Source: an uncultured Spirochaetales bacterium (GTDB lineage: Bacteria > Spirochaetota > Spirochaetia > Sphaerochaetales > Sphaerochaetaceae). Taken from it: a stretch of 64,000 nucleotides of DNA. The notes beneath the pieces are model-generated. The model was not told the DNA's origin. It saw only the letters and a program-made list of their open reading frames with translations, and ran no database searches. Position 1 is the stretch's first letter; each line of letters starts with the position of its first letter. Location of the stretch: positions 1 to 64,000 of the forward strand of contig CALXRC010000008.1 of the NCBI GenBank assembly GCA_944390865.1, written 5' to 3'. The position numbers and the translations under genes were made by a program. Positions 1 through 64,000 of this stretch are shown here, piece after piece.

Positions 1-669
1 CACTGCATCAGCACATTCCCCGAAACCCTTGAGCCGATGATAAGGATAATCCTTGGAAGGAAAGACCTGAGGATTGTCACTGTCAATGCCCAGAAGGAAG
101 AGGGACAGCTGTTTGCCAGGAGAGGGAGGTTTGATGTGCTGCCGCAGAGGGCAAGGTTTTACTCAGCACTGCTGGATTATTCCCTTCTCAGACCGTCAGA
201 GGATTACAGGAAGCTGCCAGAGTCCTTTGTGATCATAATAATGGCGAACAATGAGCTGAAGCTTGATCAGACAGTAGCAGAGTATGAGAGGAGAGACAGG
301 AACAACAGGCTTTTAGGAGATGGGTCCCATATAGTCTTTGTGAATGGAGAGAGCAGAGGCAGTGGTGATGAGGTGGGGAAGCTGATGCATGATTTCAGGT
401 GTACAGAGCCGGAAGATATGAATTATGATTTTCTGAGAAGGCCGGTGGAGTATTACAAGAGAGACAGGAAGGGGAGGAATGATATGTGTGATGTCATACA
501 GGAACTGGTGAATGAAGAGAGAGTGAGTGCCAAGGCTGAAGGAAGGGCTGAAGAGAAGACAGCTATGGTCAAAGAGATGCTGAGAAAAGGAACCATACCA
601 GAAAAGGACATTGCTGATATTTCAGGCCTTACCATAAGTGAAGTCAGTGCTCTGGCAAAAGAACTGTGA
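1..669 (+). CDS. Rpn-family PD-(D/E)XK nuclease / putative transposase, 3' part
   Basis: The frame is open to the left window edge, so the N-terminus lies outside; the first internal Met is at 37. The visible part resembles Rpn (recombination-promoting nuclease, transposase_31/PDDEXK_2) proteins: an RRGRFDVL stretch, FYSALLDYSLL, then the hydrophobic strand FVIIIMANNEL, followed by a charged linker (AKAEGRAEEK) and a short C-terminal helical segment ending ALAKEL. Family members act as DNases that promote recombination or act in phage defence; they are not classical DDE transposases. The core catalytic residues fall at or before the window edge and cannot be verified. A strong internal ribosome site within the gene is described separately. 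Confidence 0.7.
   Translation, partial: HCISTFPETLEPMIRIILGRKDLRIVTVNAQKEEGQLFARRGRFDVLPQRARFYSALLDYSLLRPSEDYRKLPESFVIIIMANNELKLDQTVAEYERRDRNNRLLGDGSHIVFVNGESRGSGDEVGKLMHDFRCTEPEDMNYDFLRRPVEYYKRDRKGRNDMCDVIQELVNEERVSAKAEGRAEEKTAMVKEMLRKGTIPEKDIADISGLTISEVSALAKEL
484..669 (+). CDS. Candidate internal RpnS-like small protein (gene within gene)
   Basis: Inside the Rpn gene and in the same frame, an ATG at 484 is preceded by a near-perfect Shine-Dalgarno GGGGAGG (471-477) with 6-nt spacing. Translation would give a 61-residue protein equal to the C-terminus of the nuclease (starting MCDVIQEL). Intragenic C-terminal proteins that inhibit the full-length Rpn nuclease have been reported for enterobacterial rpn genes. 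Here the assignment rests only on the ribosome site, the frame and the family precedent. The site could also be chance in a purine-rich Lys/Arg/Gly coding stretch. Confidence 0.4.
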   Translation: MCDVIQELVNEERVSAKAEGRAEEKTAMVKEMLRKGTIPEKDIADISGLTISEVSALAKEL

Positions 670-680
670 CATGACATGTA

Positions 681-719
681 CCGGTGCTGGGATTATTTCT
701 CCGGCACCGGAGAAATAAT
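681..719. terminator. Overlapping alternative hairpins after the rpn gene
   Basis: A 10-bp hairpin (681-690 with 701-710, one G-T wobble) overlaps a second perfect 13-base inverted repeat (692-704 with 707-719). The two structures share bases and exclude each other. They lie 12 nt past the rpn stop, so a transcription-end role is plausible, but there is no clean U-tract. Confidence 0.45.
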
Positions 720-992
720 TACATTGAGAAACCTCATTAGACAGCATTAAGAAAAGTAGTCCAGAAAACAAGATGGCTGGAGTGCCATATGAGCTTTTCT
801 GATAATTTAAAGAAGCAAGTCCTTTCTGTACAAACGAAAATACGGAAAGATCTGGTGCAGTTTATTTCTAGTTAACAGACAAATACGCTTTAATTTGTAT
901 AATATCCTTGCTGAATATGGAGAATCATGTTACCTTTATGTAATATAACAGACAAAAAGAGATAAATCTGTCTGTTATCTTTGGAGGTTACA
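720..992. other. Intergenic region between rpn and lipoprotein gene
   Basis: No gene is supported here. A TATAAT hexamer at 898-903 about 90 nt upstream of the lipoprotein start is a plausible -10; no convincing -35 was found at 17-nt spacing. The rest is AT-rich sequence without recognisable coding or repeats. Confidence 0.4.
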
Positions 993-2813
993 ATGAAGAG
1001 AATGTCAGTACTTATTCTGGCACTGCTCCTTCTGTTCTCAGCCTGTTCTGCTGAGATTGTCAAAGATTTGCCGCCGGAAGAAATACAGCCTTCTGCATCT
1101 GAAGCTGCTGTTGAGGTGGTATCAGGAAATTCGATCAGCGTGAGTTTTTCTCCGGTTCCTTATGCCAGAAGTTATGGTTATCAGCTTTCTGACGGTGGAG
1201 GATACAAGGATCTGGTTTCAAATGAACTGACTTTCAGCAATGGTCTTATTTCTTTCACCATCTCTGAAGATCTGCAGATGGCTGGCGATGTTTTTATCTA
1301 TGCTGTTGATGGCAGGACAGGCAATACTGTTCAGATTGCAAGTGCAAACTACACTCTGTCATTAGATAATATTGCACCTGACGTATATATCTCGGAGCGT
1401 GGTGAAAACTTCGTTGAGCTCAGAACTGGCACAGATAACGCTGAAAGCTTCTTTTATATGGTCAATATCAAAGAAACGGGAAATCCAGATGATCCAGGAG
1501 AGAATCATTTCTTTTTCAATACCTCTGAGTTCAGGATTGAAGGACTTGACAAGGACAAAGCTTACATTGCCGTTGTCAGTCACTCTCTGGATGGGGCAGC
1601 CTATTCTGCTCAGACGACAACGCTCAGCATTCCTGAATACGATGAAACTAAACAGGCTGCTATTGACTTCAGCATCTCAGATGATGTGCTTATGGCAGAC
1701 AACATTGAAGGAAACAGCGTCACTCTTTACAAGAAGACAAATCTCAATGATTCAGATGATAAAGCTGTGGCTGTAAAGAGCGATATCAGTGTTTCAGATG
1801 GAAGTGTGCGTATCGAATCATCATCTCTGCCCAGTCTTGAAAGCGGCTATTTCTATTTTGCATCCGATACGGCATTCAGCAATGTGATTGAGTATACAGT
1901 ACCTGTAACTGTGAAGAGGATCACAAACAACTGGAAGAGTGCGGACCTTGAGATTGATTTCGCTTCTGAGGCCAGCACAGCATTCAGCAGTCTGACTGTT
2001 TCCGGAGGAGGCAGGAGCGCTTCAGCAAAGTATACTGACAGCGGAGTCAGGATAGAAAATCTTGACAGCAATACTTCCTATCCGGCAGTCACGTTAAGCT
2101 TCAGGCCTGACAGCGGCTTGAATTCGGAATCTGTCATTGTTGAGCTCGAGACTCAGAGCTTTGCCGGAATCTATGAGTGGACGGGAGATCTGGTGGATGG
2201 AGACAGAAATACAAACTTCAAGGTAGTCGTCACAGACCAGAAAGCCGGTACGGACACGTATCCTGCTGTTCCAGAAATGAGCATATACCCTTACTATGTC
2301 TATTTTGATTCAGATCCTGAATCTGGGGACAAGAGCATTATCGGGCAGGGTCTGGCGAACCAGAGTCTGAGAATTCTTCCGCTGGTTGATTCAAGTGCCG
2401 GAGAAAACGGCGCAACGGCCGCCAGCCAGGTAAATATGGATAATCCCGGAGAACTGAGAAAACAGAATGAAGCATATAAAGCAAACAACAAAAAATGGAA
2501 TGCTTCGCCTTTTTCACCCAGCAGGTGGTATATAGATATAGCTGACAATGAGCCTGATGAGCGTGACGTAGTTGAGACAGTGACGCAGTCTTTCGCAATA
2601 CTTCTTACTGCACCGACAACTACGACATTTGAGTTCATGGAGGCTGAGCTCAGTGGAAAAACGCTTCCTGTCGTAAAGTTCAAGAACACAAGCAGCAGCA
2701 GTCTTGTCAGAAATTATCTGAGAAAAAACAGTGCTGACCAGCGTGCTGCTTATGGAGATGAAGATGAAGCAGACTGGCAGTACTGCTGGTACCTTGAGAA
2801 GGCAAGCGACTGA
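993..2813 (+). CDS. Putative surface lipoprotein, 606 aa
   Basis: Start ATG 993 is chosen over an in-frame TTG at 981 because GGAGG (983-987) sits 5 nt upstream of it. The N-terminus is a lipoprotein signal: basic MKR, a hydrophobic stretch, and a lipobox-like FSAC with Cys at residue 18. The remainder is Ser/Asp-rich and reads like repeated beta-sandwich units of fibronectin-III type (recurrent phrases such as VSGNSISVSFSPV, ENFVELRTG). No enzymatic motif was recognised. The next gene, an outer-membrane barrel, starts 11 nt downstream with its ribosome site at this gene's stop, so the two are probably co-transcribed and act together at the cell surface. Confidence 0.65.
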   Translation: MKRMSVLILALLLLFSACSAEIVKDLPPEEIQPSASEAAVEVVSGNSISVSFSPVPYARSYGYQLSDGGGYKDLVSNELTFSNGLISFTISEDLQMAGDVFIYAVDGRTGNTVQIASANYTLSLDNIAPDVYISERGENFVELRTGTDNAESFFYMVNIKETGNPDDPGENHFFFNTSEFRIEGLDKDKAYIAVVSHSLDGAAYSAQTTTLSIPEYDETKQAAIDFSISDDVLMADNIEGNSVTLYKKTNLNDSDDKAVAVKSDISVSDGSVRIESSSLPSLESGYFYFASDTAFSNVIEYTVPVTVKRITNNWKSADLEIDFASEASTAFSSLTVSGGGRSASAKYTDSGVRIENLDSNTSYPAVTLSFRPDSGLNSESVIVELETQSFAGIYEWTGDLVDGDRNTNFKVVVTDQKAGTDTYPAVPEMSIYPYYVYFDSDPESGDKSIIGQGLANQSLRILPLVDSSAGENGATAASQVNMDNPGELRKQNEAYKANNKKWNASPFSPSRWYIDIADNEPDERDVVETVTQSFAILLTAPTTTTFEFMEAELSGKTLPVVKFKNTSSSSLVRNYLRKNSADQRAAYGDEDEADWQYCWYLEKASD

Positions 2814-2824
2814 GGAGGCATGTG

Positions 2825-4084
2825 ATGAGAAAGTCTATCGTTTTAATTCTTTTTATTGCATTGATTCCCAGCTTCATTTTTGCTTCTCTGGTTCCACTGT
2901 ACGATCCCTTTGAGGCAGATGATGCATTCACCTCTCCCGGCCTGCTGCTTGAGAGTGAAGGAGGAACGCCCTTTGCCGTTGAAATTGGTGCCCGGAGCGC
3001 AGTTGATTATCTGTCTTATCTGGCTGATCCGTCTGGAAAGCTGGATCAGTACAGCGGCCACCTTTACAGAACGCTGATGGAAGGGGATCTGGAATTCTGG
3101 GCCGCAAACTATGATGCTGTCAGAGCCATGTTTGATTTCGACAGGGCCAATTTTCCTTCTCAGGTGACGGATGAACTTTCCCTGAATGCGATGAGGCTGT
3201 ATCTCAGGGATTCTTTTGAGCACCGGTTCAGCCAGGCCCAGAAAGCCTCAGCAGTCCTGACTGCCGCAAATAACAGCAGCATCTTTGCCTCAGGCTCAGC
3301 TCCCCGGCTTTATGGAGATATGGCCCTGACGCTGAGGCTTGGAGGCGGAAGCATCTATTCAAACGGCTTTGGCTGGAAAATCTGTTCAAACATCGGGTTT
3401 TTCGGTGCAGAGAATCTGCTCCAGAATACAAACAATCTCCTTTATTTTGATGTAAGGGCAGATGTCGGATACGCTTTTCACCTGTTCAATGACAACTTCA
3501 CAATAGGTGCCAGTCTTGAGGTACTGGCTGCAGGACAGAACTACATAGGAAGCAATGCACTGCTGTCAGCAAGATTCAAGGCTGATCCGGTGCAGGCCTT
3601 TACCAATGATTTCAAGTTCGGCCTGGGCTTCGGTGTGACCTTCGGATCCATGTACAGACTCAATGAGAATCTTGCATTCACGCTGGATCTGATCAACATG
3701 GCGGCATTCAGAAAGTACTACAATCTTGCTCTGACGGATTTTGTCGATTACGACGGCTTTGAGGAAGACCGGAACGTCTACTATATCCCGTCGGATCTGA
3801 GACTGCGGGCTTTGTGGGACTTCAATGACTGGCATGTCACTGTTGAGTTTTCAGATGTGCTGGATCAGCTGATCTGGATGAAGGTCCGTGATGGCTATGA
3901 GTTCGACTTCTTCGCTGTTCCCAAAATAAGCTTCAGCTACGACATGAGCAGCGATCTGAGCCTTGGCGCTGCTCTGGGAAAGTCAGCTCTTTCTCTCAGC
4001 ATGAAATGGAAGGGCTTCTCTGTGGAACTCATGACAATGCTTGACAAGCTGGGCTTCGGCTTGTATGCGGGTTATGCTTTCTGA
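2825..4084 (+). CDS. Outer-membrane beta-barrel protein, 419 aa
   Basis: A cleavable signal peptide (MRKSIVLILFIALIPSFIFA) is followed by a mature protein of alternating amphipathic strands rich in Gly, Tyr and Phe, ending in YAGYAF. A terminal aromatic residue is typical of Bam-inserted outer-membrane proteins. ATG 2825 is preferred to GTG 2822 because GAGGAGG (2812-2818) is 6 nt upstream of it. The preceding gene encodes a lipoprotein, and the pair may form a surface complex. The family is unassigned; spirochaete barrels of this size include porin-like and adhesin-like proteins. Confidence 0.65.
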   Translation: MRKSIVLILFIALIPSFIFASLVPLYDPFEADDAFTSPGLLLESEGGTPFAVEIGARSAVDYLSYLADPSGKLDQYSGHLYRTLMEGDLEFWAANYDAVRAMFDFDRANFPSQVTDELSLNAMRLYLRDSFEHRFSQAQKASAVLTAANNSSIFASGSAPRLYGDMALTLRLGGGSIYSNGFGWKICSNIGFFGAENLLQNTNNLLYFDVRADVGYAFHLFNDNFTIGASLEVLAAGQNYIGSNALLSARFKADPVQAFTNDFKFGLGFGVTFGSMYRLNENLAFTLDLINMAAFRKYYNLALTDFVDYDGFEEDRNVYYIPSDLRLRALWDFNDWHVTVEFSDVLDQLIWMKVRDGYEFDFFAVPKISFSYDMSSDLSLGAALGKSALSLSMKWKGFSVELMTMLDKLGFGLYAGYAF

Positions 4085-4199
4085 TGCATCTGCAGTGAGG
4101 CTCCTCTCCAGTGAATACAGCCTTTCCGCAATGGTTTTTTTTGCCCAACTTGTGTATCTTTGGAACTGTTGGTGTGTGATGCCATCGTATGGAGGACTG

Positions 4200-5552
4200 A
4201 TGCGAGTTCTGATTGTTGATGATGAAGTTAATATAAGAAGCACGATGAGCAAGTTCTTTGCCATAGAGGACATTGACAGCGATGGAGCAGAGAACGGCCT
4301 TTCAGCTCAGCGCATGCTTGGAGAGACTGCGTATGATGCGGTTCTTGTTGACTTGAGAATGCCTGGCATGGACGGCCTGACTCTGATCAGGTGGATCCGT
4401 GCCCAGGGGTACAGGATGCCTGTCATCATGATCAGTGCCCATGGAGACATCACGGATGCAGTAAGTGCGCTGAAAGAGGGGGCGCAGGATTATATCATCA
4501 AGCCTTTCGACCCTGAAGAGCTGTGCATAAAGATCAAGAGTCTCGTTGAGTCATCCAATCTGAGAAACATTGTGGAAAATGCGAAGGCAAATGAAGAGGA
4601 AAATGCCGGTTTCATAGGCGAAAGTCCTTCCATCACTCACATAAAGGAAGTGATCAGAAAGATTGCTCCCTCATCTGCGACAGTGCTTATCACAGGTGAG
4701 AGCGGAACAGGCAAGGAAGTAGTAGCCCGTGAGATTCATTCCTGCTCGCATGTCAGTCAGGGGCCGTTTGTTGCCATCAATATCGGCGGTGTTCCTGAGA
4801 ATCTGCTTGAGTCAGAGCTTTTCGGTTATGAAAAGGGCGCTTTCACAGGGGCCTCAAACAGGAAGACCGGCATGTTTGAGCTGGCAAGCGGAGGCACTCT
4901 CTTTCTTGATGAAATTGGTGATATGCCTCTGGCCCTCCAGGTAAAGATCCTGCGTGTCCTGCAGGACAGGAAGATCACACGACTGGGCGGCACCAGTCCG
5001 ATGCCCATAAACGCCCGCATTATCGCTGCTACAAACAAGAATCTGGAGAAGATGGTGCAGGAAGGCACCTTCCGGGAGGACCTTTTCTACCGCCTGAATG
5101 TTGTCCGCATAGAAATCCCGCCGCTGCGCGAGCGCAGCGATGACATTCCTCTGCTGGCAGCAAACATCATAGGCCGGTACAACAGGAGCATGGGGACAAA
5201 GATTACAGGCTTCACGCCTGAAGCTCTGGACATGCTCAAGAGGCATGATTTTTACGGCAATGTCAGGGAGCTGGAGAACATCCTCGAACGCACAATGATC
5301 TTTGCCGAGAGTGATATCATCCGGGTTGAGGATCTTGATTTGCGAGGCTCTGTGTCACGGCCGGGAGCGGTAAGCAGCAGGGCTGTCCCTGACAGCAGCG
5401 AGGGGGCTGTCACACTGCGCGACATTGAGAAAAGCGCGATCATCCGCTCTTTGCAGCGCTGGGAGGGCAACCGTACGCATGCCGCTCAGGAGCTTGGCAT
5501 CAGCAGACGCACGCTCATCAGCAAGATCGCTGAGTACGGAATACAACTGTAA
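4200..5552 (+). CDS. Sigma-54-dependent response regulator, NtrC family
   Basis: Three-domain bacterial enhancer-binding protein, 450 aa. The receiver domain is residues 1-115, with acidic pair D7-D8, phospho-acceptor D51 and conserved K101. The AAA+ domain has Walker A GESGTGKE (166-173), sigma-54 contact loop GAFTGA (213-218) and Walker B GGTLFLDEIGD (231-241). A FIS-type helix-turn-helix closes the protein (NRTHAAQELGISRRTL). ATG 4200 follows GGAGG (4191-4195), and the receiver begins at its first residue, so an in-frame extension starting at 4041 is rejected. It would activate sigma-54 promoters after phosphorylation. No partner histidine kinase or rpoN lies in the window. Confidence 0.92.
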   Translation: MRVLIVDDEVNIRSTMSKFFAIEDIDSDGAENGLSAQRMLGETAYDAVLVDLRMPGMDGLTLIRWIRAQGYRMPVIMISAHGDITDAVSALKEGAQDYIIKPFDPEELCIKIKSLVESSNLRNIVENAKANEEENAGFIGESPSITHIKEVIRKIAPSSATVLITGESGTGKEVVAREIHSCSHVSQGPFVAINIGGVPENLLESELFGYEKGAFTGASNRKTGMFELASGGTLFLDEIGDMPLALQVKILRVLQDRKITRLGGTSPMPINARIIAATNKNLEKMVQEGTFREDLFYRLNVVRIEIPPLRERSDDIPLLAANIIGRYNRSMGTKITGFTPEALDMLKRHDFYGNVRELENILERTMIFAESDIIRVEDLDLRGSVSRPGAVSSRAVPDSSEGAVTLRDIEKSAIIRSLQRWEGNRTHAAQELGISRRTLISKIAEYGIQL

Positions 5553-5577
5553 TCCCATCTGGGACTTGAATCAGGCC

Positions 5578-5606
5578 TTGAAATGGCATTTTCTTTGTGC
5601 TACATT
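5578..5606 (+). promoter_or_regulatory. Promoter of the CRP-like regulator/ABC operon
   Basis: TTGAAA (5578-5583), a 17-nt spacer and TACATT (5601-5606) preceded by TGC form a good sigma-70 promoter with an extended -10. The expected transcription start (about 5613-5615) coincides with ATG 5615. CTTGAAT (5565-5571) and ATTCAAG (5604-5610) form an inverted repeat spanning the promoter, a possible operator for autoregulation. Confidence 0.6.
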
Positions 5607-5614
5607 CAAGCCTG

Positions 5615-6214
5615 ATGCAGGATTTCACTAAGCTTTTGCTATCATCTGAAATATGCGGAAAAAGGCAGCTTGAGCTGAGAAAGGGGCTGTGGTGCGATGA
5701 TGTGTTCAACAAGGAACGTATGATTGTGATCATCACATCCGGACAGCTGGAAGTTGTTGCACCTTCAGGAGCGATAATAAACATCCTCAATGCAGGGGAA
5801 GTTTATGCGATAGCGAGCCTGTACCTCGAAGAGTCTCTCTTCAGCCGGCTCAGGGCCCGAAGCGATGTATCACTCATACTGACTCCCCGCTCTGAGGTGC
5901 TCAGACTGCTTGATGAGGACAGGATGCTTAACCATGCTTACTGTGCTCTTCTGAATCAGAAGCTGGATTTTCTGTTCTCCAGAGTCAGTCTGCTGAGCAT
6001 AAAGAACAACCGCAGGCGTCTTGCCTCCTATCTGGCTGATGAGCAGAGGCCTGCATTCAGCACAAAAGATGAACTTGCATCTTTTCTGGCCCTGGGGCGT
6101 TCTGCGCTGTTCAGGGAACTGGCCTTCCTTGCGGAACAGGGAATCATCAGTCTTGATAATGGTGAAATCAAAGTGACAGATAAAGAAAAATTACTGGAGG
6201 TTATACATGCGTAG
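5615..6214 (+). CDS. Crp/Fnr-family transcriptional regulator
   Basis: About 199 aa with the CRP/FNR plan. The N-terminal cyclic-nucleotide-binding-like beta-roll runs to about residue 110 (VIITSGQLEVVAPSG, NILNAGEVY), followed by a dimer helix (LNQKLDFLFSRVSLLS) and a C-terminal winged helix (TKDELASFLALGRSALFRELAFL). No FNR-type cysteine cluster is visible, so an Fe-S sensor is unlikely; the effector is unknown. ATG 5615 is preferred to GTG 5597 because the promoter -10 lies between them. It overlaps the downstream solute-binding protein gene by 8 nt, so it probably regulates that transporter operon, as CRP-like regulators do for sulfonate/nitrate/taurine-type uptake systems. Confidence 0.8.
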   Translation: MQDFTKLLLSSEICGKRQLELRKGLWCDDVFNKERMIVIITSGQLEVVAPSGAIINILNAGEVYAIASLYLEESLFSRLRARSDVSLILTPRSEVLRLLDEDRMLNHAYCALLNQKLDFLFSRVSLLSIKNNRRRLASYLADEQRPAFSTKDELASFLALGRSALFRELAFLAEQGIISLDNGEIKVTDKEKLLEVIHA

Positions 6215-7169
6215 GCTTTTTGTCTCAATGATGATTCTGATAACTGTCTGTTTTTCTCTTCTTGCCCAGCCGGCAGGCGAGACGACAGCGGAAACAGTCC
6301 GTGTGGCGGCCCTCAAGGGCCCTACAGCAATGGGGCTTGTCCAGCTTATGGATGAGAGCGAGAAGGGCGCTGTGAACGGAAACGAATATGAATTCTCCAT
6401 CGTTGCGAGTCCGTCGGAAATGACACCAATGCTTGTCCTCGGCGATGTTGATATCGTAGCACTGCCTGCAAATCTTGCTTCCGTGATCTGGAACAACACA
6501 GATGGCGCGATCAAGGTGCTTGCAGTCAACACTCTCGGTGTCCTCTACATAGTTGAAAGAGGCGACAGCGTGAATTCTGTATATGATCTTGAAGGCAGGA
6601 CTGTCTACTCAAGCGGAAAAGGCTCTACGCCTGAGTATTCACTTTCTTACATTCTTGAACAGGCCGGGATTGCTGATTCCGTTGCTGTCGAGTGGAAGAG
6701 CGAGCATGCTGAGTGCGTTGCTGCCCTGATGAGCGACGAGAATGCTCTTGCCCTGCTTCCTCAGCCCTTTGTCACTACAGCCATGATGCAGAATTCAGAG
6801 ATCAGGGTTGCTCTTGATCTCAATGATGCCTGGGATGAGGTAAGCCCTGAATCAAGTCTCATCACCGGTGTGATTGTCGCACGCACTGATTTCATCAATG
6901 AGCACCCCGAAGCAGTTGAGGCCTTCCTTGAGTCCTACAAAGTTTCTACAGACTTCGCAAATGAAAATGTTGATGAGGCCGCTGCCCTGGTGGGCAAGTA
7001 TGATATTGTTCCTGAAGCAGTGGCAAGGATCGCTCTCCCCCAGTGCAATATTGTCTGCATTACAGGCGATGAGATGAAGAGTGATCTGTCCAGATACCTT
7101 GAAGTGCTTTACAGCGCAAACAGCGCATCAACAGGCGGAGCACTCCCGGCTGATGAATTCTACTACTGA
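6207..7169 (+). CDS. ABC transporter substrate-binding protein (NMT1/SsuA-like)
   Basis: A 320-aa periplasmic binding protein with an N-terminal signal peptide (MRRLFVSMMILITVCFSLLA). The body resembles NMT1/THI5-like or SsuA/TauA-like proteins: VRVAALKGPTAMGL strand-loop, MLVLGDVDIVALPANLAS, YDLEGRTVYSSGKGSTPEY and ITGVIVARTDFINEHPEAV. ATG 6207 follows GGAGG at a normal distance and overlaps the regulator gene by 8 nt; the permease gene in turn overlaps its 3' end. The substrate cannot be read from sequence. Aliphatic sulfonates, nitrate/cyanate and thiamine precursors are the common ligands of the family. Confidence 0.85.
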   Translation: MRRLFVSMMILITVCFSLLAQPAGETTAETVRVAALKGPTAMGLVQLMDESEKGAVNGNEYEFSIVASPSEMTPMLVLGDVDIVALPANLASVIWNNTDGAIKVLAVNTLGVLYIVERGDSVNSVYDLEGRTVYSSGKGSTPEYSLSYILEQAGIADSVAVEWKSEHAECVAALMSDENALALLPQPFVTTAMMQNSEIRVALDLNDAWDEVSPESSLITGVIVARTDFINEHPEAVEAFLESYKVSTDFANENVDEAAALVGKYDIVPEAVARIALPQCNIVCITGDEMKSDLSRYLEVLYSANSASTGGALPADEFYY

Positions 7170-7911
7170 AAAACGCCTGATCAGGCTGCTGTCAGTGCTG
7201 TTCTGGCTGGCAGTCTGGCATATTGCTGCAGTCATTGTCTCACAGAGGATACTCATTGTATCCCCTGTGGACGTTGTCATCAGGCTGTTTGAGCTGCTTC
7301 ACCAGCCTGCTGTATGGAAGGCCGGCGTCTTCTCGACCCTGCGCATCGCAGGCGGCTTCCTTCTGGCCCTGGCCTCTGCCGTAGTGCTTGCAATGCTCTC
7401 AAGCAGGCTGAAATGGGTGAAGATACTTCTGGAGCCTCTTGTTCAGGCTTTCAAGACAATACCGGTCGCCTCAATAGTCATCGTTGTGCTGATCTGGGTC
7501 TCTTCCCGCAATCTTTCAGTCATTATTTCATTCATGATGGTCTTCCCCGTCCTGTACTCAAACCTGCTCAGCAGCATAGAGGACACTGACAGGAAAATGC
7601 TGGAGATGGCTGAGGCCTACAGGCTTTCCTTCTGCTCAAGGCTCAGACTGGTCTATCTTCCTCAGGTCTGTCCTTATTTTCTATCATCCGCATCTCTGGC
7701 TCTCGGCCTTGCCTGGAAGAGCGGGGTGGCCGCGGAAGTGATCGGCATTCCGGATGGAAGCCTGGGAGAGCTGCTGTATGATGCGAAAGTCTTTTTTGCA
7801 ACGGCAGATGTTTTTGCCTATACACTTCTGATTGTGATCCTGTCCGTATGCTTTGAACAGATAATGAAGGCAGCGATCAGATATGCTGCCATGAGGCTGG
7901 AAGCAATATGA
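7153..7911 (+). CDS. ABC transporter permease (SsuC/TauC/NrtB-like)
   Basis: A 252-aa inner-membrane protein with about six hydrophobic segments. The EAA loop that contacts the ATPase is recognisable around EMAEAYRLSFCSRLRLVYLPQVCP. It belongs to the BPD_transp_1 family partnering NMT1/SsuA-type binding proteins. ATG 7153 starts inside the 3' end of the binding-protein gene (17-nt overlap), which implies translational coupling. Its own stop overlaps the ATPase start in an ATGA arrangement. An in-frame start at 7081 would add 24 non-hydrophobic residues inside the upstream gene and is less likely. Confidence 0.86.
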   Translation: MNSTTEKRLIRLLSVLFWLAVWHIAAVIVSQRILIVSPVDVVIRLFELLHQPAVWKAGVFSTLRIAGGFLLALASAVVLAMLSSRLKWVKILLEPLVQAFKTIPVASIVIVVLIWVSSRNLSVIISFMMVFPVLYSNLLSSIEDTDRKMLEMAEAYRLSFCSRLRLVYLPQVCPYFLSSASLALGLAWKSGVAAEVIGIPDGSLGELLYDAKVFFATADVFAYTLLIVILSVCFEQIMKAAIRYAAMRLEAI

Positions 7912-8468
7912 GAGCAGTAGTGACGAAACATTTCGGTCAGCAGCTGATCTTCAGCCATTTCTCTGTTGAAGTGGAGCAGGGCAGTATTGTCCGCCTTGCA
8001 GGACCTTCCGGTTCCGGCAAGACAACTCTGATGAGAATACTCAGCGGACTTGAGTCAAATGAAGAGCCGGGAAATAATGACTTCCTTTCTCACCGCTTTG
8101 CCTGGGTTTTTCAGGAGGACCGGCTTGCTGAGACAATGAGCGGATACAAAAATCTGTACTATTCAGTCGGTCCTCTGTCAAAAAAGAGTGCAGAAGAGTA
8201 CTTCTCCATGCTTGGACTTGACGATATCAGCAAGCCTGTAAGCCAGTACTCTGGCGGAATGAAGAGGCGTCTTGCCTTGCTGCGCGCCATGCTCTGCCCC
8301 GGTGAGATAATAATGCTTGATGAACCCTTTGCCGGACTTGATGACAGGGCAAGGGAGAGCGCCTGCGAGTTCATAATGTCAATGAGAAAAGGGCGCACCA
8401 TAATCTTTTCCGGCCATGATGCTGACGGAAGTATTCCTGCTGACTCGACTATTGCCATTCAGGCGTGA
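7908..8468 (+). CDS. ABC transporter ATP-binding protein, compact form
   Basis: Carries all nucleotide-binding motifs: Walker A GPSGSGKTT (32-40), Q-loop VFQED, signature YSGGM (114-118), Walker B IIMLDEP (134-140) and the H-loop in SGHD. At 186 aa it is clearly shorter than the usual 240-260 aa of SsuB/TauB/NrtD proteins: the segment between Walker A and the Q-loop and the C-terminal tail are trimmed. It overlaps the permease by 4 nt and completes the regulator/binding protein/permease/ATPase operon. Motif integrity suggests it is functional despite its small size. Confidence 0.87.
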   Translation: MRAVVTKHFGQQLIFSHFSVEVEQGSIVRLAGPSGSGKTTLMRILSGLESNEEPGNNDFLSHRFAWVFQEDRLAETMSGYKNLYYSVGPLSKKSAEEYFSMLGLDDISKPVSQYSGGMKRRLALLRAMLCPGEIIMLDEPFAGLDDRARESACEFIMSMRKGRTIIFSGHDADGSIPADSTIAIQA

Positions 8469-8480
8469 TAGTCTTCAGGT

Positions 8481-10205
8481 ATGACTGACAACACATTACC
8501 ATGCTGGGATCTGAGCCCGATATTCTCAGCTCCGGACGGAGCAGATTTCAGAAACTGTCTTGATTCTCTGGACAGCCTTGGCGAAAAGATTTTTTCCCTT
8601 ATCAGGGACAAGGCCTCAATAAAGGATATCCTCCCATATTACAATAAGCTTTCTGCTTCATATGAGACGCTCAGCGCCTATGCCAGTGCGGCACTGTGCG
8701 CTGACACAGCTTCCGCCCTCTGCCTGAAAGCAGTTACAGATGTGGAGTCAAAGGACAGCCTTATGACAGAGGCTGAAAACCGTTTTCTTGTCTATCTGAA
8801 AGACAACAGGGCGCAGCTTGATGATCCCGCACTGGAAGAATACAGGTATGTGCTTGAGCATATGATTGAGGATGCCCGGCACAAGATGAGCCTTGAGGAG
8901 GAGATACTTGCAAGTGATCTTGCACGCACAGGTTCAAATGCCTTTGAGCGCCTGTTTGATACAATGACAAGCTCCACTCTTCTGGACGGGCGTACGCTGA
9001 CTGATTACAGAAGCGACAGTGCCAGCGCGGACAGAAAGGTGCGTGAGAGTTCATACCGGAAGGAAAAGGAACTGCTCAGAAGTATTCAGGAGCCTGTCGC
9101 CGCTGCTCTCAATGCCATCAAGGGAACCTGCCTTACGCTGGAAGAGCGGCAGGGCTGGGCGAGCCCTGTTTCCCACAGCTGTTTCATCTCGCGAATAAGC
9201 GAAGAGACACTGCAGGCCCTGATCGGCGCACTGGAAAAGGCTCTTCCGATGTTCCGCTCTTACTTCAGGACTAAGGCCAGACTGCTGAAGCTTGACAGGC
9301 TTGCCTGGTATGATATCTCGGCTCCTGTAGATCTTGGGCAGAAACCGAGAGAGTACAGCTTTAAGGAGGCAGAGGAGATCATCTCCGGCTGCTTTGCTTC
9401 TTTCTGTCCTGAAATGGGAGCTTTTGCGAGGCATGCCTTTGAGCAAAGGTGGATTGATGCCCTTCCGCGTCAGGGAAAGGTCGGAGGGGCTTTTGATACA
9501 GCATTCCCGCTTGTCGGTGAAAGCCGGATTCTCTCTTCATTCACGAATGACTGGTCAAGCGTGACAACTCTGGCTCATGAGCTTGGCCATGCCTGGCATG
9601 ACAGCATTGTGATGAAGGAGCCCGGCCTGCTTTCGGTCTATCCCATGACTCTTGCTGAGACAGCCAGCATTTTCAGCGAGCAGCTGCTGTTCAGACATGT
9701 TGTCTCATCACTTCCTGAGGTTGAGGCGGCAGGCTGCATTGAAGGTTTTCTGGCAGATGCGGCACAAGTCTGTGTTGATATCCTGTCACGCTACTATTTT
9801 GAGCAGTCAGTCTTCAATGAACGGACACAGGGGGAGATCCCGGCTCAGAGACTGTCTCAGCTCATGCTGTCAGCTCAGGAGCGCACTTACGGTGATGCTG
9901 TCATAGACAAGCATGAGCTTATGTGGGCTGTAAAAGGGCACTATTATTCGACATCGTTCAGTTTCTATAACTATCCCTATGCATTCGGGCAGCTTTTCGC
10001 GCTCTCGCTCTTTGCAAAGGGAGAGAATGATCCGGACTTTGCAGATAAATACAACAGACTGCTTGCCATGACAGGCCGCTGTGACTGCCAGAGTGTCGCG
10101 GCTTCTGCCGGCTGCGACATCACAAAGGAAGAATTCTGGCTTGAAGGCATTGATCTTATAGCCCGCTGGGCAGGGAGACTTGAAGATTTTGCGTCTGAAA
10201 TGTGA
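8481..10205 (+). CDS. pepF: M3-family oligoendopeptidase (PepF type)
   Basis: A 574-aa cytoplasmic zinc peptidase of the M3 (thimet/oligopeptidase F) clan. The catalytic HExxH motif is HELGH (His366, Glu367, His370), and the glutamate zinc ligand is expected in the LAETASIFSEQL segment about 26 residues later. It would hydrolyse 5-20-residue peptides from protein turnover or uptake. It starts 12 nt after the ABC ATPase gene and may read through from that operon. The length fits the PepF family (about 560-600 aa). Substrate preference cannot be told. Confidence 0.9.
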   Translation: MTDNTLPCWDLSPIFSAPDGADFRNCLDSLDSLGEKIFSLIRDKASIKDILPYYNKLSASYETLSAYASAALCADTASALCLKAVTDVESKDSLMTEAENRFLVYLKDNRAQLDDPALEEYRYVLEHMIEDARHKMSLEEEILASDLARTGSNAFERLFDTMTSSTLLDGRTLTDYRSDSASADRKVRESSYRKEKELLRSIQEPVAAALNAIKGTCLTLEERQGWASPVSHSCFISRISEETLQALIGALEKALPMFRSYFRTKARLLKLDRLAWYDISAPVDLGQKPREYSFKEAEEIISGCFASFCPEMGAFARHAFEQRWIDALPRQGKVGGAFDTAFPLVGESRILSSFTNDWSSVTTLAHELGHAWHDSIVMKEPGLLSVYPMTLAETASIFSEQLLFRHVVSSLPEVEAAGCIEGFLADAAQVCVDILSRYYFEQSVFNERTQGEIPAQRLSQLMLSAQERTYGDAVIDKHELMWAVKGHYYSTSFSFYNYPYAFGQLFALSLFAKGENDPDFADKYNRLLAMTGRCDCQSVAASAGCDITKEEFWLEGIDLIARWAGRLEDFASEM

Positions 10206-11334
10206 AGGACTGATGACAGGAGCAAGAGGCTATGCAGACTATGAGGGCCGCCGTGTCATTCTGGACGGGTTTATCCCGGGTGATGAGGTCAGCTGCGGCT
10301 CTTTGCGCCCAGACAAGGGCTTTCTCAGACCGGTCAATGCTCAGCTGTCCAGCGCGAGTGAACTGAGGATCAGCCCCGCATGTCCTTATTCCGGACGCTG
10401 CGGAGGCTGCGATTTTGACTGTGTCAGCGAGGAGACAAGTGCCAGACTGAAAAAAGAGATTGTGGCAGCCAACATTTCTTCTGCGCTGAAGCGTGATGTC
10501 TCGCCTCTGATGAAGGAGCCGCTTTACGCATCAGCCAGTGGCTACCGTGCCCGCTGCCGCATTCATCTGTCTGCAAAAGACCGTCAGATCGGTTTCCTTG
10601 CCAAGAACAGCAGCAGTCTTGTCGCTGTGAAGCACTGCCCGCTGCTTACGGATGGGCTGAATGAAATACTTGCTGACGGCAGAAAGTTCTTTTCCAGGGC
10701 GCAGAGCCAGATTTTTTCCGCTCCGGTCAACAGGAAGACAGGCTTTGCTGAGCTCAGTCTTTTTGATGCAGGGGACAAAGTTCTTGCCGGCAGTCAGGAG
10801 GGAGTCTTCAGCATTGCAGGCTATACTTTCCACCTTACAGGCGATGTTTTCTTTCAGTCAAACATCCACCTGCTTCCTGCTCTTTTCCAGATCATAAGGG
10901 ACGAGGCAAGAGGCGATAGCATCATGGATCTGTACAGCGGGGTGGGTACCTTCTCAGCAGTTCTTGAGGACAGAGGCTGCGCTGTGACTGCTGTCGAACG
11001 TGATAAGCGCTGTCTTGCCCTTGCTGCGAAGAATGCGCCCTCAGCCCGGTTCTTCACTGATGACGTGGCATTGTGGGCTGCGCGCGGCAGAAAGAGCGTT
11101 GACACTGTCATTGTCGATCCCTCGAGGACAGGTCTGAAAGAAGCTGCAAAGCTTATTCCACAGTGGAAGGCCGGGCGGATCATATATGTCTCCTGCAACA
11201 GTGCGACACTTGCATATGACTTGAAGAGCCTGTGCGAAAGTTACGAGATAGAATCCATTCAGGTCATCGACTTCTATCCAGGAAGCGGACATGAGGAGAC
11301 AGTTGTTATACTGAACAGGAAAGAGGAGGAATGA
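10180..11334 (+). CDS. TrmA/RlmD-family class I SAM-dependent RNA (uracil-5-)methyltransferase
   Basis: A 384-aa TrmA/RumA-type enzyme that methylates C5 of a uridine in rRNA or tRNA. It has an N-terminal TRAM-like beta segment (RGYADYEGRRVILDGFIPGDEV), a [4Fe-4S] cysteine set C68-x5-C74-x2-C77 with a likely fourth ligand C153, the SAM-binding motif MDLYSGVGTFS, DPSRTGL (usual form DPPRxG) and catalytic Cys339 in YVSCNSATL. TTG 10180, overlapping the peptidase gene by 26 nt, is chosen because it keeps the first TRAM strand. ATG 10213 is the alternative. Whether the target is 23S rRNA or tRNA position 54 cannot be decided. Confidence 0.85.
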   Translation: MKILRLKCEGLMTGARGYADYEGRRVILDGFIPGDEVSCGSLRPDKGFLRPVNAQLSSASELRISPACPYSGRCGGCDFDCVSEETSARLKKEIVAANISSALKRDVSPLMKEPLYASASGYRARCRIHLSAKDRQIGFLAKNSSSLVAVKHCPLLTDGLNEILADGRKFFSRAQSQIFSAPVNRKTGFAELSLFDAGDKVLAGSQEGVFSIAGYTFHLTGDVFFQSNIHLLPALFQIIRDEARGDSIMDLYSGVGTFSAVLEDRGCAVTAVERDKRCLALAAKNAPSARFFTDDVALWAARGRKSVDTVIVDPSRTGLKEAAKLIPQWKAGRIIYVSCNSATLAYDLKSLCESYEIESIQVIDFYPGSGHEETVVILNRKEEE

Positions 11335-11336
11335 AA

Positions 11337-12074
11337 ATGAGGAAGCTTATTGAGATTTGTCTTGATTCTGTTGAATCCGTACTGGCTGCCCAGCATGGCG
11401 GAGCAGACCGGGCGGAGCTCTGTTCTGATCTTTTTGAAGGTGGCCTGTCTCCTTCTATAGGAACTGTAAAGACTGTGAAAAAGCTCTGTACCCTTCCTGT
11501 CAATGCAATGGTGCGTCCCAGAGGCGGGGATTTCTGCTATTCAGATACAGAGTTTGAGGTGATGAAGGAAGAGGTGAAGGCGTTTAAGGAAGAAGGCGTG
11601 AATGCAATTGTTTTCGGCATTCTTACTCCAGATGGGATGATTGATGAAGAGCGCAGCCGTGAGCTTATTGAGCTTGCGCGTCCGCTTCCTGTCACATTTC
11701 ATCGTGCCTTTGACATGACGCGTGATCTTTCATCCAGTCTTGAAACACTGATCAGCCTGGGTGTTGAAAGAGTGCTCACAAGCGGCGGTGAGGCAACGGT
11801 GAGTGAAGGAGCTGACACGCTTGCTTCCCTTGTAAGGCAGGCCGGAGACAGGATCATTGTCATGCCGGGCTGCGGAATCAATGAGCGCAATTTCAGAAAA
11901 CTGGACAGCATCATCAATGCGAAAGAATACCATATGTCGATGAACAGGAGCTATGAAAGCAGGATGACTTTCCATCCCGGTCACATCTATATGGGCGGCC
12001 TGCTGAGGCAGAGCGAGTTCACGCTGTCCGGCACTAGCGAGGAGAGGGTGAGAAACCTTATTTCTCTGCTTTAG
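11337..12074 (+). CDS. cutC: CutC-family protein
   Basis: A 245-aa TIM-barrel protein matching CutC: start EICLDSVESVLAAQHGGADRAELCS, then GGLSPS, VRPRGGDFCYS, TFHRAFDM and LTSGG. CutC was named for copper homeostasis, but its biochemical role is still uncertain. ATG 11337 is preferred to ATG 11331 because the GAGGAGG-like ribosome site ends directly at 11331. Its 3' end overlaps the convergent rlmN by 17 nt. Confidence 0.88.
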   Translation: MRKLIEICLDSVESVLAAQHGGADRAELCSDLFEGGLSPSIGTVKTVKKLCTLPVNAMVRPRGGDFCYSDTEFEVMKEEVKAFKEEGVNAIVFGILTPDGMIDEERSRELIELARPLPVTFHRAFDMTRDLSSSLETLISLGVERVLTSGGEATVSEGADTLASLVRQAGDRIIVMPGCGINERNFRKLDSIINAKEYHMSMNRSYESRMTFHPGHIYMGGLLRQSEFTLSGTSEERVRNLISLL

Positions 12075-13089
12075 TCTTTCTCTTTGTGCTTGTGGCCAGC
12101 TGGCCGCAGGCACCGCTGATGCCCCTGCCTTTCGGCATCCTCAGCGTATAGTTTATGTGAAGGTGATCAAGATCATTGGTGAATTTCCTGATTTCCTCGG
12201 CAGACGGGCTTTCAAAATCCAGTCCCTCCACTTTGTTCCATGGGATGAGGTTGACCACAGCACTCAGGCCTGTCATGAAGTTTGCCAGTGCTTTCGCACT
12301 CTTTGATGACGTGTTCACGCCTGAAAGCATGCAGTACTCCAGAGTTATGCGCTTCTCACCGGCATGCTGGAAGGCCAAGAGAGCCTTCTTCAGCTCTCCC
12401 AGCGGGTATGTGCGGTTAATGCGCATTATTCTTGACCTTGTCTCGTCTTCAGCGCTTACCAGAGAGACAGCAAGGCGGATACCGAGATCCAGTTCTCTGA
12501 GGCTTCTTATACCAGGTACATAACCGCAGGTGGAGACTGTCATTTTCCTGTATGAGATGTTGAACATATCAGGAGAGTGGAAGCAGGTGACAGCTCTCAT
12601 GAGAGCTCCAAGATTATTCAGCGGCTCTCCCATTCCCATGAACACAATGTGGCCGATTGCCGGATCCAGTGTGCGCAGGTGGACAAGCTGCTCGATTATC
12701 TCATAATCAGCAAGATTCCTGACCAGTCCCATTGTTCCTGTCTTGCAGAAGGCACAGCCCATTGCACAGCCTACCTGGCTTGAAATGCAGGCTGTCTTGC
12801 GGCCTGTCTTGTCCCAGAGCATGACGCATTCAATGAGTGCTCCGTCCTCCAGCTCAATGAGGAGCTTGTGGGCTGACTTGTCAATCTGCTGATCTCTGAT
12901 GTGTGAGGAAATAACCTTCTTTCCGCTTTCGCTGAGCCTTTTCCTGTCCTTCAGCGGCAGGTCGCTCATCTCTTCAAAGCTTCTGGCTCCCTTGACTAAC
13001 CATGATCTTATCTGACGGGCCTGATATTTCTTTTCAAGCTCAAGCTCTTCAATCAGTTCTTCTTCGCTCTTTCCGTAAAGGCTGGACAT
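12058..13089 (-). CDS. rlmN: 23S rRNA/tRNA (adenine-C2)-methyltransferase RlmN
   Basis: A 343-aa radical-SAM enzyme that methylates A2503 of 23S rRNA and often A37 of tRNAs. The [4Fe-4S]/SAM motif is C108-x3-C112-x2-C115 (CAMGCAFC). The GMGEPLNN and STCGYVPG segments and the C-terminal cysteine (about 328, ISGACGQ) used as the methyl-carrying residue are all present. ATG 13089 is chosen because AAGGAGAG lies just upstream on the minus strand; an in-frame ATG 24 nt earlier has no ribosome site. The gene converges on and overlaps cutC. Confidence 0.95.
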   Translation of the reverse strand: MSSLYGKSEEELIEELELEKKYQARQIRSWLVKGARSFEEMSDLPLKDRKRLSESGKKVISSHIRDQQIDKSAHKLLIELEDGALIECVMLWDKTGRKTACISSQVGCAMGCAFCKTGTMGLVRNLADYEIIEQLVHLRTLDPAIGHIVFMGMGEPLNNLGALMRAVTCFHSPDMFNISYRKMTVSTCGYVPGIRSLRELDLGIRLAVSLVSAEDETRSRIMRINRTYPLGELKKALLAFQHAGEKRITLEYCMLSGVNTSSKSAKALANFMTGLSAVVNLIPWNKVEGLDFESPSAEEIRKFTNDLDHLHINYTLRMPKGRGISGACGQLATSTKRKTKAEK

Positions 13090-13208
13090 GGTTCTCTCCT
13101 TGCGTGCTGGCATAAGTGTACAATTAACAGGAAAAGCTGAAAAGCGATGACCCTCATTGCAGTGCTTTGCGCTTTTTCCTCGTCCTGTTCTGGCCGAAAA
13201 GACAGGCC

Positions 13209-14333
13209 TTATGCCCTGCAGTCTTCAATTATCATTTTCGCGAGCTCTCTTGCGCTGTAGCGGATCGGAATCTTGTCAAAGTTCTTGTCTATCTCATCCA
13301 GCAGTGCAGGCTGGCTGGCAATCTGTTTGATGACTTCAATCTGTTTTTCAACATCTGCGGCGGCATTCCATCCTACCTTGTACTTTTCGACATAGGCCGC
13401 AGATGAGATGACAGTGTATACCAGTTCTGTGATGAGGAAGGGCCTTCTGAAATAGAAAGCCTCGACAAGTGTGTTGATGCCGCTTCTTCCTGCCAGCATG
13501 TCAGAGGCCATGAGATAATCATTTACATTGGATACAAAGCCAATCAGGTGAGCTGTTATGTTGTCAGGATAGTCTGAGATTATTTTTTCCAGCTCCTGCC
13601 TTGTCCTTTCCTCTATTCCTCCGATGATCAGCACCTGAATCGGCTCTCTGATGTCTTTCAGCGCTTTCAGCAGGCTTGTCGCTCCGACGCCCTCTCCTCC
13701 GAAATTGACCTGAAGTGTGAAAATGTCCTGCTTGAGGGACAGTTTGCTCCTGGCTTCGCTTTTTGTGAGCCTGCTGCTTTCAAAGCAGCTTGCCTGAAGG
13801 GGAAAGGGGCAGAGCCTGACCGTATCCGGATTCTGTCCTCCCTCAATTGCTGACTGACAGCCTTCCTCTGTTGCGATATACATGGCCTTGAGTTTGTTCT
13901 GAACTGCCGAGCGGGGAAGGGCAAAGACATCAGTCGCATAGTATGTGACCGGAACATTCGCTTTTGACCAGAAGGACAGATCAGCCAGAAAATATTCAGG
14001 GTAGGGATGTGTCGTGAAGATCATGTCAGGCTTGTACTGAGCCACAACCCGTCTGAACTGTCTCATCCTGACAGCTCTCAGGATCCTGCTGACAGCTCTG
14101 ATTTCCCGTGTGTTCTGGTCATTGCGGCTGGAGAATTTCATCTCATAGCTTGAGTGCTCAAGCAGCTTGCGCCAGATATATTTGTTGACTTTTCCGATGA
14201 ACCTGATATTCAGAAGGTGGAAGAAATCCACCAGCACTGCATTGTGTCCCAGCGCTTCCAGCTGTTCCTGGACAGCTTTTGCCGGTATATAATGTCCTTT
14301 GCCTCCGTCGACGTAGACACACAGAATATTCAA
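13209..14333 (-). CDS. GT28-family glycosyltransferase (MGDG synthase / UgtP-like)
   Basis: About 374 aa, related to MGDG synthases, diacylglycerol beta-glucosyltransferases and MurG. It has an N-terminal MGDG_synth-type start (NILCVYVDGGKGHYIPAKAV), TTHPYPEYF in the acceptor domain, and a nucleotide-sugar donor region with NFGGEGVG and the GRSGINTLVEAF motif. The likely role is adding a hexose to diacylglycerol at the inner membrane. TTG 14333 is favoured because MNILCVY then begins the protein and GAGG lies 9 nt upstream. The alternative is ATG 14348, which overlaps that ribosome site. A GT4 gene precedes it by about 10-25 nt, forming a glycolipid pair. Confidence 0.78.
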   Translation of the reverse strand: MNILCVYVDGGKGHYIPAKAVQEQLEALGHNAVLVDFFHLLNIRFIGKVNKYIWRKLLEHSSYEMKFSSRNDQNTREIRAVSRILRAVRMRQFRRVVAQYKPDMIFTTHPYPEYFLADLSFWSKANVPVTYYATDVFALPRSAVQNKLKAMYIATEEGCQSAIEGGQNPDTVRLCPFPLQASCFESSRLTKSEARSKLSLKQDIFTLQVNFGGEGVGATSLLKALKDIREPIQVLIIGGIEERTRQELEKIISDYPDNITAHLIGFVSNVNDYLMASDMLAGRSGINTLVEAFYFRRPFLITELVYTVISSAAYVEKYKVGWNAAADVEKQIEVIKQIASQPALLDEIDKNFDKIPIRYSARELAKMIIEDCRA

Positions 14334-14357
14334 CTCAGCACACCTCATGAAAAGAGC

Positions 14358-15626
14358 TTAATGTTTTGTGTTGTCGTAATAGTCCTTAAGCTCTTTCTCA
14401 AACTTATAGGCCTTGCGTTCTCCCTGATAGACATAAAAGCCGTTCTTCTTCATCTCAAGCAGTTCCTTGTAGATTGACTCAAACTGCTTTGCCACTTTCT
14501 TTCCATCATAGAGATCCATGTATTTTTTTGCATTGCTCCCTTTCTCATCCCTTTCTGCCGGGTTGTCATATACATGGATCATTGTCTGTGCCAGGCTGTC
14601 CGGATTCTCTCCTTCAAAATACCAGCCTGAATCTTCCTTGACTATCTCCTTCATGTTGAAGACATCCGGGCAGATGACAGGACAGCCGGAACAGATTGCC
14701 TCAATGACCGTGATTGCCTGATTTTCTGACAGAGAGGATGTGACAAAGGAATTCACGCATTTAAGAATGTTGCTCCTGATCAGCAGATGGTTGTCGATCT
14801 TGCCTGTGAAAAGCACTTTGTCTTCAATATGCAGCTCTTTAGTGATCTCAATCAGTTCTTTATGAGCCGGTCCGTCTCCGATGACAATCAGTCTCATTTC
14901 AGGGCGCTGCGCGCATGCCTTTGCAAAACCTTCAAGAGTCACGTCGATTGCCTTCTCAAAGCCAAGGCGTCCGACAAAGAGGAATGTGTTGTGGTTCACC
15001 CATTCCTTAGGTATCTGTGCGATAGGGTGGTAAACGTCTTCCTTCCTGAACTGGTCAATGTCTATGCCGTTGGATACATAGCGCACATCAATTCCTGCAA
15101 CATGCTGCTTCAGCGACTCGCAGGTCTCCTTGTTAGGTGCTGTGACCATCCAGACAAGGCGGAAGAACGGCGCAAAGACAATGGACCAGATAGGTTTCTG
15201 TGCAGCTTCTGCCAGCGTTCTGCTCTTGAGTGCATACTTGATGTAAATTGGGTTGTCTATCAGCGTGTGATGCGTGGCAAGCACAGGAATGTGCATCTTT
15301 CTTGCAGCATGGTTCATTGCCTGACAGATAAGCCATGGCGATGTGTCATGAACGATGTCAAACTTGTATTTTGCAAAATACTTGCGCAGATACCAACTCT
15401 GGACGGGCAGCAGCTTTATGCCTTTGTATATGAAAGAGGGAAGAGCCTTGACGCGTATTATATGAATTCCTTTCTCAATCTTTGCTGCGGTGAAATTTTT
15501 ATCAGCCGGCACAAAAAAATAAACTTCATGACCCATTTCAATGAGGTTGTTTGCAAGATTGATCGTGGTTGTAATAACCCCGTTACTCTCTGGATAAAAT
15601 ATATCAAATCCAAAAGCTATACGCAT
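14358..15626 (-). CDS. GT4-family glycosyltransferase (diacylglycerol glycosyltransferase-like)
   Basis: A 422-aa GT-B enzyme. The N-terminal Glyco_transf_4-type domain (FDIFYPESNGVITTTINLAN) and C-terminal GT4 domain (FVGRLGFEKAIDVTL, VIGDGPAHKEL, SSLSENQAITVIEAICSGCP) are like those of alpha-monoglucosyldiacylglycerol synthases. It immediately precedes the GT28 gene. Paired enzymes of this sort make mono- and di-glycosyl diacylglycerols, which are major spirochaete membrane lipids; that function is inferred from the pairing. The start has only a weak AAGG directly before ATG. Confidence 0.8.
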   Translation of the reverse strand: MRIAFGFDIFYPESNGVITTTINLANNLIEMGHEVYFFVPADKNFTAAKIEKGIHIIRVKALPSFIYKGIKLLPVQSWYLRKYFAKYKFDIVHDTSPWLICQAMNHAARKMHIPVLATHHTLIDNPIYIKYALKSRTLAEAAQKPIWSIVFAPFFRLVWMVTAPNKETCESLKQHVAGIDVRYVSNGIDIDQFRKEDVYHPIAQIPKEWVNHNTFLFVGRLGFEKAIDVTLEGFAKACAQRPEMRLIVIGDGPAHKELIEITKELHIEDKVLFTGKIDNHLLIRSNILKCVNSFVTSSLSENQAITVIEAICSGCPVICPDVFNMKEIVKEDSGWYFEGENPDSLAQTMIHVYDNPAERDEKGSNAKKYMDLYDGKKVAKQFESIYKELLEMKKNGFYVYQGERKAYKFEKELKDYYDNTKH

Positions 15627-15694
15627 CCTTAAATTACCAATCCCACGGTTCTTTGTTTATGCTACATTATTTTAACATAATTTGGTAGATACTA

Positions 15695-15723
15695 TTTATA
15701 TTTTAATCTTCACAGTTCTGCTG
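15695..15723. repeat. Direct repeat, left copy (DR1)
   Basis: A 29-base sequence starting TTTATATTTTAATCTTCAC is found again at 20662-20690 with one mismatch (A at 15714 versus T at 20681). The two copies bracket the accessory island. Here the copy sits in the promoter-side region of the GT4 gene. Confidence 0.7.
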
Positions 15724-15785
15724 GATTAGTTCAGGCGGCTTCGGAACCATGGATGAATAAGTCCTATGCAATTCTTATTAATTGT

Positions 15786-15870
15786 GCTATATTATAGATA
15801 GGTCGGACACTAAGCCGAACAGGGGCATGTCCCCGCCGTGAAGCCGGAGGAACCTCCGGCAATTTCTTTA
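15786..15870 (+). ncRNA. Structured RNA leader upstream of the DUF3800 gene
   Basis: An extended -10 (TGC then TATATT, about 15784-15792) precedes a compact, strongly folded segment. It holds a weak TCGG/CCGA hairpin (803-806 with 815-818 of the 15.8-kb block), a GGGG/CCCC hairpin (15822-15825 with 15831-15834) and a perfect GCCGGAGG/CCTCCGGC hairpin (15843-15850 with 15853-15860) followed by AATTTCTTT, which looks terminator-like. The gene's ribosome site (AGGGG, about 15873) follows at once. Several structured RNA families named DUF3800-I and onward are known upstream of DUF3800 genes. Whether this belongs to one of them needs a covariance search. Confidence 0.55.
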
Positions 15871-15885
15871 TAAGGGGCTTATCTT

Positions 15886-16623
15886 GTGTCTGTACTGTCA
15901 ATCCATATCGATGAAAGCGGTAATTTGAATCTTTTTAACAGACAGAACCCTGAATATTGCCTTACTATGGTCTTCCATAATCAGGATGAAGATATTTCTG
16001 CAGAAATTTCTATTCTCAATAAAAAGCTTGAAAATATAGGATGGAATGAATCATTCATCCATACGATGCCACTAATAAGGCAGGATGAGCCTTATACAAC
16101 TTTCCTAAGAGAAGAACGAATAAAAATATTTACAGCATTTGCAGCTTTTGTATCAGTATTACCGATTCGATACAATACCTTCTTCGTTACAAAGACTTTT
16201 TATCAGAATGAATCGCAGATGGAAGAAGCTTTCGTTCATCAGATAAATAGTTTTATCAACGATAAACTCGAATACTTTCAGCATTTCGATAAAATCATAA
16301 TCTACTACGACCGAGGGCAGAAAATCATAAGCAGGATACTCAGAAATACATTTGGGAATACCTTCGGAGGAATAGTAGATTTCCGCACAGCTTACCAGAA
16401 AGACTACAGACTTCTTCAAGTTGCAGATTACATCTGTACCTTAGAACAATCTAGAATCAGATGGAATCAACATAAACCGACAAAATCTGAAAAAGATTTC
16501 TTCCTAACCCGACAAGTATTCATGAAGAATTTCTATAAGAAGATAAGCCGAAAACATATCTTAAGCCACTTTACTACATGCTTTGCTGCCATGACTGTTA
16601 CATTAATACCTGTTAATTTCTGA
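15886..16623 (+). CDS. DUF3800 domain protein
   Basis: A 245-aa protein starting MSVLSIHIDESGNLN. The early D-E-S-G motif is the hallmark of DUF3800, a predicted RNase H-fold nuclease-like family common in mobile and defence islands. A later acidic residue cluster (IIIYYDRGQK) and LLQVADYICTLEQ match the family's C-terminal conserved D. The start is GTG 15886, supported by AAGGGG 10 nt upstream and by the motif position. Base composition is markedly AT-rich relative to the flanking GT genes, in line with transfer. No partner protein-coding gene is adjacent; a structured RNA precedes it. Confidence 0.82.
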   Translation: MSVLSIHIDESGNLNLFNRQNPEYCLTMVFHNQDEDISAEISILNKKLENIGWNESFIHTMPLIRQDEPYTTFLREERIKIFTAFAAFVSVLPIRYNTFFVTKTFYQNESQMEEAFVHQINSFINDKLEYFQHFDKIIIYYDRGQKIISRILRNTFGNTFGGIVDFRTAYQKDYRLLQVADYICTLEQSRIRWNQHKPTKSEKDFFLTRQVFMKNFYKKISRKHILSHFTTCFAAMTVTLIPVNF

Positions 16624-17009
16624 CAGCAGATATTAACAGCTTTCATTAGCTGACATGTTGGGGCCGGTTTGAAAACGCCCAGTCTCAATTGCATTCAACG
16701 ATTAACATCAGATACCGTTGACCAGCGGAGAGGAATAATGCAAACGACACAATTTGATAATCCAGCCGGGGCTAATGGAATAGCAGCTGATATCCCCTTC
16801 CTCTCTAAATCTGCTTAAGAAATGCTGTCAGTCCTGCTGTGCATGGCGGTTTTATGACGTCATCTCCTTTCAAGCAGGACGTACAATAAGCATGTTCCAT
16901 ACGTGTCAGAAATAGAAAAATATCTAGGCAGCATTTCTGGCAGTAAAAAGTAGCATAAAATATTGTTTTATCTAATAAGTCATATTATTATATGGATACT
17001 GGAGTGTAT
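16624..17009. other. Non-coding gap with nested inverted repeats
   Basis: No supported gene. AGAAATGCTG (16818-16827) pairs with CAGCATTTCT (16929-16938), and inside it GTCCTGCT (16831-16838) pairs with AGCAGGAC (16873-16880), with the palindrome TGACGTCA at about 16855-16862 in the inner loop. This may be a long structured RNA or the remnant of a mobile-element end. Just before the ATPase gene, TAAAATATTGTTTTA and AATAAGTCATATTATT are imperfect palindromes that could be operators. Confidence 0.4.
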
Positions 17010-18299
17010 ATGGAAATAAAACGCGATGACTATCTCGAAAAGCTGCTGTCAAAAAGGCAGAACGGACTGATAAAGGTGATAACCGGCATAAGGAGATGCG
17101 GGAAGTCTTATCTTCTGAAGACCCTTTTCAGAAGGAAGCTCATCGAGGATGGCGTCAAAGACGAAAACATCATCATATTTGAGCTGGATCTTCTGAGGGA
17201 TGCCCGGTACCGTAATCCGTTTGCCCTTGTCTCGGCAGTGAGGAAAATCATCGGCAACGGGACGGATATGCATTATCTTTTCATTGATGAGATACAGATG
17301 TCCCTTAAGGTCCCGAATCCATATGACAGGGAAGGACGGAAGCTGACGTTCTATGATGCGCTCCTAGAGCTGATGACGATTCCGAATCTTGACATCTATG
17401 TGACAGGAAGCAATTCGGAGATGCTGTCATCGGATATCCTGACAAATTTCCGCGGAAGGGGCGATCAGATACACATGCACCCGCTTTCCTTCTCTGAATA
17501 TTACGAAGCCATAGGCGGAGATAAGAGGGAGGCATATGACAGCTATTCATGGTTTGGAGGCATGCCGCTGATACTTTCGAGACCGGATGATGAATCAAAA
17601 CGCGTATATCTGGAATCGCTTTTCTCTGAGATATACATTAAGGATCTGGTCGAACGGGAGAAGATAGAAGATCAGGAAGCATTCGAGGCCGTCATCAATC
17701 TGCTGTGCTCCTCCATCGGCAGCCTTACCAACCCTCAGAACATAATGAATGCGATCCACAGCAGGATGGATTCAAAAATATCAAGGGCAACTGTCGCGAA
17801 ATACATCAGGGCGCTGGAGAATTCGTTTCTTTTCACAAAGAGCCTGCGATACGACATAAAGGGGAAAAGCTATATCGACACTCCGTCAAAATACTATGCA
17901 GAAGACCTGGGGCTGAGGAACGCCCGCCTCGGTTTCAGGCAGCAGGAGCCGACGCACATCATGGAGAACATAATTTTCAATGAGCTGCGCATCCGGGGAA
18001 AGGCTGTTGATGTCGGATCCATAACCATGAGAGAAAACCGTGACGGAAAGCGGACGGCCGTTACAAGGGAGATAGATTTCGTCGTAAACACAAGAGGGAG
18101 GAGGACCTATATCCAGTCGGCATTCGCAATACCTGATGAAGCGAAGATGACTTCTGAATCCTATCCGTTCTTTCTTACCGGCGACTCTTTCGGGAAGATC
18201 ATCATACGAGGAGACATCTCGAAGCGCTGGTATGATGACAAAGGCGTGCTGAACATAGGGATCATAGATTTTCTTCTCGACAAATCGCTTGTCCCGTGA
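17010..18299 (+). CDS. AAA_14/DUF4143 ATP-binding protein
   Basis: A 429-aa P-loop ATPase of the AAA_14 plus DUF4143 architecture. Walker A GIRRCGKS lies near the N-terminus, the Walker B-like LFIDEIQM follows, sensor-like VTGSNSEML is next, and FRGRGDQIHMHPLSFSEYYEA is the usual lead into DUF4143 (KDLVEREKIED onward). Members of this family are widespread, often multicopy, and of unproven function. ATG 17010 is chosen over ATG 16992 because GGAG (17000-17003) is 6 nt upstream. The gene lies inside the repeat-bounded island next to an insertion sequence. Confidence 0.85.
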   Translation: MEIKRDDYLEKLLSKRQNGLIKVITGIRRCGKSYLLKTLFRRKLIEDGVKDENIIIFELDLLRDARYRNPFALVSAVRKIIGNGTDMHYLFIDEIQMSLKVPNPYDREGRKLTFYDALLELMTIPNLDIYVTGSNSEMLSSDILTNFRGRGDQIHMHPLSFSEYYEAIGGDKREAYDSYSWFGGMPLILSRPDDESKRVYLESLFSEIYIKDLVEREKIEDQEAFEAVINLLCSSIGSLTNPQNIMNAIHSRMDSKISRATVAKYIRALENSFLFTKSLRYDIKGKSYIDTPSKYYAEDLGLRNARLGFRQQEPTHIMENIIFNELRIRGKAVDVGSITMRENRDGKRTAVTREIDFVVNTRGRRTYIQSAFAIPDEAKMTSESYPFFLTGDSFGKIIIRGDISKRWYDDKGVLNIGIIDFLLDKSLVP

Positions 18300-18418
18300 T
18301 ACGGATAGTACCCACTGTCATTTTTCAGGCGTTTCAGTATTGATGCACAAGCATCATATTGATAATAGCAAATGTCATTGATCTGTCATGTGCATTAGAA
18401 AATTTAATTGCGGGAATC

Positions 18419-18438
18419 CTCACGTCTTCAGGCGGGAG
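18419..18438. repeat. IS200/IS605 left-end hairpin
   Basis: An imperfect hairpin with arms CTCACGTC (18419-18426) and GGCGGGAG (18431-18438) around loop TTCA, containing one A-G mismatch and one wobble. Single-stranded subterminal hairpins like this are what TnpA of the Y1 type recognises. It shares the GGCGGGAG arm with the right-end hairpin. Confidence 0.75.
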
Positions 18439-18449
18439 ATGAGAGCAAT

Positions 18450-18863
18450 CTATTTTCCTTTCTGATTCTCTATATATCTTTCAACTGTGCTTGCTGACAA
18501 GTTCCCTGCTGATCCGATATAAAAGCTTCTCGTCCACAGTGTTGGGAGTCTGCTCCTCAGCCACTGATGCCTTGCCCTCAATATTCTTGATGTGTAACCC
18601 TTGAGCTGGTTCACGATATATTTCGGCTCATATGAAGGCTTCCCTTCTATGAATATATGCACATGGTCAGGCATCACTTCCATTGCGATAATCCTGAGCC
18701 CCAGTTCAGCTGCCTTTTCCTTGAACAGCATCTTAAGCTCCTGTGCAATTGGTTCAAGAATCGGCCTCCTGTATTTCGGGCAGAATACGATGTGGTATTT
18801 CAGTGAATAGACTGAATGGGCAGAGGAATATCTCTCATATCTTCCGTTTTCTCCATCTTTCAT
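18450..18863 (-). CDS. tnpA: IS200/IS605 transposase TnpA (Y1 HUH)
   Basis: A 137-aa HUH endonuclease of the Y1 transposase family: HUH motif H67-V-H69 (PDHVHIF) and catalytic Tyr130 in TVERYIENQ. It excises and inserts the element as single-stranded DNA, recognising the end hairpins. The length is typical. TATAAT lies only 7 nt upstream of ATG on the minus strand and there is no Shine-Dalgarno sequence, suggesting a leaderless message. It is divergent from tnpB with a 38-bp gap. Confidence 0.92.
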   Translation of the reverse strand: MKDGENGRYERYSSAHSVYSLKYHIVFCPKYRRPILEPIAQELKMLFKEKAAELGLRIIAMEVMPDHVHIFIEGKPSYEPKYIVNQLKGYTSRILRARHQWLRSRLPTLWTRSFYIGSAGNLSASTVERYIENQKGK

Positions 18864-18866
18864 GGA

Positions 18867-18895
18867 TTGTATTATATATCTGTCAATGGTATAAT
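18867..18895 (+). promoter_or_regulatory. tnpB promoter
   Basis: TTGTAT (18867-18872), a 17-nt spacer and a perfect TATAAT (18890-18895) preceded by TGG. Only 6 nt separate the -10 from ATG 18902, so the transcript should begin at or next to the start codon. Confidence 0.6.
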
Positions 18896-18901
18896 TTAAA
18901 A

Positions 18902-20152
18902 ATGGTTAAGGCTTACCGTTATCGTCTGCATCCTGATGAAGAACAACTGGCCCTTTTACGCCGGGCTGCGGGTAGTGTGAGGTATGTCTATAACCAGGGC
19001 CTGGAATACCGGATCAAGGCGTATAAGAGACGCGGTGAATCAATGAACTATCATGACACAAGGAAGCTTCTCAATAAGCTGAAGAAGGCAAAGCCTTGGC
19101 TCCGAGAAACCTATAGCCAGTCGCTCCAGATGGCCCTCCGCAATCTAGATTCCGCATTCACGAACTTCTTCCATAATCCTAATCAGTTCGGATATCCCAA
19201 CTTCAAAAAGAAGGGAGGAAGGAATACGGTACAGTACCCTCAGAACTGCCGTGCGGATTTCCAGAAGCAGATGCTGTACATCCCAAAGATCGGCCGGGTG
19301 CAATGCATCTTCCATAAGCGTTTCAACGGTAAGATAAAGACCGTCACTGTCTCGCTTGAGCCTTCAGGCGATGTCTATGCAAGCGTTCTCGTCGATGATG
19401 GGAAGAAGCATGAGGATATCCCAGCTGAACGCAATGTGGAATCAGAGGCCGATGTGCTCGGAATCGATATGGGCGTGAAGACGCTTGCCACGTGTTCCGA
19501 TGGCACTTCCTATGAGAACGGGAAGTACCTTTCAAAGGCGGAGAAGCGGCTGAAACGGGAGCAGAGAAACCTATCAAGGAAGAAGAAAGGATCAAGTAAC
19601 AGGAACAAGCAGAGGAAGAAGGTCGCGAAGATCAACCAGAGGATATCGAACCAGAGGAAAGATGCCATAGAGAAGGCAACGGCGGAAATCGCAGGCAAGA
19701 GCCACGCCGCGGTCGCTGTCGAGAATCTTAATGTCAAAGGCATGGTCAGAAATCATCATATGGCAAAATCCGTATCTGATGCAGCCATGTCTTACTTTCT
19801 TACAAGGCTTGAGACAAAGTGCAGGAACAAAGGAAAGACATTTGTGAAAATTGACAGGTGGTACCCTTCGAGTCAAGCCTGCTCAGCCTGTGGCTTTATA
19901 AACAAAGAGATAAAAGATCTAAAAATCCGGGAATGGGAATGTCCTGTATGCCACACGCGCCATGGAAGGGACGGCAATGCCTCTCTTAACATAGCGCGCG
20001 AAGGATATCGCCTGATTGCCCGGCTACCCATGGACGGTGGGGAAGTAACGTCTGTGGAGAAGACGGCTCTGCAGCAGGGCAATCAAGTTCCTGCTGTAAC
20101 TGGCTTCGCGGAAGCAGGAAGAGTTCTCAGAAGAGAAGCTCCCTGCCTTTAG
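18902..20152 (+). CDS. tnpB: RNA-guided endonuclease TnpB
   Basis: A 416-aa TnpB with an intact RuvC triad: Asp189 (GIDMG), Glu274 (VAVENLN) and Asp357 (GRDGNAS). The zinc finger is C327-x2-C330 and C347-x2-C350. The N-terminal OrfB helix-turn-helix starts MVKAYRYRLHPDEEQ. TnpB is the compact ancestor of Cas12 and, guided by an omega RNA from the element's 3' end, cuts the empty donor site to favour element retention. An upstream in-frame extension to 18743 runs through tnpA and is rejected. The TAG stop lies inside the right-end hairpin. Confidence 0.92.
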   Translation: MVKAYRYRLHPDEEQLALLRRAAGSVRYVYNQGLEYRIKAYKRRGESMNYHDTRKLLNKLKKAKPWLRETYSQSLQMALRNLDSAFTNFFHNPNQFGYPNFKKKGGRNTVQYPQNCRADFQKQMLYIPKIGRVQCIFHKRFNGKIKTVTVSLEPSGDVYASVLVDDGKKHEDIPAERNVESEADVLGIDMGVKTLATCSDGTSYENGKYLSKAEKRLKREQRNLSRKKKGSSNRNKQRKKVAKINQRISNQRKDAIEKATAEIAGKSHAAVAVENLNVKGMVRNHHMAKSVSDAAMSYFLTRLETKCRNKGKTFVKIDRWYPSSQACSACGFINKEIKDLKIREWECPVCHTRHGRDGNASLNIAREGYRLIARLPMDGGEVTSVEKTALQQGNQVPAVTGFAEAGRVLRREAPCL

Positions 20153-20168
20153 GCGGGAGAGTTGTCAC
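20000..20168 (+). ncRNA. Predicted omega RNA scaffold of TnpB
   Basis: In characterised IS200/IS605 elements the guide RNA comes from the 3' part of tnpB and the right end, with its guide read from flanking DNA just outside the element. Here the right-end hairpin (20139-20158) would be the scaffold's last stem, and the guide would start near 20168 inside the DDE transposase remnant. The 5' limit is arbitrary. Confidence 0.4.
20139..20158. repeat. IS200/IS605 right-end hairpin
   Basis: Arms CTCCCTGCC (20139-20147) and GGCGGGAG (20151-20158 with the loop TTTA between) pair with a single bulged T. It encloses the tnpB stop codon and shares its 3' arm with the left-end hairpin. Confidence 0.75.
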
Positions 20169-20541
20169 AACTATTGTTGACATGTACAGGGGGCTGTGGG
20201 AGATAGAGGAGAACTTCAAGATAACAAAGTCATTCCTTTCTGCCCGCCCAGTGTATGTTCGCAAGGAAAACAGCATAAGAGCCCATTTCCTGACATGTTT
20301 CATAGCACTGCTGATGGTCAGGCTTATGGAGAAGAAGACAGACCACAAGCTGAACCATAGTGAAATTGTATATGCCTTACAGAGTGCTATGGCTGCAGAG
20401 GTTGATGATGGGATCTACAAGAACATAGTCAGTTCAAAGGCGATGGATGTGATGAGCAAGACACTGGGGCTTGACCTTACAAAGGCATGGTACACGGCAA
20501 AGGAGATTAGATCTCTTGCCGCTGAACCGAGAAAAAGTTGA
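20161..20541 (+). pseudogene. Truncated DDE transposase (IS4/IS1634-like), C-terminal fragment
   Basis: The reading frame runs from the IS605 right end (VVTTIVDMYRGLWEIEENFKITKS) to 20541. The YRGLWEIEENF-x3-K signature is the C1/YREK-type motif carrying the catalytic Glu of IS4/IS1634 transposases. The N-terminal two-thirds with the DD residues is missing, and the sequence left of the IS605 element does not supply it. The fragment is therefore dead, probably cut down by a deletion associated with the insertion. Confidence 0.72.
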
Positions 20542-20661
20542 AAAAAAGATCAGATGGTACTACAGGCATGCTGCTTTTTCGAACACAGGCCGCTTTGAGT
20601 TAATCTTTTCAGCACCAGTGTTTAAGGCCGTTATTTCACTCTTTGAGCTTCGGAAAAAGAG

Positions 20662-20690
20662 TTTATATTTTAATCTTCACTGTTCTGCTG
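20662..20690. repeat. Direct repeat, right copy (DR2)
   Basis: Second copy of the 29-base repeat found at 15695-15723 (28 of 29 identical), same orientation, 28 bp beyond the 3' end of the first capsule GT32 gene. Together the copies enclose about 5 kb of accessory DNA. Confidence 0.7.
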
Positions 20691-20717
20691 AGCTCAATAC
20701 AGAAGGCTGCTGTGTTA

Positions 20718-21671
20718 TTACGTTTTTGTTTGCCTTGTCAGCACATAATAGTATGTTTTCTGCTTTCCTGCGGTTTCTCTGTACCTTTTATGCCAGTCCA
20801 GCTTTGAGAAGATGCACTCTGATCTGAGTTTGTCGAATTCGGCTTCGTTAAATGGCCTGTCCAGCAAATGAACCAGATCATAAAGCCGTTCACTGGAATA
20901 TGGAAGGGAGTTTATTTCCTGTCTGATGTCTGGAAATTCAATGCAGGCTGTCATGATAAGGTAGTCCACCATCAGGTAATCGACGAGGGTGTCATGAGTC
21001 TGCCAGTAGGAGAGAAACATGTCTCTCATGAAACAGGCAAGCTTTGCATTTTCCCTGCTCCCCACAATAAAACCATGATATGCATTGTTCTGTACCCATG
21101 CAGAGTTCTTTTCAGGCTTTGTGTGCTGGCTGAAAAAATAATAATCGAAGCAGGCTGATGGAATCGGCTGGGCCGTGTAGACTGTAGCATCAAGCCAGAG
21201 TCCCCCGTGCTTGCTGAGCAGCATATATCTTATGATATCTGACAGCTGTGCAAATGAGATCCAGCCTTTTTTCTGTTTATCAAGAATATATGATGGGATA
21301 TCAATATATTCTTTGTAATTGTCCCTTGTAATGACTGTTACTTCAGCACTGCCTGCATTTTTTCTTGTGCTGTCAATGCAGGCTTTTACCAGAGGCGGGG
21401 CGCTGTCTTCTCCCTGCCACCAGAGTATCCAGATGCGATGCGAGATTCCGGCATCCGGATTCTCATTCACATGTCTGTATTTCTCAATGACATCAGGAAG
21501 CTCAGCCCTAAGATAATTCAGAATGAACTTATGCTTCTTCTGGCTCTGTGAATAGAAAAATCTGTTAGGCGCAGAAAGCTGCAGGAAACCGAACAGAGTG
21601 TGAAAATTCAGTGCCCATGATATGTTGTGTCCTGTCCTGAACCAGTTTTTCACATGCCAGAGATTGCCCAT
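20718..21671 (-). CDS. Capsular polysaccharide synthesis glycosyltransferase (GT32), paralogue 1
   Basis: A 317-aa member of the Caps_synth family (GT32, GT-A fold). The N-proximal motif RIWILWWQGEDSAPPLVKACI is followed by the donor-site segment LSKHGGLWLDATVY, whose Asp is part of the DxD-like metal site, and SDIIRYMLL. It would transfer a sugar onto the growing surface glycan at the cytoplasmic face. AAGGAT upstream of the ATG supports the start. It lies 15 nt after the Wzi-like gene in the same direction and is the first of four paralogues in this locus. Confidence 0.82.
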   Translation of the reverse strand: MGNLWHVKNWFRTGHNISWALNFHTLFGFLQLSAPNRFFYSQSQKKHKFILNYLRAELPDVIEKYRHVNENPDAGISHRIWILWWQGEDSAPPLVKACIDSTRKNAGSAEVTVITRDNYKEYIDIPSYILDKQKKGWISFAQLSDIIRYMLLSKHGGLWLDATVYTAQPIPSACFDYYFFSQHTKPEKNSAWVQNNAYHGFIVGSRENAKLACFMRDMFLSYWQTHDTLVDYLMVDYLIMTACIEFPDIRQEINSLPYSSERLYDLVHLLDRPFNEAEFDKLRSECIFSKLDWHKRYRETAGKQKTYYYVLTRQTKT

Positions 21672-21686
21672 ATCTGCTTATCCTTT

Positions 21687-23435
21687 TCAGAATGCATAGC
21701 TCACGCTGAAAGACAGCTGAGGAAGGAATTCGTTATTGCCGGTGTGATTGTAGTTGTAGTAACAGAAGGCCCCTAATGTTCCGCTGAATGAGATCTGCCC
21801 CCAGCCGTATTCAGGAAGCCTGTATGTCCCAAATGCCATCAGCTTTATGAGATGCTCTGCATTTTTCCAGCCGCCTGAAGGAGCGATGATGTTATCCATG
21901 AAATCTTCGCTGTCCTTTTCGATTACAGCATCACTCATATCTATCCAAGTTTCATTTGGAGAGTGCACTATATGACTCAGGCCTTTTTCGCCTCTTGCCT
22001 TATAGAGCAGACTTCCTCCAATCTCATATCCTGCTTCATCATTTGAATAACTGCCTCCAAGTGAGAAGACAACAGAATCCGGACCATAGACATAGCCTGA
22101 GTAGCCATAATCATCAATGTACTGCATGTTGTAGCCTACAATATAATCCAGGTTGTAACTCTTCTCATCAATTTTATCCCCATCGTATTTCCCGTTGAGG
22201 TAGAGGTATGGATTTGTGTATACGGCTTCCAGCCAGAGATTCAGGCGTCCATCATTCAGGTCCGTGGAATATTTAAGATTTGCAAGGGCTCCGATGGCAA
22301 GCGGAAGGCTTGCCTGGTTTTCCCATGGTGCCTGCAGCTGGTCAAGGGCGAACTGAGCAGTAAATGTGAATCCTTTTGCTATCGTCCACTCAAACTCAAA
22401 TGTCATCAGATTGTTTGCTTCATCAATATCTTCGATGTTCGTATTGTTTGCATAATTGTAGTAGTTATGGCTCAGGACAAACGGGTAGAAGAACCTGAAG
22501 TCAAACCCATACTGGGAAGTGTAGATAGTAGCCAGATTGGCAGCAATGCGCACTTTATCAAAGAGAGTGAGATCAAATCTGTGATTGACCCTGAACTGCT
22601 GATCTTCTGAGAATTTATGACGCGACATATCTGCATAATTGTTGTTGTTTTTTGCAAAAGTCATCTGGTCAAAACGTGTGATTGAGATATTGTATGAGAA
22701 GTGATTGCTCATTAAAGAGACCAGAAGGACTTCCTGATAGTTGAAATTATCGCCGATGAGCAGGTTGCCTGTAATTCCGCTGCCTACACTGTGAGGATAT
22801 CGGCCAAGCGTCAGGTTGAAGAACTTGTTGCCTATGCTTGCTCCTGCCTGATACGGCAACTCTGCAGCAAGGCCGCTGAGGAGGCCGCTGAAATTGGACC
22901 AGTACAGTTCTTTCTGGTTTGATTTCAGGTCAAAGCGCGCATCAAGTGCCACATGTTCTCCGAAATCCATATACAGAGAAAGACTCAACAGGGCTGGTTC
23001 GTACCTGTATGGCACAAGAGTATCATGCCTTCTGTCTGGCTGTGGTTCTTCACTGTCTGTATTTCCGAAGTCGTAATCAGAGTATTTTGCGACGTTGAAC
23101 TTCAAAGTTGAGTTGAGGCCAAGATCAAATGAAAAGTAGTCATCGTTATAAAGGTAAGCTTCTTCTCCTGTCAGAATGTACATCAGATCATTGTATTCAG
23201 CCTTGTCAAACGCACTGAGTCTGTTCACGTCTATTCTTTCCATTGCGATAAGCAGCGCTCTTGCTGGAAGCGGAGTGAAGCTGGAAGGACCAAGCACTCC
23301 AGCTCTCCTGCATAGTTCATCAACACGGTGATAGACTTCATCTCTGATTGTGTATGTTGTCTGCTGATTTGCTGAAAATATCAGCGATGGTGCTGCAATA
23401 GAGAATATCAGCAAAAGTACAATGATCTTCTTCAT
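21687..23435 (-). CDS. Wzi-like capsule assembly outer-membrane protein, paralogue 1
   Basis: A 582-aa protein with a signal peptide (MKKIIVLLLIFSIAAPSLIFSA) and a long beta-barrel body resembling Caps_assemb_Wzi: an N-terminal helical plug (DEVYHRVDELCRRAGVLGP), then many amphipathic strands and a terminal LSFSVSYAF. Wzi anchors capsular polysaccharide at the outer-membrane surface. ATG 23435 is preferred to 23465 since GAGG is 6 nt upstream and the signal peptide starts there. Two paralogues follow at 41.2 and 51.4 kb. Confidence 0.8.
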   Translation of the reverse strand: MKKIIVLLLIFSIAAPSLIFSANQQTTYTIRDEVYHRVDELCRRAGVLGPSSFTPLPARALLIAMERIDVNRLSAFDKAEYNDLMYILTGEEAYLYNDDYFSFDLGLNSTLKFNVAKYSDYDFGNTDSEEPQPDRRHDTLVPYRYEPALLSLSLYMDFGEHVALDARFDLKSNQKELYWSNFSGLLSGLAAELPYQAGASIGNKFFNLTLGRYPHSVGSGITGNLLIGDNFNYQEVLLVSLMSNHFSYNISITRFDQMTFAKNNNNYADMSRHKFSEDQQFRVNHRFDLTLFDKVRIAANLATIYTSQYGFDFRFFYPFVLSHNYYNYANNTNIEDIDEANNLMTFEFEWTIAKGFTFTAQFALDQLQAPWENQASLPLAIGALANLKYSTDLNDGRLNLWLEAVYTNPYLYLNGKYDGDKIDEKSYNLDYIVGYNMQYIDDYGYSGYVYGPDSVVFSLGGSYSNDEAGYEIGGSLLYKARGEKGLSHIVHSPNETWIDMSDAVIEKDSEDFMDNIIAPSGGWKNAEHLIKLMAFGTYRLPEYGWGQISFSGTLGAFCYYNYNHTGNNEFLPQLSFSVSYAF

Positions 23436-23576
23436 ATGGGCCTCTGTCTGATAAGAGTAAAGCATAAATGATAATGAAATTAAAGGGAGTATAGAAAAAA
23501 GAAATGGAGAAAAACATTAACAGCGGAAGTCATGCTGAATCAGCTCTGTTATGTTTAGCTCTGGACTACTCTTATG

Positions 23577-23608
23577 AACAGAGCAGAACCTTTGAGTCCT
23601 GCTCTGTT
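23577..23608 (-). terminator. Hairpin between RND exporter and Wzi-like gene
   Basis: A perfect 10-bp stem, AACAGAGCAG (23577-23586) with CTGCTCTGTT (23599-23608), lies 65-96 nt after the exporter stop on the minus strand. There is no U-run, so it may be an mRNA-stabilising or Rho-linked structure. Confidence 0.4.
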
Positions 23609-23672
23609 GCAGGCTGCTGCTTTTCCCCATAAACTGATTTTGCAGCAGCTGCTTCTGTTATCGAATAAGTAT

Positions 23673-26168
23673 TTATTTCTTCTTGCTGAATACCTTGATC
23701 ACAGCATCTCTGATCTTCACGACAACGATCATCACGACAGGAAGCACGAAGATGGTCGCAAGCATTGCGACTGTGAGTGATACACACATGAATATTCCGA
23801 AGTACTGAATTGGCGTGAATGAGGCAAGAGCAAGCACTATCATGCCTGCAACAATTGAAACTGTTGTCAGGATGATAGGCCGGCCTGTTTCATTAAGTGT
23901 TTTGCTTATGATTTCTTCAACTTTCAGCTCAGGATTCTTCTGTCTGTTGTATCTGTAGCGGAGAAGGAAGTGCAGGGCATCATCAATTCCTGCTCCTACT
24001 GTCACAGATGAGAAGCCGACTGTCACAAGGTCAAATGGAATATTGCAGACATACATGAAAATGTAGTTGAACATGATTCCTATGACAACTGGAACTATTG
24101 AAACACAGCCTCGGAATACAGAGAACAGCGTGACTGAGGCGATTATGATAATTGCGATGATTGAAATCAGGCTGGCTGTATTCTGATCTTCCATGATCAT
24201 GTCGCTTGCACGCACAGTTCTTTCAACACCGCTTGATAGGCGTGATGTTGTTCCTTCTGGAAGCATATAGCGGTAATAGTCAAGAACCTGAGTCATCCTT
24301 CTCCCGCTTGCTGTTGTCTGTATGTTCTGCTCGAAAGCATCATAGTTTCTCATTGCGAGCGTGACCTGTGAGCCATCTTCGCTGATGAGGGAATCAAGAA
24401 CACCATCTCCGATGTACGCTTTCATCTGCTGCAGTGTTCTGTACAGGAAGTTCAGCAGTCCGTTGTTCTCAGGGATTCCTTCTTCTCCGGAATAAACCTT
24501 GTTGAGGAATGCGACATACTGCGAGAACGACATGCTCTGCTCGATATCAGGATCTGCGGCCATGACCGTTTCCTCATATTCATAGACCTTCTTCAGGTTT
24601 TCCCATTCAAGGAAGAATCCCGGCTCGTTATTTGGCGCCCTGATAATGACATTGTATGGGTCTGTTCCTCCCATTGTCTGCGCAAAATAGATTGAGTCCT
24701 GTACAAGAACATCGTTCTGCGGGAAATAGTCCATATAGTTGGAGTTGAAATCAACTTTGTCATGCGTGAAGGCATAACCAAGGATGATTGCAAGCACAAT
24801 GATCAGCACAATGTACCAGTATTTTGTGACTGTGATGCTTACAAACTTGATGAACCCGCCAAGAATCCTGCCGTGCTCAATTTTATCAATTTTCTTTTCC
24901 TTAGGAGGAGGAAGCAGGGAAAGGACAGATGACAGATAAAGAATTGACAATACTGCGCAGCATGCGATTCCTATTGCTGCTGTCAGTCCAAATTCGCGGA
25001 ACATCCTCGTTCGGCATACCATCATTGCCAGAAAGCCCACAACAGTTGTCAGGCTGGCAGAGAGAATGGTCTTTGAAATCCTGGCATAGGCATTGACTGC
25101 TATCTTTGGATCTTTTGCCTCTGCAAAATATTCAGAAAGCATGTGAACTGAATATGAAGAGCCAAGCGTAAGTACAAGGCAAGGCGTGAGTATTGTGACA
25201 ATGGAAAGCCTGTATCCAAGCATGCTCATTATTCCCAGAGTCCACACAATGCTTATCAGTGAAAGAGAGGAGGGGATAATGACAGCCCTGAGTGATTTGT
25301 ATGACAGGAAGTAGACAAGCAGAATTACAAGAAAACAAAGTGTCAGCAGCAGGCCAAGATCCTTGAAAATATAATATGTTACACGGTTGGTGATCACACT
25401 GCCGCCATTAAGGGCAACCCTGCCATAATCTCTCAGCGGATCAATGACAGAAGAGAGTACTTCCTGCTGTTCTGCATTATAGCTTCTGGTACGGTAGTAC
25501 AGCATGATCGTGTTCACATCATCGCTGTAAAGGAAGTTTTTGGCCATGTCATCGTTTTCAAGGCGGCTCTTGAAAATCTGGGCGGTCTCTTCAGTCCATT
25601 CTTCTCCTTCTCTTAATGGCGACATTGGTGTCAGTGCAAGTCTTGTTCCTCTCTTTTCGACTGTGACAAAGTTGAATGGAGAAATGCAGTAGCCTACAAT
25701 GTCGATCTTCTCCATTTCGTCCATGACATCTGAAATGCAGTTCAGCACTTCCGGAGTATACATGAGTTCGGAAGAGAAAATAACAACAAAGCCGTCAGGA
25801 AATGAGCTGTACTCTGTATTGTCGAGGAACTTTTCCGGTATTGCAACATGCATTTTCTCATCTTCAGTTCTGTGTGTGTATCCATACTTAGGCATTTCTA
25901 TGTTCTGAAGCTCTTCAGGGAGCTCATAGACAAGAGGCTCTCCTTCATGAGCCTCTGCCGGAGTCAGTACATACTCTGATGACGGAACATCTGACGTGAA
26001 GCTGAAAATACCTGCATCTATCTGCAGATTTCTCAGCTGCCAGGCAAAGAACAGTGTAATCAGGCCTATTATAACCAGAATCAGGATTCGGAACCGGAGA
26101 ACAAATCTCATGATAATTTCGAAAACCCTGACAAAAAGGCTCTTTTTGACTTCTTTATTGTTATCCAT
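23673..26168 (-). CDS. RND/MMPL-superfamily exporter
   Basis: About 831 aa with the RND plan: one N-terminal membrane helix, a large periplasmic loop (about residues 45-250), a block of helices (GLLLTLCFLVILLVYFLSYKSL to SVLSLLPPP), then a second helix, loop and helix block ending SKKK. The SSD-like stretches LVLTLGSSYSVHMLSEYF and SVTVGAGIDDALHFLLRYRY are characteristic of MMPL/SecD-like exporters that move lipids or other hydrophobic compounds using the proton gradient. ATG 26168 is chosen over 26213. Lying between capsule genes, it may export a glycolipid or polymer component; that is inference from position. Confidence 0.75.
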   Translation of the reverse strand: MDNNKEVKKSLFVRVFEIIMRFVLRFRILILVIIGLITLFFAWQLRNLQIDAGIFSFTSDVPSSEYVLTPAEAHEGEPLVYELPEELQNIEMPKYGYTHRTEDEKMHVAIPEKFLDNTEYSSFPDGFVVIFSSELMYTPEVLNCISDVMDEMEKIDIVGYCISPFNFVTVEKRGTRLALTPMSPLREGEEWTEETAQIFKSRLENDDMAKNFLYSDDVNTIMLYYRTRSYNAEQQEVLSSVIDPLRDYGRVALNGGSVITNRVTYYIFKDLGLLLTLCFLVILLVYFLSYKSLRAVIIPSSLSLISIVWTLGIMSMLGYRLSIVTILTPCLVLTLGSSYSVHMLSEYFAEAKDPKIAVNAYARISKTILSASLTTVVGFLAMMVCRTRMFREFGLTAAIGIACCAVLSILYLSSVLSLLPPPKEKKIDKIEHGRILGGFIKFVSITVTKYWYIVLIIVLAIILGYAFTHDKVDFNSNYMDYFPQNDVLVQDSIYFAQTMGGTDPYNVIIRAPNNEPGFFLEWENLKKVYEYEETVMAADPDIEQSMSFSQYVAFLNKVYSGEEGIPENNGLLNFLYRTLQQMKAYIGDGVLDSLISEDGSQVTLAMRNYDAFEQNIQTTASGRRMTQVLDYYRYMLPEGTTSRLSSGVERTVRASDMIMEDQNTASLISIIAIIIIASVTLFSVFRGCVSIVPVVIGIMFNYIFMYVCNIPFDLVTVGFSSVTVGAGIDDALHFLLRYRYNRQKNPELKVEEIISKTLNETGRPIILTTVSIVAGMIVLALASFTPIQYFGIFMCVSLTVAMLATIFVLPVVMIVVVKIRDAVIKVFSKKK

Positions 26169-26174
26169 GAAGGA

Positions 26175-26180
26175 AGTATA
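26175..26180 (-). promoter_or_regulatory. Extended -10 of the RND exporter gene
   Basis: TATACT (26180 to 26175 on the minus strand) preceded by TGT. It ends 6 nt before ATG 26168 and no Shine-Dalgarno sequence is visible. No good -35 at 17 nt. Confidence 0.45.
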
Positions 26181-26309
26181 ACAAATCAATGCAAAGTAAG
26201 GGTATACCCCCATGAATAATAATTTTCTTCATGCAGCTTCTGTCTTATTTCAGCTTTATTCTGTGCTTTTGCATCATTAATTCTGTTTGCCAATTTGCAA
26301 TTGTTTTAT

Positions 26310-27212
26310 TTAAAGGTTCAGAAAATGCAGTCCCATTGTATCAATGGAACGATCTTCCGGTGTCTTGTTTGCTTTCCAGTTCAGCTTCTGCGCCTCATTG
26401 TTCTGGATTACAGCATCCCAGACAGATTCATCATATGGTTTGTCCCAGTTATGCTGGAGGAAGTCAAGATCCTTGCTGAATCCCGGAACCCCGTCAATAA
26501 GCTGTCTGGCCCAGTCAAAGTGAGTGTAGGCATAGTACCAGGTATAGTCAAACTGGAAGTAGTCAAAATGGTAGTCATACATATCATAGTATTTGACTAA
26601 AGTATCATAAAGGAATCCCGTGATCGGGTTTCCTATACCTCCTCCGGTGAAGTATCCGGACCAGCGTCCTTCACTGAAATGCCATCCTTTTGAATGTCTT
26701 AGAGTAAAAAACTTGAGATCTTTGATTCTGTTGATTAAATCGGGATGAGTGATGAATACCGTAGCATCACACCATAGTCCTCCATGGCGCGTTATCAGCT
26801 GCGTTCTCATGATATTTGAAAGCTTTACCAGCGGAATATTTCCATTATCCAGATACTTTTTGATGTTCCCTTCAAAAGTAAAATAATCAAGAAGGTTGTT
26901 CTTGTCTAATAAGACCAGATCAATGCCTTCAACCTGTTTTGCCTTTTCAAGACATTTCTTGACAAGTTCCGGGGCCGTATCAAAGCCTGTATACCAGAAC
27001 ATCCACACTCTGTTTCCGACAGTGTTAAGCGTTGATAGATCGATATTGCTGTATTTTTCTTCAATTTCTCCTTTTATCACTGTATCAAGGATTTTCATTG
27101 CACCTTTCTTTTTCAGCGCTTCGGTTTTCCAAAATAAATTTTTGAAGCCTGGAGTGTCTTTCAGTGCTTTAAATACAACAGAGGAGTTGAATATGTGGTA
27201 TATAGCTTTCAT
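26310..27212 (-). CDS. Capsular polysaccharide synthesis glycosyltransferase (GT32), paralogue 2
   Basis: A 300-aa Caps_synth/GT32 protein: NRVWMFWYTGFDTAPELVKKCL, then LLDKNNLLDYF, LSNIMRTQLITRHGGLWCDATVFI with the metal-binding Asp, and a C-terminal QHNWDKPYDESVWD. It is close in layout to the paralogue at 31.6 kb (same LLDKNNL and HGGxWCDATVFITH), so these two form a subgroup distinct from the 20.7- and 35.4-kb copies. AAGG 7 nt before ATG supports the start. It is divergent from the epimerase gene across a 166-bp promoter region. Confidence 0.82.
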   Translation of the reverse strand: MKAIYHIFNSSVVFKALKDTPGFKNLFWKTEALKKKGAMKILDTVIKGEIEEKYSNIDLSTLNTVGNRVWMFWYTGFDTAPELVKKCLEKAKQVEGIDLVLLDKNNLLDYFTFEGNIKKYLDNGNIPLVKLSNIMRTQLITRHGGLWCDATVFITHPDLINRIKDLKFFTLRHSKGWHFSEGRWSGYFTGGGIGNPITGFLYDTLVKYYDMYDYHFDYFQFDYTWYYAYTHFDWARQLIDGVPGFSKDLDFLQHNWDKPYDESVWDAVIQNNEAQKLNWKANKTPEDRSIDTMGLHFLNL

Positions 27213-27339
27213 TTGATTACCTTGTTTGGAAAGTATGGACTAAAATTAGTGCCCTGACAATATTATTATCGCCAAGCTTAAATATGAAATTCTGCGGTAA
27301 GCAAGTTGTTGATCCGTGTGCCAATTTATACTGAACTTA

Positions 27340-27369
27340 TTGCCAGCTGCTTAGAAATGAGGCTAGAAT
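27340..27369 (+). promoter_or_regulatory. Promoter of the epimerase-wzy-gtrII unit
   Basis: TTGCCA (27340-27345), an 18-nt spacer and TAGAAT (27364-27369) lie 9 nt before ATG 27379. The predicted 5' leader is only about 2 nt. Confidence 0.5.
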
Positions 27370-27378
27370 TACAAAACC

Positions 27379-28446
27379 ATGAAACGAATACTAGTGACAG
27401 GTTCCAGTGGCTTCATTGGGGCCAATCTTGTGTTGCAGCTTCTTAAGCGCTTTGACTCAGTTGATGTTGTTGGAATAGACAACATGAATGACTATTATGA
27501 TGTTTCTTTGAAAGAGTGGAGACTTGAGCAGATAGAGGAAGAAGTGAAGAATCATCCTGATTCATCTTTCACTTTTGTTAAAGGAAACATAGCAGATAAG
27601 GCTTTGGTCAATGAATTGTTTGGTAAGTATTGCTTTGATACAGTGGTGAATCTGGCAGCACAGGCAGGAGTGAGATATTCAATAATCAATCCTGATGCCT
27701 ATATAGAGTCAAATATTATCGGTTTTTACAATATTCTTGAGGCCTGCAGACATTCATATGACAGTGGAAAGAGCGGGGTAGAGCATTTGGTATATGCATC
27801 ATCTTCATCTGTCTATGGCACAAACAAGAAAGTGCCTTATTCGACTGATGATAAGGTCGATAACCCGGTTTCACTATATGCAGCAACAAAGAAGAGCAAT
27901 GAGCTTATGGCTCATGCCTATGCGAAGCTTTATAACATACCGAGCACTGGACTCAGGTTCTTCACTGTATATGGACCAGCAGGAAGGCCTGATATGGCAT
28001 ACTTTGGATTCACAAACAAGCTGCTAAGAGGAGAGAAGATCCAGATCTTCAACTATGGAAACTGCAAGAGAGACTTCACTTATATTGATGATATTGTGGA
28101 AGGTGTGATCAGAGTAATGCAGAAAGCCCCGGAAAGAAAGACTGGTGAGGACGGACTTCCTGTTCCACCATATGCTGTGTACAACATAGGAAACAGCAAC
28201 CCGGAGAACCTGATGGATTTTGTGAAGATACTGTCAGAAGAGCTTGTATCGGCAGGAGTGCTTCCGGAGGATTATGATTTTGAATCACATATGGAGCTTG
28301 TTCCGATGCAGGCAGGAGATGTGCCTGTAACCTATGCGGATACAAAACCTTTAGAAGATGAGTTTGGATTCAAGCCTGATACTCCACTGAGGGAAGGTCT
28401 GAGAAGATTTTCCAAGTGGTATAAGGATTTTTATAAAAAAGGATAG
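27379..28446 (+). CDS. UDP-glucuronate 4-epimerase-like SDR enzyme
   Basis: A 355-aa extended short-chain dehydrogenase: NAD-binding GSSGFIGANL, diagnostic MNDYYDVSLKEWRL, LAAQAGVRYSIINPDAYIESN, catalytic YASSSSVYG and Y-x3-K (YAATKKSNELMAHAY), GLRFFTVYGPAGRPDMA and KRDFTYIDDIVEG. These match UDP-GlcA 4-epimerases (CapI/GlaE type) that make UDP-galacturonate. With the UDP-glucose dehydrogenase at 39-40 kb it forms a route UDP-Glc to UDP-GlcA to UDP-GalA for the surface polymer. It heads a + strand transcription unit set into an otherwise minus-strand locus. Confidence 0.88.
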   Translation: MKRILVTGSSGFIGANLVLQLLKRFDSVDVVGIDNMNDYYDVSLKEWRLEQIEEEVKNHPDSSFTFVKGNIADKALVNELFGKYCFDTVVNLAAQAGVRYSIINPDAYIESNIIGFYNILEACRHSYDSGKSGVEHLVYASSSSVYGTNKKVPYSTDDKVDNPVSLYAATKKSNELMAHAYAKLYNIPSTGLRFFTVYGPAGRPDMAYFGFTNKLLRGEKIQIFNYGNCKRDFTYIDDIVEGVIRVMQKAPERKTGEDGLPVPPYAVYNIGNSNPENLMDFVKILSEELVSAGVLPEDYDFESHMELVPMQAGDVPVTYADTKPLEDEFGFKPDTPLREGLRRFSKWYKDFYKKG

Positions 28447-28461
28447 ATTTCATTTAGGGGA

Positions 28462-29805
28462 ATGAGCAGAATGAATAGAAATTCAGTTTTGTCTTTTTTT
28501 GATGTCCATTGGTTATTATCTATCACAATTGCATCAATTGCTGTTTTACAATTTGGAGTCTTCAGTACTTTAGGTTTAGTGCTGTATGGAGTTTTACTGG
28601 CGTATAATTTTGTTGGGATTATTTTAAATTGTAAGAATAAAAGAATTAATTGGACTTTCACTTTTGTTACTGGTGCTGGTTATTTTCTTTATTATATTTT
28701 TGCATCCCTTTTTAACGGTAATTTCATTGATATTGCTTCTGTGCTTTTTCAGTATTTGCTGATTTTTATCATTTCTTTTTTTATAAGGGATGAGAAATAC
28801 ATTGAAAAAGATTTTTTATCATTAGCAAAAATTTTAACAATCTCAGGATTGGCCATGGCTGTGTTGTCTATCTTGCTAGCTGTCTTCAGCACAGCTTTTC
28901 CTGACTTTTTTTCGAGTTTGCCTGATTATGAGGTATTTTATGAATTAAAAAAAAGAACATGCAATATAGCTGTTGACAGATTGGTAGGTTTTGGAGGAAA
29001 TCCTATTACAACAGCCTTTTATTGTTATGTAAGTGTTGCTTTCTCAATTTACCTTTTATCAAGAACAGTACGTTTTGCATGGAAAATAACAGCTTTATGT
29101 AATTTTATTATTTCGTCGTTCACTATATCATTCCTTGCAAGAAGCCGCACTTACATGGGTGCATTAGCAACTTTCCTAATAATATATTTTTTTATTTATT
29201 ATTGTGTGATAAATAAAGATAATCCCCGAAAATGGAAAAACTTTAAAATCATTCTGACTTTAGCTTTTATATTGTTCGCACTCTTCCTGATTCTCTTCTT
29301 TGTTTCTAGTGAGTTCAAATCTTTCATTCTGAATGATGTATTGCGTATTCAAAATATCAATACAATAGGAAATCGTGAGTATATTTTTGAGAATTCACTT
29401 GCAGCAGGTGATGGGCATAGGTTGTTTGGTATTAATACAAGAGAATTTGAGAAAGAAGTAGCATATCATACTCATAATATGTATTTGGAAATATTGACAT
29501 TTGGAGGTGTGCCTAGTCTAGTTTTGTTCATGCTGTATACAGTTTCTGCAATTATTGTTAGTGTTAAAAATTTTATTTTTAAGAACCACATATCACAAGT
29601 TTGTCTGGTTATTAACTGCCTTGCTCTAGCATATATCATCAGCTATCTGGTTGGAGGCATTTCAGAGCCTGGAGCTGTGCGCTCAATGAGAATTGCTTTT
29701 CCTGTATATAATACCATGATTGCAACGGTTTGCGTAATTAGAGCTAACTCTATTAATAGTGAGACATTACCATTTAAGAAATATAAACTGCATACGGAAA
29801 AATAA
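28462..29805 (+). CDS. O-antigen polymerase/ligase-like (Wzy) membrane protein
   Basis: A 447-aa polytopic protein with roughly ten or more hydrophobic segments and the Wzy_C-like periplasmic signature HTHNMYLEILTFGGVPSLVLF near residue 330. Wzy polymerises lipid-linked repeat units at the outer face of the inner membrane. The gene is strongly AT-rich compared with the epimerase before it, a sign of recent import. AGGGG (28456-28460) lies 1 nt before ATG 28462 but 10 nt before ATG 28471, so the protein may start three residues later. The next gene starts directly after its stop. Confidence 0.78.
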   Translation: MSRMNRNSVLSFFDVHWLLSITIASIAVLQFGVFSTLGLVLYGVLLAYNFVGIILNCKNKRINWTFTFVTGAGYFLYYIFASLFNGNFIDIASVLFQYLLIFIISFFIRDEKYIEKDFLSLAKILTISGLAMAVLSILLAVFSTAFPDFFSSLPDYEVFYELKKRTCNIAVDRLVGFGGNPITTAFYCYVSVAFSIYLLSRTVRFAWKITALCNFIISSFTISFLARSRTYMGALATFLIIYFFIYYCVINKDNPRKWKNFKIILTLAFILFALFLILFFVSSEFKSFILNDVLRIQNINTIGNREYIFENSLAAGDGHRLFGINTREFEKEVAYHTHNMYLEILTFGGVPSLVLFMLYTVSAIIVSVKNFIFKNHISQVCLVINCLALAYIISYLVGGISEPGAVRSMRIAFPVYNTMIATVCVIRANSINSETLPFKKYKLHTEK

Positions 29806-31557
29806 ATGAAAAAGTTTTTTGATACTGCTGCGAAAAAATTATGTATTTCTCTTTATGTAATTAGCTTAGCCCTTTGTTGTTTTGTAGGGTCACCTTTTAT
29901 TATAGATTTAATTGTGGAGACTGTCGGTGGAACGAGCAAGGCTGGTTGGTATTTGTACATGCCAAGATTGGTTAGAACTGTGTTTTTTGATTGTACAGTT
30001 GTCTTTGGCATTTGTTATTCCAGACTCGTATCAAGCCGGATCAAAAACTATTGGCACAGTAATTTTGTATATTTCAGAACCAAACTGAAATCAAAAGAAA
30101 TAATTAATAAAAGAAACGGTATTATACTTTTAATTCTTTTTGCTGTTTCCCTTATCGGGTTTTTTGCATTGCTTCGTGCTGATGTGAATTATATTGATGA
30201 TATAAGACACAATACATCAACCCATTACGAATGGTTAAACAAAGGGCGAATAGGGATTATACTATCAAATTTATTTATTCAGACTGGATATACATTAGGT
30301 GACAGATCCCCAATAAATCAGCTTATTGCAATACTTTGTCTTGATTTATCTGCAATAATCCTAGCTTATGTTTTCTCTAAACTTTTCAATAAAGAAAAAA
30401 TAAAAATCCTTAGTGTTGTTGCTAGTTCCATTGTTATCTTTAATCCTTATTTTCTTCAGTGTTTATCTTACAAGTATGAATCAGCTGGTATGGGAATTTC
30501 TGTTTTATTGGCAGTATTCCCATTTTTAGTACTTGAGAATAAAAAGTCATTCTATTGCTTATCAGCCATTTCTATTTTTCTGATGTGTACTTTCTATCAA
30601 AGTTCAAACACTATTTTTATTTTATTAGTTTTGTGCATTGGATTCATAGTTTACTGCTTAGATAATAGAATTAGAGTAAAAGAAATAATTGAATTTTATT
30701 TTAAATCTGCAGTTTCATTCATTATTGGAATGGGCAGCTTCTATCTTTTGATAGCGAATTTATCTTTCAATGGCCCAGATAGAGAGAATGGTGATTTTGC
30801 ATTTGGCTTAAATATCATAAATAATATTAAGCAATATATTGTTACGGGTTTTAATGATTTTCCTGGTTGGTGGGAAATTTTGATTTTACTGCTGGTAGCT
30901 GCTTCTTTCGTTTCAATAGTTTTATTATCAAAAAGGAGCAAGATTCAGACTTTCTGCCTTTATCTGTTGACATTGCTTGTTTCTGTGATATTTGCAAATG
31001 GGGCTTTTGTGATTCTCAAAGACTTTGGAGATAGGGCTAGGTATTTGTATGGAGGAATAACGCTGATTGCATTGATAGCAAATATTGCAGTTATGTCGAA
31101 TAAAATTGTTCTAAGCTTACCAGCCTGTTTGCTTGCATGGTCTTTTTTTTCCTATGCATCAGCGTATGGTAACGCTTTAGGCTTTGACAGTGAGTATACT
31201 GATTTTATGGAAAAACAAGTTTTGAGTGATATCAATGAGTTTTTCCCAGCAGATATGTATCCAGAGCTTCAGATTGTTTTTTCTGGAGATACAAACAATT
31301 TATTGCCTGTTGAATATTTGATTGAAGAGTATCCAATTACGGAAAGAATGATTACAGGGTTTCTGCATTATGATGGAGTCCCAATCAGCTCTTTCTGGGC
31401 TGTTAGACATTTTATTTATTATGACAATACTTTATCTCCTGCAGAAACAAATTATGAGCCAAATCCTGACGATGGAAGATTGGTTGTGAGTAAAAGGTAT
31501 TATGATCTTTACTTCCATCAGCCTGATATAATACAGGTGGTGTTCAAGAAGCTATAG
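29806..31557 (+). CDS. GtrII-type glucosyltransferase domain membrane protein, paralogue 1
   Basis: A 583-aa membrane protein with multiple helices. The segment ALLRADVNYIDDIRHNT matches the conserved acidic loop of the GtrII (Glucos_trans_II) family, and SYKYESAGMGISVLLAVFPF is shared with the 44.7-kb paralogue. GtrII enzymes transfer a sugar from undecaprenyl-phosphate-sugar, made by GtrB, to surface polysaccharide in the periplasm. The start ATG follows the wzy-like stop without a gap, so translation is probably coupled. AT-rich like its neighbour. Confidence 0.8.
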   Translation: MKKFFDTAAKKLCISLYVISLALCCFVGSPFIIDLIVETVGGTSKAGWYLYMPRLVRTVFFDCTVVFGICYSRLVSSRIKNYWHSNFVYFRTKLKSKEIINKRNGIILLILFAVSLIGFFALLRADVNYIDDIRHNTSTHYEWLNKGRIGIILSNLFIQTGYTLGDRSPINQLIAILCLDLSAIILAYVFSKLFNKEKIKILSVVASSIVIFNPYFLQCLSYKYESAGMGISVLLAVFPFLVLENKKSFYCLSAISIFLMCTFYQSSNTIFILLVLCIGFIVYCLDNRIRVKEIIEFYFKSAVSFIIGMGSFYLLIANLSFNGPDRENGDFAFGLNIINNIKQYIVTGFNDFPGWWEILILLLVAASFVSIVLLSKRSKIQTFCLYLLTLLVSVIFANGAFVILKDFGDRARYLYGGITLIALIANIAVMSNKIVLSLPACLLAWSFFSYASAYGNALGFDSEYTDFMEKQVLSDINEFFPADMYPELQIVFSGDTNNLLPVEYLIEEYPITERMITGFLHYDGVPISSFWAVRHFIYYDNTLSPAETNYEPNPDDGRLVVSKRYYDLYFHQPDIIQVVFKKL

Positions 31558-31567
31558 ACTTATAATG

Positions 31568-31599
31568 GGCATTCATTTTCTGGAAAGGAAATGAATGCC
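31568..31599. terminator. Bidirectional terminator between convergent genes
   Basis: A perfect 11-bp stem (31568-31578 with 31589-31599, 10-nt loop) lies between the gtrII-like gene and the convergent GT32 gene and overlaps the latter's stop. A T-rich run follows on the + side (31600-31610). Confidence 0.7.
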
Positions 31600-32490
31600 A
31601 TTTGTTTCTTCTGCAGAATCAAGCTCAGGAACTTTATTTGATTTCCAGTTAAGCTTCTGGATTTCATTTTCCATCATTGCCTTATTGTATTCAGTTTCGT
31701 TGTAAGGCTTATTCCAGTTGTATGATAAGTAGAAAATGTTCTTATTGTCCTGATTTACAGAATCAATCAGCTGTTTTGCCCAGGCAAAATGAGAATACAA
31801 GTAAAGCCATGTATAATCAAATTGAAAATAGCAGAAGTGATGGTCGTGAAATTGGAAGTAGTAGGTAAAGGCTTCAGATAATGCTGATACAAGAGGGTTT
31901 CCTCTTCCTGCTGCAATGAAAAATGATGTCCATTTCCCTTTTGTAAACAACCAGTTTGGAGTATAGCTTCCACTATAGAAAAAATTATTTCTCAGGCCAG
32001 ACAGAAAATCATTATGCGTTATGAATACTGTCGCATCACACCATATTCCACCATGTTTTGCCAGCAATTGTGTTCTCAGTATATCTGCAAGATCTTGAAT
32101 TGTTAAACTGCCAGCTTCAAAAAGCTTTTTCAGGTGCGGAGCAAAGTCAAAATAATCCTCAAGGTTGTTCTTGTCCAAAAGGATAAGGTTTACATCTTTA
32201 ATTCTTTTTATGTTCTCTACACATTTTTTTACAATTAGAGGTGCCATTTCAAATCCTGAATACCAAAACAGCCATACATTATTTCCAATCGGCTCCAATG
32301 TGCTTAAATCTATATCGCTGTATTTCTCTTTAAGCATTGATCCTACAGTATGATCCAGAACTTTCATTGCAATTGCAGTCTTCAAGGAATCAATGCATCT
32401 GTATATCTTCCTGCATGAGTTCTTTTTCCACAAAGCCTTAAATGAAGTTACTCTATATAAATAGCAGCTTAGTTTTGTTAATCGGCTCAT
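31573..32490 (-). CDS. Capsular polysaccharide synthesis glycosyltransferase (GT32), paralogue 3
   Basis: A 305-aa Caps_synth/GT32 protein closely patterned on the 26.3-kb copy: NNVWLFWYSGFEMAPLIVKKCV, LLDKNNLEDYFDF, LAKHGGIWCDATVFITH and SYNWNKPYNETEYNKAM. The Asp of CDATVF is the expected metal/donor ligand. It sits 3' of the Wzx-like flippase gene on the minus strand. Its ribosome site is weak. Duplication and divergence of this family within one locus suggests each copy adds a different residue of the repeat unit. Confidence 0.82.
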   Translation of the reverse strand: MSRLTKLSCYLYRVTSFKALWKKNSCRKIYRCIDSLKTAIAMKVLDHTVGSMLKEKYSDIDLSTLEPIGNNVWLFWYSGFEMAPLIVKKCVENIKRIKDVNLILLDKNNLEDYFDFAPHLKKLFEAGSLTIQDLADILRTQLLAKHGGIWCDATVFITHNDFLSGLRNNFFYSGSYTPNWLFTKGKWTSFFIAAGRGNPLVSALSEAFTYYFQFHDHHFCYFQFDYTWLYLYSHFAWAKQLIDSVNQDNKNIFYLSYNWNKPYNETEYNKAMMENEIQKLNWKSNKVPELDSAEETNGIHFLSRK

Positions 32491-32527
32491 ATTCTTATTA
32501 TCATGAAAACTAGAGCATATTACAACT

Positions 32528-34069
32528 TCATGCTTCTTTCTTGAATAAGAATTTCCTTACAGCCTTGTATGCCTGCTTAACATATATGTTCTTCCTATAG
32601 AGTATAAAGAATACAAGCGCAGAGATGAGAAGAGACACGGTAAAGCGTAATATGATTGCCAAAATGCCTGCGTATGGCAGGAAGCTGGTAATATAATACG
32701 TTGACAGCATCATTATTATTACCATCATCAATCTTGCCATATTGTAAATAATGTACTTTGTTGAGTGTGTCTTGAATCCTTTATTGAAAATTATTTTGGG
32801 TTCAATTATCAGATCAATGCAGAAATAGGTGAGAGCTGTTCCCAATATGATACCGTTCAGTCCCATGAAGTTTGCAAAGATAATTGAAAAGACAAGGTTT
32901 GCAACTCCAGAAATGATAGGTCTCTTCCTGTCGAACCAGAATAGGCCCAGAGATGATTTATATGTATTGAATATCGATTTGTTGCTTGACAGGTAAAAAA
33001 CGAGACACATCAGGAAAGCTGAAGAAAAGGGGAGGCATCTGTCAATGCCAAAGAAAGTGGCGATTAATGGGTTTATTATATTTGCTAAAACAATTGTAAA
33101 TAGTCCATATACGATGAAAAAGCATGTATCAATTGACTTGTAGCTATCTGCAACTTTCTGTGATGATTCCACCGCGCCCATGTTCCCAAGAGATGCGGTT
33201 ATTGCATTGGGTAGAATTCGGACAAAGCTATACAAGCCATTTGTTATCATCTGGTAGTTAGAATATAGACCAAGCACTGCGGAACTTACGAAAGTACTGA
33301 TGAGGATACTGTCTGATGAATTGACTAATGCGCTGCCAATTCGTGACATCATCAGTCCTTTGATATTGCTGAACATGGCGTCTTTGCTCTCTTTGCTGAG
33401 CTTTACAGTCACTTTTCGTTTCAGATATTTGAACTCTTTAGTTGCAAGATGCCTGAGGAACAGACACCTGCTGGTATCAAATACTAAGATGCAAAGTGAA
33501 TACAGCAAGAAGCTTCCAGTGAAAATGGAGACTCCGATTTGAGTCAGGTACATTGCTGCATGGAAAATATTTACAGCAAGTGTTATCTTGTATCGTTCCT
33601 GATTTGCCTCAATGAGAATCTGCTTGTAAGAAAGGTAGAACTCAAAGACTGTGCCTAACAGGAAAATTATGAAATAAAGCCTGACATTATTAATTTGAAC
33701 TGTTGTGTTAACAAAAAAAGACAAAAATGGCGTAAAGACTAAACCGCCAACAAGAATTATTGTGCCTACAACCGCGTAAACACGCTTGTAGAAGCTCATG
33801 ATTGCACATATTTCATCATAGTTGTCTTCTGCAAGCGGTTTGTACAATGCATAGGCAATCGCAACATTGAGCCCAAGATCTGCAACGGATAATACCGAGA
33901 TTACATTTCTGAAAAGGCTGTAAAACCCAAGATAGTCCGAAATGAAATACTGGTTGAAAACCATGCGCTCCAAAAAGCTGACAACACCCATGATAACTTG
34001 GGTAATTACTGCCGTTGAAGCGTTTATTGTAGAGTTCTTAAATCTTGACTCGTTGCTGTTATCTGCCAT
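32528..34069 (-). CDS. Wzx-like oligosaccharide flippase
   Basis: About 513 aa with 12 or so membrane helices and the MOP/PST superfamily layout: NSTINASTAVITQVIMGVVSFLERMVF at the first helix, SDYLGFYSLFRNVISVLSVADLGLNVAIAYALY, and repeated Ile/Phe-rich helices to the end. Wzx flips undecaprenyl-linked repeat units to the periplasm for Wzy. ATG 34069 is preferred to 34105 because AGGAA lies about 6 nt upstream. The gene is AT-rich. With the Wzy-like gene at 28.5 kb it makes a Wzx/Wzy assembly route plausible. Confidence 0.8.
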   Translation of the reverse strand: MADNSNESRFKNSTINASTAVITQVIMGVVSFLERMVFNQYFISDYLGFYSLFRNVISVLSVADLGLNVAIAYALYKPLAEDNYDEICAIMSFYKRVYAVVGTIILVGGLVFTPFLSFFVNTTVQINNVRLYFIIFLLGTVFEFYLSYKQILIEANQERYKITLAVNIFHAAMYLTQIGVSIFTGSFLLYSLCILVFDTSRCLFLRHLATKEFKYLKRKVTVKLSKESKDAMFSNIKGLMMSRIGSALVNSSDSILISTFVSSAVLGLYSNYQMITNGLYSFVRILPNAITASLGNMGAVESSQKVADSYKSIDTCFFIVYGLFTIVLANIINPLIATFFGIDRCLPFSSAFLMCLVFYLSSNKSIFNTYKSSLGLFWFDRKRPIISGVANLVFSIIFANFMGLNGIILGTALTYFCIDLIIEPKIIFNKGFKTHSTKYIIYNMARLMMVIIMMLSTYYITSFLPYAGILAIILRFTVSLLISALVFFILYRKNIYVKQAYKAVRKFLFKKEA

Positions 34070-34195
34070 TCTTATTCCTGAAGCTTTCCGGTAGGAAAAT
34101 TTCATTTCGAGTTTTAGATAAAGATGTTTCTAGCATATTTACCACTTATGTACAACTCGCGAGGGATTGCGCAAATCATTTGAGAACAGGCTGGT

Positions 34196-35395
34196 TCACT
34201 GTTTGAACTCTTTCTCATAGACTGCAGCACAATGCAGGACATTATCTGCTATGTCTCTGACAACGCCGGCCCCGCCTTCTTTCAGCGATACATAATTGAC
34301 AACTCGTTTAACCTTTTCAACAGCATCTGTAGGACAGCAACTGTATCCAGCCGCTTTAAGGAGTTCTTCATCATTAATGTCATCGCCAATATAGAGTACA
34401 TTGCTGAGTTCCAGATTGTTTTCCTTGCAAAGCTTTCTTACTGCTTCCAGCTTGTTCCTGCATCCGGGAACATAAAAATCCAGTTTCAGCTTATCTGCCC
34501 TGCGGCGGTTAAGCTCAACATTCTCGCCTGTGACAATCCCTGTCAGATAACCGCACTTTCTGAGGATTGAAAAAGCCATGCCGTCACGCGTGTTGAATTT
34601 CTTCAGCTCATCTCCGTTTTCTGAATAATACATTCCGCCATCTGTAAGGCAGCCATCACAGTCTGTAAGCACGAGCTTAATATTCTGGAGATCCGCCTGT
34701 TTGTCGAGGCCTTTCTTTTTCATCAATGCTTCGATAATAAGCCAGTCAGACGGTTCATCAATCTCGAAGAATGAATCTTCATCCATTTCAACAGCCCGTA
34801 TTCTTCCGCTTACACGGTTCTTTGTCTTCAGCAGATCTTCTTTCGATGTTATGTAAAAAGCTCCGTTTTCAACCAGATAGCCATCAAACTCCTGTCTGCG
34901 GGGGCGATGGAAAACATCATAGTTGGTTGGGCGGGCGATTCCATTCTCATCAGTCATCCAGTTGAATCGCTTCTGTCTTACAACAGACAGCACGCTGTCT
35001 GTATCTGATCTGCCAAAAAGCTCAAAGCCTTTATCAAGAGCATCGCTGGTCAGCAATGGAGATGTAGCCTGGACAAGAACGATAATGTCGAAGCTGTATT
35101 TTGCAGCAAACTCAAGCATGGCTGACTCAGTGGAGGCTGTGTCTGAAGCTGATTCTGCCGAGCGGCCGATTATCTGAAGCTTTCTGAAAATATCATTTTC
35201 CTCTTTGAACTTAAGTGCGGCCTCTTTTATCTTGTCACTGTCAGTTGCGACATAGACGACATCAATATGCTTGCATTCACAGGCTGCCTTTACTGTCCAG
35301 TAGACAAGCGGTTTGTCGCAAATAGGTTTAATGTTTTTCAGTGGAATTGATTTGCTGCCGCCGCGGACAGGAATAAATGCAACGTTCATAATCAT
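34196..35395 (-). CDS. Bifunctional CMP-nonulosonate synthetase / KdsC-like HAD phosphatase
   Basis: A 399-aa fusion. Residues 1-225 are an acylneuraminate cytidylyltransferase (NeuA type) with IPVRGGSKSIPLKNIK and LVQATSPLL. Residues 240-399 are a HAD phosphatase of the KdsC/8KDOP class with nucleophile/acid pair Asp245 and Asp247 (DCDGCLTDGG), TGIVTGENV and GDDINDEELLKAAG. Animal CMAS proteins and some bacterial enzymes have the same order of domains. The protein would activate a nonulosonic acid with CTP and may dephosphorylate its 9-phosphate precursor. Its HAD half closely resembles the stand-alone protein at 53.2 kb. A second ATG (35389) has better ribosome-site spacing. Confidence 0.86.
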   Translation of the reverse strand: MIMNVAFIPVRGGSKSIPLKNIKPICDKPLVYWTVKAACECKHIDVVYVATDSDKIKEAALKFKEENDIFRKLQIIGRSAESASDTASTESAMLEFAAKYSFDIIVLVQATSPLLTSDALDKGFELFGRSDTDSVLSVVRQKRFNWMTDENGIARPTNYDVFHRPRRQEFDGYLVENGAFYITSKEDLLKTKNRVSGRIRAVEMDEDSFFEIDEPSDWLIIEALMKKKGLDKQADLQNIKLVLTDCDGCLTDGGMYYSENGDELKKFNTRDGMAFSILRKCGYLTGIVTGENVELNRRRADKLKLDFYVPGCRNKLEAVRKLCKENNLELSNVLYIGDDINDEELLKAAGYSCCPTDAVEKVKRVVNYVSLKEGGAGVVRDIADNVLHCAAVYEKEFKQ

Positions 35396-35406
35396 AGTCT
35401 CCTGTT

Positions 35407-36372
35407 TTACTGTTCAAGACATAGTGCGTCTGTCTCAATGATTTTCTCAATCATGCAGTTTTCTTTGATTTTCTCTTTTTTCAATTTATATGTACACTTG
35501 CTGAATGAAGGATTCAAGCGTTTATATTCTTCAACGATATTCTGGCTGTATTCTTCATAAAATTTATCTGCAATGAAAAATACTTTTTCTCTTGGGAAGA
35601 CGGCACACGCATCAACTAACTCTTTCATGTGCTTGTTTCGTCTGTAAATACACTCTAAGTATATATCTGTTAAGAAATAGTCTAAATGTATATTGTTATG
35701 TTTCCAATATGAAGCCAGCAGTTCCTTCATTATTGCGAACAAGGATGAGTTTTTATATCCTCCAAAACAGAATATGCTCCATCTGTCTAGTCCAAGAAAC
35801 TTTGTAAAAAACCTTGCAGAAGCATCAATCCGGATTGTGTAGTAGGGGAGAAAGAAAATGCTTTCCTCAATATCTCTTGTGGTCAGCATTGTTGCATCCA
35901 GCCAGAGTCCTCCATATTTCTCAAGCAATGCAAACCGGACTATATCGCTGAAAAGGGCTATGGGAATTAACCCTTTATCCAGTTTTTCATAGATATACGA
36001 AGGCAAATCAATGAGTTTTGAGACATTCTCTTTATCAACAGTTATCACAGGATGCTTGCCGCAATGCCTCAACAATGCATTGTGGCAGCATTTTATAACT
36101 GGCGGGGCATTGTTAAGTCCCTGATACCAGAAAACGAAGATCGGCGGATTCTCAACTTGTTCTCCATTTGTCCAAGAAGACTCATATTTCCTGAAAATTT
36201 CTTCCTGATTCTCATTCAGAATTCTGATGATGGAATTGTGATAGCTGTCTTTGAAAAAGCCGAAGACTTTTCTCGTCAGTACAGTGTCTTTTCTTTGGCA
36301 GAGCCCGTCAAAAGTGTTTTCTATTGTATCCTTTATCTTTAGTGACAAAGGGATCTTATTGAAATTCCACAT
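35407..36372 (-). CDS. Capsular polysaccharide synthesis glycosyltransferase (GT32), paralogue 4
   Basis: A 321-aa Caps_synth/GT32 protein: PIFVFWYQGLNNAPPVIKCCH, LIDLPSYIYEKLDKGLIPIALFSDIVRFALLEKYGGLWLDATML with the metal-binding Asp. The LDLPSYI and SDI-R spacing resembles the 20.7-kb copy rather than the 26/31-kb pair. It lies between the CBS-cupin gene and the CMP-sugar synthetase gene with gaps of about 11 nt, in one minus-strand operon. Confidence 0.82.
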   Translation of the reverse strand: MWNFNKIPLSLKIKDTIENTFDGLCQRKDTVLTRKVFGFFKDSYHNSIIRILNENQEEIFRKYESSWTNGEQVENPPIFVFWYQGLNNAPPVIKCCHNALLRHCGKHPVITVDKENVSKLIDLPSYIYEKLDKGLIPIALFSDIVRFALLEKYGGLWLDATMLTTRDIEESIFFLPYYTIRIDASARFFTKFLGLDRWSIFCFGGYKNSSLFAIMKELLASYWKHNNIHLDYFLTDIYLECIYRRNKHMKELVDACAVFPREKVFFIADKFYEEYSQNIVEEYKRLNPSFSKCTYKLKKEKIKENCMIEKIIETDALCLEQ

Positions 36373-36383
36373 GTTGCTTACAG

Positions 36384-37151
36384 CTATACTCTCCCATAAA
36401 TATCTTCATATCTGATTATATCGTCTTCACCAAGATAATCTCCGATCTGAACTTCAGTTATAATCAGGCTCTCTTGGCTATCTGTATTAGTCAGCCTGTG
36501 TTTTGCCTGTTTGGGAATAAAAACAGTACTCCCCGTAGAAACAGGGATAACAGAGTTGTCAACATTGACAATTCCTTTGCCATGAACAACTATCCAGTAT
36601 TCTTCTCTGTGCTGATGCGACTGCAGGCTCAGCTGTGCCATTGGCTTGATTGTCAGAACCTTTGCCTGGTAATAATCTGTCAGGACAGTTGTCTTGTAAA
36701 AGCCCCATGGGCGGTTATAGATTTCACTGTCGAGGATCTTTGTATCAAGAGAGAGAAAGTCATAATGCAGATCCCCCTGTATATCCTGCAGGAGGTATGT
36801 ATGGAACTGTGATTTCGTGATGATGTTTACAAGTTTGCCATCATCATCTGTTATAGGCAGGAACTTTATCGCAGGGCTCTTGAACAGCTCTGTCACTTTT
36901 TCGAAGCCGTCTGACACATGAACAATAGCCGCAGATCTATTGAAAATATCTTCAATGCTGCTCTGCACTGGCTTCCCGCTGATCAGTGCACGTCTTACAT
37001 CTCCGTCAGTAAGAACGCCCATAACATTGTATTCATCGTTTACAACGATGACAAATCCAAGCTTGTTTGAATCAATTCTGCTCAGTGCCGTCAGGAGTTC
37101 TGCATTGGCAGTAACAGTGAATTTGTTCAGTTTCTCTGCGCTGTTTATCAC
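36384..37151 (-). CDS. CBS-pair protein fused to a phosphomannose-isomerase-type cupin
   Basis: A 255-aa protein. Residues 8-120 form a CBS pair (VIVVNDEYNVMGVLTDGDVRRALI, FLPITDDDGKLVNIIT). Residues 150-250 form a type II phosphomannose isomerase cupin as found at the C-terminus of ManC (RPWGFYKTTVL, KPMAQLSLQSHQHREEYWIVV, VFIPKQAKHRL). Related CBS proteins in nonulosonate loci usually carry a nucleotidyltransferase instead, so this combination is unusual. It starts with GTG (37151), with GGAG some 11 nt upstream. It could supply mannose-6-phosphate or regulate sugar flow. Confidence 0.75.
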   Translation of the reverse strand: MINSAEKLNKFTVTANAELLTALSRIDSNKLGFVIVVNDEYNVMGVLTDGDVRRALISGKPVQSSIEDIFNRSAAIVHVSDGFEKVTELFKSPAIKFLPITDDDGKLVNIITKSQFHTYLLQDIQGDLHYDFLSLDTKILDSEIYNRPWGFYKTTVLTDYYQAKVLTIKPMAQLSLQSHQHREEYWIVVHGKGIVNVDNSVIPVSTGSTVFIPKQAKHRLTNTDSQESLIITEVQIGDYLGEDDIIRYEDIYGRV

Positions 37152-37189
37152 AGTTGTATTTTCTCCAGATTGCGTGTGCTGTGCAAGAT

Positions 37190-38014
37190 TCAGTTTTTCA
37201 GGACGTCTTCAAGCCTCTTTCTGGGAAAAACTTCCAAGGCGCCGTCTCTTGTGACATTGTAGATATGAAAATCAAGGCCCTTTGCATCAATGTCTTCCTG
37301 CATGCTTTCGTAATCGATGATGAATTTCTCCATATCATCATTAGGCTTCAGGGCAAACTTTGATGTTGCGATGCCTGCTGCATGCCTGTGTCCAGGAGAG
37401 TAGGAACAGTCTGTTCCGATCAGATAGACCTCTGTAAACCCCATATAATAGGCAATCTGAATAATGGAATGAACGCAAGTGTGTCCGTCATAGATGAATG
37501 TACCTGCATCTGGACTCATTTTGCAGTAGTGCCCTTGCTTCTGATAGTGCTTCCATTTTGAATTTGCCTTGATGAAGTGGTTGTATCTGGACTTAAACCA
37601 TATTGCCTGATCTGGCATATTGCGGACCTGCATTTTGCTGTAGAGAACCATTGTTCCATCAGCAAGCATTTCATCAATGGCTTTCATTGTCGGCTCTGTA
37701 CATGCTTTCCCATCTGTGAGAACATAGCAGTCAGGCCGCCATTTTGTTTTTTCAAACAGCTGATAACATCTGTTCATCGAAAATGTGTATTCATGATGAT
37801 CGGCTAAGGCGTTTAAGTCATCAACTGTCAGACTCGGACCAAGGCCTACAATGAAACACCTCTGTCCCTTATGCGTGTCTTTCAGCGCAGTGAACCGCTT
37901 GTCCTGCCTGGTCAGGGCAAAACTGATATTTGTATACAGCAGGCTGAGCCCCGTGCAGTAGCCTACAAGGAAGTCCAGTAATGGATTGAATATTTCCTGA
38001 AGTGTTCTTTTCAT
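37190..38014 (-). CDS. MAF/DUF115-family protein, candidate nonulosonate transferase
   Basis: A 274-aa protein of the MptE-like/MAF_flag10 (DUF115) superfamily. The nucleotide-binding-like motif FIVGLGPSL lies at residues 54-62, NRCYQLFEKTKWRPDCYVLTD follows, then IIQIAYYMGFTEVYLIGTDCSY (185-205) and GHRH (208-211). The order resembles GT42 sialyltransferases of Campylobacter (AGNGPSL start, ALGYKEIYLSGID strand, a following GH-type catalytic His). Maf proteins of this superfamily transfer pseudaminic or legionaminic acid. With neuB and neuA homologues in the operon, transfer of a CMP-nonulosonate is the favoured inference. The start follows the GT2 stop without a gap. Confidence 0.6.
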   Translation of the reverse strand: MKRTLQEIFNPLLDFLVGYCTGLSLLYTNISFALTRQDKRFTALKDTHKGQRCFIVGLGPSLTVDDLNALADHHEYTFSMNRCYQLFEKTKWRPDCYVLTDGKACTEPTMKAIDEMLADGTMVLYSKMQVRNMPDQAIWFKSRYNHFIKANSKWKHYQKQGHYCKMSPDAGTFIYDGHTCVHSIIQIAYYMGFTEVYLIGTDCSYSPGHRHAAGIATSKFALKPNDDMEKFIIDYESMQEDIDAKGLDFHIYNVTRDGALEVFPRKRLEDVLKN

Positions 38015-38992
38015 TTATTTCTGGAATCTCTTAATGATCTTAAATGCAATTCGATAACAGCTTTCATTTGCTCCAAGCACAAAAGAAAGCAGCATCCCCC
38101 TCATATCAGGATAGGCTTTTCTGCTGTCTTCTCTCATTTTAGCCCGAAGAGTTAAGAAAAGATCCTTATCTCTAAGTAACCCGGTTGAATATCTGTCTAT
38201 CAGACCTAGATCCATCCTGAAGCAGCGCTCATAATAGGCATCCATGAGTTCTTTGTCCGCAGGAAGATTCTCAATTGCACTTTTTATATCCTTCAGTGCT
38301 AAATACTGGAAGTTCATTCTCTTTGTAAGTTCCAGACTTTTTGAACCGCCTTTTCTTATTCTGTAACTGTGGTGGACACCCCATCCTTTTGCGACTCTGT
38401 CTGCATTGGCTAATGTTCTGATTGTGAAGTCCTGATCCTGTCCGATTCTTCTGCCGGGAGTGAACCTGGACAGAATGTTCTTTTTGAATAGTCCATTCCA
38501 GACAAACATCTGAAAACCTTTTCTTGCTCTGAGGCAGTTTATAAGGGCTTCTTTTTTTGAGAACGTTTCAATGTGACTGTCTCTATGATCTTTTGGCGTG
38601 GATAAAAGTCTTCCATCTTCACTGACCCTTCTGAACGCACAGTAAGCTATGTCAGAATTGGTAGACGAGATAACATGGAACAAATATTCGATGAAGTCTG
38701 GATCAATATAATCATCTGCATCAAGGAAAGAAATAAATGCTCCAGATGCATTCTCTATTCCTGTATTCCTTGCACCGCTTAGACCCTGGTTCTCCTGATG
38801 GATTACTCTGACTCGGCTGTCAGCGGCTTTATACGCATCACAGATTTTTCCACTTTTGTCGGTGCTTCCGTCATCAACAATAATGATTTCCAAATTCTCA
38901 TAGGTCTGGCAAAGTATGCTGTCAATACATTGGTGCATATATTTCTCAACATTATAAACCGCCAGCAAAACTGATATTAATGGCCTGTCCAT
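38015..38992 (-). CDS. GT2-family glycosyltransferase
   Basis: A 325-aa GT-A enzyme starting PLISVLLAVYNVEKYMHQCIDSILCQTYENLEI, with the nucleotide-contact DDGSTD and DxD motif in FLDADDYID (about residue 92). The second half, beginning RIGQDQDFTIRTLANADRV, contains the acceptor-side ED/QDxD region. It adds one sugar to the lipid-linked repeat unit; specificity cannot be predicted. It lies 2 nt from the dehydrogenase gene upstream and abuts the MAF-like gene downstream. Confidence 0.85.
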   Translation of the reverse strand: MDRPLISVLLAVYNVEKYMHQCIDSILCQTYENLEIIIVDDGSTDKSGKICDAYKAADSRVRVIHQENQGLSGARNTGIENASGAFISFLDADDYIDPDFIEYLFHVISSTNSDIAYCAFRRVSEDGRLLSTPKDHRDSHIETFSKKEALINCLRARKGFQMFVWNGLFKKNILSRFTPGRRIGQDQDFTIRTLANADRVAKGWGVHHSYRIRKGGSKSLELTKRMNFQYLALKDIKSAIENLPADKELMDAYYERCFRMDLGLIDRYSTGLLRDKDLFLTLRAKMREDSRKAYPDMRGMLLSFVLGANESCYRIAFKIIKRFQK

Positions 38993-38994
38993 TT

Positions 38995-40245
38995 TTAGTC
39001 CTTCTGAAAAAGATCTCTTGTATAGACTTTTTCTTTCACATCTTCCAGCGTGCTGTCATAACGGTTTGCCATGATCACATCTGATCTTTTCTTGAACTCA
39101 TCAAGGTTGTTCACAACAAGGCTGCCGAAAAAGGTTGAGCCATCCTCAAGCACTGGTTCATAAATGATCACAGTTGCTCCCTTTGCCTTTACTCTCTTCA
39201 TCACTCCCTGTATTGATGACTGCCTGAAGTTGTCACTGTTTGACTTCATTGTCAGCCTGTATACTCCGATGACCACTTCATGCTCTTTTGTCTTGTCATA
39301 TGCATCATTCTCTGAATAGGCTCCTGCCAGTTCCAGCACTCTCTCTGCAATGAAGTCCTTTCTCGTCCTGTTTGACTCCACAATAGCTTCTATCAGATTC
39401 TCAGGCACATCCTGATAATTAGCAAGCAGCTGTTTCGTATCTTTTGGCAGACAATAGCCTCCATACCCGAATGACGGGTTATTGTAGTGGGTTCCGATAC
39501 GCGGATCCAAACAGACTCCGTCAATGATTGATTTCGTATCCAGGTCCTTCATCTCTGCATAAGTATCAAGCTCATTGAAGAATGAGACTCTGAGTGCAAG
39601 ATAGGTATTGGCAAACAGCTTGACTGCTTCTGCTTCCGTGAACCCCATGAAGAGGGTTTCGATGTTCTCCTTTATTGCTCCTTCCTGCAGCAGGGATGCA
39701 AACTCATGTGCCTTGGCTGTGAGCTTGCTGTCATTCAGATCGGTTCCCACGATGATCCTGCTGGGGTAGAGATTGTCATACAGGGCTTTTGATTCCCGCA
39801 GGAATTCCGGACTGAATATAATCCGGTCCGTATTGAACTTCTTCCTGACTGTCTTCGTATAGCCTACAGGTATTGTGCTCTTGATGACCATAATGCATCT
39901 GTCATTCACATCAAGGACCTGCTCAATGACATCTTCCACCGCACTTGTATCAAAGAAGTTTTTCTTTGAGTCATAGTTTGTCGGAGTTGAGATGATCACA
40001 TAATCAGCAGCTCTGTATGCATCATCACCGTTGACAGTTGCCTTCAGGCTGAGCTTTCTCTTTCCTGCTTTAGCCTCTTCAAAGAATGTCTCTATAAAGT
40101 CATCCTGAATAGGTGAGATGAACTTGTTTATCTTGTCCACCTTGTCCTGGATGATGTCAACGGCTGTCACATCATTGTGCTGCGACAGAAGCACTGCAAG
40201 CGATAATCCTACATATCCAGTTCCTGCTACTGCTATCTTCACCAT
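38995..40245 (-). CDS. ugd: UDP-glucose 6-dehydrogenase family protein
   Basis: A 416-aa UDP-glucose/GDP-mannose dehydrogenase: NAD motif [12 protein letters not shown] (6-17), the STIPVGYT strand, catalytic region [11 protein letters not shown] with the active Cys, and [20 protein letters not shown] in the C-terminal domain. The short 416-aa form with this C-terminus matches Ugd of gut and lactic bacteria. It oxidises UDP-glucose to UDP-glucuronate, substrate for the epimerase at 27.4 kb. ATG 40245 with upstream GAGGAAA is preferred; an in-frame extension to 40344 overlaps neuB and lacks family similarity. Confidence 0.9.
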
Positions 40246-40255
40246 TCTGTTTTCC

Positions 40256-41128
40256 TCAGTGTTTCCTGTATTTGAGCTTGTCGCGCTGAACCTGCTCAAT
40301 AGGAAGGATCTCTTCCTTCTTGTATGTGAGAGATTCATAGACATTGTTGAGATCCCTTACCAGCGACTTGATCCCATATGGCTCAAGAGATGCTGCATGG
40401 TCAGTTCCCTTCCATGTCCTGTCAAGCGTGTAATGCCTTTCAATGATATGAGCCCCAAGAGTGTAGGCTGCAACATCAACAGCAATGCCAAGATGATGTC
40501 CTGAGAATCCTATTGACTTCACTCTTGAACTGTACTTTTCCATAAGCCTCCTGATCTCAAGCAGACAGATGTCCTGATATGGAACAGGATAGCCTGAAGT
40601 GCAGTCAAAGATGACAAGATCCTTCGCCCTCCCATTGGCTTCAAACAGCTGCACTATCTTTTCTTCTTCCTCATGTGTCGTCATGCCGAATGACAGCTGT
40701 ATCTCTCCCTTGTAGTTGTCGCAGAGCCACTGAAGCATCTCAAAGTGTGTGTTGCATGCTGAGGGAATCTTGATGAACTGCGGCTTGAGAGATGCGATCT
40801 CCTTTGCGCTTGTCATATCCCATACAGAGGTAGAGTAGATAATCCCCGCCTGTTCGCACCATTCTTTCAGCTGTGCATGCTGGTCAACAGTGAACTCAAG
40901 TGCTTCTCTGTGTTCTCCATAGGTCTTGCCGTAGGAATTCTCAGGGTGGGGGTGAGGAGCATTGTACTGCTCTGGTGTAAGAAGCTCTTTCGGACAGCGC
41001 TTCTGGAATTTGATCGCATCTGCCTTGCAGTAGATCGCTGCTGTGTTGATCAGCTCATGTGCAATTTCCATCTCTCCCTTGTGATTGCATCCTGCCTCTG
41101 CTATTACAAACGGTTTCTCGTATCTCAT
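40256..41128 (-). CDS. neuB: NeuB-family nonulosonic acid synthase, copy 1
   Basis: A 290-aa TIM-barrel enzyme of the NeuB/SpsE family: [95 protein letters not shown]. It condenses PEP with a ManNAc- or mannose-type sugar (free or 6-phosphate). It ends about 50-60 residues earlier than typical NeuB, lacking the C-terminal SAF (antifreeze-like) domain. The coding DNA is identical, base for base, to the copy at 53662-54534, while flanking DNA is unrelated. Downstream gene is ugd (10-nt gap). Confidence 0.88.
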
Positions 41129-41247
41129 GCCTCATTTCCCCCTCTCAGCGGGTATCGTGTCTGGGTATTATATCATTATTTCTAATGGCTGTAATACTCT
41201 TTAGATTTGACATATCTGCATAGAAAAGGGTTGATGCTGAATGTTTT

Positions 41248-42969
41248 CTACATAACTAACCAGGAAAGACCTACAGCTGCCTGAATATCTCCTCTGTTCA
41301 CTCCATCTTCATTATGGTAATTCCACCTGTAAGATGCATAGACTCCGGCAGTAAGTTCAAGATTGTCCAGAATGAAATAGGAGCCATCAACAGTTAATGC
41401 AAGAGTATGCTCAACAGTACCAGAAGGAGTCTTTGGCTTTGCATCATCCCTGTTGTTCATTTTCCCATCCCTGCCATATTCACCATGTACCATATAGAAA
41501 AGGTTCCCGCCCACAGACCAGGAATCAAAGGAGGCATATTCCGTTCCGACTGACAGTACAACTGCATCAGGGCCGTAAATATACCCTGTATAGCTGCTCT
41601 CACCAGGCACATCAGGGCCATAATGATAGCCTACAATATGATCAAGCATGTACATAGCCTCACCATTCCATTCTTTGTAGTTCAGATAAAGATACGGAGA
41701 TGTATATGCAGCCTCAAACCATGAATCAAGATACCCATCACCCACTTTCGCGACATATTTCAGATTGCCTAGGAATCCATACGCAGAAGGAACAGTGGAA
41801 GACTTTTCAACAGGAAGCCTGAACTGATCAATAACAATCTGGGCAGAAGCAAAGAGTCCGGGAAAGAAAGCATATTCAAATTCAAAGCCCATAATGTTGT
41901 TCACCTCATCTCCGTTTCTAGGAGCCCATGCAATATCCTCGCTGTTGTTGTTCCAGTTGTGAACAAGCATCATCGGATTCAGCATTCTGAGATCAAACGG
42001 CGAGTCAGTGAGCATATGGGCTCCGATATTCAATGCTATCCGGAACTTGTTGAAAAGATTAATGTCAAAACGGTGAATGAGTCTGCTCTGATGCATGCCG
42101 TCAAATCTGAACTGCTGCTTTTCTTCAAAGTTATCAAAATGAGTAAGAGAAAGATAATAGGAGAAAATGTCAGAGAAAAATGAAAGCTTGGCAATCTCCT
42201 GAAATGAGAAATTATCTCCGATAACCATATTGCCTGTCATGCCATTTCCGAACTCCTGTCTGTCCCTGCCTATGAAGAAATTCATGAAATCATTGCCGAA
42301 AGAGCCGCCTGTCTTAATCGGCTGGTATGTCAGCAGGCCATAATTTGCGTCATCATTCGACTGCATCAGGAATGACCACTCGCCATCATAGGTAGGACTT
42401 ATCAGGAAACCGAAATTCGTGAAACTGTAGAAATAATCCCCGGGCACTACTTTCCCATTTTTCAGGCTGAAGCCCCTTAACCCATCTTTGAATGTCGCCT
42501 GCATGTTGAGGTAGACAGAGTTGCCAAAATAAGCATCAATGCCGGCATAGAAAAATGGAATTCTGTCCCGGTAGGGAATGAAGAATTCATCGACAGGAGT
42601 TGATTTCAAGTGATTGAAGCCATAGCCTTCAATGCCGATAAACAGAGAAGGATCAAAAACAATATTCTCTGCTGTGAAAGCCATCTCTTCTGCCGGATTT
42701 GACAGCAATGAGACAAGGTAATCATATTCTTCTCTCTGCCATGAAGACAGGCTCGAGTAATCCAGCCTTTCAAGCGCACTCAGTATTTCTGCTCCGCTGA
42801 TTGGTGAGACAGGGGTAGGTCCGAGCTGCCCTGCAGTTATGCACAGTCTGTTAGTCCTAAGCCAGACTTCATCGCTCATCTGATAAGTTTTCTGGTAATT
42901 GGCCGCCCAGACAAAAGACACAGAACATGCCAGCACAAGCAAACACAAACACACCTTTCTTAATTTCAT
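41248..42969 (-). CDS. Wzi-like capsule assembly outer-membrane protein, paralogue 2
   Basis: A 573-aa protein with a signal peptide (MKLRKVCLCLLVLACSVSFVWA) and the Wzi-like pattern: plug helix MSDEVWLRTNRLCITAGQLGPTPVSPI, a NYGLLTY to EFGNGMTGNMVIGDNF segment also seen in paralogue 1 (VGSGITGNLLIGDNF), and a strand-rich C-terminus. GAGGGG 5 nt before ATG supports the start. It probably heads the minus-strand operon running to the flippase. Three Wzi paralogues in one locus may bind different capsule variants. Confidence 0.8.
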   Translation of the reverse strand: MKLRKVCLCLLVLACSVSFVWAANYQKTYQMSDEVWLRTNRLCITAGQLGPTPVSPISGAEILSALERLDYSSLSSWQREEYDYLVSLLSNPAEEMAFTAENIVFDPSLFIGIEGYGFNHLKSTPVDEFFIPYRDRIPFFYAGIDAYFGNSVYLNMQATFKDGLRGFSLKNGKVVPGDYFYSFTNFGFLISPTYDGEWSFLMQSNDDANYGLLTYQPIKTGGSFGNDFMNFFIGRDRQEFGNGMTGNMVIGDNFSFQEIAKLSFFSDIFSYYLSLTHFDNFEEKQQFRFDGMHQSRLIHRFDINLFNKFRIALNIGAHMLTDSPFDLRMLNPMMLVHNWNNNSEDIAWAPRNGDEVNNIMGFEFEYAFFPGLFASAQIVIDQFRLPVEKSSTVPSAYGFLGNLKYVAKVGDGYLDSWFEAAYTSPYLYLNYKEWNGEAMYMLDHIVGYHYGPDVPGESSYTGYIYGPDAVVLSVGTEYASFDSWSVGGNLFYMVHGEYGRDGKMNNRDDAKPKTPSGTVEHTLALTVDGSYFILDNLELTAGVYASYRWNYHNEDGVNRGDIQAAVGLSWLVM

Positions 42970-43210
42970 AATCCCCTCAAGAAATTAATATGCATTCAAC
43001 ATATATCAGAAAAGTCTGATGTGTGCAAACTGCTCATATTACATGAAGTCTTGTTGAATGGTTTTTGAGCAGAAATACACTAAGCTTTAGCATGCTAAGA
43101 AATTTCAAAAATGATATGGATAAAAAGAAATATTCCTTTAAAATTGTTTAACTTTTCTACTAGTATGTACTTTGGATTTAGAATAGAAAGGATGTGTCGA
43201 AATTCAATAG

Positions 43211-43615
43211 CTATTCAGTTTTCTTTGAGAAAACTAGCACTTTGCTTATTATATAATTGAGTATAATTACGATAACATTTGAACTGATTTTCATTATTAG
43301 ATTAGGCCAGTCTAAAATCGATACTGTTATAACCATAAACAATGTATCAAATATCCCTGTTGATAATCTTCCTAAAAAGAAGCTTATGCATTCTTTGCCT
43401 ATAGATTGAATGCCTTTTTTATTCGAGTGAAAAACAAATTTACGGTTGGTTGTATAAGCAAATAGGACAGAAAGAAACCATGCTGTTATGTTAGAGGTAA
43501 AAACGGAAATACCACATAAAACATTGCATACACCATATACTATGATGTTTATCAGTGTTGTAAGTGCTCCGAAAAAAAGATAAGCAATAATCTCTTTTAT
43601 CTTGGTGTTGTCCAT
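43211..43615 (-). CDS. GtrA-family flippase-like membrane protein
   Basis: A 134-aa protein with four hydrophobic segments of the GtrA/DPMS family (AYLFFGALTTLINIIVYGVC, TTNRKFVFHSN). GtrA is thought to flip undecaprenyl-phosphate-glucose made by GtrB. AAAGGA upstream of ATG fits. It is divergent from gtrB-like and gtrII-like genes across a 99-bp gap, instead of in the usual same-strand gtrA-gtrB-gtrX order. AT-rich. Confidence 0.82.
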   Translation of the reverse strand: MDNTKIKEIIAYLFFGALTTLINIIVYGVCNVLCGISVFTSNITAWFLSVLFAYTTNRKFVFHSNKKGIQSIGKECISFFLGRLSTGIFDTLFMVITVSILDWPNLIMKISSNVIVIILNYIISKVLVFSKKTE

Positions 43616-43714
43616 TATTGTCCTTTTAGTAATTATTCAATTCGATTTTACACATTTCCTTAATCCAAATTATAAATTATAATAAACATATATTTGTTAA
43701 GAGAGTAAAGCCCC

Positions 43715-44695
43715 ATGAGAAATACAATGCATTCTCCATGCCTTTATATTGTTATTCCTTGTTATAATGAAGAAGAAGTTTTGCCTGTAACTTTACCGAT
43801 GTTCAAAAAGCAGTTAGCTGATATGCAAGCAGATGGGCTTATATCAGAAAAAAGTAAGATTTTACTTGTAAATGATGGAAGTAAAGATAAAACTTGGGAT
43901 CTGATTCGTACTGCAGCAAAAGAGAATTCTAATGTCGATGGGATTTCGCTTAGCCGAAATCGTGGACATCAGAATGCATTGCTTGCAGGACTGATGGAAG
44001 CAAAAGATAAATGTGATATTACTATTTCGATTGATGCAGATGGACAAGATGATATATCAGTAATGACTGATATGGTTAAATCATATTTGAATGGTGCTGA
44101 AGTTGTTTACGGAGTTCGCTCTTCAAGGAAAAAAGACACTTTCTTTAAACGGTTTACCGCAGAATCATTTTACAAACTTTTATCAGCAATGGGAGCAGAG
44201 ATTGTTTTCAATCATGCTGATTACCGATTGGTGTCATCTCGCGTGCTGAAGGAGTTTTCATCCTTTAAGGAGGTAAATTTATTTTTGAGAGGGCTGATTC
44301 CACTTGTTGGATTTAACAGTTCTTCTGTGTTTTATGAGCGCCATGAAAGGCTTGCAGGCAAAAGTCATTATCCATTTACTAAAATGCTTTCACTTGCCAT
44401 TGATGGAATAACAAGTCTTTCAACAAAGCCGTTGAGACTTGTTTTTATAATCGGGCTAACTGTCTCCATATTAAGTTTTATTGGAATAATTTGGGCTATT
44501 ATTATGGTTATTCTAGGGACAACGGTTGCTGGTTGGGCAAGTACCGTTTGTGTTGTTTGTTTTATCGGTGGAATTCAAATGGTCTGCCTTGGGGTAATAG
44601 GGGAATATGTTGGTAAGACTTATCTGGAAGTAAAGGCTAGGCCTCGTTTCATAATTAGTGAACGTACAAAGGATAACTCCAACAATCTAGGATAA
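43715..44695 (+). CDS. GtrB-like undecaprenyl-phosphate glycosyltransferase (GT2)
   Basis: A 326-aa protein. The GT2 domain spans residues 8-230 (YIVIPCYNEEEVLP, LLVNDGSKDKTW, DADGQDD) and two C-terminal membrane helices lie at about 235-300 (LVFIIGLTVSILSFIGIIWAI and the following stretch). This is the DPM1/GtrB layout that charges undecaprenyl phosphate with glucose or another sugar for GtrII-type enzymes. It is followed 10 nt later by the gtrII-like gene. Strongly AT-rich. A second ATG lies four codons downstream. Confidence 0.87.
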   Translation: MRNTMHSPCLYIVIPCYNEEEVLPVTLPMFKKQLADMQADGLISEKSKILLVNDGSKDKTWDLIRTAAKENSNVDGISLSRNRGHQNALLAGLMEAKDKCDITISIDADGQDDISVMTDMVKSYLNGAEVVYGVRSSRKKDTFFKRFTAESFYKLLSAMGAEIVFNHADYRLVSSRVLKEFSSFKEVNLFLRGLIPLVGFNSSSVFYERHERLAGKSHYPFTKMLSLAIDGITSLSTKPLRLVFIIGLTVSILSFIGIIWAIIMVILGTTVAGWASTVCVVCFIGGIQMVCLGVIGEYVGKTYLEVKARPRFIISERTKDNSNNLG

Positions 44696-44705
44696 GGATT
44701 AACTA

Positions 44706-46329
44706 ATGAGGGTTTTAACGCTTATAAGAGCCGAGTGGCGTGAATGGAAAGCCGAAACACAATTGATTACAAAGCGGAATTTGTGTTTTTTATTAATTGC
44801 CTTTTTAATAATATTTGTTGGTTTTTTTTCAATAATAAGAGCAGACTTCAATTATATTGATGATTTGAAAAGAAATATTAGTGGATGGGGTGAATGGGGT
44901 ATCAATTTTTTTCGCTGGTTTCTATTTCTTGAAAATTATCTATTGCAGTTTAATATTTGGCTCGCCGATGCCTCTCCGTTAAACCAATTTGTGGCAATGG
45001 CCATTCTCGCTTGCTGCTGCGTGCTAACTGCTTTTATTTTAACTAGAAGCTTTTTATCTTCAATTACTTCAGGAGACAGCAAATTCACGGGAAAACCCGG
45101 ATATCAAGAGAATGATGCAAATAATATTAATAACTCAAAAAAGTCTCTGGACTCCGGAAAAGAAATTTCTATTCCATGTTTCATTTCCAGCTTAGCTGTT
45201 GCCTTTAATCCTTATTTTTTAGAATGTATTTCATATAAATATGAATCTGTGGGAATGGCAACTTCTATTTTTCTTGCAATCATTCCTTTTCTTTTTCTAG
45301 AAAAAAAGCACTTGTATTTAATTGTAAGCTTCTTTTCAATTTTACTGATGGCATTGACCTATCAAGCGTCAGCTGGTATTTATATAATACTTGTAATTGT
45401 TTTGGGTTTAATTAAATACCTGAAATCAGAGGAAGAGAAATTTCGAGATCTTTTATTTTTCTATATTCAATCAGCATTTGCTTTTATATTACCTTTGCTG
45501 TTGTATTACTTTTGTGCATTGACATTTGCAACTCCGTATAGAGATATTTCTATAATTTTCAATCCATTTGCATGGGCAAATAATTATTTGACGTTAATAG
45601 GAATTGTGCTTAATGACTTCAATCCTGTTTGGCTTATTCTTGTTGCACTATGCATCGTGCTTTCAGCTTTTTCATTGATAGGTGTTTCTCAAAGGCCGAA
45701 GCTCTATAGTGTTTTCTTAGTAATAACCGCATTGTTGCTATGTTCTTTTTTCTGTATTGGACCTTATATTGCGCTGAAGGACCCTACTACTGAAGCTCGC
45801 ATGATTTATGGTGTTGGATTCTTGATCGCTTTATTTGCGATTTTTCCAACCATGATGAAGCTGTCTGCCACCCCCCCCCCACCACCATTATGAAAAAATT
45901 TTGGTTGTACCATCTCTGTTGCTTACATGGTGTTTCTTTGTATGTTCTTTTGTATATGGAAATTCTCTTAGTGCTCAAAAAGACTATGAACATATGTATG
46001 AAACGATAATCATTGATGATCTAATACATAATGTCATTGATGATAAGGATGCGATGTATGAACTTGGTGTAAGGGGAACTGCCGGTATAAGCCCTGCAGT
46101 ATTGAATTCGATTAAAAGATTTCCTGTTATTGATCGGTTAGTCCCTTCTTTGCTAGACGGATTCTGGATATGGTCTGGTTATACATTAACACGATATTAT
46201 CTACCCAATATAGCAAAGGTAACTTCAGATTACAATTTTGTATCTGATAACTTTGAGCTGCTGGTTGAAAATGCATATTATAAGATATGGCTTAACAATG
46301 AGAACATTATCATTGTTGACTTTAAATAA
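44706..46329 (+). pseudogene. GtrII-type glucosyltransferase, split by a C10 tract (phase-variable, OFF)
   Basis: The first frame (44706-45893) encodes a GtrII-like membrane protein with IIRADFNYIDDLKRN and SYKYESVGMATSIFLAIIPF, then ends abnormally in ATPPPPPL at a run of ten C (45871-45880). The C-terminal part continues in the next frame to 46329 (HHHYEKILVVPSLLLTWCFF), which aligns with the 29.8-kb paralogue (NKIVLSLPACLLAWSFF; both then have a YGN segment). Removing one C (or adding two) restores a single frame of about 540 aa. Slipped-strand mispairing in such tracts is a known ON/OFF switch for surface-glycan genes. With C10 the gene reads OFF. AAGGA precedes ATG 44706. Confidence 0.85.
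45871..45880 (+). repeat. Poly-C tract (C10), candidate phase-variation switch
   Basis: Ten consecutive C within the gtrII-like coding sequence; the frame is restored with nine or twelve. It is the only G/C homopolymer of this length noticed in the window. Confidence 0.85.
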
Positions 46330-46332
46330 TAT

Positions 46333-47997
46333 TTATACTGATTCGTATATTGATCCGCCCAGGAACTCTCTTGTAATAGAATCAGCAGGAATCTCAGTTG
46401 CAGGGATTGTACAGATGAGCTCAAGGAATTTCAGAAGCCTTCTTGCTGTTGCAAATGCATAGCCTGATTCCGGTTTGACTGAGCGCAGCAGGTTCATTGC
46501 CTGAGGCGCCAGTGCTGACAGCTCATATGGCATGGCGCTGTTGATCATGACATCAGCATTGTTCTGATATGGGAAGATGTGATTTTTCTCTCCCCGTTCA
46601 ACAGAGGGCCACATGGAAAGCGTGTCTTCAGTCGGTATTGCCCGTGTCCTGTTGTCCCTGACAAGGCGGCGCAGCATTCTGTTGTCTGTTGTGCTTATCC
46701 TGTTGTGATCATCAATGATCATGCTTGTGAGTGCCGAGATGTAGATCTTAAAGCAAAGCGATGGATCAAGCTCAGGCGTCAGCGCGGGGTTGAGTCCGTG
46801 TATGCCTTCAATGATCAGTATTGAACTGGGGTACATGACAGTTTCCTCTTCTCTCATATACCTCTTGTTTTCCTTAAAGGAAAAAGAAGGCAGCAGTGTC
46901 TTGCCGTTCTCAATCAGATCATGAAGATTCTGCCTGAAAAAGCTTAGATCCAGAGCTTCCAGTGCTTCATAATCCTTCTTGCCTTCATCATCGACAGGGA
47001 CAAGCTCTCTGGTAAAATAATAGTCATCAAGGGATATCTTGATGGGATCATAGCCCAGCACTCTGAGCTGCTGGGCAAGCTTCAGTGAAAAGGTTGTTTT
47101 CCCGGATGAAGAAGGTCCCGAGATGAAGACTGCTTTGACAGTGCCTCTTGAATGGATTTTCTCGGCAGTGTCAAAGATCCTGGCATTGAACATCGCTTCA
47201 GACAGCTGAATCAGCTCTCCTGCCTTGCCGTTCAGGATTATCCTGTTCAGGTCTCCAAGTGATTCGCACTTGAGAATCTTGTTGTCTGAACTTGTTTTCC
47301 TGAATACTGAGAAGAGAAGGGGATTGTCAGCAAATGGCTTTATGGCACTGAACTGGTTTGACTGCGGATAACGCAGCAGCATGCCGTCTTCATATTGCCT
47401 CAGATCCCAGACAGTGAGCACAGATGTGTTATAGACAAGCGGCTCATAAGCCATATCGTAATACTTGCCCAGTGTGTATGTTGTAATATCCCCATCACTG
47501 ATTGTATCAAGCAGCTGATATGTATGTCTGAATGCTTCCTTGCTGAAGATCTCAGCAGCCTCAGGGTATGGTATTTTTTCCCTTGTAATTAGTAATGCTT
47601 TATTTGCTGTTTCTTTCATGAAAGAAGAAAGTGCTTCTATTTCTTCTTTTGCTGCTTTGCTGTCAGTGAATTCAAAGTAAAAGCCATCACCGAGGCTGTG
47701 ACCAATCTCTAAGTGATGCTGTGGAAAAAGACAGGCTGCTGCATATGAAAGAAGGAAACAGATTGAGTGCCTGTATATTCTCTTGCCCAGCGGCGAGAAC
47801 AGACGGATTGCCTCAATTGTTGTGGATCTGTAGATAAGAGAGTAGTGCAGGCTCTTGAATTCCCCGTTTATCAAAGCGCCTATGACAGGATTGTCCTGAT
47901 ATTCAGGCTTATCTGGAGCTTTCAGAAACTCTCTTACGCTCACTCCTCTTTCAACCTGATATGTCTTGCCTTCATAAAGAACAGTAACTTTTTCCAT
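46333..47997 (-). CDS. Uridine kinase-family protein with TGS/ThrRS-like N-terminus
   Basis: About 554 aa. The N-terminus is a TGS-like domain (VTVLYEGKTYQVERGVSVREFL), followed by a threonyl-tRNA synthetase second-additional-domain-like region (HHLEIGHSLGDGFYFEF). The C-terminal half is a phosphoribulokinase/uridine kinase P-loop domain (FISGPSSSGKTTFSLKLAQQL, SLDDYYF, ILIIEGIHGLNP). This architecture is known as a nucleoside kinase in Treponema, Clostridium and Thermotoga and phosphorylates uridine or a similar substrate. ATG 47997 starts exactly at the TGS domain; a longer frame to 48126 is rejected. No Shine-Dalgarno sequence is present and a TATATT lies 7 nt upstream. Confidence 0.85.
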   Translation of the reverse strand: MEKVTVLYEGKTYQVERGVSVREFLKAPDKPEYQDNPVIGALINGEFKSLHYSLIYRSTTIEAIRLFSPLGKRIYRHSICFLLSYAAACLFPQHHLEIGHSLGDGFYFEFTDSKAAKEEIEALSSFMKETANKALLITREKIPYPEAAEIFSKEAFRHTYQLLDTISDGDITTYTLGKYYDMAYEPLVYNTSVLTVWDLRQYEDGMLLRYPQSNQFSAIKPFADNPLLFSVFRKTSSDNKILKCESLGDLNRIILNGKAGELIQLSEAMFNARIFDTAEKIHSRGTVKAVFISGPSSSGKTTFSLKLAQQLRVLGYDPIKISLDDYYFTRELVPVDDEGKKDYEALEALDLSFFRQNLHDLIENGKTLLPSFSFKENKRYMREEETVMYPSSILIIEGIHGLNPALTPELDPSLCFKIYISALTSMIIDDHNRISTTDNRMLRRLVRDNRTRAIPTEDTLSMWPSVERGEKNHIFPYQNNADVMINSAMPYELSALAPQAMNLLRSVKPESGYAFATARRLLKFLELICTIPATEIPADSITREFLGGSIYESV

Positions 47998-48172
47998 ATA
48001 GCAAAATATAATATGAATAGGCAAAGGGTGCAAAGGAATTAGTTTATGCGCCGATGACTTCTGATTATTGTTTACAGTGTATTGGCTGCTGGCAGTGCAA
48101 TCATGAAACGTATCTCCTGATTTCAAGCCAGCTGCCTGGTCTCATACCCGCTGGCCTGCTCTGATACCGCAG

Positions 48173-49486
48173 TCAGTTCAGCAGAGTGGATGCATTTAAC
48201 GTGAATTTCCATGCTGGTATGACTCTGATAAGTCCATATGCGCTGCTGATTGTCTCTTCTTCATCCATGGTGACAATATACCCAGTAGAAAGATTCAGTT
48301 CCTTCATTGCGCACTCAAGACCTCTGATTTCTCTTTCACGTGATTCCTGAAACTCATCTGTGACCTGGATAAGGTGCCGAGGCTCTGAATCACTGCCGCT
48401 TAACAGAAAATCTGTCTCATAGCCATCTTCAGATCTGAAATATGATGGCTTTAATGAAGAGTAATGCATGATGGTTAAAAGAATGATGTGCTCAAGGATT
48501 ATTCCTGAAGAAGAGCTGAATTCACGGAAAAGCACAGCTGCCTGATGATCGATTGCGTAGAGCTTCTTCGCATTACGCTCCTTCTCCTTTTCCGTGCCGT
48601 AGATCGTGAGCTCATTCATGAAACAGGTGTCACACATAATTTCAATATATGATGATACCAGAGGCAGGGATGTCTTGTATCCTGCGCTCTCCAGAACGTT
48701 CACAAGTTTTCTCAGTGTGAAAGGCGCACCGGAATTCTTGGTCATCCTTTTCATCAGATACCTGAGCATTGCACTTCTTGATATGTCATAGCGGTCGATG
48801 ATGTCTCTTGAGAATGTGAGGTCGAAATAGCTGTTCAGTATTATTTGCCTTAATTCTGCATCATCGTTATGGCAAAGCTGCGGATAAGAACTTCTTGCCA
48901 TGTACAGGTCAAACTGCCGCCTCAATATGTTTCTCTCACTGTCAGAATAGTTTTCTTTCAATTCGTATTCTATGTCATTGAAGGACAGAAATTCTCTGAA
49001 TGACAGAGGGTAGAATTTCTGAGGTATGCATCTGCCCCTTAATTCATCAGCAAGGTCTGCACTGAGCATTTTTGCGCTTGATCCTGTGATCATTACATGG
49101 CAGGGATGTGCCTCCATAAGATGTGCAACACCACCGCCCCAGTTCTTGATTCCCTGCACCTCATCAAGAAAGAACCAGACACTCTTGTCTTTCTGGAATT
49201 CCGGATATAATGAATAGTATGCATCTTCAATCATGGAAAAGGGAAAATCCAGATCTGCAGATGTGAAGAAGCTTAAGTAGCAGATACGTTCCGGTTCTAC
49301 TCCTGAATCAATAAGATCTGAAGCATATCTTTTCATGAAGGATGTTTTCCCAATGCGTCTTGCGCCTACAATGACTGTTGCCATCCCGTCCATTTCATAT
49401 ACTCTGAAATCTCTGGGTTTCAAAGGGGCTGCTGATATGAGTTCTCTGTCGGAGAGGATTTTTCTTTTCATCTCATCAATTGTCAT
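48173..49486 (-). CDS. AAA_14/DUF4143 ATP-binding protein
   Basis: A 437-aa P-loop ATPase: Walker A VIVGARRIGKTSF, Walker B-like VWFFLDEVQGI, MITGSSAKMLSADLADELRGR, FYPLSFREFLSF leading into DUF4143, and a C-terminal nuclease-like ETDFLLSG plus IQVTDE tail. Function of the family is unproven. ATG 49486 with GGAGA 7 nt upstream is chosen over 49549. The upstream region carries two tandem 33-bp repeats listed separately. Confidence 0.86.
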   Translation of the reverse strand: MTIDEMKRKILSDRELISAAPLKPRDFRVYEMDGMATVIVGARRIGKTSFMKRYASDLIDSGVEPERICYLSFFTSADLDFPFSMIEDAYYSLYPEFQKDKSVWFFLDEVQGIKNWGGGVAHLMEAHPCHVMITGSSAKMLSADLADELRGRCIPQKFYPLSFREFLSFNDIEYELKENYSDSERNILRRQFDLYMARSSYPQLCHNDDAELRQIILNSYFDLTFSRDIIDRYDISRSAMLRYLMKRMTKNSGAPFTLRKLVNVLESAGYKTSLPLVSSYIEIMCDTCFMNELTIYGTEKEKERNAKKLYAIDHQAAVLFREFSSSSGIILEHIILLTIMHYSSLKPSYFRSEDGYETDFLLSGSDSEPRHLIQVTDEFQESREREIRGLECAMKELNLSTGYIVTMDEEETISSAYGLIRVIPAWKFTLNASTLLN

Positions 49487-49508
49487 CGCTGCTCTCCAAA
49501 TAATCTGA

Positions 49509-49574
49509 TATTGCAAATATGATTTTATCAATTTTATCAGTATTTGCAAATATCAAATTATCAAAAATCAGGTT
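49509..49574. repeat. Two tandem 33-bp repeats upstream of a DUF4143 ATPase gene
   Basis: TTGCAAATAT recurs at 49511-49520 and 49544-49553, and TTATCA at 49525-49530 and 49558-49563, giving a 33-bp period. Each unit also contains the palindrome-like ATTTGCAAAT core. They sit 25-90 nt upstream of ATG 49486 (minus strand), where a promoter and operator would be expected. Confidence 0.6.
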
Positions 49575-49686
49575 AATTGATAATTTGGTATTGCCAGATC
49601 AGCCGAAGCTTGCCGGTTTCCTGATGCTATTGCTGGCATCATGCAGAAAGAGACATACATATAGATGGATGAGAAAATCTCTGCCT

Positions 49687-50994
49687 TCAGACATGCTGTA
49701 TCAGATCTTTTAATCTTGATGCAGCATAAAGAGGTACATTGATCAGTCCGTCCTGCTCCTTATAAGGAAGAAGCGATGCTCTGAATGATACACGGGGCTT
49801 ATACTTTTCCCTGTATGTCTTAAGACTTTTTGCTTTTGTGTTGATTCCTGATTTGACTTCAAGCGGAATGATGTCACCGCCAGATTCAATGAGAAAGTCA
49901 ATTTCTGCTGTACTCCGCTCATTCGAATAGTATGCAATTCCCGTCCATCCTGATGAAATGAGCTCTTGAAGAACATACTGCTCTGTCAGAGCGCCTTTGA
50001 AGATATCCATAACCGAGTTGCCTTCAAGCATTATCCTTGGATCTATGCGGGAAAGAGCACAGAGCAGACCAGTATCATGCATGAATAGCTTGAATACGGA
50101 CTGATCCTCGTATGCGGACATTGGTATAGCAGGTACTGTCACTCTATGAACCCTGTTGATTATCCTGCAGCTTTCAAGCCAGGCAAAGCCTGTTTCATAG
50201 TCTTTTGATTTTGCTCCTTCCTTCATAATGCTATATGTAAATTTTTTGTTTTCCTTTGCAAGCTGAGATGGAAGCGACATAATGATTCTTCTGCAGCGGA
50301 CAGCAGTTTCTCCGGGAGCATGTTTTGAGAGATCTGAGAGATAGGACTCTATAATATCGTTCTGGACTTTGCGCATCGCTTCACTGTTGTGAGATTCTGT
50401 CCAGCTGCTGACTGCAGCCGGCATTCCGCCTGTCAGCATATACTCTCTGAGGTGTTCTATATAGCTGTCATGAAAAGTATTCACCATTGAAAAGTCTTCA
50501 GAAAGAAGCTCTGCCAGTCCTTTTTCTCCTGCAGCAAGAAGGAATTCTTTGAATGACATTGGATAAAGATTCATGAAACTTACTTTTCCGACTGGGAATG
50601 AAATTCCTTCATGCTCTGCAATCCCAAGCAATGAGCCGGCCGCAATCACAGGAAATTCAGGGGCATCCTCAGCAAAATATTTCAGTGCCGTCAGTGCTCT
50701 TGGAGCTTCTTGTATTTCATCCAGAAAGACAAGCGTATCATGCGGGCTTATCTTTTTCTGTGAGATTATTTCCAGGAGTCTTATTATCCTTTTGGGATCA
50801 ATATCTCCGTCAAAAATCTGCTTTGCTGCGGAATTCCTCTCAAAGTTGATCTTCACATAAGAATTGAAAGAAGTCTTTCCAAACTCTTCAATGAGCCAGG
50901 TTTTCCCTACCTGACGTGCGCCGCGGACTATCAGCGGAAGTCTGGCTGGAGCATTTTTCCATGCTTGCAGTTCTGTGATTGCTGTTCTGTACAT
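49687..50994 (-). CDS. AAA_14/DUF4143 ATP-binding protein
   Basis: A 435-aa ATPase: IVRGARQVGKTWLIEEF Walker A, TLVFLDEIQEAPRAL Walker B, VIAAGSLLGIA, FPVGKVSFMNLYPMSFKEFLLA, DUF4143 region from about residue 200, and a C-terminal PD-(D/E)XK-like segment STAEIDFLIESGGDIIPLEVKSG. It is only distantly similar to the 48.2-kb protein, so the two were probably acquired separately. A TATAAT (51012-51017, minus strand) lies about 20 nt before ATG, preceded by tandem repeats. Confidence 0.87.
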   Translation of the reverse strand: MYRTAITELQAWKNAPARLPLIVRGARQVGKTWLIEEFGKTSFNSYVKINFERNSAAKQIFDGDIDPKRIIRLLEIISQKKISPHDTLVFLDEIQEAPRALTALKYFAEDAPEFPVIAAGSLLGIAEHEGISFPVGKVSFMNLYPMSFKEFLLAAGEKGLAELLSEDFSMVNTFHDSYIEHLREYMLTGGMPAAVSSWTESHNSEAMRKVQNDIIESYLSDLSKHAPGETAVRCRRIIMSLPSQLAKENKKFTYSIMKEGAKSKDYETGFAWLESCRIINRVHRVTVPAIPMSAYEDQSVFKLFMHDTGLLCALSRIDPRIMLEGNSVMDIFKGALTEQYVLQELISSGWTGIAYYSNERSTAEIDFLIESGGDIIPLEVKSGINTKAKSLKTYREKYKPRVSFRASLLPYKEQDGLINVPLYAASRLKDLIQHV

Positions 50995-51010
50995 AAGTTT
51001 TTCCTAAGAA

Positions 51011-51104
51011 GATTATACCATTTTTTTCACTGAATAAAAGATAAGTTTTCCTTTTTTTACACGTAATAAAAGGTAAAATATCCTTTTTTTACGACGAATG
51101 TTAT
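51011..51104. repeat. Three tandem about-32-bp repeats upstream of a DUF4143 ATPase gene
   Basis: Units at about 51011-51040, 51041-51072 and 51073-51104 share CC(A)TTTTTTT(C)AC followed by an AATAAAAG-like end (least conserved in the third). The first unit contains the gene's TATAAT on the minus strand. Their position across the promoter suggests operators, possibly for autoregulation. Confidence 0.6.
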
Positions 51105-51379
51105 ATGTCTAGTTCGCCATGACGGAAGCTGCGTCGCTTTTCATGATGTGCTGATTCAGCAGAGTCATGTGGAATATGTCTTGGCTGTATGCATGATTCT
51201 TGATCCAAGAGCATGAACTCAAAAAACAGTAACCGTTTGATTCATGCCGTCATTGTTGATATGCCGAGACAAACTCATTCAAACCAGTCAGGCCTGCATT
51301 TTTCTATATTGTCTTTAAGTACAGCAGATATCTGGCAGCATCTGCCGGCATGATGCCCTTCAGATGCTGTTGCTGAGGA
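51105..51379. other. Intergenic gap downstream of Wzi-like gene
   Basis: No gene, RNA or clear terminator was recognised. Short CAGCATCTGCCGG / CAGATGCTG-type sequence near 51330-51370 could form hairpins after the wzi-like stop. Confidence 0.3.
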
Positions 51380-53134
51380 TCAGAAAATGCTGTAGCTGAT
51401 GGCAAATGTGAACTGGACATCGCCTTTGCCCTTATCTTCCTGATTGTCAAAATTGGTGATCCAGATGAGATCCAGAGCAGAGGAAATGCTCAAATTGTCA
51501 ACTAGATAAATCTTTCCGTTCAGGCCAAGTCTGTATGTATACTCAATTGCACCATTATTGGATGGATCAAACGGGTTTTCTGTCATGAGAAAACCTGGAA
51601 CATCTTCGCTGCCTGAGAAGCGAGAGTTGATGCTGTTTTTGTTTGTGACTCCATGGGCCATGAAGAACAGTTCTGCCCCTGCTTCCCATTTAAACGGGAC
51701 TGTATATTTGAAAGAAGTCTGAAAAGCCAGCGCATCTGAGCCGAACGGGAAACTCAGATACTGGCGGTAGATGTTCTTTCCTCCGTTGATCCTTACTGAA
51801 CCTAAGTAGTCCTGAGAATAGGCAGGAGAGCTGCCTGATTTTGCTCCTTCGCCTTTATGGTACATGAGAGGAGAAGTGTAAACAGCTTCAAGATTTACAG
51901 AAACATAGCCTTTTTCAAGAGGAAGAGTTCCCCTTAAGCCTCCCATGACACCCCACATATTCAGTGTGGCGTTGTCTTCCGGTGCCTTCACCTCGCCGAA
52001 TACACTGAAGTCATCGAGGGCAAATGAGGCATAAAGTTGCAGATGCTTTGCAGGAGAAAATTCAAGCTCTATGGATGCCAGAGAATTTGCATTTGCCGGC
52101 ATGTAATAACCATGCATTATAAGCAGAGGATTGAAGATTCTGGCATCAAGGTAGTTTGTGTCTGACTGATACATGATAGCCTCATTTATCGAGAGCCTCA
52201 GCTTATCGCTGAACATCCTGAACTCGAAGCGGTGGGCAATGAACATCTGTATGCCGTTGAGAGCGTCTTCAAACTGATAATCTGTCAGCTTCCCTTCGCT
52301 ATCCTTGCTTATTGTGTAGTTCATCGGATGTGTGAAGAAGCTGACATACATGTCGAAGTCAAACCATGTGTTGTTCGATGCTGAAAGATTCAGATAGTCA
52401 TGATAGGGCAGTGTATTGCCAAGAATCAGGTTCCCCATTGTTCCGTTGCCCATGGAGAGCTGACCTCGTCCAATGGTCAGTGACAAGTATTCAAACCCAG
52501 CAGAAAGGTAGGAGTTATCTGTCACATCCAGTTCAAGATCTCCTCCTGACAGGTATGGAATGTTTGTCGCCCAGGTTCCCTTGAACCTGTCTTCTTCAAA
52601 CCTCATGTTCCTTCTCTCGCTTGCCGTATCATCAAAAAGCAGGGCTTCGCTGGAAACAGAATTCGCAAAACCGAGGGAAAGCCCGATATCGGCGGCAAAA
52701 TAATCACTGACATACATGCCTGCATTGAAGCGTATGAGCTTATCGTTCAGGACATCATTTTCCCAGTCGTCCTGAGTGTTGTACTCAGGATTTGTATGGG
52801 CTGCAAAAGCAGGGGAGAAGGCAAGGTTCCAGTCAAAGGCCACTGTGCTGTTATTTGTCTCATCACTGATAAACTCGCTGATGATTCCTGCCAGATTCCT
52901 TGCGGCCTCGCTTGTAGGCGTAACTCTTGCCATCTGCTGCTTCAGATCGGCAATGTTCCAGGGCCTGGCACCTTCTGCGGCAGCAAGCCCCTCCAGCTGG
53001 TAAAGCGCATCCACATAATCATAGATCGGAGATGAAAGCGGAATGATCTTCATCTCCTTCCCGCCTGCGTACAAAGTCATCGCAGCAAGAACCAGTATCA
53101 GCAAGCAGAACAGCTTCCTGCCTTTTCCAAACAT
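51380..53134 (-). CDS. Wzi-like capsule assembly outer-membrane protein, paralogue 3
   Basis: A 584-aa protein with a signal peptide (GRKLFCLLILVLAAMTLYA), plug-like PIYDYVDALYQLEGLAAAEGARPWNIADLKQQM, and strands including RGQLSMGNGTMGNLILGNTLPYHDYLNLS, which matches the GxGxxGNxxxGDN segment of the other two Wzi-like proteins. It ends TFAISYSIF. ATG 53134 is chosen because GGAGGGGG lies 8 nt upstream; 53155 overlaps that site. It follows the HAD phosphatase and second neuB genes in one minus-strand unit, tying it to nonulosonate capsule production. Confidence 0.78.
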   Translation of the reverse strand: MFGKGRKLFCLLILVLAAMTLYAGGKEMKIIPLSSPIYDYVDALYQLEGLAAAEGARPWNIADLKQQMARVTPTSEAARNLAGIISEFISDETNNSTVAFDWNLAFSPAFAAHTNPEYNTQDDWENDVLNDKLIRFNAGMYVSDYFAADIGLSLGFANSVSSEALLFDDTASERRNMRFEEDRFKGTWATNIPYLSGGDLELDVTDNSYLSAGFEYLSLTIGRGQLSMGNGTMGNLILGNTLPYHDYLNLSASNNTWFDFDMYVSFFTHPMNYTISKDSEGKLTDYQFEDALNGIQMFIAHRFEFRMFSDKLRLSINEAIMYQSDTNYLDARIFNPLLIMHGYYMPANANSLASIELEFSPAKHLQLYASFALDDFSVFGEVKAPEDNATLNMWGVMGGLRGTLPLEKGYVSVNLEAVYTSPLMYHKGEGAKSGSSPAYSQDYLGSVRINGGKNIYRQYLSFPFGSDALAFQTSFKYTVPFKWEAGAELFFMAHGVTNKNSINSRFSGSEDVPGFLMTENPFDPSNNGAIEYTYRLGLNGKIYLVDNLSISSALDLIWITNFDNQEDKGKGDVQFTFAISYSIF

Positions 53135-53154
53135 ACAAATACCCCCTCCACACA

Positions 53155-53661
53155 TTATTGTTTATACTCTTCATCATAAGGCAGCGGAGGAAAGAATTCA
53201 TCAACTATTTCCCTGATGACTCCTTCGCCTCCTTTCTTTGCCGCAATATATGAGACACAGCTGCACACTGATTTCACTGCATCAGCAGGGCAGGCGCTGA
53301 AACCTGCCGCCTTGAGAAGCGGAATGTCATTAATGTCATCCCCGATATACAGGACATTATCGAGCGTGATGCCGAGGGAAGAGCATAACTGGCCTGCCGC
53401 TTTCAGCTTGTCTTTGCAGCCGGGAACGTAATAGTCCAGCTTCAGTTTGTCTGCTCTTCTCCTGTTGAGCTCCACGTTCTCGCCCGTGATGATTCCTGTC
53501 CTGATTCCCAGCTTTCTGAGAATTGAGAAACCCATGCCGTCTCTTGTGTTGAACTTCTTCAGCTCATCGCCTTTTTCAGAATAGTACATTCCTCCGTCTG
53601 TCAGACAGCCGTCACAGTCAGTGAGAAACAGTCTTATATCCTTGCCGTTGCTGATGATCAT
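53155..53661 (-). CDS. KdsC-like HAD phosphatase
   Basis: A 168-aa capless HAD phosphatase of the KDO-8-phosphate phosphatase class: Asp15 and Asp17 in LTDCDGCLTDGG, TGIITGENVELNRRRADKLKLDYYVPGC, GDDINDIPLLKAAG. It starts right after the neuB stop. In the Bacteroides KDN pathway and in animals, NeuB-type synthase plus such a phosphatase implies a 9-phosphate intermediate, so this enzyme probably makes the free nonulosonic acid. It is strongly similar to the C-terminal half of the 34.2-kb fusion protein but clearly diverged from it. Confidence 0.85.
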   Translation of the reverse strand: MIISNGKDIRLFLTDCDGCLTDGGMYYSEKGDELKKFNTRDGMGFSILRKLGIRTGIITGENVELNRRRADKLKLDYYVPGCKDKLKAAGQLCSSLGITLDNVLYIGDDINDIPLLKAAGFSACPADAVKSVCSCVSYIAAKKGGEGVIREIVDEFFPPLPYDEEYKQ

Positions 53662-54534
53662 TCAGTGTTTCCTGTATTTGAGCTTGTCGCGCTGAACCTG
53701 CTCAATAGGAAGGATCTCTTCCTTCTTGTATGTGAGAGATTCATAGACATTGTTGAGATCCCTTACCAGCGACTTGATCCCATATGGCTCAAGAGATGCT
53801 GCATGGTCAGTTCCCTTCCATGTCCTGTCAAGCGTGTAATGCCTTTCAATGATATGAGCCCCAAGAGTGTAGGCTGCAACATCAACAGCAATGCCAAGAT
53901 GATGTCCTGAGAATCCTATTGACTTCACTCTTGAACTGTACTTTTCCATAAGCCTCCTGATCTCAAGCAGACAGATGTCCTGATATGGAACAGGATAGCC
54001 TGAAGTGCAGTCAAAGATGACAAGATCCTTCGCCCTCCCATTGGCTTCAAACAGCTGCACTATCTTTTCTTCTTCCTCATGTGTCGTCATGCCGAATGAC
54101 AGCTGTATCTCTCCCTTGTAGTTGTCGCAGAGCCACTGAAGCATCTCAAAGTGTGTGTTGCATGCTGAGGGAATCTTGATGAACTGCGGCTTGAGAGATG
54201 CGATCTCCTTTGCGCTTGTCATATCCCATACAGAGGTAGAGTAGATAATCCCCGCCTGTTCGCACCATTCTTTCAGCTGTGCATGCTGGTCAACAGTGAA
54301 CTCAAGTGCTTCTCTGTGTTCTCCATAGGTCTTGCCGTAGGAATTCTCAGGGTGGGGGTGAGGAGCATTGTACTGCTCTGGTGTAAGAAGCTCTTTCGGA
54401 CAGCGCTTCTGGAATTTGATCGCATCTGCCTTGCAGTAGATCGCTGCTGTGTTGATCAGCTCATGTGCAATTTCCATCTCTCCCTTGTGATTGCATCCTG
54501 CCTCTGCTATTACAAACGGTTTCTCGTATCTCAT
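53662..54534 (-). CDS. neuB: NeuB-family nonulosonic acid synthase, copy 2
   Basis: Protein and coding DNA are identical to copy 1 at 40256-41128 over all 873 bp, from start codon to stop codon, with different bases immediately outside both ends. Like copy 1 it lacks the C-terminal SAF domain. Here AAGGA about 8 nt before ATG provides the ribosome site, and the KdsC-like phosphatase gene follows directly. The identity means very recent duplication or gene conversion. Confidence 0.88.
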   Translation of the reverse strand: MRYEKPFVIAEAGCNHKGEMEIAHELINTAAIYCKADAIKFQKRCPKELLTPEQYNAPHPHPENSYGKTYGEHREALEFTVDQHAQLKEWCEQAGIIYSTSVWDMTSAKEIASLKPQFIKIPSACNTHFEMLQWLCDNYKGEIQLSFGMTTHEEEEKIVQLFEANGRAKDLVIFDCTSGYPVPYQDICLLEIRRLMEKYSSRVKSIGFSGHHLGIAVDVAAYTLGAHIIERHYTLDRTWKGTDHAASLEPYGIKSLVRDLNNVYESLTYKKEEILPIEQVQRDKLKYRKH

Positions 54535-54632
54535 TTAGTTAGTCCTTATCATGAGCATTATAGCATCATCTTCAAGGCTGAACGCAAGCTTCGCATGCTG
54601 TGTCTGCATCTTGCATTGAGAATGGCGGCATA

Positions 54633-54658
54633 TAATAAAAATGCCCGGCGAACCGGGC
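54633..54658 (-). terminator. Rho-independent terminator of the small outer-membrane protein gene
   Basis: On the minus strand, GCCCGG-TTCG-CCGGGC (54658 to 54643) is followed by ATTTTTATT. The UUCG loop and U-tract make it a textbook terminator, 27 nt past the stop of the barrel gene. Confidence 0.85.
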
Positions 54659-54684
54659 AAATATATTTGTAATTCCTGATGGAA

Positions 54685-55353
54685 TCAGAATGCGTAGGAA
54701 ACACCGACTCTTGGAGTGATAGACATTGCAAAGCCTTCGATGAACTTTTCCTCGTTCATAACAGCTGATTCAATTGTCAGATGGTTCATGACTGTGAACC
54801 CAAAGTCAACACCGCCGAAGATCTGGAAGCTGCCAATGCTGTAGACAAGATCTGTGTTGGCGACAAGCTCAAGGTTATGAGTATGTGTTTTCAGCTCTAC
54901 AAAAGCACCGGGGTATCCGGTAGGCATATTGACTTTATTTCCAACGATGTATGTGTACTGGAGGCCGGCACCCATTCTCAGATCAAGGCTGTCTGTCAGG
55001 CCGAGTCTGTACTGGAAAGTCACTGCTGGAGCAATCCTAAATCCTGCAATAGGGTTTTTTCCTCCAACCATGTCAAGAATATCTTCATCCACAGATGTAC
55101 CGTAATTGAAACCAAAGCCAAGCTTTGCTCCGATACCGATTGTCTGTGCTTCATTGAAGTAGTAAGCTCCCTCAACATTCACATCCCAGTCATAGTCTGT
55201 TACGGAGCTTGAAGGGAATCCAATATTCTTGTAATCATCTGAATTGTTGATCTCGAATGCAGGTCCTGTTGTAACGCCAATCCAGCTTTCACCAGCAGCA
55301 AGAGGGCTGAGGACAGCAACAAGGGCAATAAGAGCCAGTGCGATCTTTTTCAT
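54685..55353 (-). CDS. Small outer-membrane beta-barrel protein, 222 aa
   Basis: A signal peptide (MKKIALALIALVAVLSPLAAG) is followed by eight or so amphipathic strands with Gly/Tyr pairs (GIGAKLGFGFNYGT, FRIAPAVTFQYRLG, GAGLQYTYIVG) and the terminal VGVSYAF. The size fits an OmpW/OmpX- or P13-like eight-stranded barrel. AAGGAG precedes ATG. A strong terminator and an inverted repeat at its promoter suggest a separately regulated, well-expressed gene. Confidence 0.78.
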   Translation of the reverse strand: MKKIALALIALVAVLSPLAAGESWIGVTTGPAFEINNSDDYKNIGFPSSSVTDYDWDVNVEGAYYFNEAQTIGIGAKLGFGFNYGTSVDEDILDMVGGKNPIAGFRIAPAVTFQYRLGLTDSLDLRMGAGLQYTYIVGNKVNMPTGYPGAFVELKTHTHNLELVANTDLVYSIGSFQIFGGVDFGFTVMNHLTIESAVMNEEKFIEGFAMSITPRVGVSYAF

Positions 55354-55370
55354 ACTAGTTTTCTCCTTAA

Positions 55371-55404
55371 TGTCAATTTTGACAGTTATACAATTTTTGT
55401 CAAA
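55371..55404. promoter_or_regulatory. Operator-like inverted repeat upstream of the small barrel gene
   Basis: TTTGACA (55378-55384) and TGTCAAA (55398-55404) are perfect inverted arms 13 nt apart, with a third TGTCAA at 55371-55376. On the minus strand TATAAC lies between the arms and fits a -10, so a repressor bound here would block the promoter. Confidence 0.5.
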
Positions 55405-55467
55405 CTGTATGAGTATTTAGCATGTGCCGCATGAAAATGTCAATAATCACAAATTTGACTGCTGTTG

Positions 55468-55497
55468 TTGTCTTTTGGCGCTTTTAGTGACTATCAT
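55468..55497 (+). promoter_or_regulatory. Promoter of the aldehyde:ferredoxin oxidoreductase-like gene
   Basis: TTGTCT (55468-55473), an 18-nt spacer and TATCAT (55492-55497). ATG 55508 is 10 nt further on with no Shine-Dalgarno sequence, so the leader would be about 3 nt. Confidence 0.5.
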
Positions 55498-55507
55498 TAG
55501 TTTCATT

Positions 55508-57070
55508 ATGGATGGAAGGATAATTTATCTGTCACTGGGTGATGAAAGCATCAGGGAGGAGCGTGTTCAGGCTCTTGATGTCAGTTCATTGTATGCTCTG
55601 GCAGATGATGCAGCTTTCGTATTTGTCTTCTATCCTTCAGGCGGAACGCTCGCAATCTACAAGAGCAGGCAGAACGGAAAAATTGCCAGAGACAGTGCGA
55701 ACAGCCGGCTTGCCGCAAAGCTCAGCGCGATGGGAATCTGTGCTCTTGTCGTGAATGGCAGTGCCCATAAACTGAGCTATCTTTATGTCAGCGATGATGA
55801 CCTGTCCCTGTACCACTGCGAGAATATCAGATTCTCTTCGCCTCAGCGTTTCTTTCAGGTTCTTTCATCTGATGAAGCTGACGGTTTCATTGCGATAGGA
55901 GAGGCAGGTGAGAGGCAGAGTCCTGTTGCCGCCTGCTGCTGCGACAGCACGCTTGCCATCGGGCGCGGCGGACTTGCTGCGATGATGGGGAGCGCCAATT
56001 TCAAGGGGCTGATCTGCCACAGCACGAAAGCCGTCATGGCTGAGAAGGACAGACGCGGCCTCAGGAGCGAGCTGGAAAAAAACATAAGTCTCTATGGAAG
56101 CGCCGCCCTTGTTGACACCGGCCTTGAAAATGGCTGGATGGCTGTAAAGCATTACCAGGGGTATTACGATCCGCGTATTTCCAGCCTGAATGGGAAAATG
56201 GCTTGCCGGAGCTTCAACGTTGAACATACCGGCTGTCCCAGCTGTGCGCTTTCATGCCAGCTTGAGGACAGGGATTCCGGACGCATTCTTCCTTCCTGGC
56301 ATGAAGCAATGGCGCTTGGAAGCAATCTTGGAATTTTCTCTCTGAGCAAGGTTGCAGTGCTGAAGGATTGCTGCATGCAGTACGGGCTTGACTGTGTTGA
56401 TACAGGGGAGATCCTTTCCTATCTGAGGACGCAGACAGCTCTGCCGTATACTTATCCCCAGCTTGCGGACGCAGGCATTGATGAGATATGCAGGACTATA
56501 GGACAGATCGGAGCAAGAAAAGGCAGCGGAGAACTTGTTTCCGCAGGACTTTCTGCACTGCCTGAGGCTCCTGGCATCAGCAGCAGAAGCTGCGCATATG
56601 ATCTGAGAGGCGCGCACTGCCAGGCCGTCTTCTCAATGCTTGGGGAAAACAGCCCGTGCTTTGCCGATCTTGTATACAATTTCAGAAAGCATCTGGACAG
56701 CGAGCTGACCGGCCGCCTTGCAGCCTGGCTGCGCATTTACACTCATGCACTTGAGAACAGGGGCATTTCTCCTGTCAGCCTTGTGCGCGGCTTTTTCAAT
56801 CCGGGACTTCTTTTTCTGGTCAGAACTCCTGCCTCCCTCAGGCTTTTCGCAAAGGGAAGGCAGAAGAGGGACACAGCTCTTATCCGGGAAGGATATGAGT
56901 CTGTCAGTGCATTTTCCAGACTTTTTGGTCCGTTTGAAGCCCTTCCTGATCTTTTTCTCTCTCCGGGCTGTGTCGGCTATACTCCTGAGGTGAATGTGAC
57001 AAAGCTCATGCTTGGCTATGATGAAGAGCTGGAATACATCAGGAAAAAGTACTGCGCTGAAGCGACATGA
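55508..57070 (+). CDS. Divergent aldehyde:ferredoxin oxidoreductase-like protein
   Basis: A 520-aa protein of the AOR family. N-terminal barrel features remain (DGRIIYLSLGD, AKLSAMGICALVVNGSAHKLSYLYV, GRGGLAAMMGSANFKGLI), the Fe-S motif C-x2-C-x3-C is in TGCPSCALSC, and CVDTGEILSYL matches the pterin-side helix. The usual early GGRG-LA pterin-binding segment and the GP-TG stretch of tungsten enzymes are not apparent, and it is about 80 residues shorter than typical AORs. It may have lost or changed catalysis. ATG 55508 is chosen over 55424, whose extra residues are Cys-rich and contain the promoter. Confidence 0.68.
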   Translation: MDGRIIYLSLGDESIREERVQALDVSSLYALADDAAFVFVFYPSGGTLAIYKSRQNGKIARDSANSRLAAKLSAMGICALVVNGSAHKLSYLYVSDDDLSLYHCENIRFSSPQRFFQVLSSDEADGFIAIGEAGERQSPVAACCCDSTLAIGRGGLAAMMGSANFKGLICHSTKAVMAEKDRRGLRSELEKNISLYGSAALVDTGLENGWMAVKHYQGYYDPRISSLNGKMACRSFNVEHTGCPSCALSCQLEDRDSGRILPSWHEAMALGSNLGIFSLSKVAVLKDCCMQYGLDCVDTGEILSYLRTQTALPYTYPQLADAGIDEICRTIGQIGARKGSGELVSAGLSALPEAPGISSRSCAYDLRGAHCQAVFSMLGENSPCFADLVYNFRKHLDSELTGRLAAWLRIYTHALENRGISPVSLVRGFFNPGLLFLVRTPASLRLFAKGRQKRDTALIREGYESVSAFSRLFGPFEALPDLFLSPGCVGYTPEVNVTKLMLGYDEELEYIRKKYCAEAT

Positions 57071-57584
57071 TGACCTTGTTGTTTTTCAGCTTCCTTACTT
57101 CAACTGCCTTTTCGCTAATGACTGCATAGGTTGCCTTGTATTCGCTCCTGGGGCGGGCAGGGGAACCTGGATTCAGATGTATTATTCCTCTCTCATCCTT
57201 CTCAAGCAGCGGCACATGGGTGTGTCCCTGGACAAAGATATCGCCGCTGACAAGCGGATAGGGAAAGGCGGAAACATCCCAGATGCTGTGCCCGTGCGTC
57301 ATTCCCACATGGCTGCCGTCAGGGCAGGCAAGATAGGCAGTCTCCTGAGGAATTGCCAGGTTTGAATCCCTGAAGTCCCACAGCCAGTCGCAGTTGCCTT
57401 TTACCGCGACATAGGAAAAAGATGCGTTATGCAGCAGCAGCGAGACTGCCGGAGTCTTTGGACAGAGATCTCCTGCAATAAGGAGCTTGTCCGCTCCCTC
57501 AGCCTGTGCTGTGGCAATTATGTCATTAAGGATGGCCCCGTCGCTGTGGATGTCGCCTGTGACAAACCAAAGAAAACTGCTCAT
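57039..57584 (-). CDS. YfcE/MJ0936-type metallophosphoesterase
   Basis: About 181 aa with the calcineurin-like fold motifs: GDIHSD, LIAGDLC, VKGNCDW, TGHGHS replaced by MTHGHSIW, and VQGHTHVP. These supply the usual Asp/His/Asn ligands for two Mn ions. The family hydrolyses phosphodiesters; the physiological substrate is unknown. ATG 57584 is favoured, with TATTAT (57596 to 57591) preceded by TGG only 6 nt upstream and no ribosome site. Its 3' end overlaps the convergent AOR-like gene by 32 nt. Confidence 0.85.
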   Translation of the reverse strand: MSSFLWFVTGDIHSDGAILNDIIATAQAEGADKLLIAGDLCPKTPAVSLLLHNASFSYVAVKGNCDWLWDFRDSNLAIPQETAYLACPDGSHVGMTHGHSIWDVSAFPYPLVSGDIFVQGHTHVPLLEKDERGIIHLNPGSPARPRSEYKATYAVISEKAVEVRKLKNNKVIMSLQRSTFS

Positions 57585-57700
57585 AACAGAATAATACCAG
57601 AGCAATAATAGTTTTGCACTCAGTTTTGCAATTGATGACTGGCCTTATTTTCTGTATTATTTTTCTTGAAGACTTATATCACTTTTTTTGAGGTGTCGCT

Positions 57701-58633
57701 ATGATTGAGAGATATCTGGAAATGAGGGATGGACACAGACTTTTCCTGCGCTGCTGGAATGATGTCAGCTGTGAGCCAGTCGCAACACTTCACATCAACC
57801 ATGGAATGGCTGAACATTCTCTGCGCTATGATGACTTTGCCAGATATCTGAATGTCAGAGGCATTGTCGTCTATGCTCAGGATCACAGAGGCCATGGCCT
57901 GACAAAGGAAGAAGAGGAGAAGGGCTGGTTTGCTCCTTCTGACGGCTGGTCCGTCGTCACAGGAGATGCAATTGCTGTTGACCAGCTGGTGATGAACGAG
58001 TACGAGAACCTGCCTCATTTCGTCATGGGACATTCTATGGGCTCTTTTATAACCCGCACTGTGCTCACAAAAGTGTCCGATTATTTTTCTGCCGCAATCA
58101 TCATGGGCACTGGAGCGGGACAGGGAATAAAAGGCTCTATAGGAAAGGCCATTGCCTCCTCCCATGTGAGAAAGCATGGTTCCAGAATGCCGGATCATAT
58201 GATGAACAGGCTCAGCTTCGGAAGCTACAACAACCATTTCAAGCCTGTCAGAACTGAGTATGACTGGCTGACTAGGGATGAGAATGAAGTGCAGAAGTAT
58301 ATTGATGATCCCCTGTGCGGCTTTGTATGTTCTTCTCAGTTCTATGTCGATCTGCTTACAGGAATCGAGATTGCCAATGACAGAAAGCTTGCCAGAAAGG
58401 TTTCTCCTGTGCTTCCTATGCTTATCGTCTCTGGAAGTGATGATCCTGTCGGCGGTTATGGCAAGGGGATCAGAAAGGTCTGCCAGCTTTATGAGGATGC
58501 CGGCCTTTATGATGTCAGGATGAAGCTTTTTGAGCATGACAGGCATGAAATTCTTAATGAGCTTGATAAAAAAGAGGTATACGCTTATCTTGCAGACTAT
58601 CTGAATGAGATGCTTGAAAGGATTGACTCATGA
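57701..58633 (+). CDS. Alpha/beta hydrolase, monoacylglycerol lipase-like
   Basis: A 310-aa serine hydrolase (Hydrolase_4): HGMAEHSLRYDDFARYL, AQDHRGHGLT, nucleophile elbow GHSMGS, acid SGSDDPVG and base His in EHDRHEIL. These features match bacterial monoacylglycerol lipases and lysophospholipases. GAGGTG 5 nt before ATG supports the start. It overlaps the BrkB-family gene by 4 nt, so the three-gene unit (hydrolase, BrkB-like, hypothetical) is one operon, possibly concerned with the envelope. Confidence 0.86.
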   Translation: MIERYLEMRDGHRLFLRCWNDVSCEPVATLHINHGMAEHSLRYDDFARYLNVRGIVVYAQDHRGHGLTKEEEEKGWFAPSDGWSVVTGDAIAVDQLVMNEYENLPHFVMGHSMGSFITRTVLTKVSDYFSAAIIMGTGAGQGIKGSIGKAIASSHVRKHGSRMPDHMMNRLSFGSYNNHFKPVRTEYDWLTRDENEVQKYIDDPLCGFVCSSQFYVDLLTGIEIANDRKLARKVSPVLPMLIVSGSDDPVGGYGKGIRKVCQLYEDAGLYDVRMKLFEHDRHEILNELDKKEVYAYLADYLNEMLERIDS

Positions 58634-59916
58634 GCGAAACAAAGAAAGGAGCACAGGAGCCTAAGCATGGTTTCTGGGCTCATCTGGGCGATATTCTGCA
58701 GGACAGCAGGGAAGTAATCTGGCGTGCGGTTCTCAGCATGTGGCAGAGCAACGTGTCACTGATGGCTTCCGGTCTTGTCTATTCCACTCTGGTCGCCCTT
58801 GTTCCATGCATTACCTTCTTCATGGCATTCCTGACTGTCTTTGACCTGATCGCGCCATTCATGAGCGCGCTTTCCGCGCTTTTCGAGGATCTCTTCGGCT
58901 CTGTTCTCGGAGGACAGCTGCTGGCGCTCATCAATCAGTTCTCGTCAAATGCCATGGGGCTCGGCGTGTTCGGCCTTGTCTCCTTCATCATCACTGCCAC
59001 AATGCTTGTCAACAAGGTCTATACTGTGCTGAACCAGATCTTCCGAACTCAGCCAAGCACTGGAAGCTTCAAGAGATTCACGACCTTCCTCTCTTTCCTG
59101 ATTCTTGCCGTTGTCTGTCTGGCGCTTTTCCTGGCTGTCAACTCATCACTGATGACCATGATAACGAATCAGCTTGCAGGCGATGAGCCGGGAAGCAGCA
59201 GCGTTGTCTCCCAGCTGGCAGGCGCTCTTCTGAGCTTCACAGTCGCAACTCTGCTTCTGTTCCTGCTCTTTTACTTTGTCCCGAATACAAAGGTCAGGTC
59301 CCGTTCCGCGCTTCTGGGCTCTGTTGTCGGCGCCTTCAGCCTGATCATCCTTTTCAATGTCTTCAAAATGATTGTCTCACGCATGGTGAGCTATTCTGTC
59401 ATATACGGCTCTCTCGCATCGCTTTTCTTTGTCCTGCTTTTCCTGTATGTCTGCTGGTACATTATCCTGACAAGTGCAGAGATCATCTATGTGCATCAGT
59501 TCAGGCCTCAGAGCAGCCAGCTGACAGGAGGTCCTGAGAATCCGGCAAGACAGTTCACTGACGCGGTCAACATGATGATGCTGATCGGGCAGAGCTACAA
59601 GACAGGGCAGGGCCCTGTCAGCAGAAAGAATCTGACAAGGCGTCTGGCTGTTACTCCGTCGAATCTGAACGGATATATCAGCACGCTGGTCAAGCATAAC
59701 CTGATTGTCGAGATAAATACGGGCAAAGCCGCCAGCTATATGCCATCCCGTCCTCTTGATCAGATCCGTCTCACTGATATTTTTGATGCTGTCTACGGTT
59801 TTGATCCATATGCCCAGTCTGACACAGCCGGAGAGGCGGTGGCAGAACAGATCAGGCTTTCGTCAATCGACTCTCTGTCTGATCTCACTCTTGAAAACCT
59901 GCTGGAGAGAATCTGA
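58630..59916 (+). CDS. YihY/BrkB-family inner-membrane protein
   Basis: A 428-aa protein. Six membrane helices occupy residues about 30-300 (SLMASGLVYSTLVALVPCITFFMAF, GLVSFIITATMLVNKVYTVLN, LLFLLFYFVPNTKVR, FVLLFLYVCWYIILTSAEIIYV), typical of the BrkB family formerly annotated RNase BN. A C-terminal cytoplasmic extension (about 310-428) contains a winged-helix-like TRRLAVTPSNLNGYISTLVKHNLIVEI, as in longer family members. Function is unproven. Start and stop overlap neighbouring genes by a few bases. Confidence 0.86.
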   Translation: MSETKKGAQEPKHGFWAHLGDILQDSREVIWRAVLSMWQSNVSLMASGLVYSTLVALVPCITFFMAFLTVFDLIAPFMSALSALFEDLFGSVLGGQLLALINQFSSNAMGLGVFGLVSFIITATMLVNKVYTVLNQIFRTQPSTGSFKRFTTFLSFLILAVVCLALFLAVNSSLMTMITNQLAGDEPGSSSVVSQLAGALLSFTVATLLLFLLFYFVPNTKVRSRSALLGSVVGAFSLIILFNVFKMIVSRMVSYSVIYGSLASLFFVLLFLYVCWYIILTSAEIIYVHQFRPQSSQLTGGPENPARQFTDAVNMMMLIGQSYKTGQGPVSRKNLTRRLAVTPSNLNGYISTLVKHNLIVEINTGKAASYMPSRPLDQIRLTDIFDAVYGFDPYAQSDTAGEAVAEQIRLSSIDSLSDLTLENLLERI

Positions 59917-60371
59917 TGCTTGTTGATATCAATCGTTCCCGTCCGATGAATGTTCATGATTATCCTTCCCTGCCTGCGGCAGGCTCAGGCCTGATCCGCC
60001 GCTTCAGGGCAGGAGAAGTTGAGCTGCTGTTTGAAAAGGCCCCGGTCTGTGCCAGCGGCGATGACTTGTCATACATTCATTATTCGCTGCTTGCGCTTTA
60101 TGACGGCAGACTTTACTGTGCCGTGTCGGCAGAGTCGCTTGACCTGCGCTCTCTTGCCTCATCCCTCGGCACATCAGTCAAGGAAGTCCAGAGGGATTAT
60201 GGTACAAAAGGCTTTCTCTCTGAGCCTGTGCTTGTCATTTACGGTGACGGACAGAGAGAGGAGCTCGGCCCGGTCAGCGTCGAGCTGAAAGAGGAATTCA
60301 TCCTTCCTCTGCTGATGGATTACATTCTTGACAGTCTTGACATCCCTGACGACCCAGTGCCTTTGAACTAG
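59916..60371 (+). CDS. Hypothetical protein, 151 aa
   Basis: Unrecognised. A soluble, acidic protein without signal peptide or membrane segment. Its ATG overlaps the BrkB-like stop (TGATG), so it is translationally coupled and probably real. The middle, RLYCAVSAESLDLRSLASSLGTSVKEVQRDY, resembles a small DNA- or nucleotide-binding helix pair but is not diagnostic. It converges on a GT4 gene whose stop lies directly after its own. Confidence 0.65.
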   Translation: MLVDINRSRPMNVHDYPSLPAAGSGLIRRFRAGEVELLFEKAPVCASGDDLSYIHYSLLALYDGRLYCAVSAESLDLRSLASSLGTSVKEVQRDYGTKGFLSEPVLVIYGDGQREELGPVSVELKEEFILPLLMDYILDSLDIPDDPVPLN

Positions 60372-61589
60372 CTAGATCCAGGGGAACATATTCATGATCT
60401 TATGATAGACAGGCGAGAAGAAGAGGGCATTGTGCGGCCTGTATTCCCTGATTGCATCTTCGTACAGGCTCTGCATTGCTGATGCAAATCTTTCAGCACC
60501 GAACTTGTCTATCACTGTCTGCTGCGCTTTTCTGCTCATTTCCGGATGCAGCTCAGGATTCGTGAAGTAGTATTCAAGCTTTGTCTTGAATTCATCTTTT
60601 GTCTCGAACAGATAGCTGTTGTTTCCGTCATCAACTACGCCGTCAAGACATTTGTCCTTGCGGCAGAGCAGGGGCGTTCCCGCAGCCATTGCCTCTATGT
60701 ATGTCAGCCCCTGGGTCTCACTTGTGGATGCAGAGATGAAGATATCTCCAAGCTTGTAGAAAAGAGGGACGCGCTCCTGCTCAATCATTCCGGTGAATAT
60801 GACTTTGCTGCTTATGGGGCTTTTGTTCACATGCTCTTCTATTTCCCTGCGGTCAGGCCCGTCTCCTATGATGACGAACTGGAAGGGCTTGTCAGCATAA
60901 CCTCCCAGATAGTCCACAAGCTGGATTATGTTCTTCTCTTTTCCAAGCCTGCCCAGATAGATTATCGTCTTCAGGTCTTTGCTGATTCCGTAATGCTGCC
61001 TTATTTCATCCAGAGCCTCTTCGTCCGGCACAGCCAGGAAGCGCTCCAGATCAAGTCCTGTCGGTATTATGCGCAGCGGAGTCTTGATTCCATAGCCTGT
61101 AATCTGCCTGGCTGTCTTTTCTGTAGGGCAGATAAGATAGGTCATGTATCCGCTGACATAGCTTATGTAATGCTTGAGCAGTATGCGTCCGAACTTCTTG
61201 CTCAGTGCGACGTAGTGGACATAGTCCTCATAATCCGTATGATAAGTCAGCACCATCGGACAGCGGCAGGCTCTGTAAATATGCTTTGCCAGAAAGAAAG
61301 TGGAGAATTCCGTGTTGCAGTGGATCACGTCCGGCTTCCAGTTGATCAGGCGGTCTATATGGGCCCTGTTCACCGGATGCTTTATCCTCACATCCGGATA
61401 GATCTTGTCTGCATCAAAGCTGCCTATGTAGACAATGTCCCCGTTCACGTGTGTTGTTGTATCTTCTGACAGTGTGAGCACTTTGACTTCATGGCCAAGA
61501 AGCTCAAGGTATTTTTTCAGAGTCATTACAGAAGTAACAACTCCGCTTATCGCAGGAAAATATCTGTCAGTGCACAGCAATACTTTCAT
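60372..61589 (-). CDS. GT4-family glycosyltransferase
   Basis: A 405-aa GT-B enzyme: TDRYFPAISGVVTSVMTLKKYLELLGHEV, CNTEFSTFFLAKHIYR, LTYHTDYEDYVHYV, PTGLDLERF, IYLGRLGKEKNIIQLVDYL, VIGDGPDRREIE, SASTSETQGLTYIEAMAAGTPLL. The TYHTDYEDY motif and overall shape resemble diacylglycerol alpha-glucosyltransferases and the GT4 at 14.4 kb, so a membrane glycolipid role is likely. GTGAAG precedes ATG. The last bases abut the hypothetical gene on the other strand. Confidence 0.82.
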   Translation of the reverse strand: MKVLLCTDRYFPAISGVVTSVMTLKKYLELLGHEVKVLTLSEDTTTHVNGDIVYIGSFDADKIYPDVRIKHPVNRAHIDRLINWKPDVIHCNTEFSTFFLAKHIYRACRCPMVLTYHTDYEDYVHYVALSKKFGRILLKHYISYVSGYMTYLICPTEKTARQITGYGIKTPLRIIPTGLDLERFLAVPDEEALDEIRQHYGISKDLKTIIYLGRLGKEKNIIQLVDYLGGYADKPFQFVIIGDGPDRREIEEHVNKSPISSKVIFTGMIEQERVPLFYKLGDIFISASTSETQGLTYIEAMAAGTPLLCRKDKCLDGVVDDGNNSYLFETKDEFKTKLEYYFTNPELHPEMSRKAQQTVIDKFGAERFASAMQSLYEDAIREYRPHNALFFSPVYHKIMNMFPWI

Positions 61590-61691
61590 ATCTTCACCAC
61601 TATATTATTAAGCATAAATGTTCTTGCCTGCAAGGAAAAGAGGTGTTAACAGATTTGTAATATTTTCAGACAGCATACAGCCATAGCGTCA

Positions 61692-61925
61692 TCAGGTCTG
61701 CTTCAGGCTGCGCCTTAGACGAGCAAGCTCTGCATTCAGTTCTGCTTCATCCTTCTCCTTCTGCTCAATTCTCTGTCTGACAGAATCTGCCTCTGCTTCA
61801 TTTCCTGTCAGTCTGGCAACTTCCAGCTGCAGATACAGAGGATCAATATTGTGCTCAATGGCTTCTTCATAAAGATCTGTTTTTTCTTTCACAATGCGAT
61901 TTGCGATGATTTCAGCATTTTCCAT
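61692..61925 (-). CDS. Small coiled-coil hypothetical protein, 77 aa
   Basis: A charged helical protein (MENAEIIANRIVKEKTDLYEEAI, then RQRIEQKEKDEAELNAELARLRR) with coiled-coil heptad character and no membrane segment. ATG 61925 is chosen. TAGGAT preceded by TGC (61938 to 61933) ends 7 nt before it, and an ATG at 61934 overlaps that -10. Divergent from the MFS gene with 48 bp between the two starts. Unrecognised family; reality supported by the clean frame and promoter. Confidence 0.5.
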   Translation of the reverse strand: MENAEIIANRIVKEKTDLYEEAIEHNIDPLYLQLEVARLTGNEAEADSVRQRIEQKEKDEAELNAELARLRRSLKQT

Positions 61926-61973
61926 ACTTCGCATCCTAGCACAAAAACGCTAAGAAGCGCTAAATTATCCGGC

Positions 61974-63164
61974 ATGAGCAACAACAAGGATGAGAAAATA
62001 CAGTTCTGGTCGCTGAACGCAGCTTCGTTTATGGGACAGCTGACAATAAGCATGGTCAATCTGGCGCTGGTCTATTACCTGCGCTATACTCTTTCAGCCA
62101 GCGCAACAGCAGTCGGCTTTGCCGCGAGCACATACACCCTTGTGTATCTCGTCTGCTGTCTGGCTTTCGGACATATTTACCAGAGATTCAGGCCTGTCTG
62201 CGTTGTCTGCACTTCCGTGCTGGGAATGGCTGTCTCTGTTGCTCTGATCACGCTGTGCACTTCAGTTGCCTCTGTATTTGTGTTCTTAGTCCTGTATGGC
62301 TTTTTCATGAGCATGCTGTGGCCTCAGGTCGAGTCATGGATAACCCGCGGTGCTGAAGGCACCAGGCTCAACAAGCTTACAGGCGCATTCAACTTCTCCT
62401 GGTCTTTCGGAACCGGGATTTCCCCGTATCTGACAAGTCTTCTTGTGGTAGTCTCTCCTTCTTTTGCCCTGTCTGCGGCAGCCTTGCTCTTTGTCCTGAT
62501 GGCCGTGCTCATCATTGCAAGCGTGAAGGCTGCAAAGGGGATGAACGTATGTGCAGAGAAGGAGCATATGATGACAGTCAAAGTGCAGGAGGGAGGCGAA
62601 GATCACTCAACTCCTCTGCGCTTTGATTCCTGGATTGCTGTCTTTGTTGTCTACAGTGCTCTTTCTGTCGTGCTCAATATCTTTCCGATGTATGCAGGAG
62701 AGGTTGCCGGTATGAGCAGTGCTGTTAGCGGTTTTCTCCTGCTGCTCCGTGGACTTGCAACCTGTGCGGCATTCATGAGCCTCGGCAGGATGCGTTTCTG
62801 GCAGTTCAAGGCCTGGATGATATATCTTTGCGAGGCCCTGTTCATTGTTCTTGCGCTGTCATTCCATAATGTGTCAGGCACTGCCGGCACAGCTGTTTTC
62901 TTTATTCTGTTCGGTCTTATCTTTGCCCAGTGCTACAGCTTCTCTATCTTTCACAGTGCAGCAGGTGCGCTGAACAGGGGAAGACGTATGGTCATCCATG
63001 AGTGCGTCCTGACTGCAGGCCAGATTATAGGAGCATCCTTCGGCGGCAGCGTGTACCAGCGCCTGGGATACTCCAACGTGCTTCTGTTTCTGGCTGCAGT
63101 TGCTGCAGTGATGCTTGTCTGCCAGCTGGCCGTTCACTGCATCGTCAGGAAGAAGAAAGCCTAA
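61974..63164 (+). CDS. MFS transporter
   Basis: A 396-aa protein with 12 predicted helices in two halves split by a charged loop at about residue 190-215 (KGMNVCAEKEHMMTVKVQEGGEDH). First helix SFMGQLTISMVNLALVYYLRY; the helix 2-3 loop FGHIYQRFRPVC stands for the MFS signature. The substrate is unknown. ATG 61974 is chosen because TAAATT ends 7 nt upstream; a longer frame to 61851 runs antisense through the small coiled-coil gene. The stop overlaps ftsH by 4 nt. Confidence 0.82.
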   Translation: MSNNKDEKIQFWSLNAASFMGQLTISMVNLALVYYLRYTLSASATAVGFAASTYTLVYLVCCLAFGHIYQRFRPVCVVCTSVLGMAVSVALITLCTSVASVFVFLVLYGFFMSMLWPQVESWITRGAEGTRLNKLTGAFNFSWSFGTGISPYLTSLLVVVSPSFALSAAALLFVLMAVLIIASVKAAKGMNVCAEKEHMMTVKVQEGGEDHSTPLRFDSWIAVFVVYSALSVVLNIFPMYAGEVAGMSSAVSGFLLLLRGLATCAAFMSLGRMRFWQFKAWMIYLCEALFIVLALSFHNVSGTAGTAVFFILFGLIFAQCYSFSIFHSAAGALNRGRRMVIHECVLTAGQIIGASFGGSVYQRLGYSNVLLFLAAVAAVMLVCQLAVHCIVRKKKA

Positions 63165-64000
63165 TCTGTTTCCTTCACGACAAGCTCGTCAGCCAGTTTC
63201 CTGAACGTATCGCCTTCAACCACTTCATCCTCAAGCAGTCTGCGGGCTATTGTGTCCAGAGCTTTCCAGTTCTTCTTCAGGCCTTCCAGGACATGATTAT
63301 AGCGCTCATTGATAATGCGTTCTGCTTCTTCATCAATATACTTCTGCGTTGACTCTGAATAGTTCCTGCTGCCGCCGACCCCGTCAATTCCGCTTTCCTG
63401 GTAAGGAAGGGTGAGGTTGCGGAACTTATCGCTCATTCCGTAGTCGCAGATCATCTTCCTGACCTGCGATGATGCTCTGGAGATATCATTTGAGGCACCG
63501 GTTGAGATGCTGTTGAAAGTGACTTCCTCGGCCGCTCTTCCTCCCAGAAGCACGTCAATGTCTCCAAGCAGCTCATCCTGAGACAGCAGGAACCGGTCCT
63601 CTGTAGGATACTGCAGCGTGTAGCCAAGCGCTCCGAAGCCGCGCGGGACAATGCTGATCTTGCTGACCGGACTGGCGCTCTTTGTCAGATAGGCGGTCAG
63701 GGCATGACCTGTCTCATGATAGGCGACGCGCTGACGTTCTTTTTCATTCATTACGCGGCTTTTGCGCTCAAGGCCTGCAATGGATTTCTCGATTGCCTCT
63801 TCAAAGTCTTCCTGGACTATGCGCTCTCTTCCGGCACGGACAGCCATCAGAGCCGCCTCATTGCAGATATTTGCCAGGTCAGCACCGGCCAGGCCTGCCG
63901 AAGCCTGTGCAATCTTTCTCAGATCGACAGAAGGCGAAAGCTTCAGCTTTGCGCTGTGTATCTTCAGTATTGCAAGACGGCCTTCAAGATCCGGCTTGTC
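63161..64000 (-). CDS. ftsH: ATP-dependent zinc metalloprotease FtsH, C-terminal part
   Basis: The frame runs off the right window edge, so only the last 279 residues are visible. They cover the end of the AAA+ domain (PDLEGRLAILKIHSAKL, AGLAGADLANICNEAAL with the second region of homology) and the protease domain with zinc motif HETGH, LLGGRAAEEVTF, and STGASNDI. FtsH is a membrane-anchored hexamer that degrades misfolded and regulatory membrane proteins. The C-terminal tail is short (LADELVVKETD). Confidence 0.95.
   Translation of the reverse strand, partial: DKPDLEGRLAILKIHSAKLKLSPSVDLRKIAQASAGLAGADLANICNEAALMAVRAGRERIVQEDFEEAIEKSIAGLERKSRVMNEKERQRVAYHETGHALTAYLTKSASPVSKISIVPRGFGALGYTLQYPTEDRFLLSQDELLGDIDVLLGGRAAEEVTFNSISTGASNDISRASSQVRKMICDYGMSDKFRNLTLPYQESGIDGVGGSRNYSESTQKYIDEEAERIINERYNHVLEGLKKNWKALDTIARRLLEDEVVEGDTFRKLADELVVKETD

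Follow-up and report, generated by a model that had tools for sequence, protein, structure and literature searches.

The window, that is, the whole stretch of 64,000 nucleotides that was analysed, belongs to contig C8 of a 1.96-Mb draft assembly with 44 contigs. On its forward strand, positions 44706–46329 hold a split gtrII gene for a GtrII glycosyltransferase, which is interrupted about 70% along its length by a frame-shifting run of ten C (C10, 45871–45880) with an in-frame stop at 45891–45893. The initial annotation had described a GtrII-like frame ending in ATPPPPPL at ten consecutive C, and this was confirmed. The open reading frame 44706–45893 encodes 395 aa with the C-terminal end KLSATPPPPPL, and it matches the Pfam family PF14264 (GtrII) with an E-value of 1.7e-32 and 113 bits (cut-off 30) over profile positions 2–315 of 317. 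The 5′ part of the gene (44706–45870, forward strand) carries the full domain and nine membrane helices predicted by hydropathy. The 3′ part (45881–46329, forward strand) is in another frame; it is predicted to contribute the final membrane helix, followed by a soluble tail some 120 residues long.

The continuing downstream frame stays open over 45859–46329 and contains no stop after the tract, compared with 10 and 22 stops in the other two frames. Its last 149 codons are both open and homologous, in a different frame from the 5′ part. An intact paralogue of 583 aa at 29806–31557 (forward strand; PF14264, E = 2.2e-32; no C/G tract) served as an internal control. The 5′ part is 34% identical to this paralogue in a match ending at residue 430, and the 3′ part matches residues 435–581 with 26% identity over 147 residues. 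Since the two parts match adjoining regions of the same protein, the halves meet at the tract, and the earlier claim that the missing C-terminus continues in the next frame and aligns with the 29.8-kb paralogue held. The 3′ part also matches the C-termini of 14 GtrII homologues (the paralogue and 13 from other genomes of the class; best E = 1.6e-15), all of which run in a single uninterrupted frame with no C/G run longer than five; no such run occurred in any of the 17 homologues examined from other genomes. Across approximately 540 codons of gtrII, the break at the tract is the sole lesion, and any tract length that is a multiple of three gives one frame of that size, in agreement with the restoration of about 540 aa stated before.

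Hydropathy places the C10 tract a few residues behind the ninth helix and ahead of the final one. An additional residue should be tolerated at this position because it would fall into a loop between two predicted helices. The product of the OFF state is predicted to lack the last helix and the tail. The N-terminus of gtrII is shorter than in most homologues, with homologous sequence from about residue 11 versus about residue 90 in the paralogue, and for this reason the ON form may be short of full function. A sequence search found no relative of the paralogue in the PDB, and its AlphaFold model (three rows) reached a pLDDT of 38.5, too poor for use.

Only 10 bases upstream of gtrII ends an intact gtrB gene (43715–44695, forward strand), encoding a GT2 polyprenyl-phosphate glycosyltransferase (PF00535) whose nearest solved structure is sll0501 (PDB 5ekp, E = 1.1e-55); both genes presumably belong to one operon. 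Divergent from gtrB, on the reverse strand, gtrA (43211–43615; PF04138, E = 2.1e-19) encodes a flippase-like membrane protein. The assignment as GtrII made in the initial annotation is borne out by the PF14264 and homologue matches and by these two neighbours. A surface-glycan cluster at 26310–41128 was assigned by Pfam and NCBIfam and comprises three Caps_synth glycosyltransferases, Wzy-like and Wzx-like proteins, NeuB, a cytidylyltransferase, a UDP-sugar dehydrogenase and a GT2 protein. Within the window, 34196–41128 carries genes of nonulosonic-acid type (NeuB, cytidylyltransferase, CBS/MannoseP_isomer) together with an MptE-like protein (PF01973). Judging from the GtrII family and the surrounding glycan cluster, a surface polysaccharide is the probable substrate. 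The GC content of gtrA, gtrB and gtrII is 30–37%, compared with 44.5% for the window. The attribution to a spirochaete is supported, as the adjoining conserved gene (46333–48126) is closest to uncultured Spirochaetales at 66–68% identity.

A first-order chance model was applied to the gtrII gene (34% GC) and to the window. The expected number of C/G runs of at least 10 was approximately 1.4e-4 in the gene and 0.011 in the whole window, and besides C10 no further C/G run longer than five was found in the 64 kb. Of the four A/T runs of 8 in the window, the one at 44822 falls in the uninterrupted 5′ part of gtrII and the others within intact frames, so that a general misassembly of homopolymers is not evident.

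A search of 60 relatives yielded no orthologue of the split gtrII, peptide patterns of the gene had no match in 85,000 GTDB genomes, and the DNA flanking the tract, searched in IMG/VR for a second copy with another tract length, had none either. The congener G001 has gtrA (67% identical), gtrB (76%) and one gtrII akin to the 29.8-kb copy (approximately 59–61%), with gtrII being absent beside gtrB.

Similar tracts were present elsewhere in the genome. In a census based on pattern searches and fetched stretches, 10 C/G tracts of at least 9 were counted where 1.7 would be expected, along with three tracts of exactly 8. Besides gtrII, two of these tracts split genes. A G9 interrupts a phage-type N6/N4 DNA methyltransferase (PF01555) immediately before its DPPY motif (L030:5562–6310, on contig C1 at about 135561–136310). 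The start of the protein (MERIVKYGEIYKLGDHRLMCGDSTM...) and the DPPY motif are in different frames on either side of the G9, and a homologue on an IMG/VR viral contig is read in a single frame through the same region, which makes the gene a candidate phase-variable phage methyltransferase. By eye, the surrounding stretch looks like a prophage. The other G9 cuts the signal peptide of a small secreted protein, whose gene heads a series of four for secreted proteins, none with a Pfam match (L032:5098–8212, contig C17). Each of the three split genes of this genome is OFF as assembled, and restoring their frames would take shifts in differing directions.

Six of the ten tracts of at least 9, plus the 8-base tracts on C9 and C31, are positioned between a −35-like TTGACN and a −10-like TAnnnT hexamer, with poly-G/C of 8–10 in spacers of 15–19 bases. 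These candidate phase-variable promoters, recognized by their sequence pattern, are found at C2:1265–1289, at C24:9839–9862, 10650–10676, 13638–13660 and 14956–14979 (L029, L027), at C23:24799 (L033), at C9:68481 (L034) and at C31:18715 (L035). The genes that follow are lipoprotein-like in seven of the eight cases and, in the remaining one, a GntR-like regulator named by eye. A G14 on C4 is intergenic. Loss of mismatch repair was rejected as the cause of long tracts, as MutS1 is present in the congeners and intact in the own genome; a raised slippage rate is therefore not to be assumed. Codon usage proved too weak a criterion for scoring the tract flanks, given the AT-rich and atypical glycan cluster, and was dropped.

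Across 16 genomes, 98 tracts of at least 9 were counted, 88 of them in fifteen congeners, compared with only 42 of exactly 8. From 42 tracts of 8, approximately 10 longer ones would be expected at the C-to-C frequency of 0.20 in the window. This excess is the reverse of a chance decay and indicates that long tracts are generated and retained. The pattern TTGAC-N2..12-G8-N0..8-TA occurred in 10 of 16 congeners and its reversed control in 0 of 16. In total, 33 distinct promoter-like sites with a poly-G/C spacer of 14–20 bases (mostly 15–17) were collected; a lipobox protein follows at least 25 of them, and closely similar copies in congeners carry G8, G9 or G10. Intragenic tracts of congeners, with gene models derived from open frames and for some from Pfam matches, were found in both frame states. 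In frame were those in a lipoprotein (L150), a Wzi-like protein (L155), a beta-barrel protein in two species (L164, L215), an acyltransferase (L191), a GT4 glycosyltransferase (L197) and a DUF1156 methyltransferase (L226), and out of frame were those at L154, L166, L182 and L225, with lipoprotein genes among these cases. Such coexistence of both states would be predicted for switches, whereas conserved coding runs would not show it.

In congener G001, G9 tracts at four places close to the ends of contigs (L203, L205, L207, L208) adjoin the same mobile-element-like end, TGAACTGACCCCCTGAAGGTAGACACGAAACGGGCC; in one of these cases it has taken the place of the upstream side of a promoter found uninterrupted in G012 (L099). 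A mobile element with an insertion preference for poly-G promoters is possible. In other families of the class, the poly-G promoter pattern was present in 96 of 297 genomes, against a control background that was low but above zero. It was frequent in several other genera and families (e.g., groups g16, g79 and g32), with up to 19 matches per genome and few control matches.

Three explanations other than switching were considered for the broken gtrII. An error of tract length in the assembly, with the true tract in frame and the gene simply intact, is unlikely. It would fit a single draft assembly in 44 contigs, given that homopolymers are the classic site of length errors and that a consensus may choose one length from a mixture. 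However, several unrelated tracts of 9–10 are out of frame in separate congeneric assemblies while others are in frame, and the A/T runs of 8 in the window fall within intact frames; moreover, so long a tract is itself improbable and would be a slippage site in any case. We also regard a plain pseudogene as improbable, i.e., a permanent frameshift in a second, species-specific gtrII copy gained by horizontal transfer. The gene is indeed a second copy of low GC content with an intact paralogue, its counterpart beside gtrB is absent in G001, and its N-terminus is shorter than in homologues. However, the 149 downstream codons are still open and homologous with no further lesion, and the break coincides with a run that is itself very unlikely by chance and of a kind recurring in surface genes of the genus.

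A third possibility is programmed slippage, ribosomal or transcriptional, which could provide a constant low level of full-length enzyme together with the short form from one DNA sequence. In its favour, successive CCC codons are in principle slippery, and the tract is where the two frames overlap. We consider this highly improbable, as the split genes of this genome require shifts in different directions and many tracts of the genus are in promoter spacers, where recoding is meaningless; in addition, the run is absent from all homologues examined.

Most likely, gtrII is a gtr gene whose phase varies by slipped-strand mispairing and which the assembly has captured OFF. A random switch is probable because the species and its relatives carry many C/G runs in the promoters and genes of surface proteins. 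As in contingency genes, a homopolymer far beyond chance sets by its length the frame of a surface gene, and the same kind of tract is found at other surface genes of the organism. The phase variation proposed in the initial annotation is strongly supported by the genome and genus context, namely the promoter spacers, the surface-protein, glycan and methyltransferase genes and the presence of both frame states, while at the gtrII locus itself, represented by one assembly, it is a probable reading. Here, we infer the variation in tract length, the loss of activity of the short form and the identity of the sugar and acceptor of GtrII.

According to the proposed mechanism, replication slippage at the intragenic tract would add or remove C residues. 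With a tract length that is a multiple of three, GtrII of approximately 540 aa would be produced, and with other lengths translation would stop within a few codons past the tract or proceed in the wrong frame, so that the product would be without its predicted final helix and long C-terminal tail. GtrB would load the sugar onto a lipid carrier, GtrA would flip the loaded lipid, and GtrII would transfer the sugar to the surface polysaccharide in the periplasm. One surface decoration would thereby be switched on and off among cells, with the assembled genome representing OFF.

With respect to the genus, we consider it probable that gtrII is one switch within a genus-wide poly-G/C repertoire of approximately 100 tracts of at least 9 in 16 genomes. 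This repertoire would be both transcriptional, with poly-G between the −35 and −10 hexamers of lipoprotein genes, and translational, within glycan-modifying, outer-membrane and DNA-methyltransferase genes, and it would diversify surface glycans, lipoproteins and DNA methylation together in a genus that is probably host-associated. The wider repertoire of this uncultured genus and the class-wide promoter pattern are the part most worth following. If true, an uncultured spirochaete lineage would join the organisms that randomize their surface by homopolymer slippage, beyond the well-studied pathogens, and concrete loci are named for counting tract lengths in existing metagenome reads. In draft genomes, such switch genes would then be labelled pseudogenes.

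Phase variation by C/G homopolymers in glycan genes, phase variation of gtr genes and poly-G variation in spirochaetes are already known; our literature search found no paper linking Sphaerochaeta with phase variation. In Neisseria, lipooligosaccharide genes vary in phase through intragenic poly-C/G. The flagellin-glycan gene Cj1295 of Campylobacter likewise varies by an intragenic C/G homopolymer (PMC3068675). The likeness to both is that a homopolymer of approximately 9–10 within a surface-glycan gene determines the frame, whereas in this work the gene is a GtrII (PF14264) of an uncultured spirochaete with the tract about 70% along, and switching is proposed. The gtr operons of Salmonella are phase variable as well, in an epigenetic manner via Dam/OxyR at the promoter (PMC2909390). 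The locus described here shares with the gtrA/gtrB/gtr(type) loci of Shigella and Salmonella the same three kinds of genes and a long, here predicted, soluble C-terminal tail past the last helix, but it has a C tract in the coding sequence instead of Dam/OxyR promoter switching, and gtrA is divergent from gtrB-gtrII.

In Bifidobacterium breve, a G-tract switch of a pilus was demonstrated by maximum-depth sequencing (PMC9187656). This gut commensal also carries the G tract within a gene whose frame is restored by slippage; however, this is a Gram-positive pilus locus at which switching was shown, compared with the sequence of one assembly in our case. Treponema pallidum is likewise a spirochaete, in which poly-G length varies within strains at the promoters of tprE/G/J, tp0126 and tprL (PMC7864442), the tp0126 tract being located between −35 and −10. 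There, the tracts are in promoters before outer-membrane proteins, in contrast to the coding tract in a glycan enzyme in gtrII, while the other tracts of this genome are closely like the tp0126 kind.
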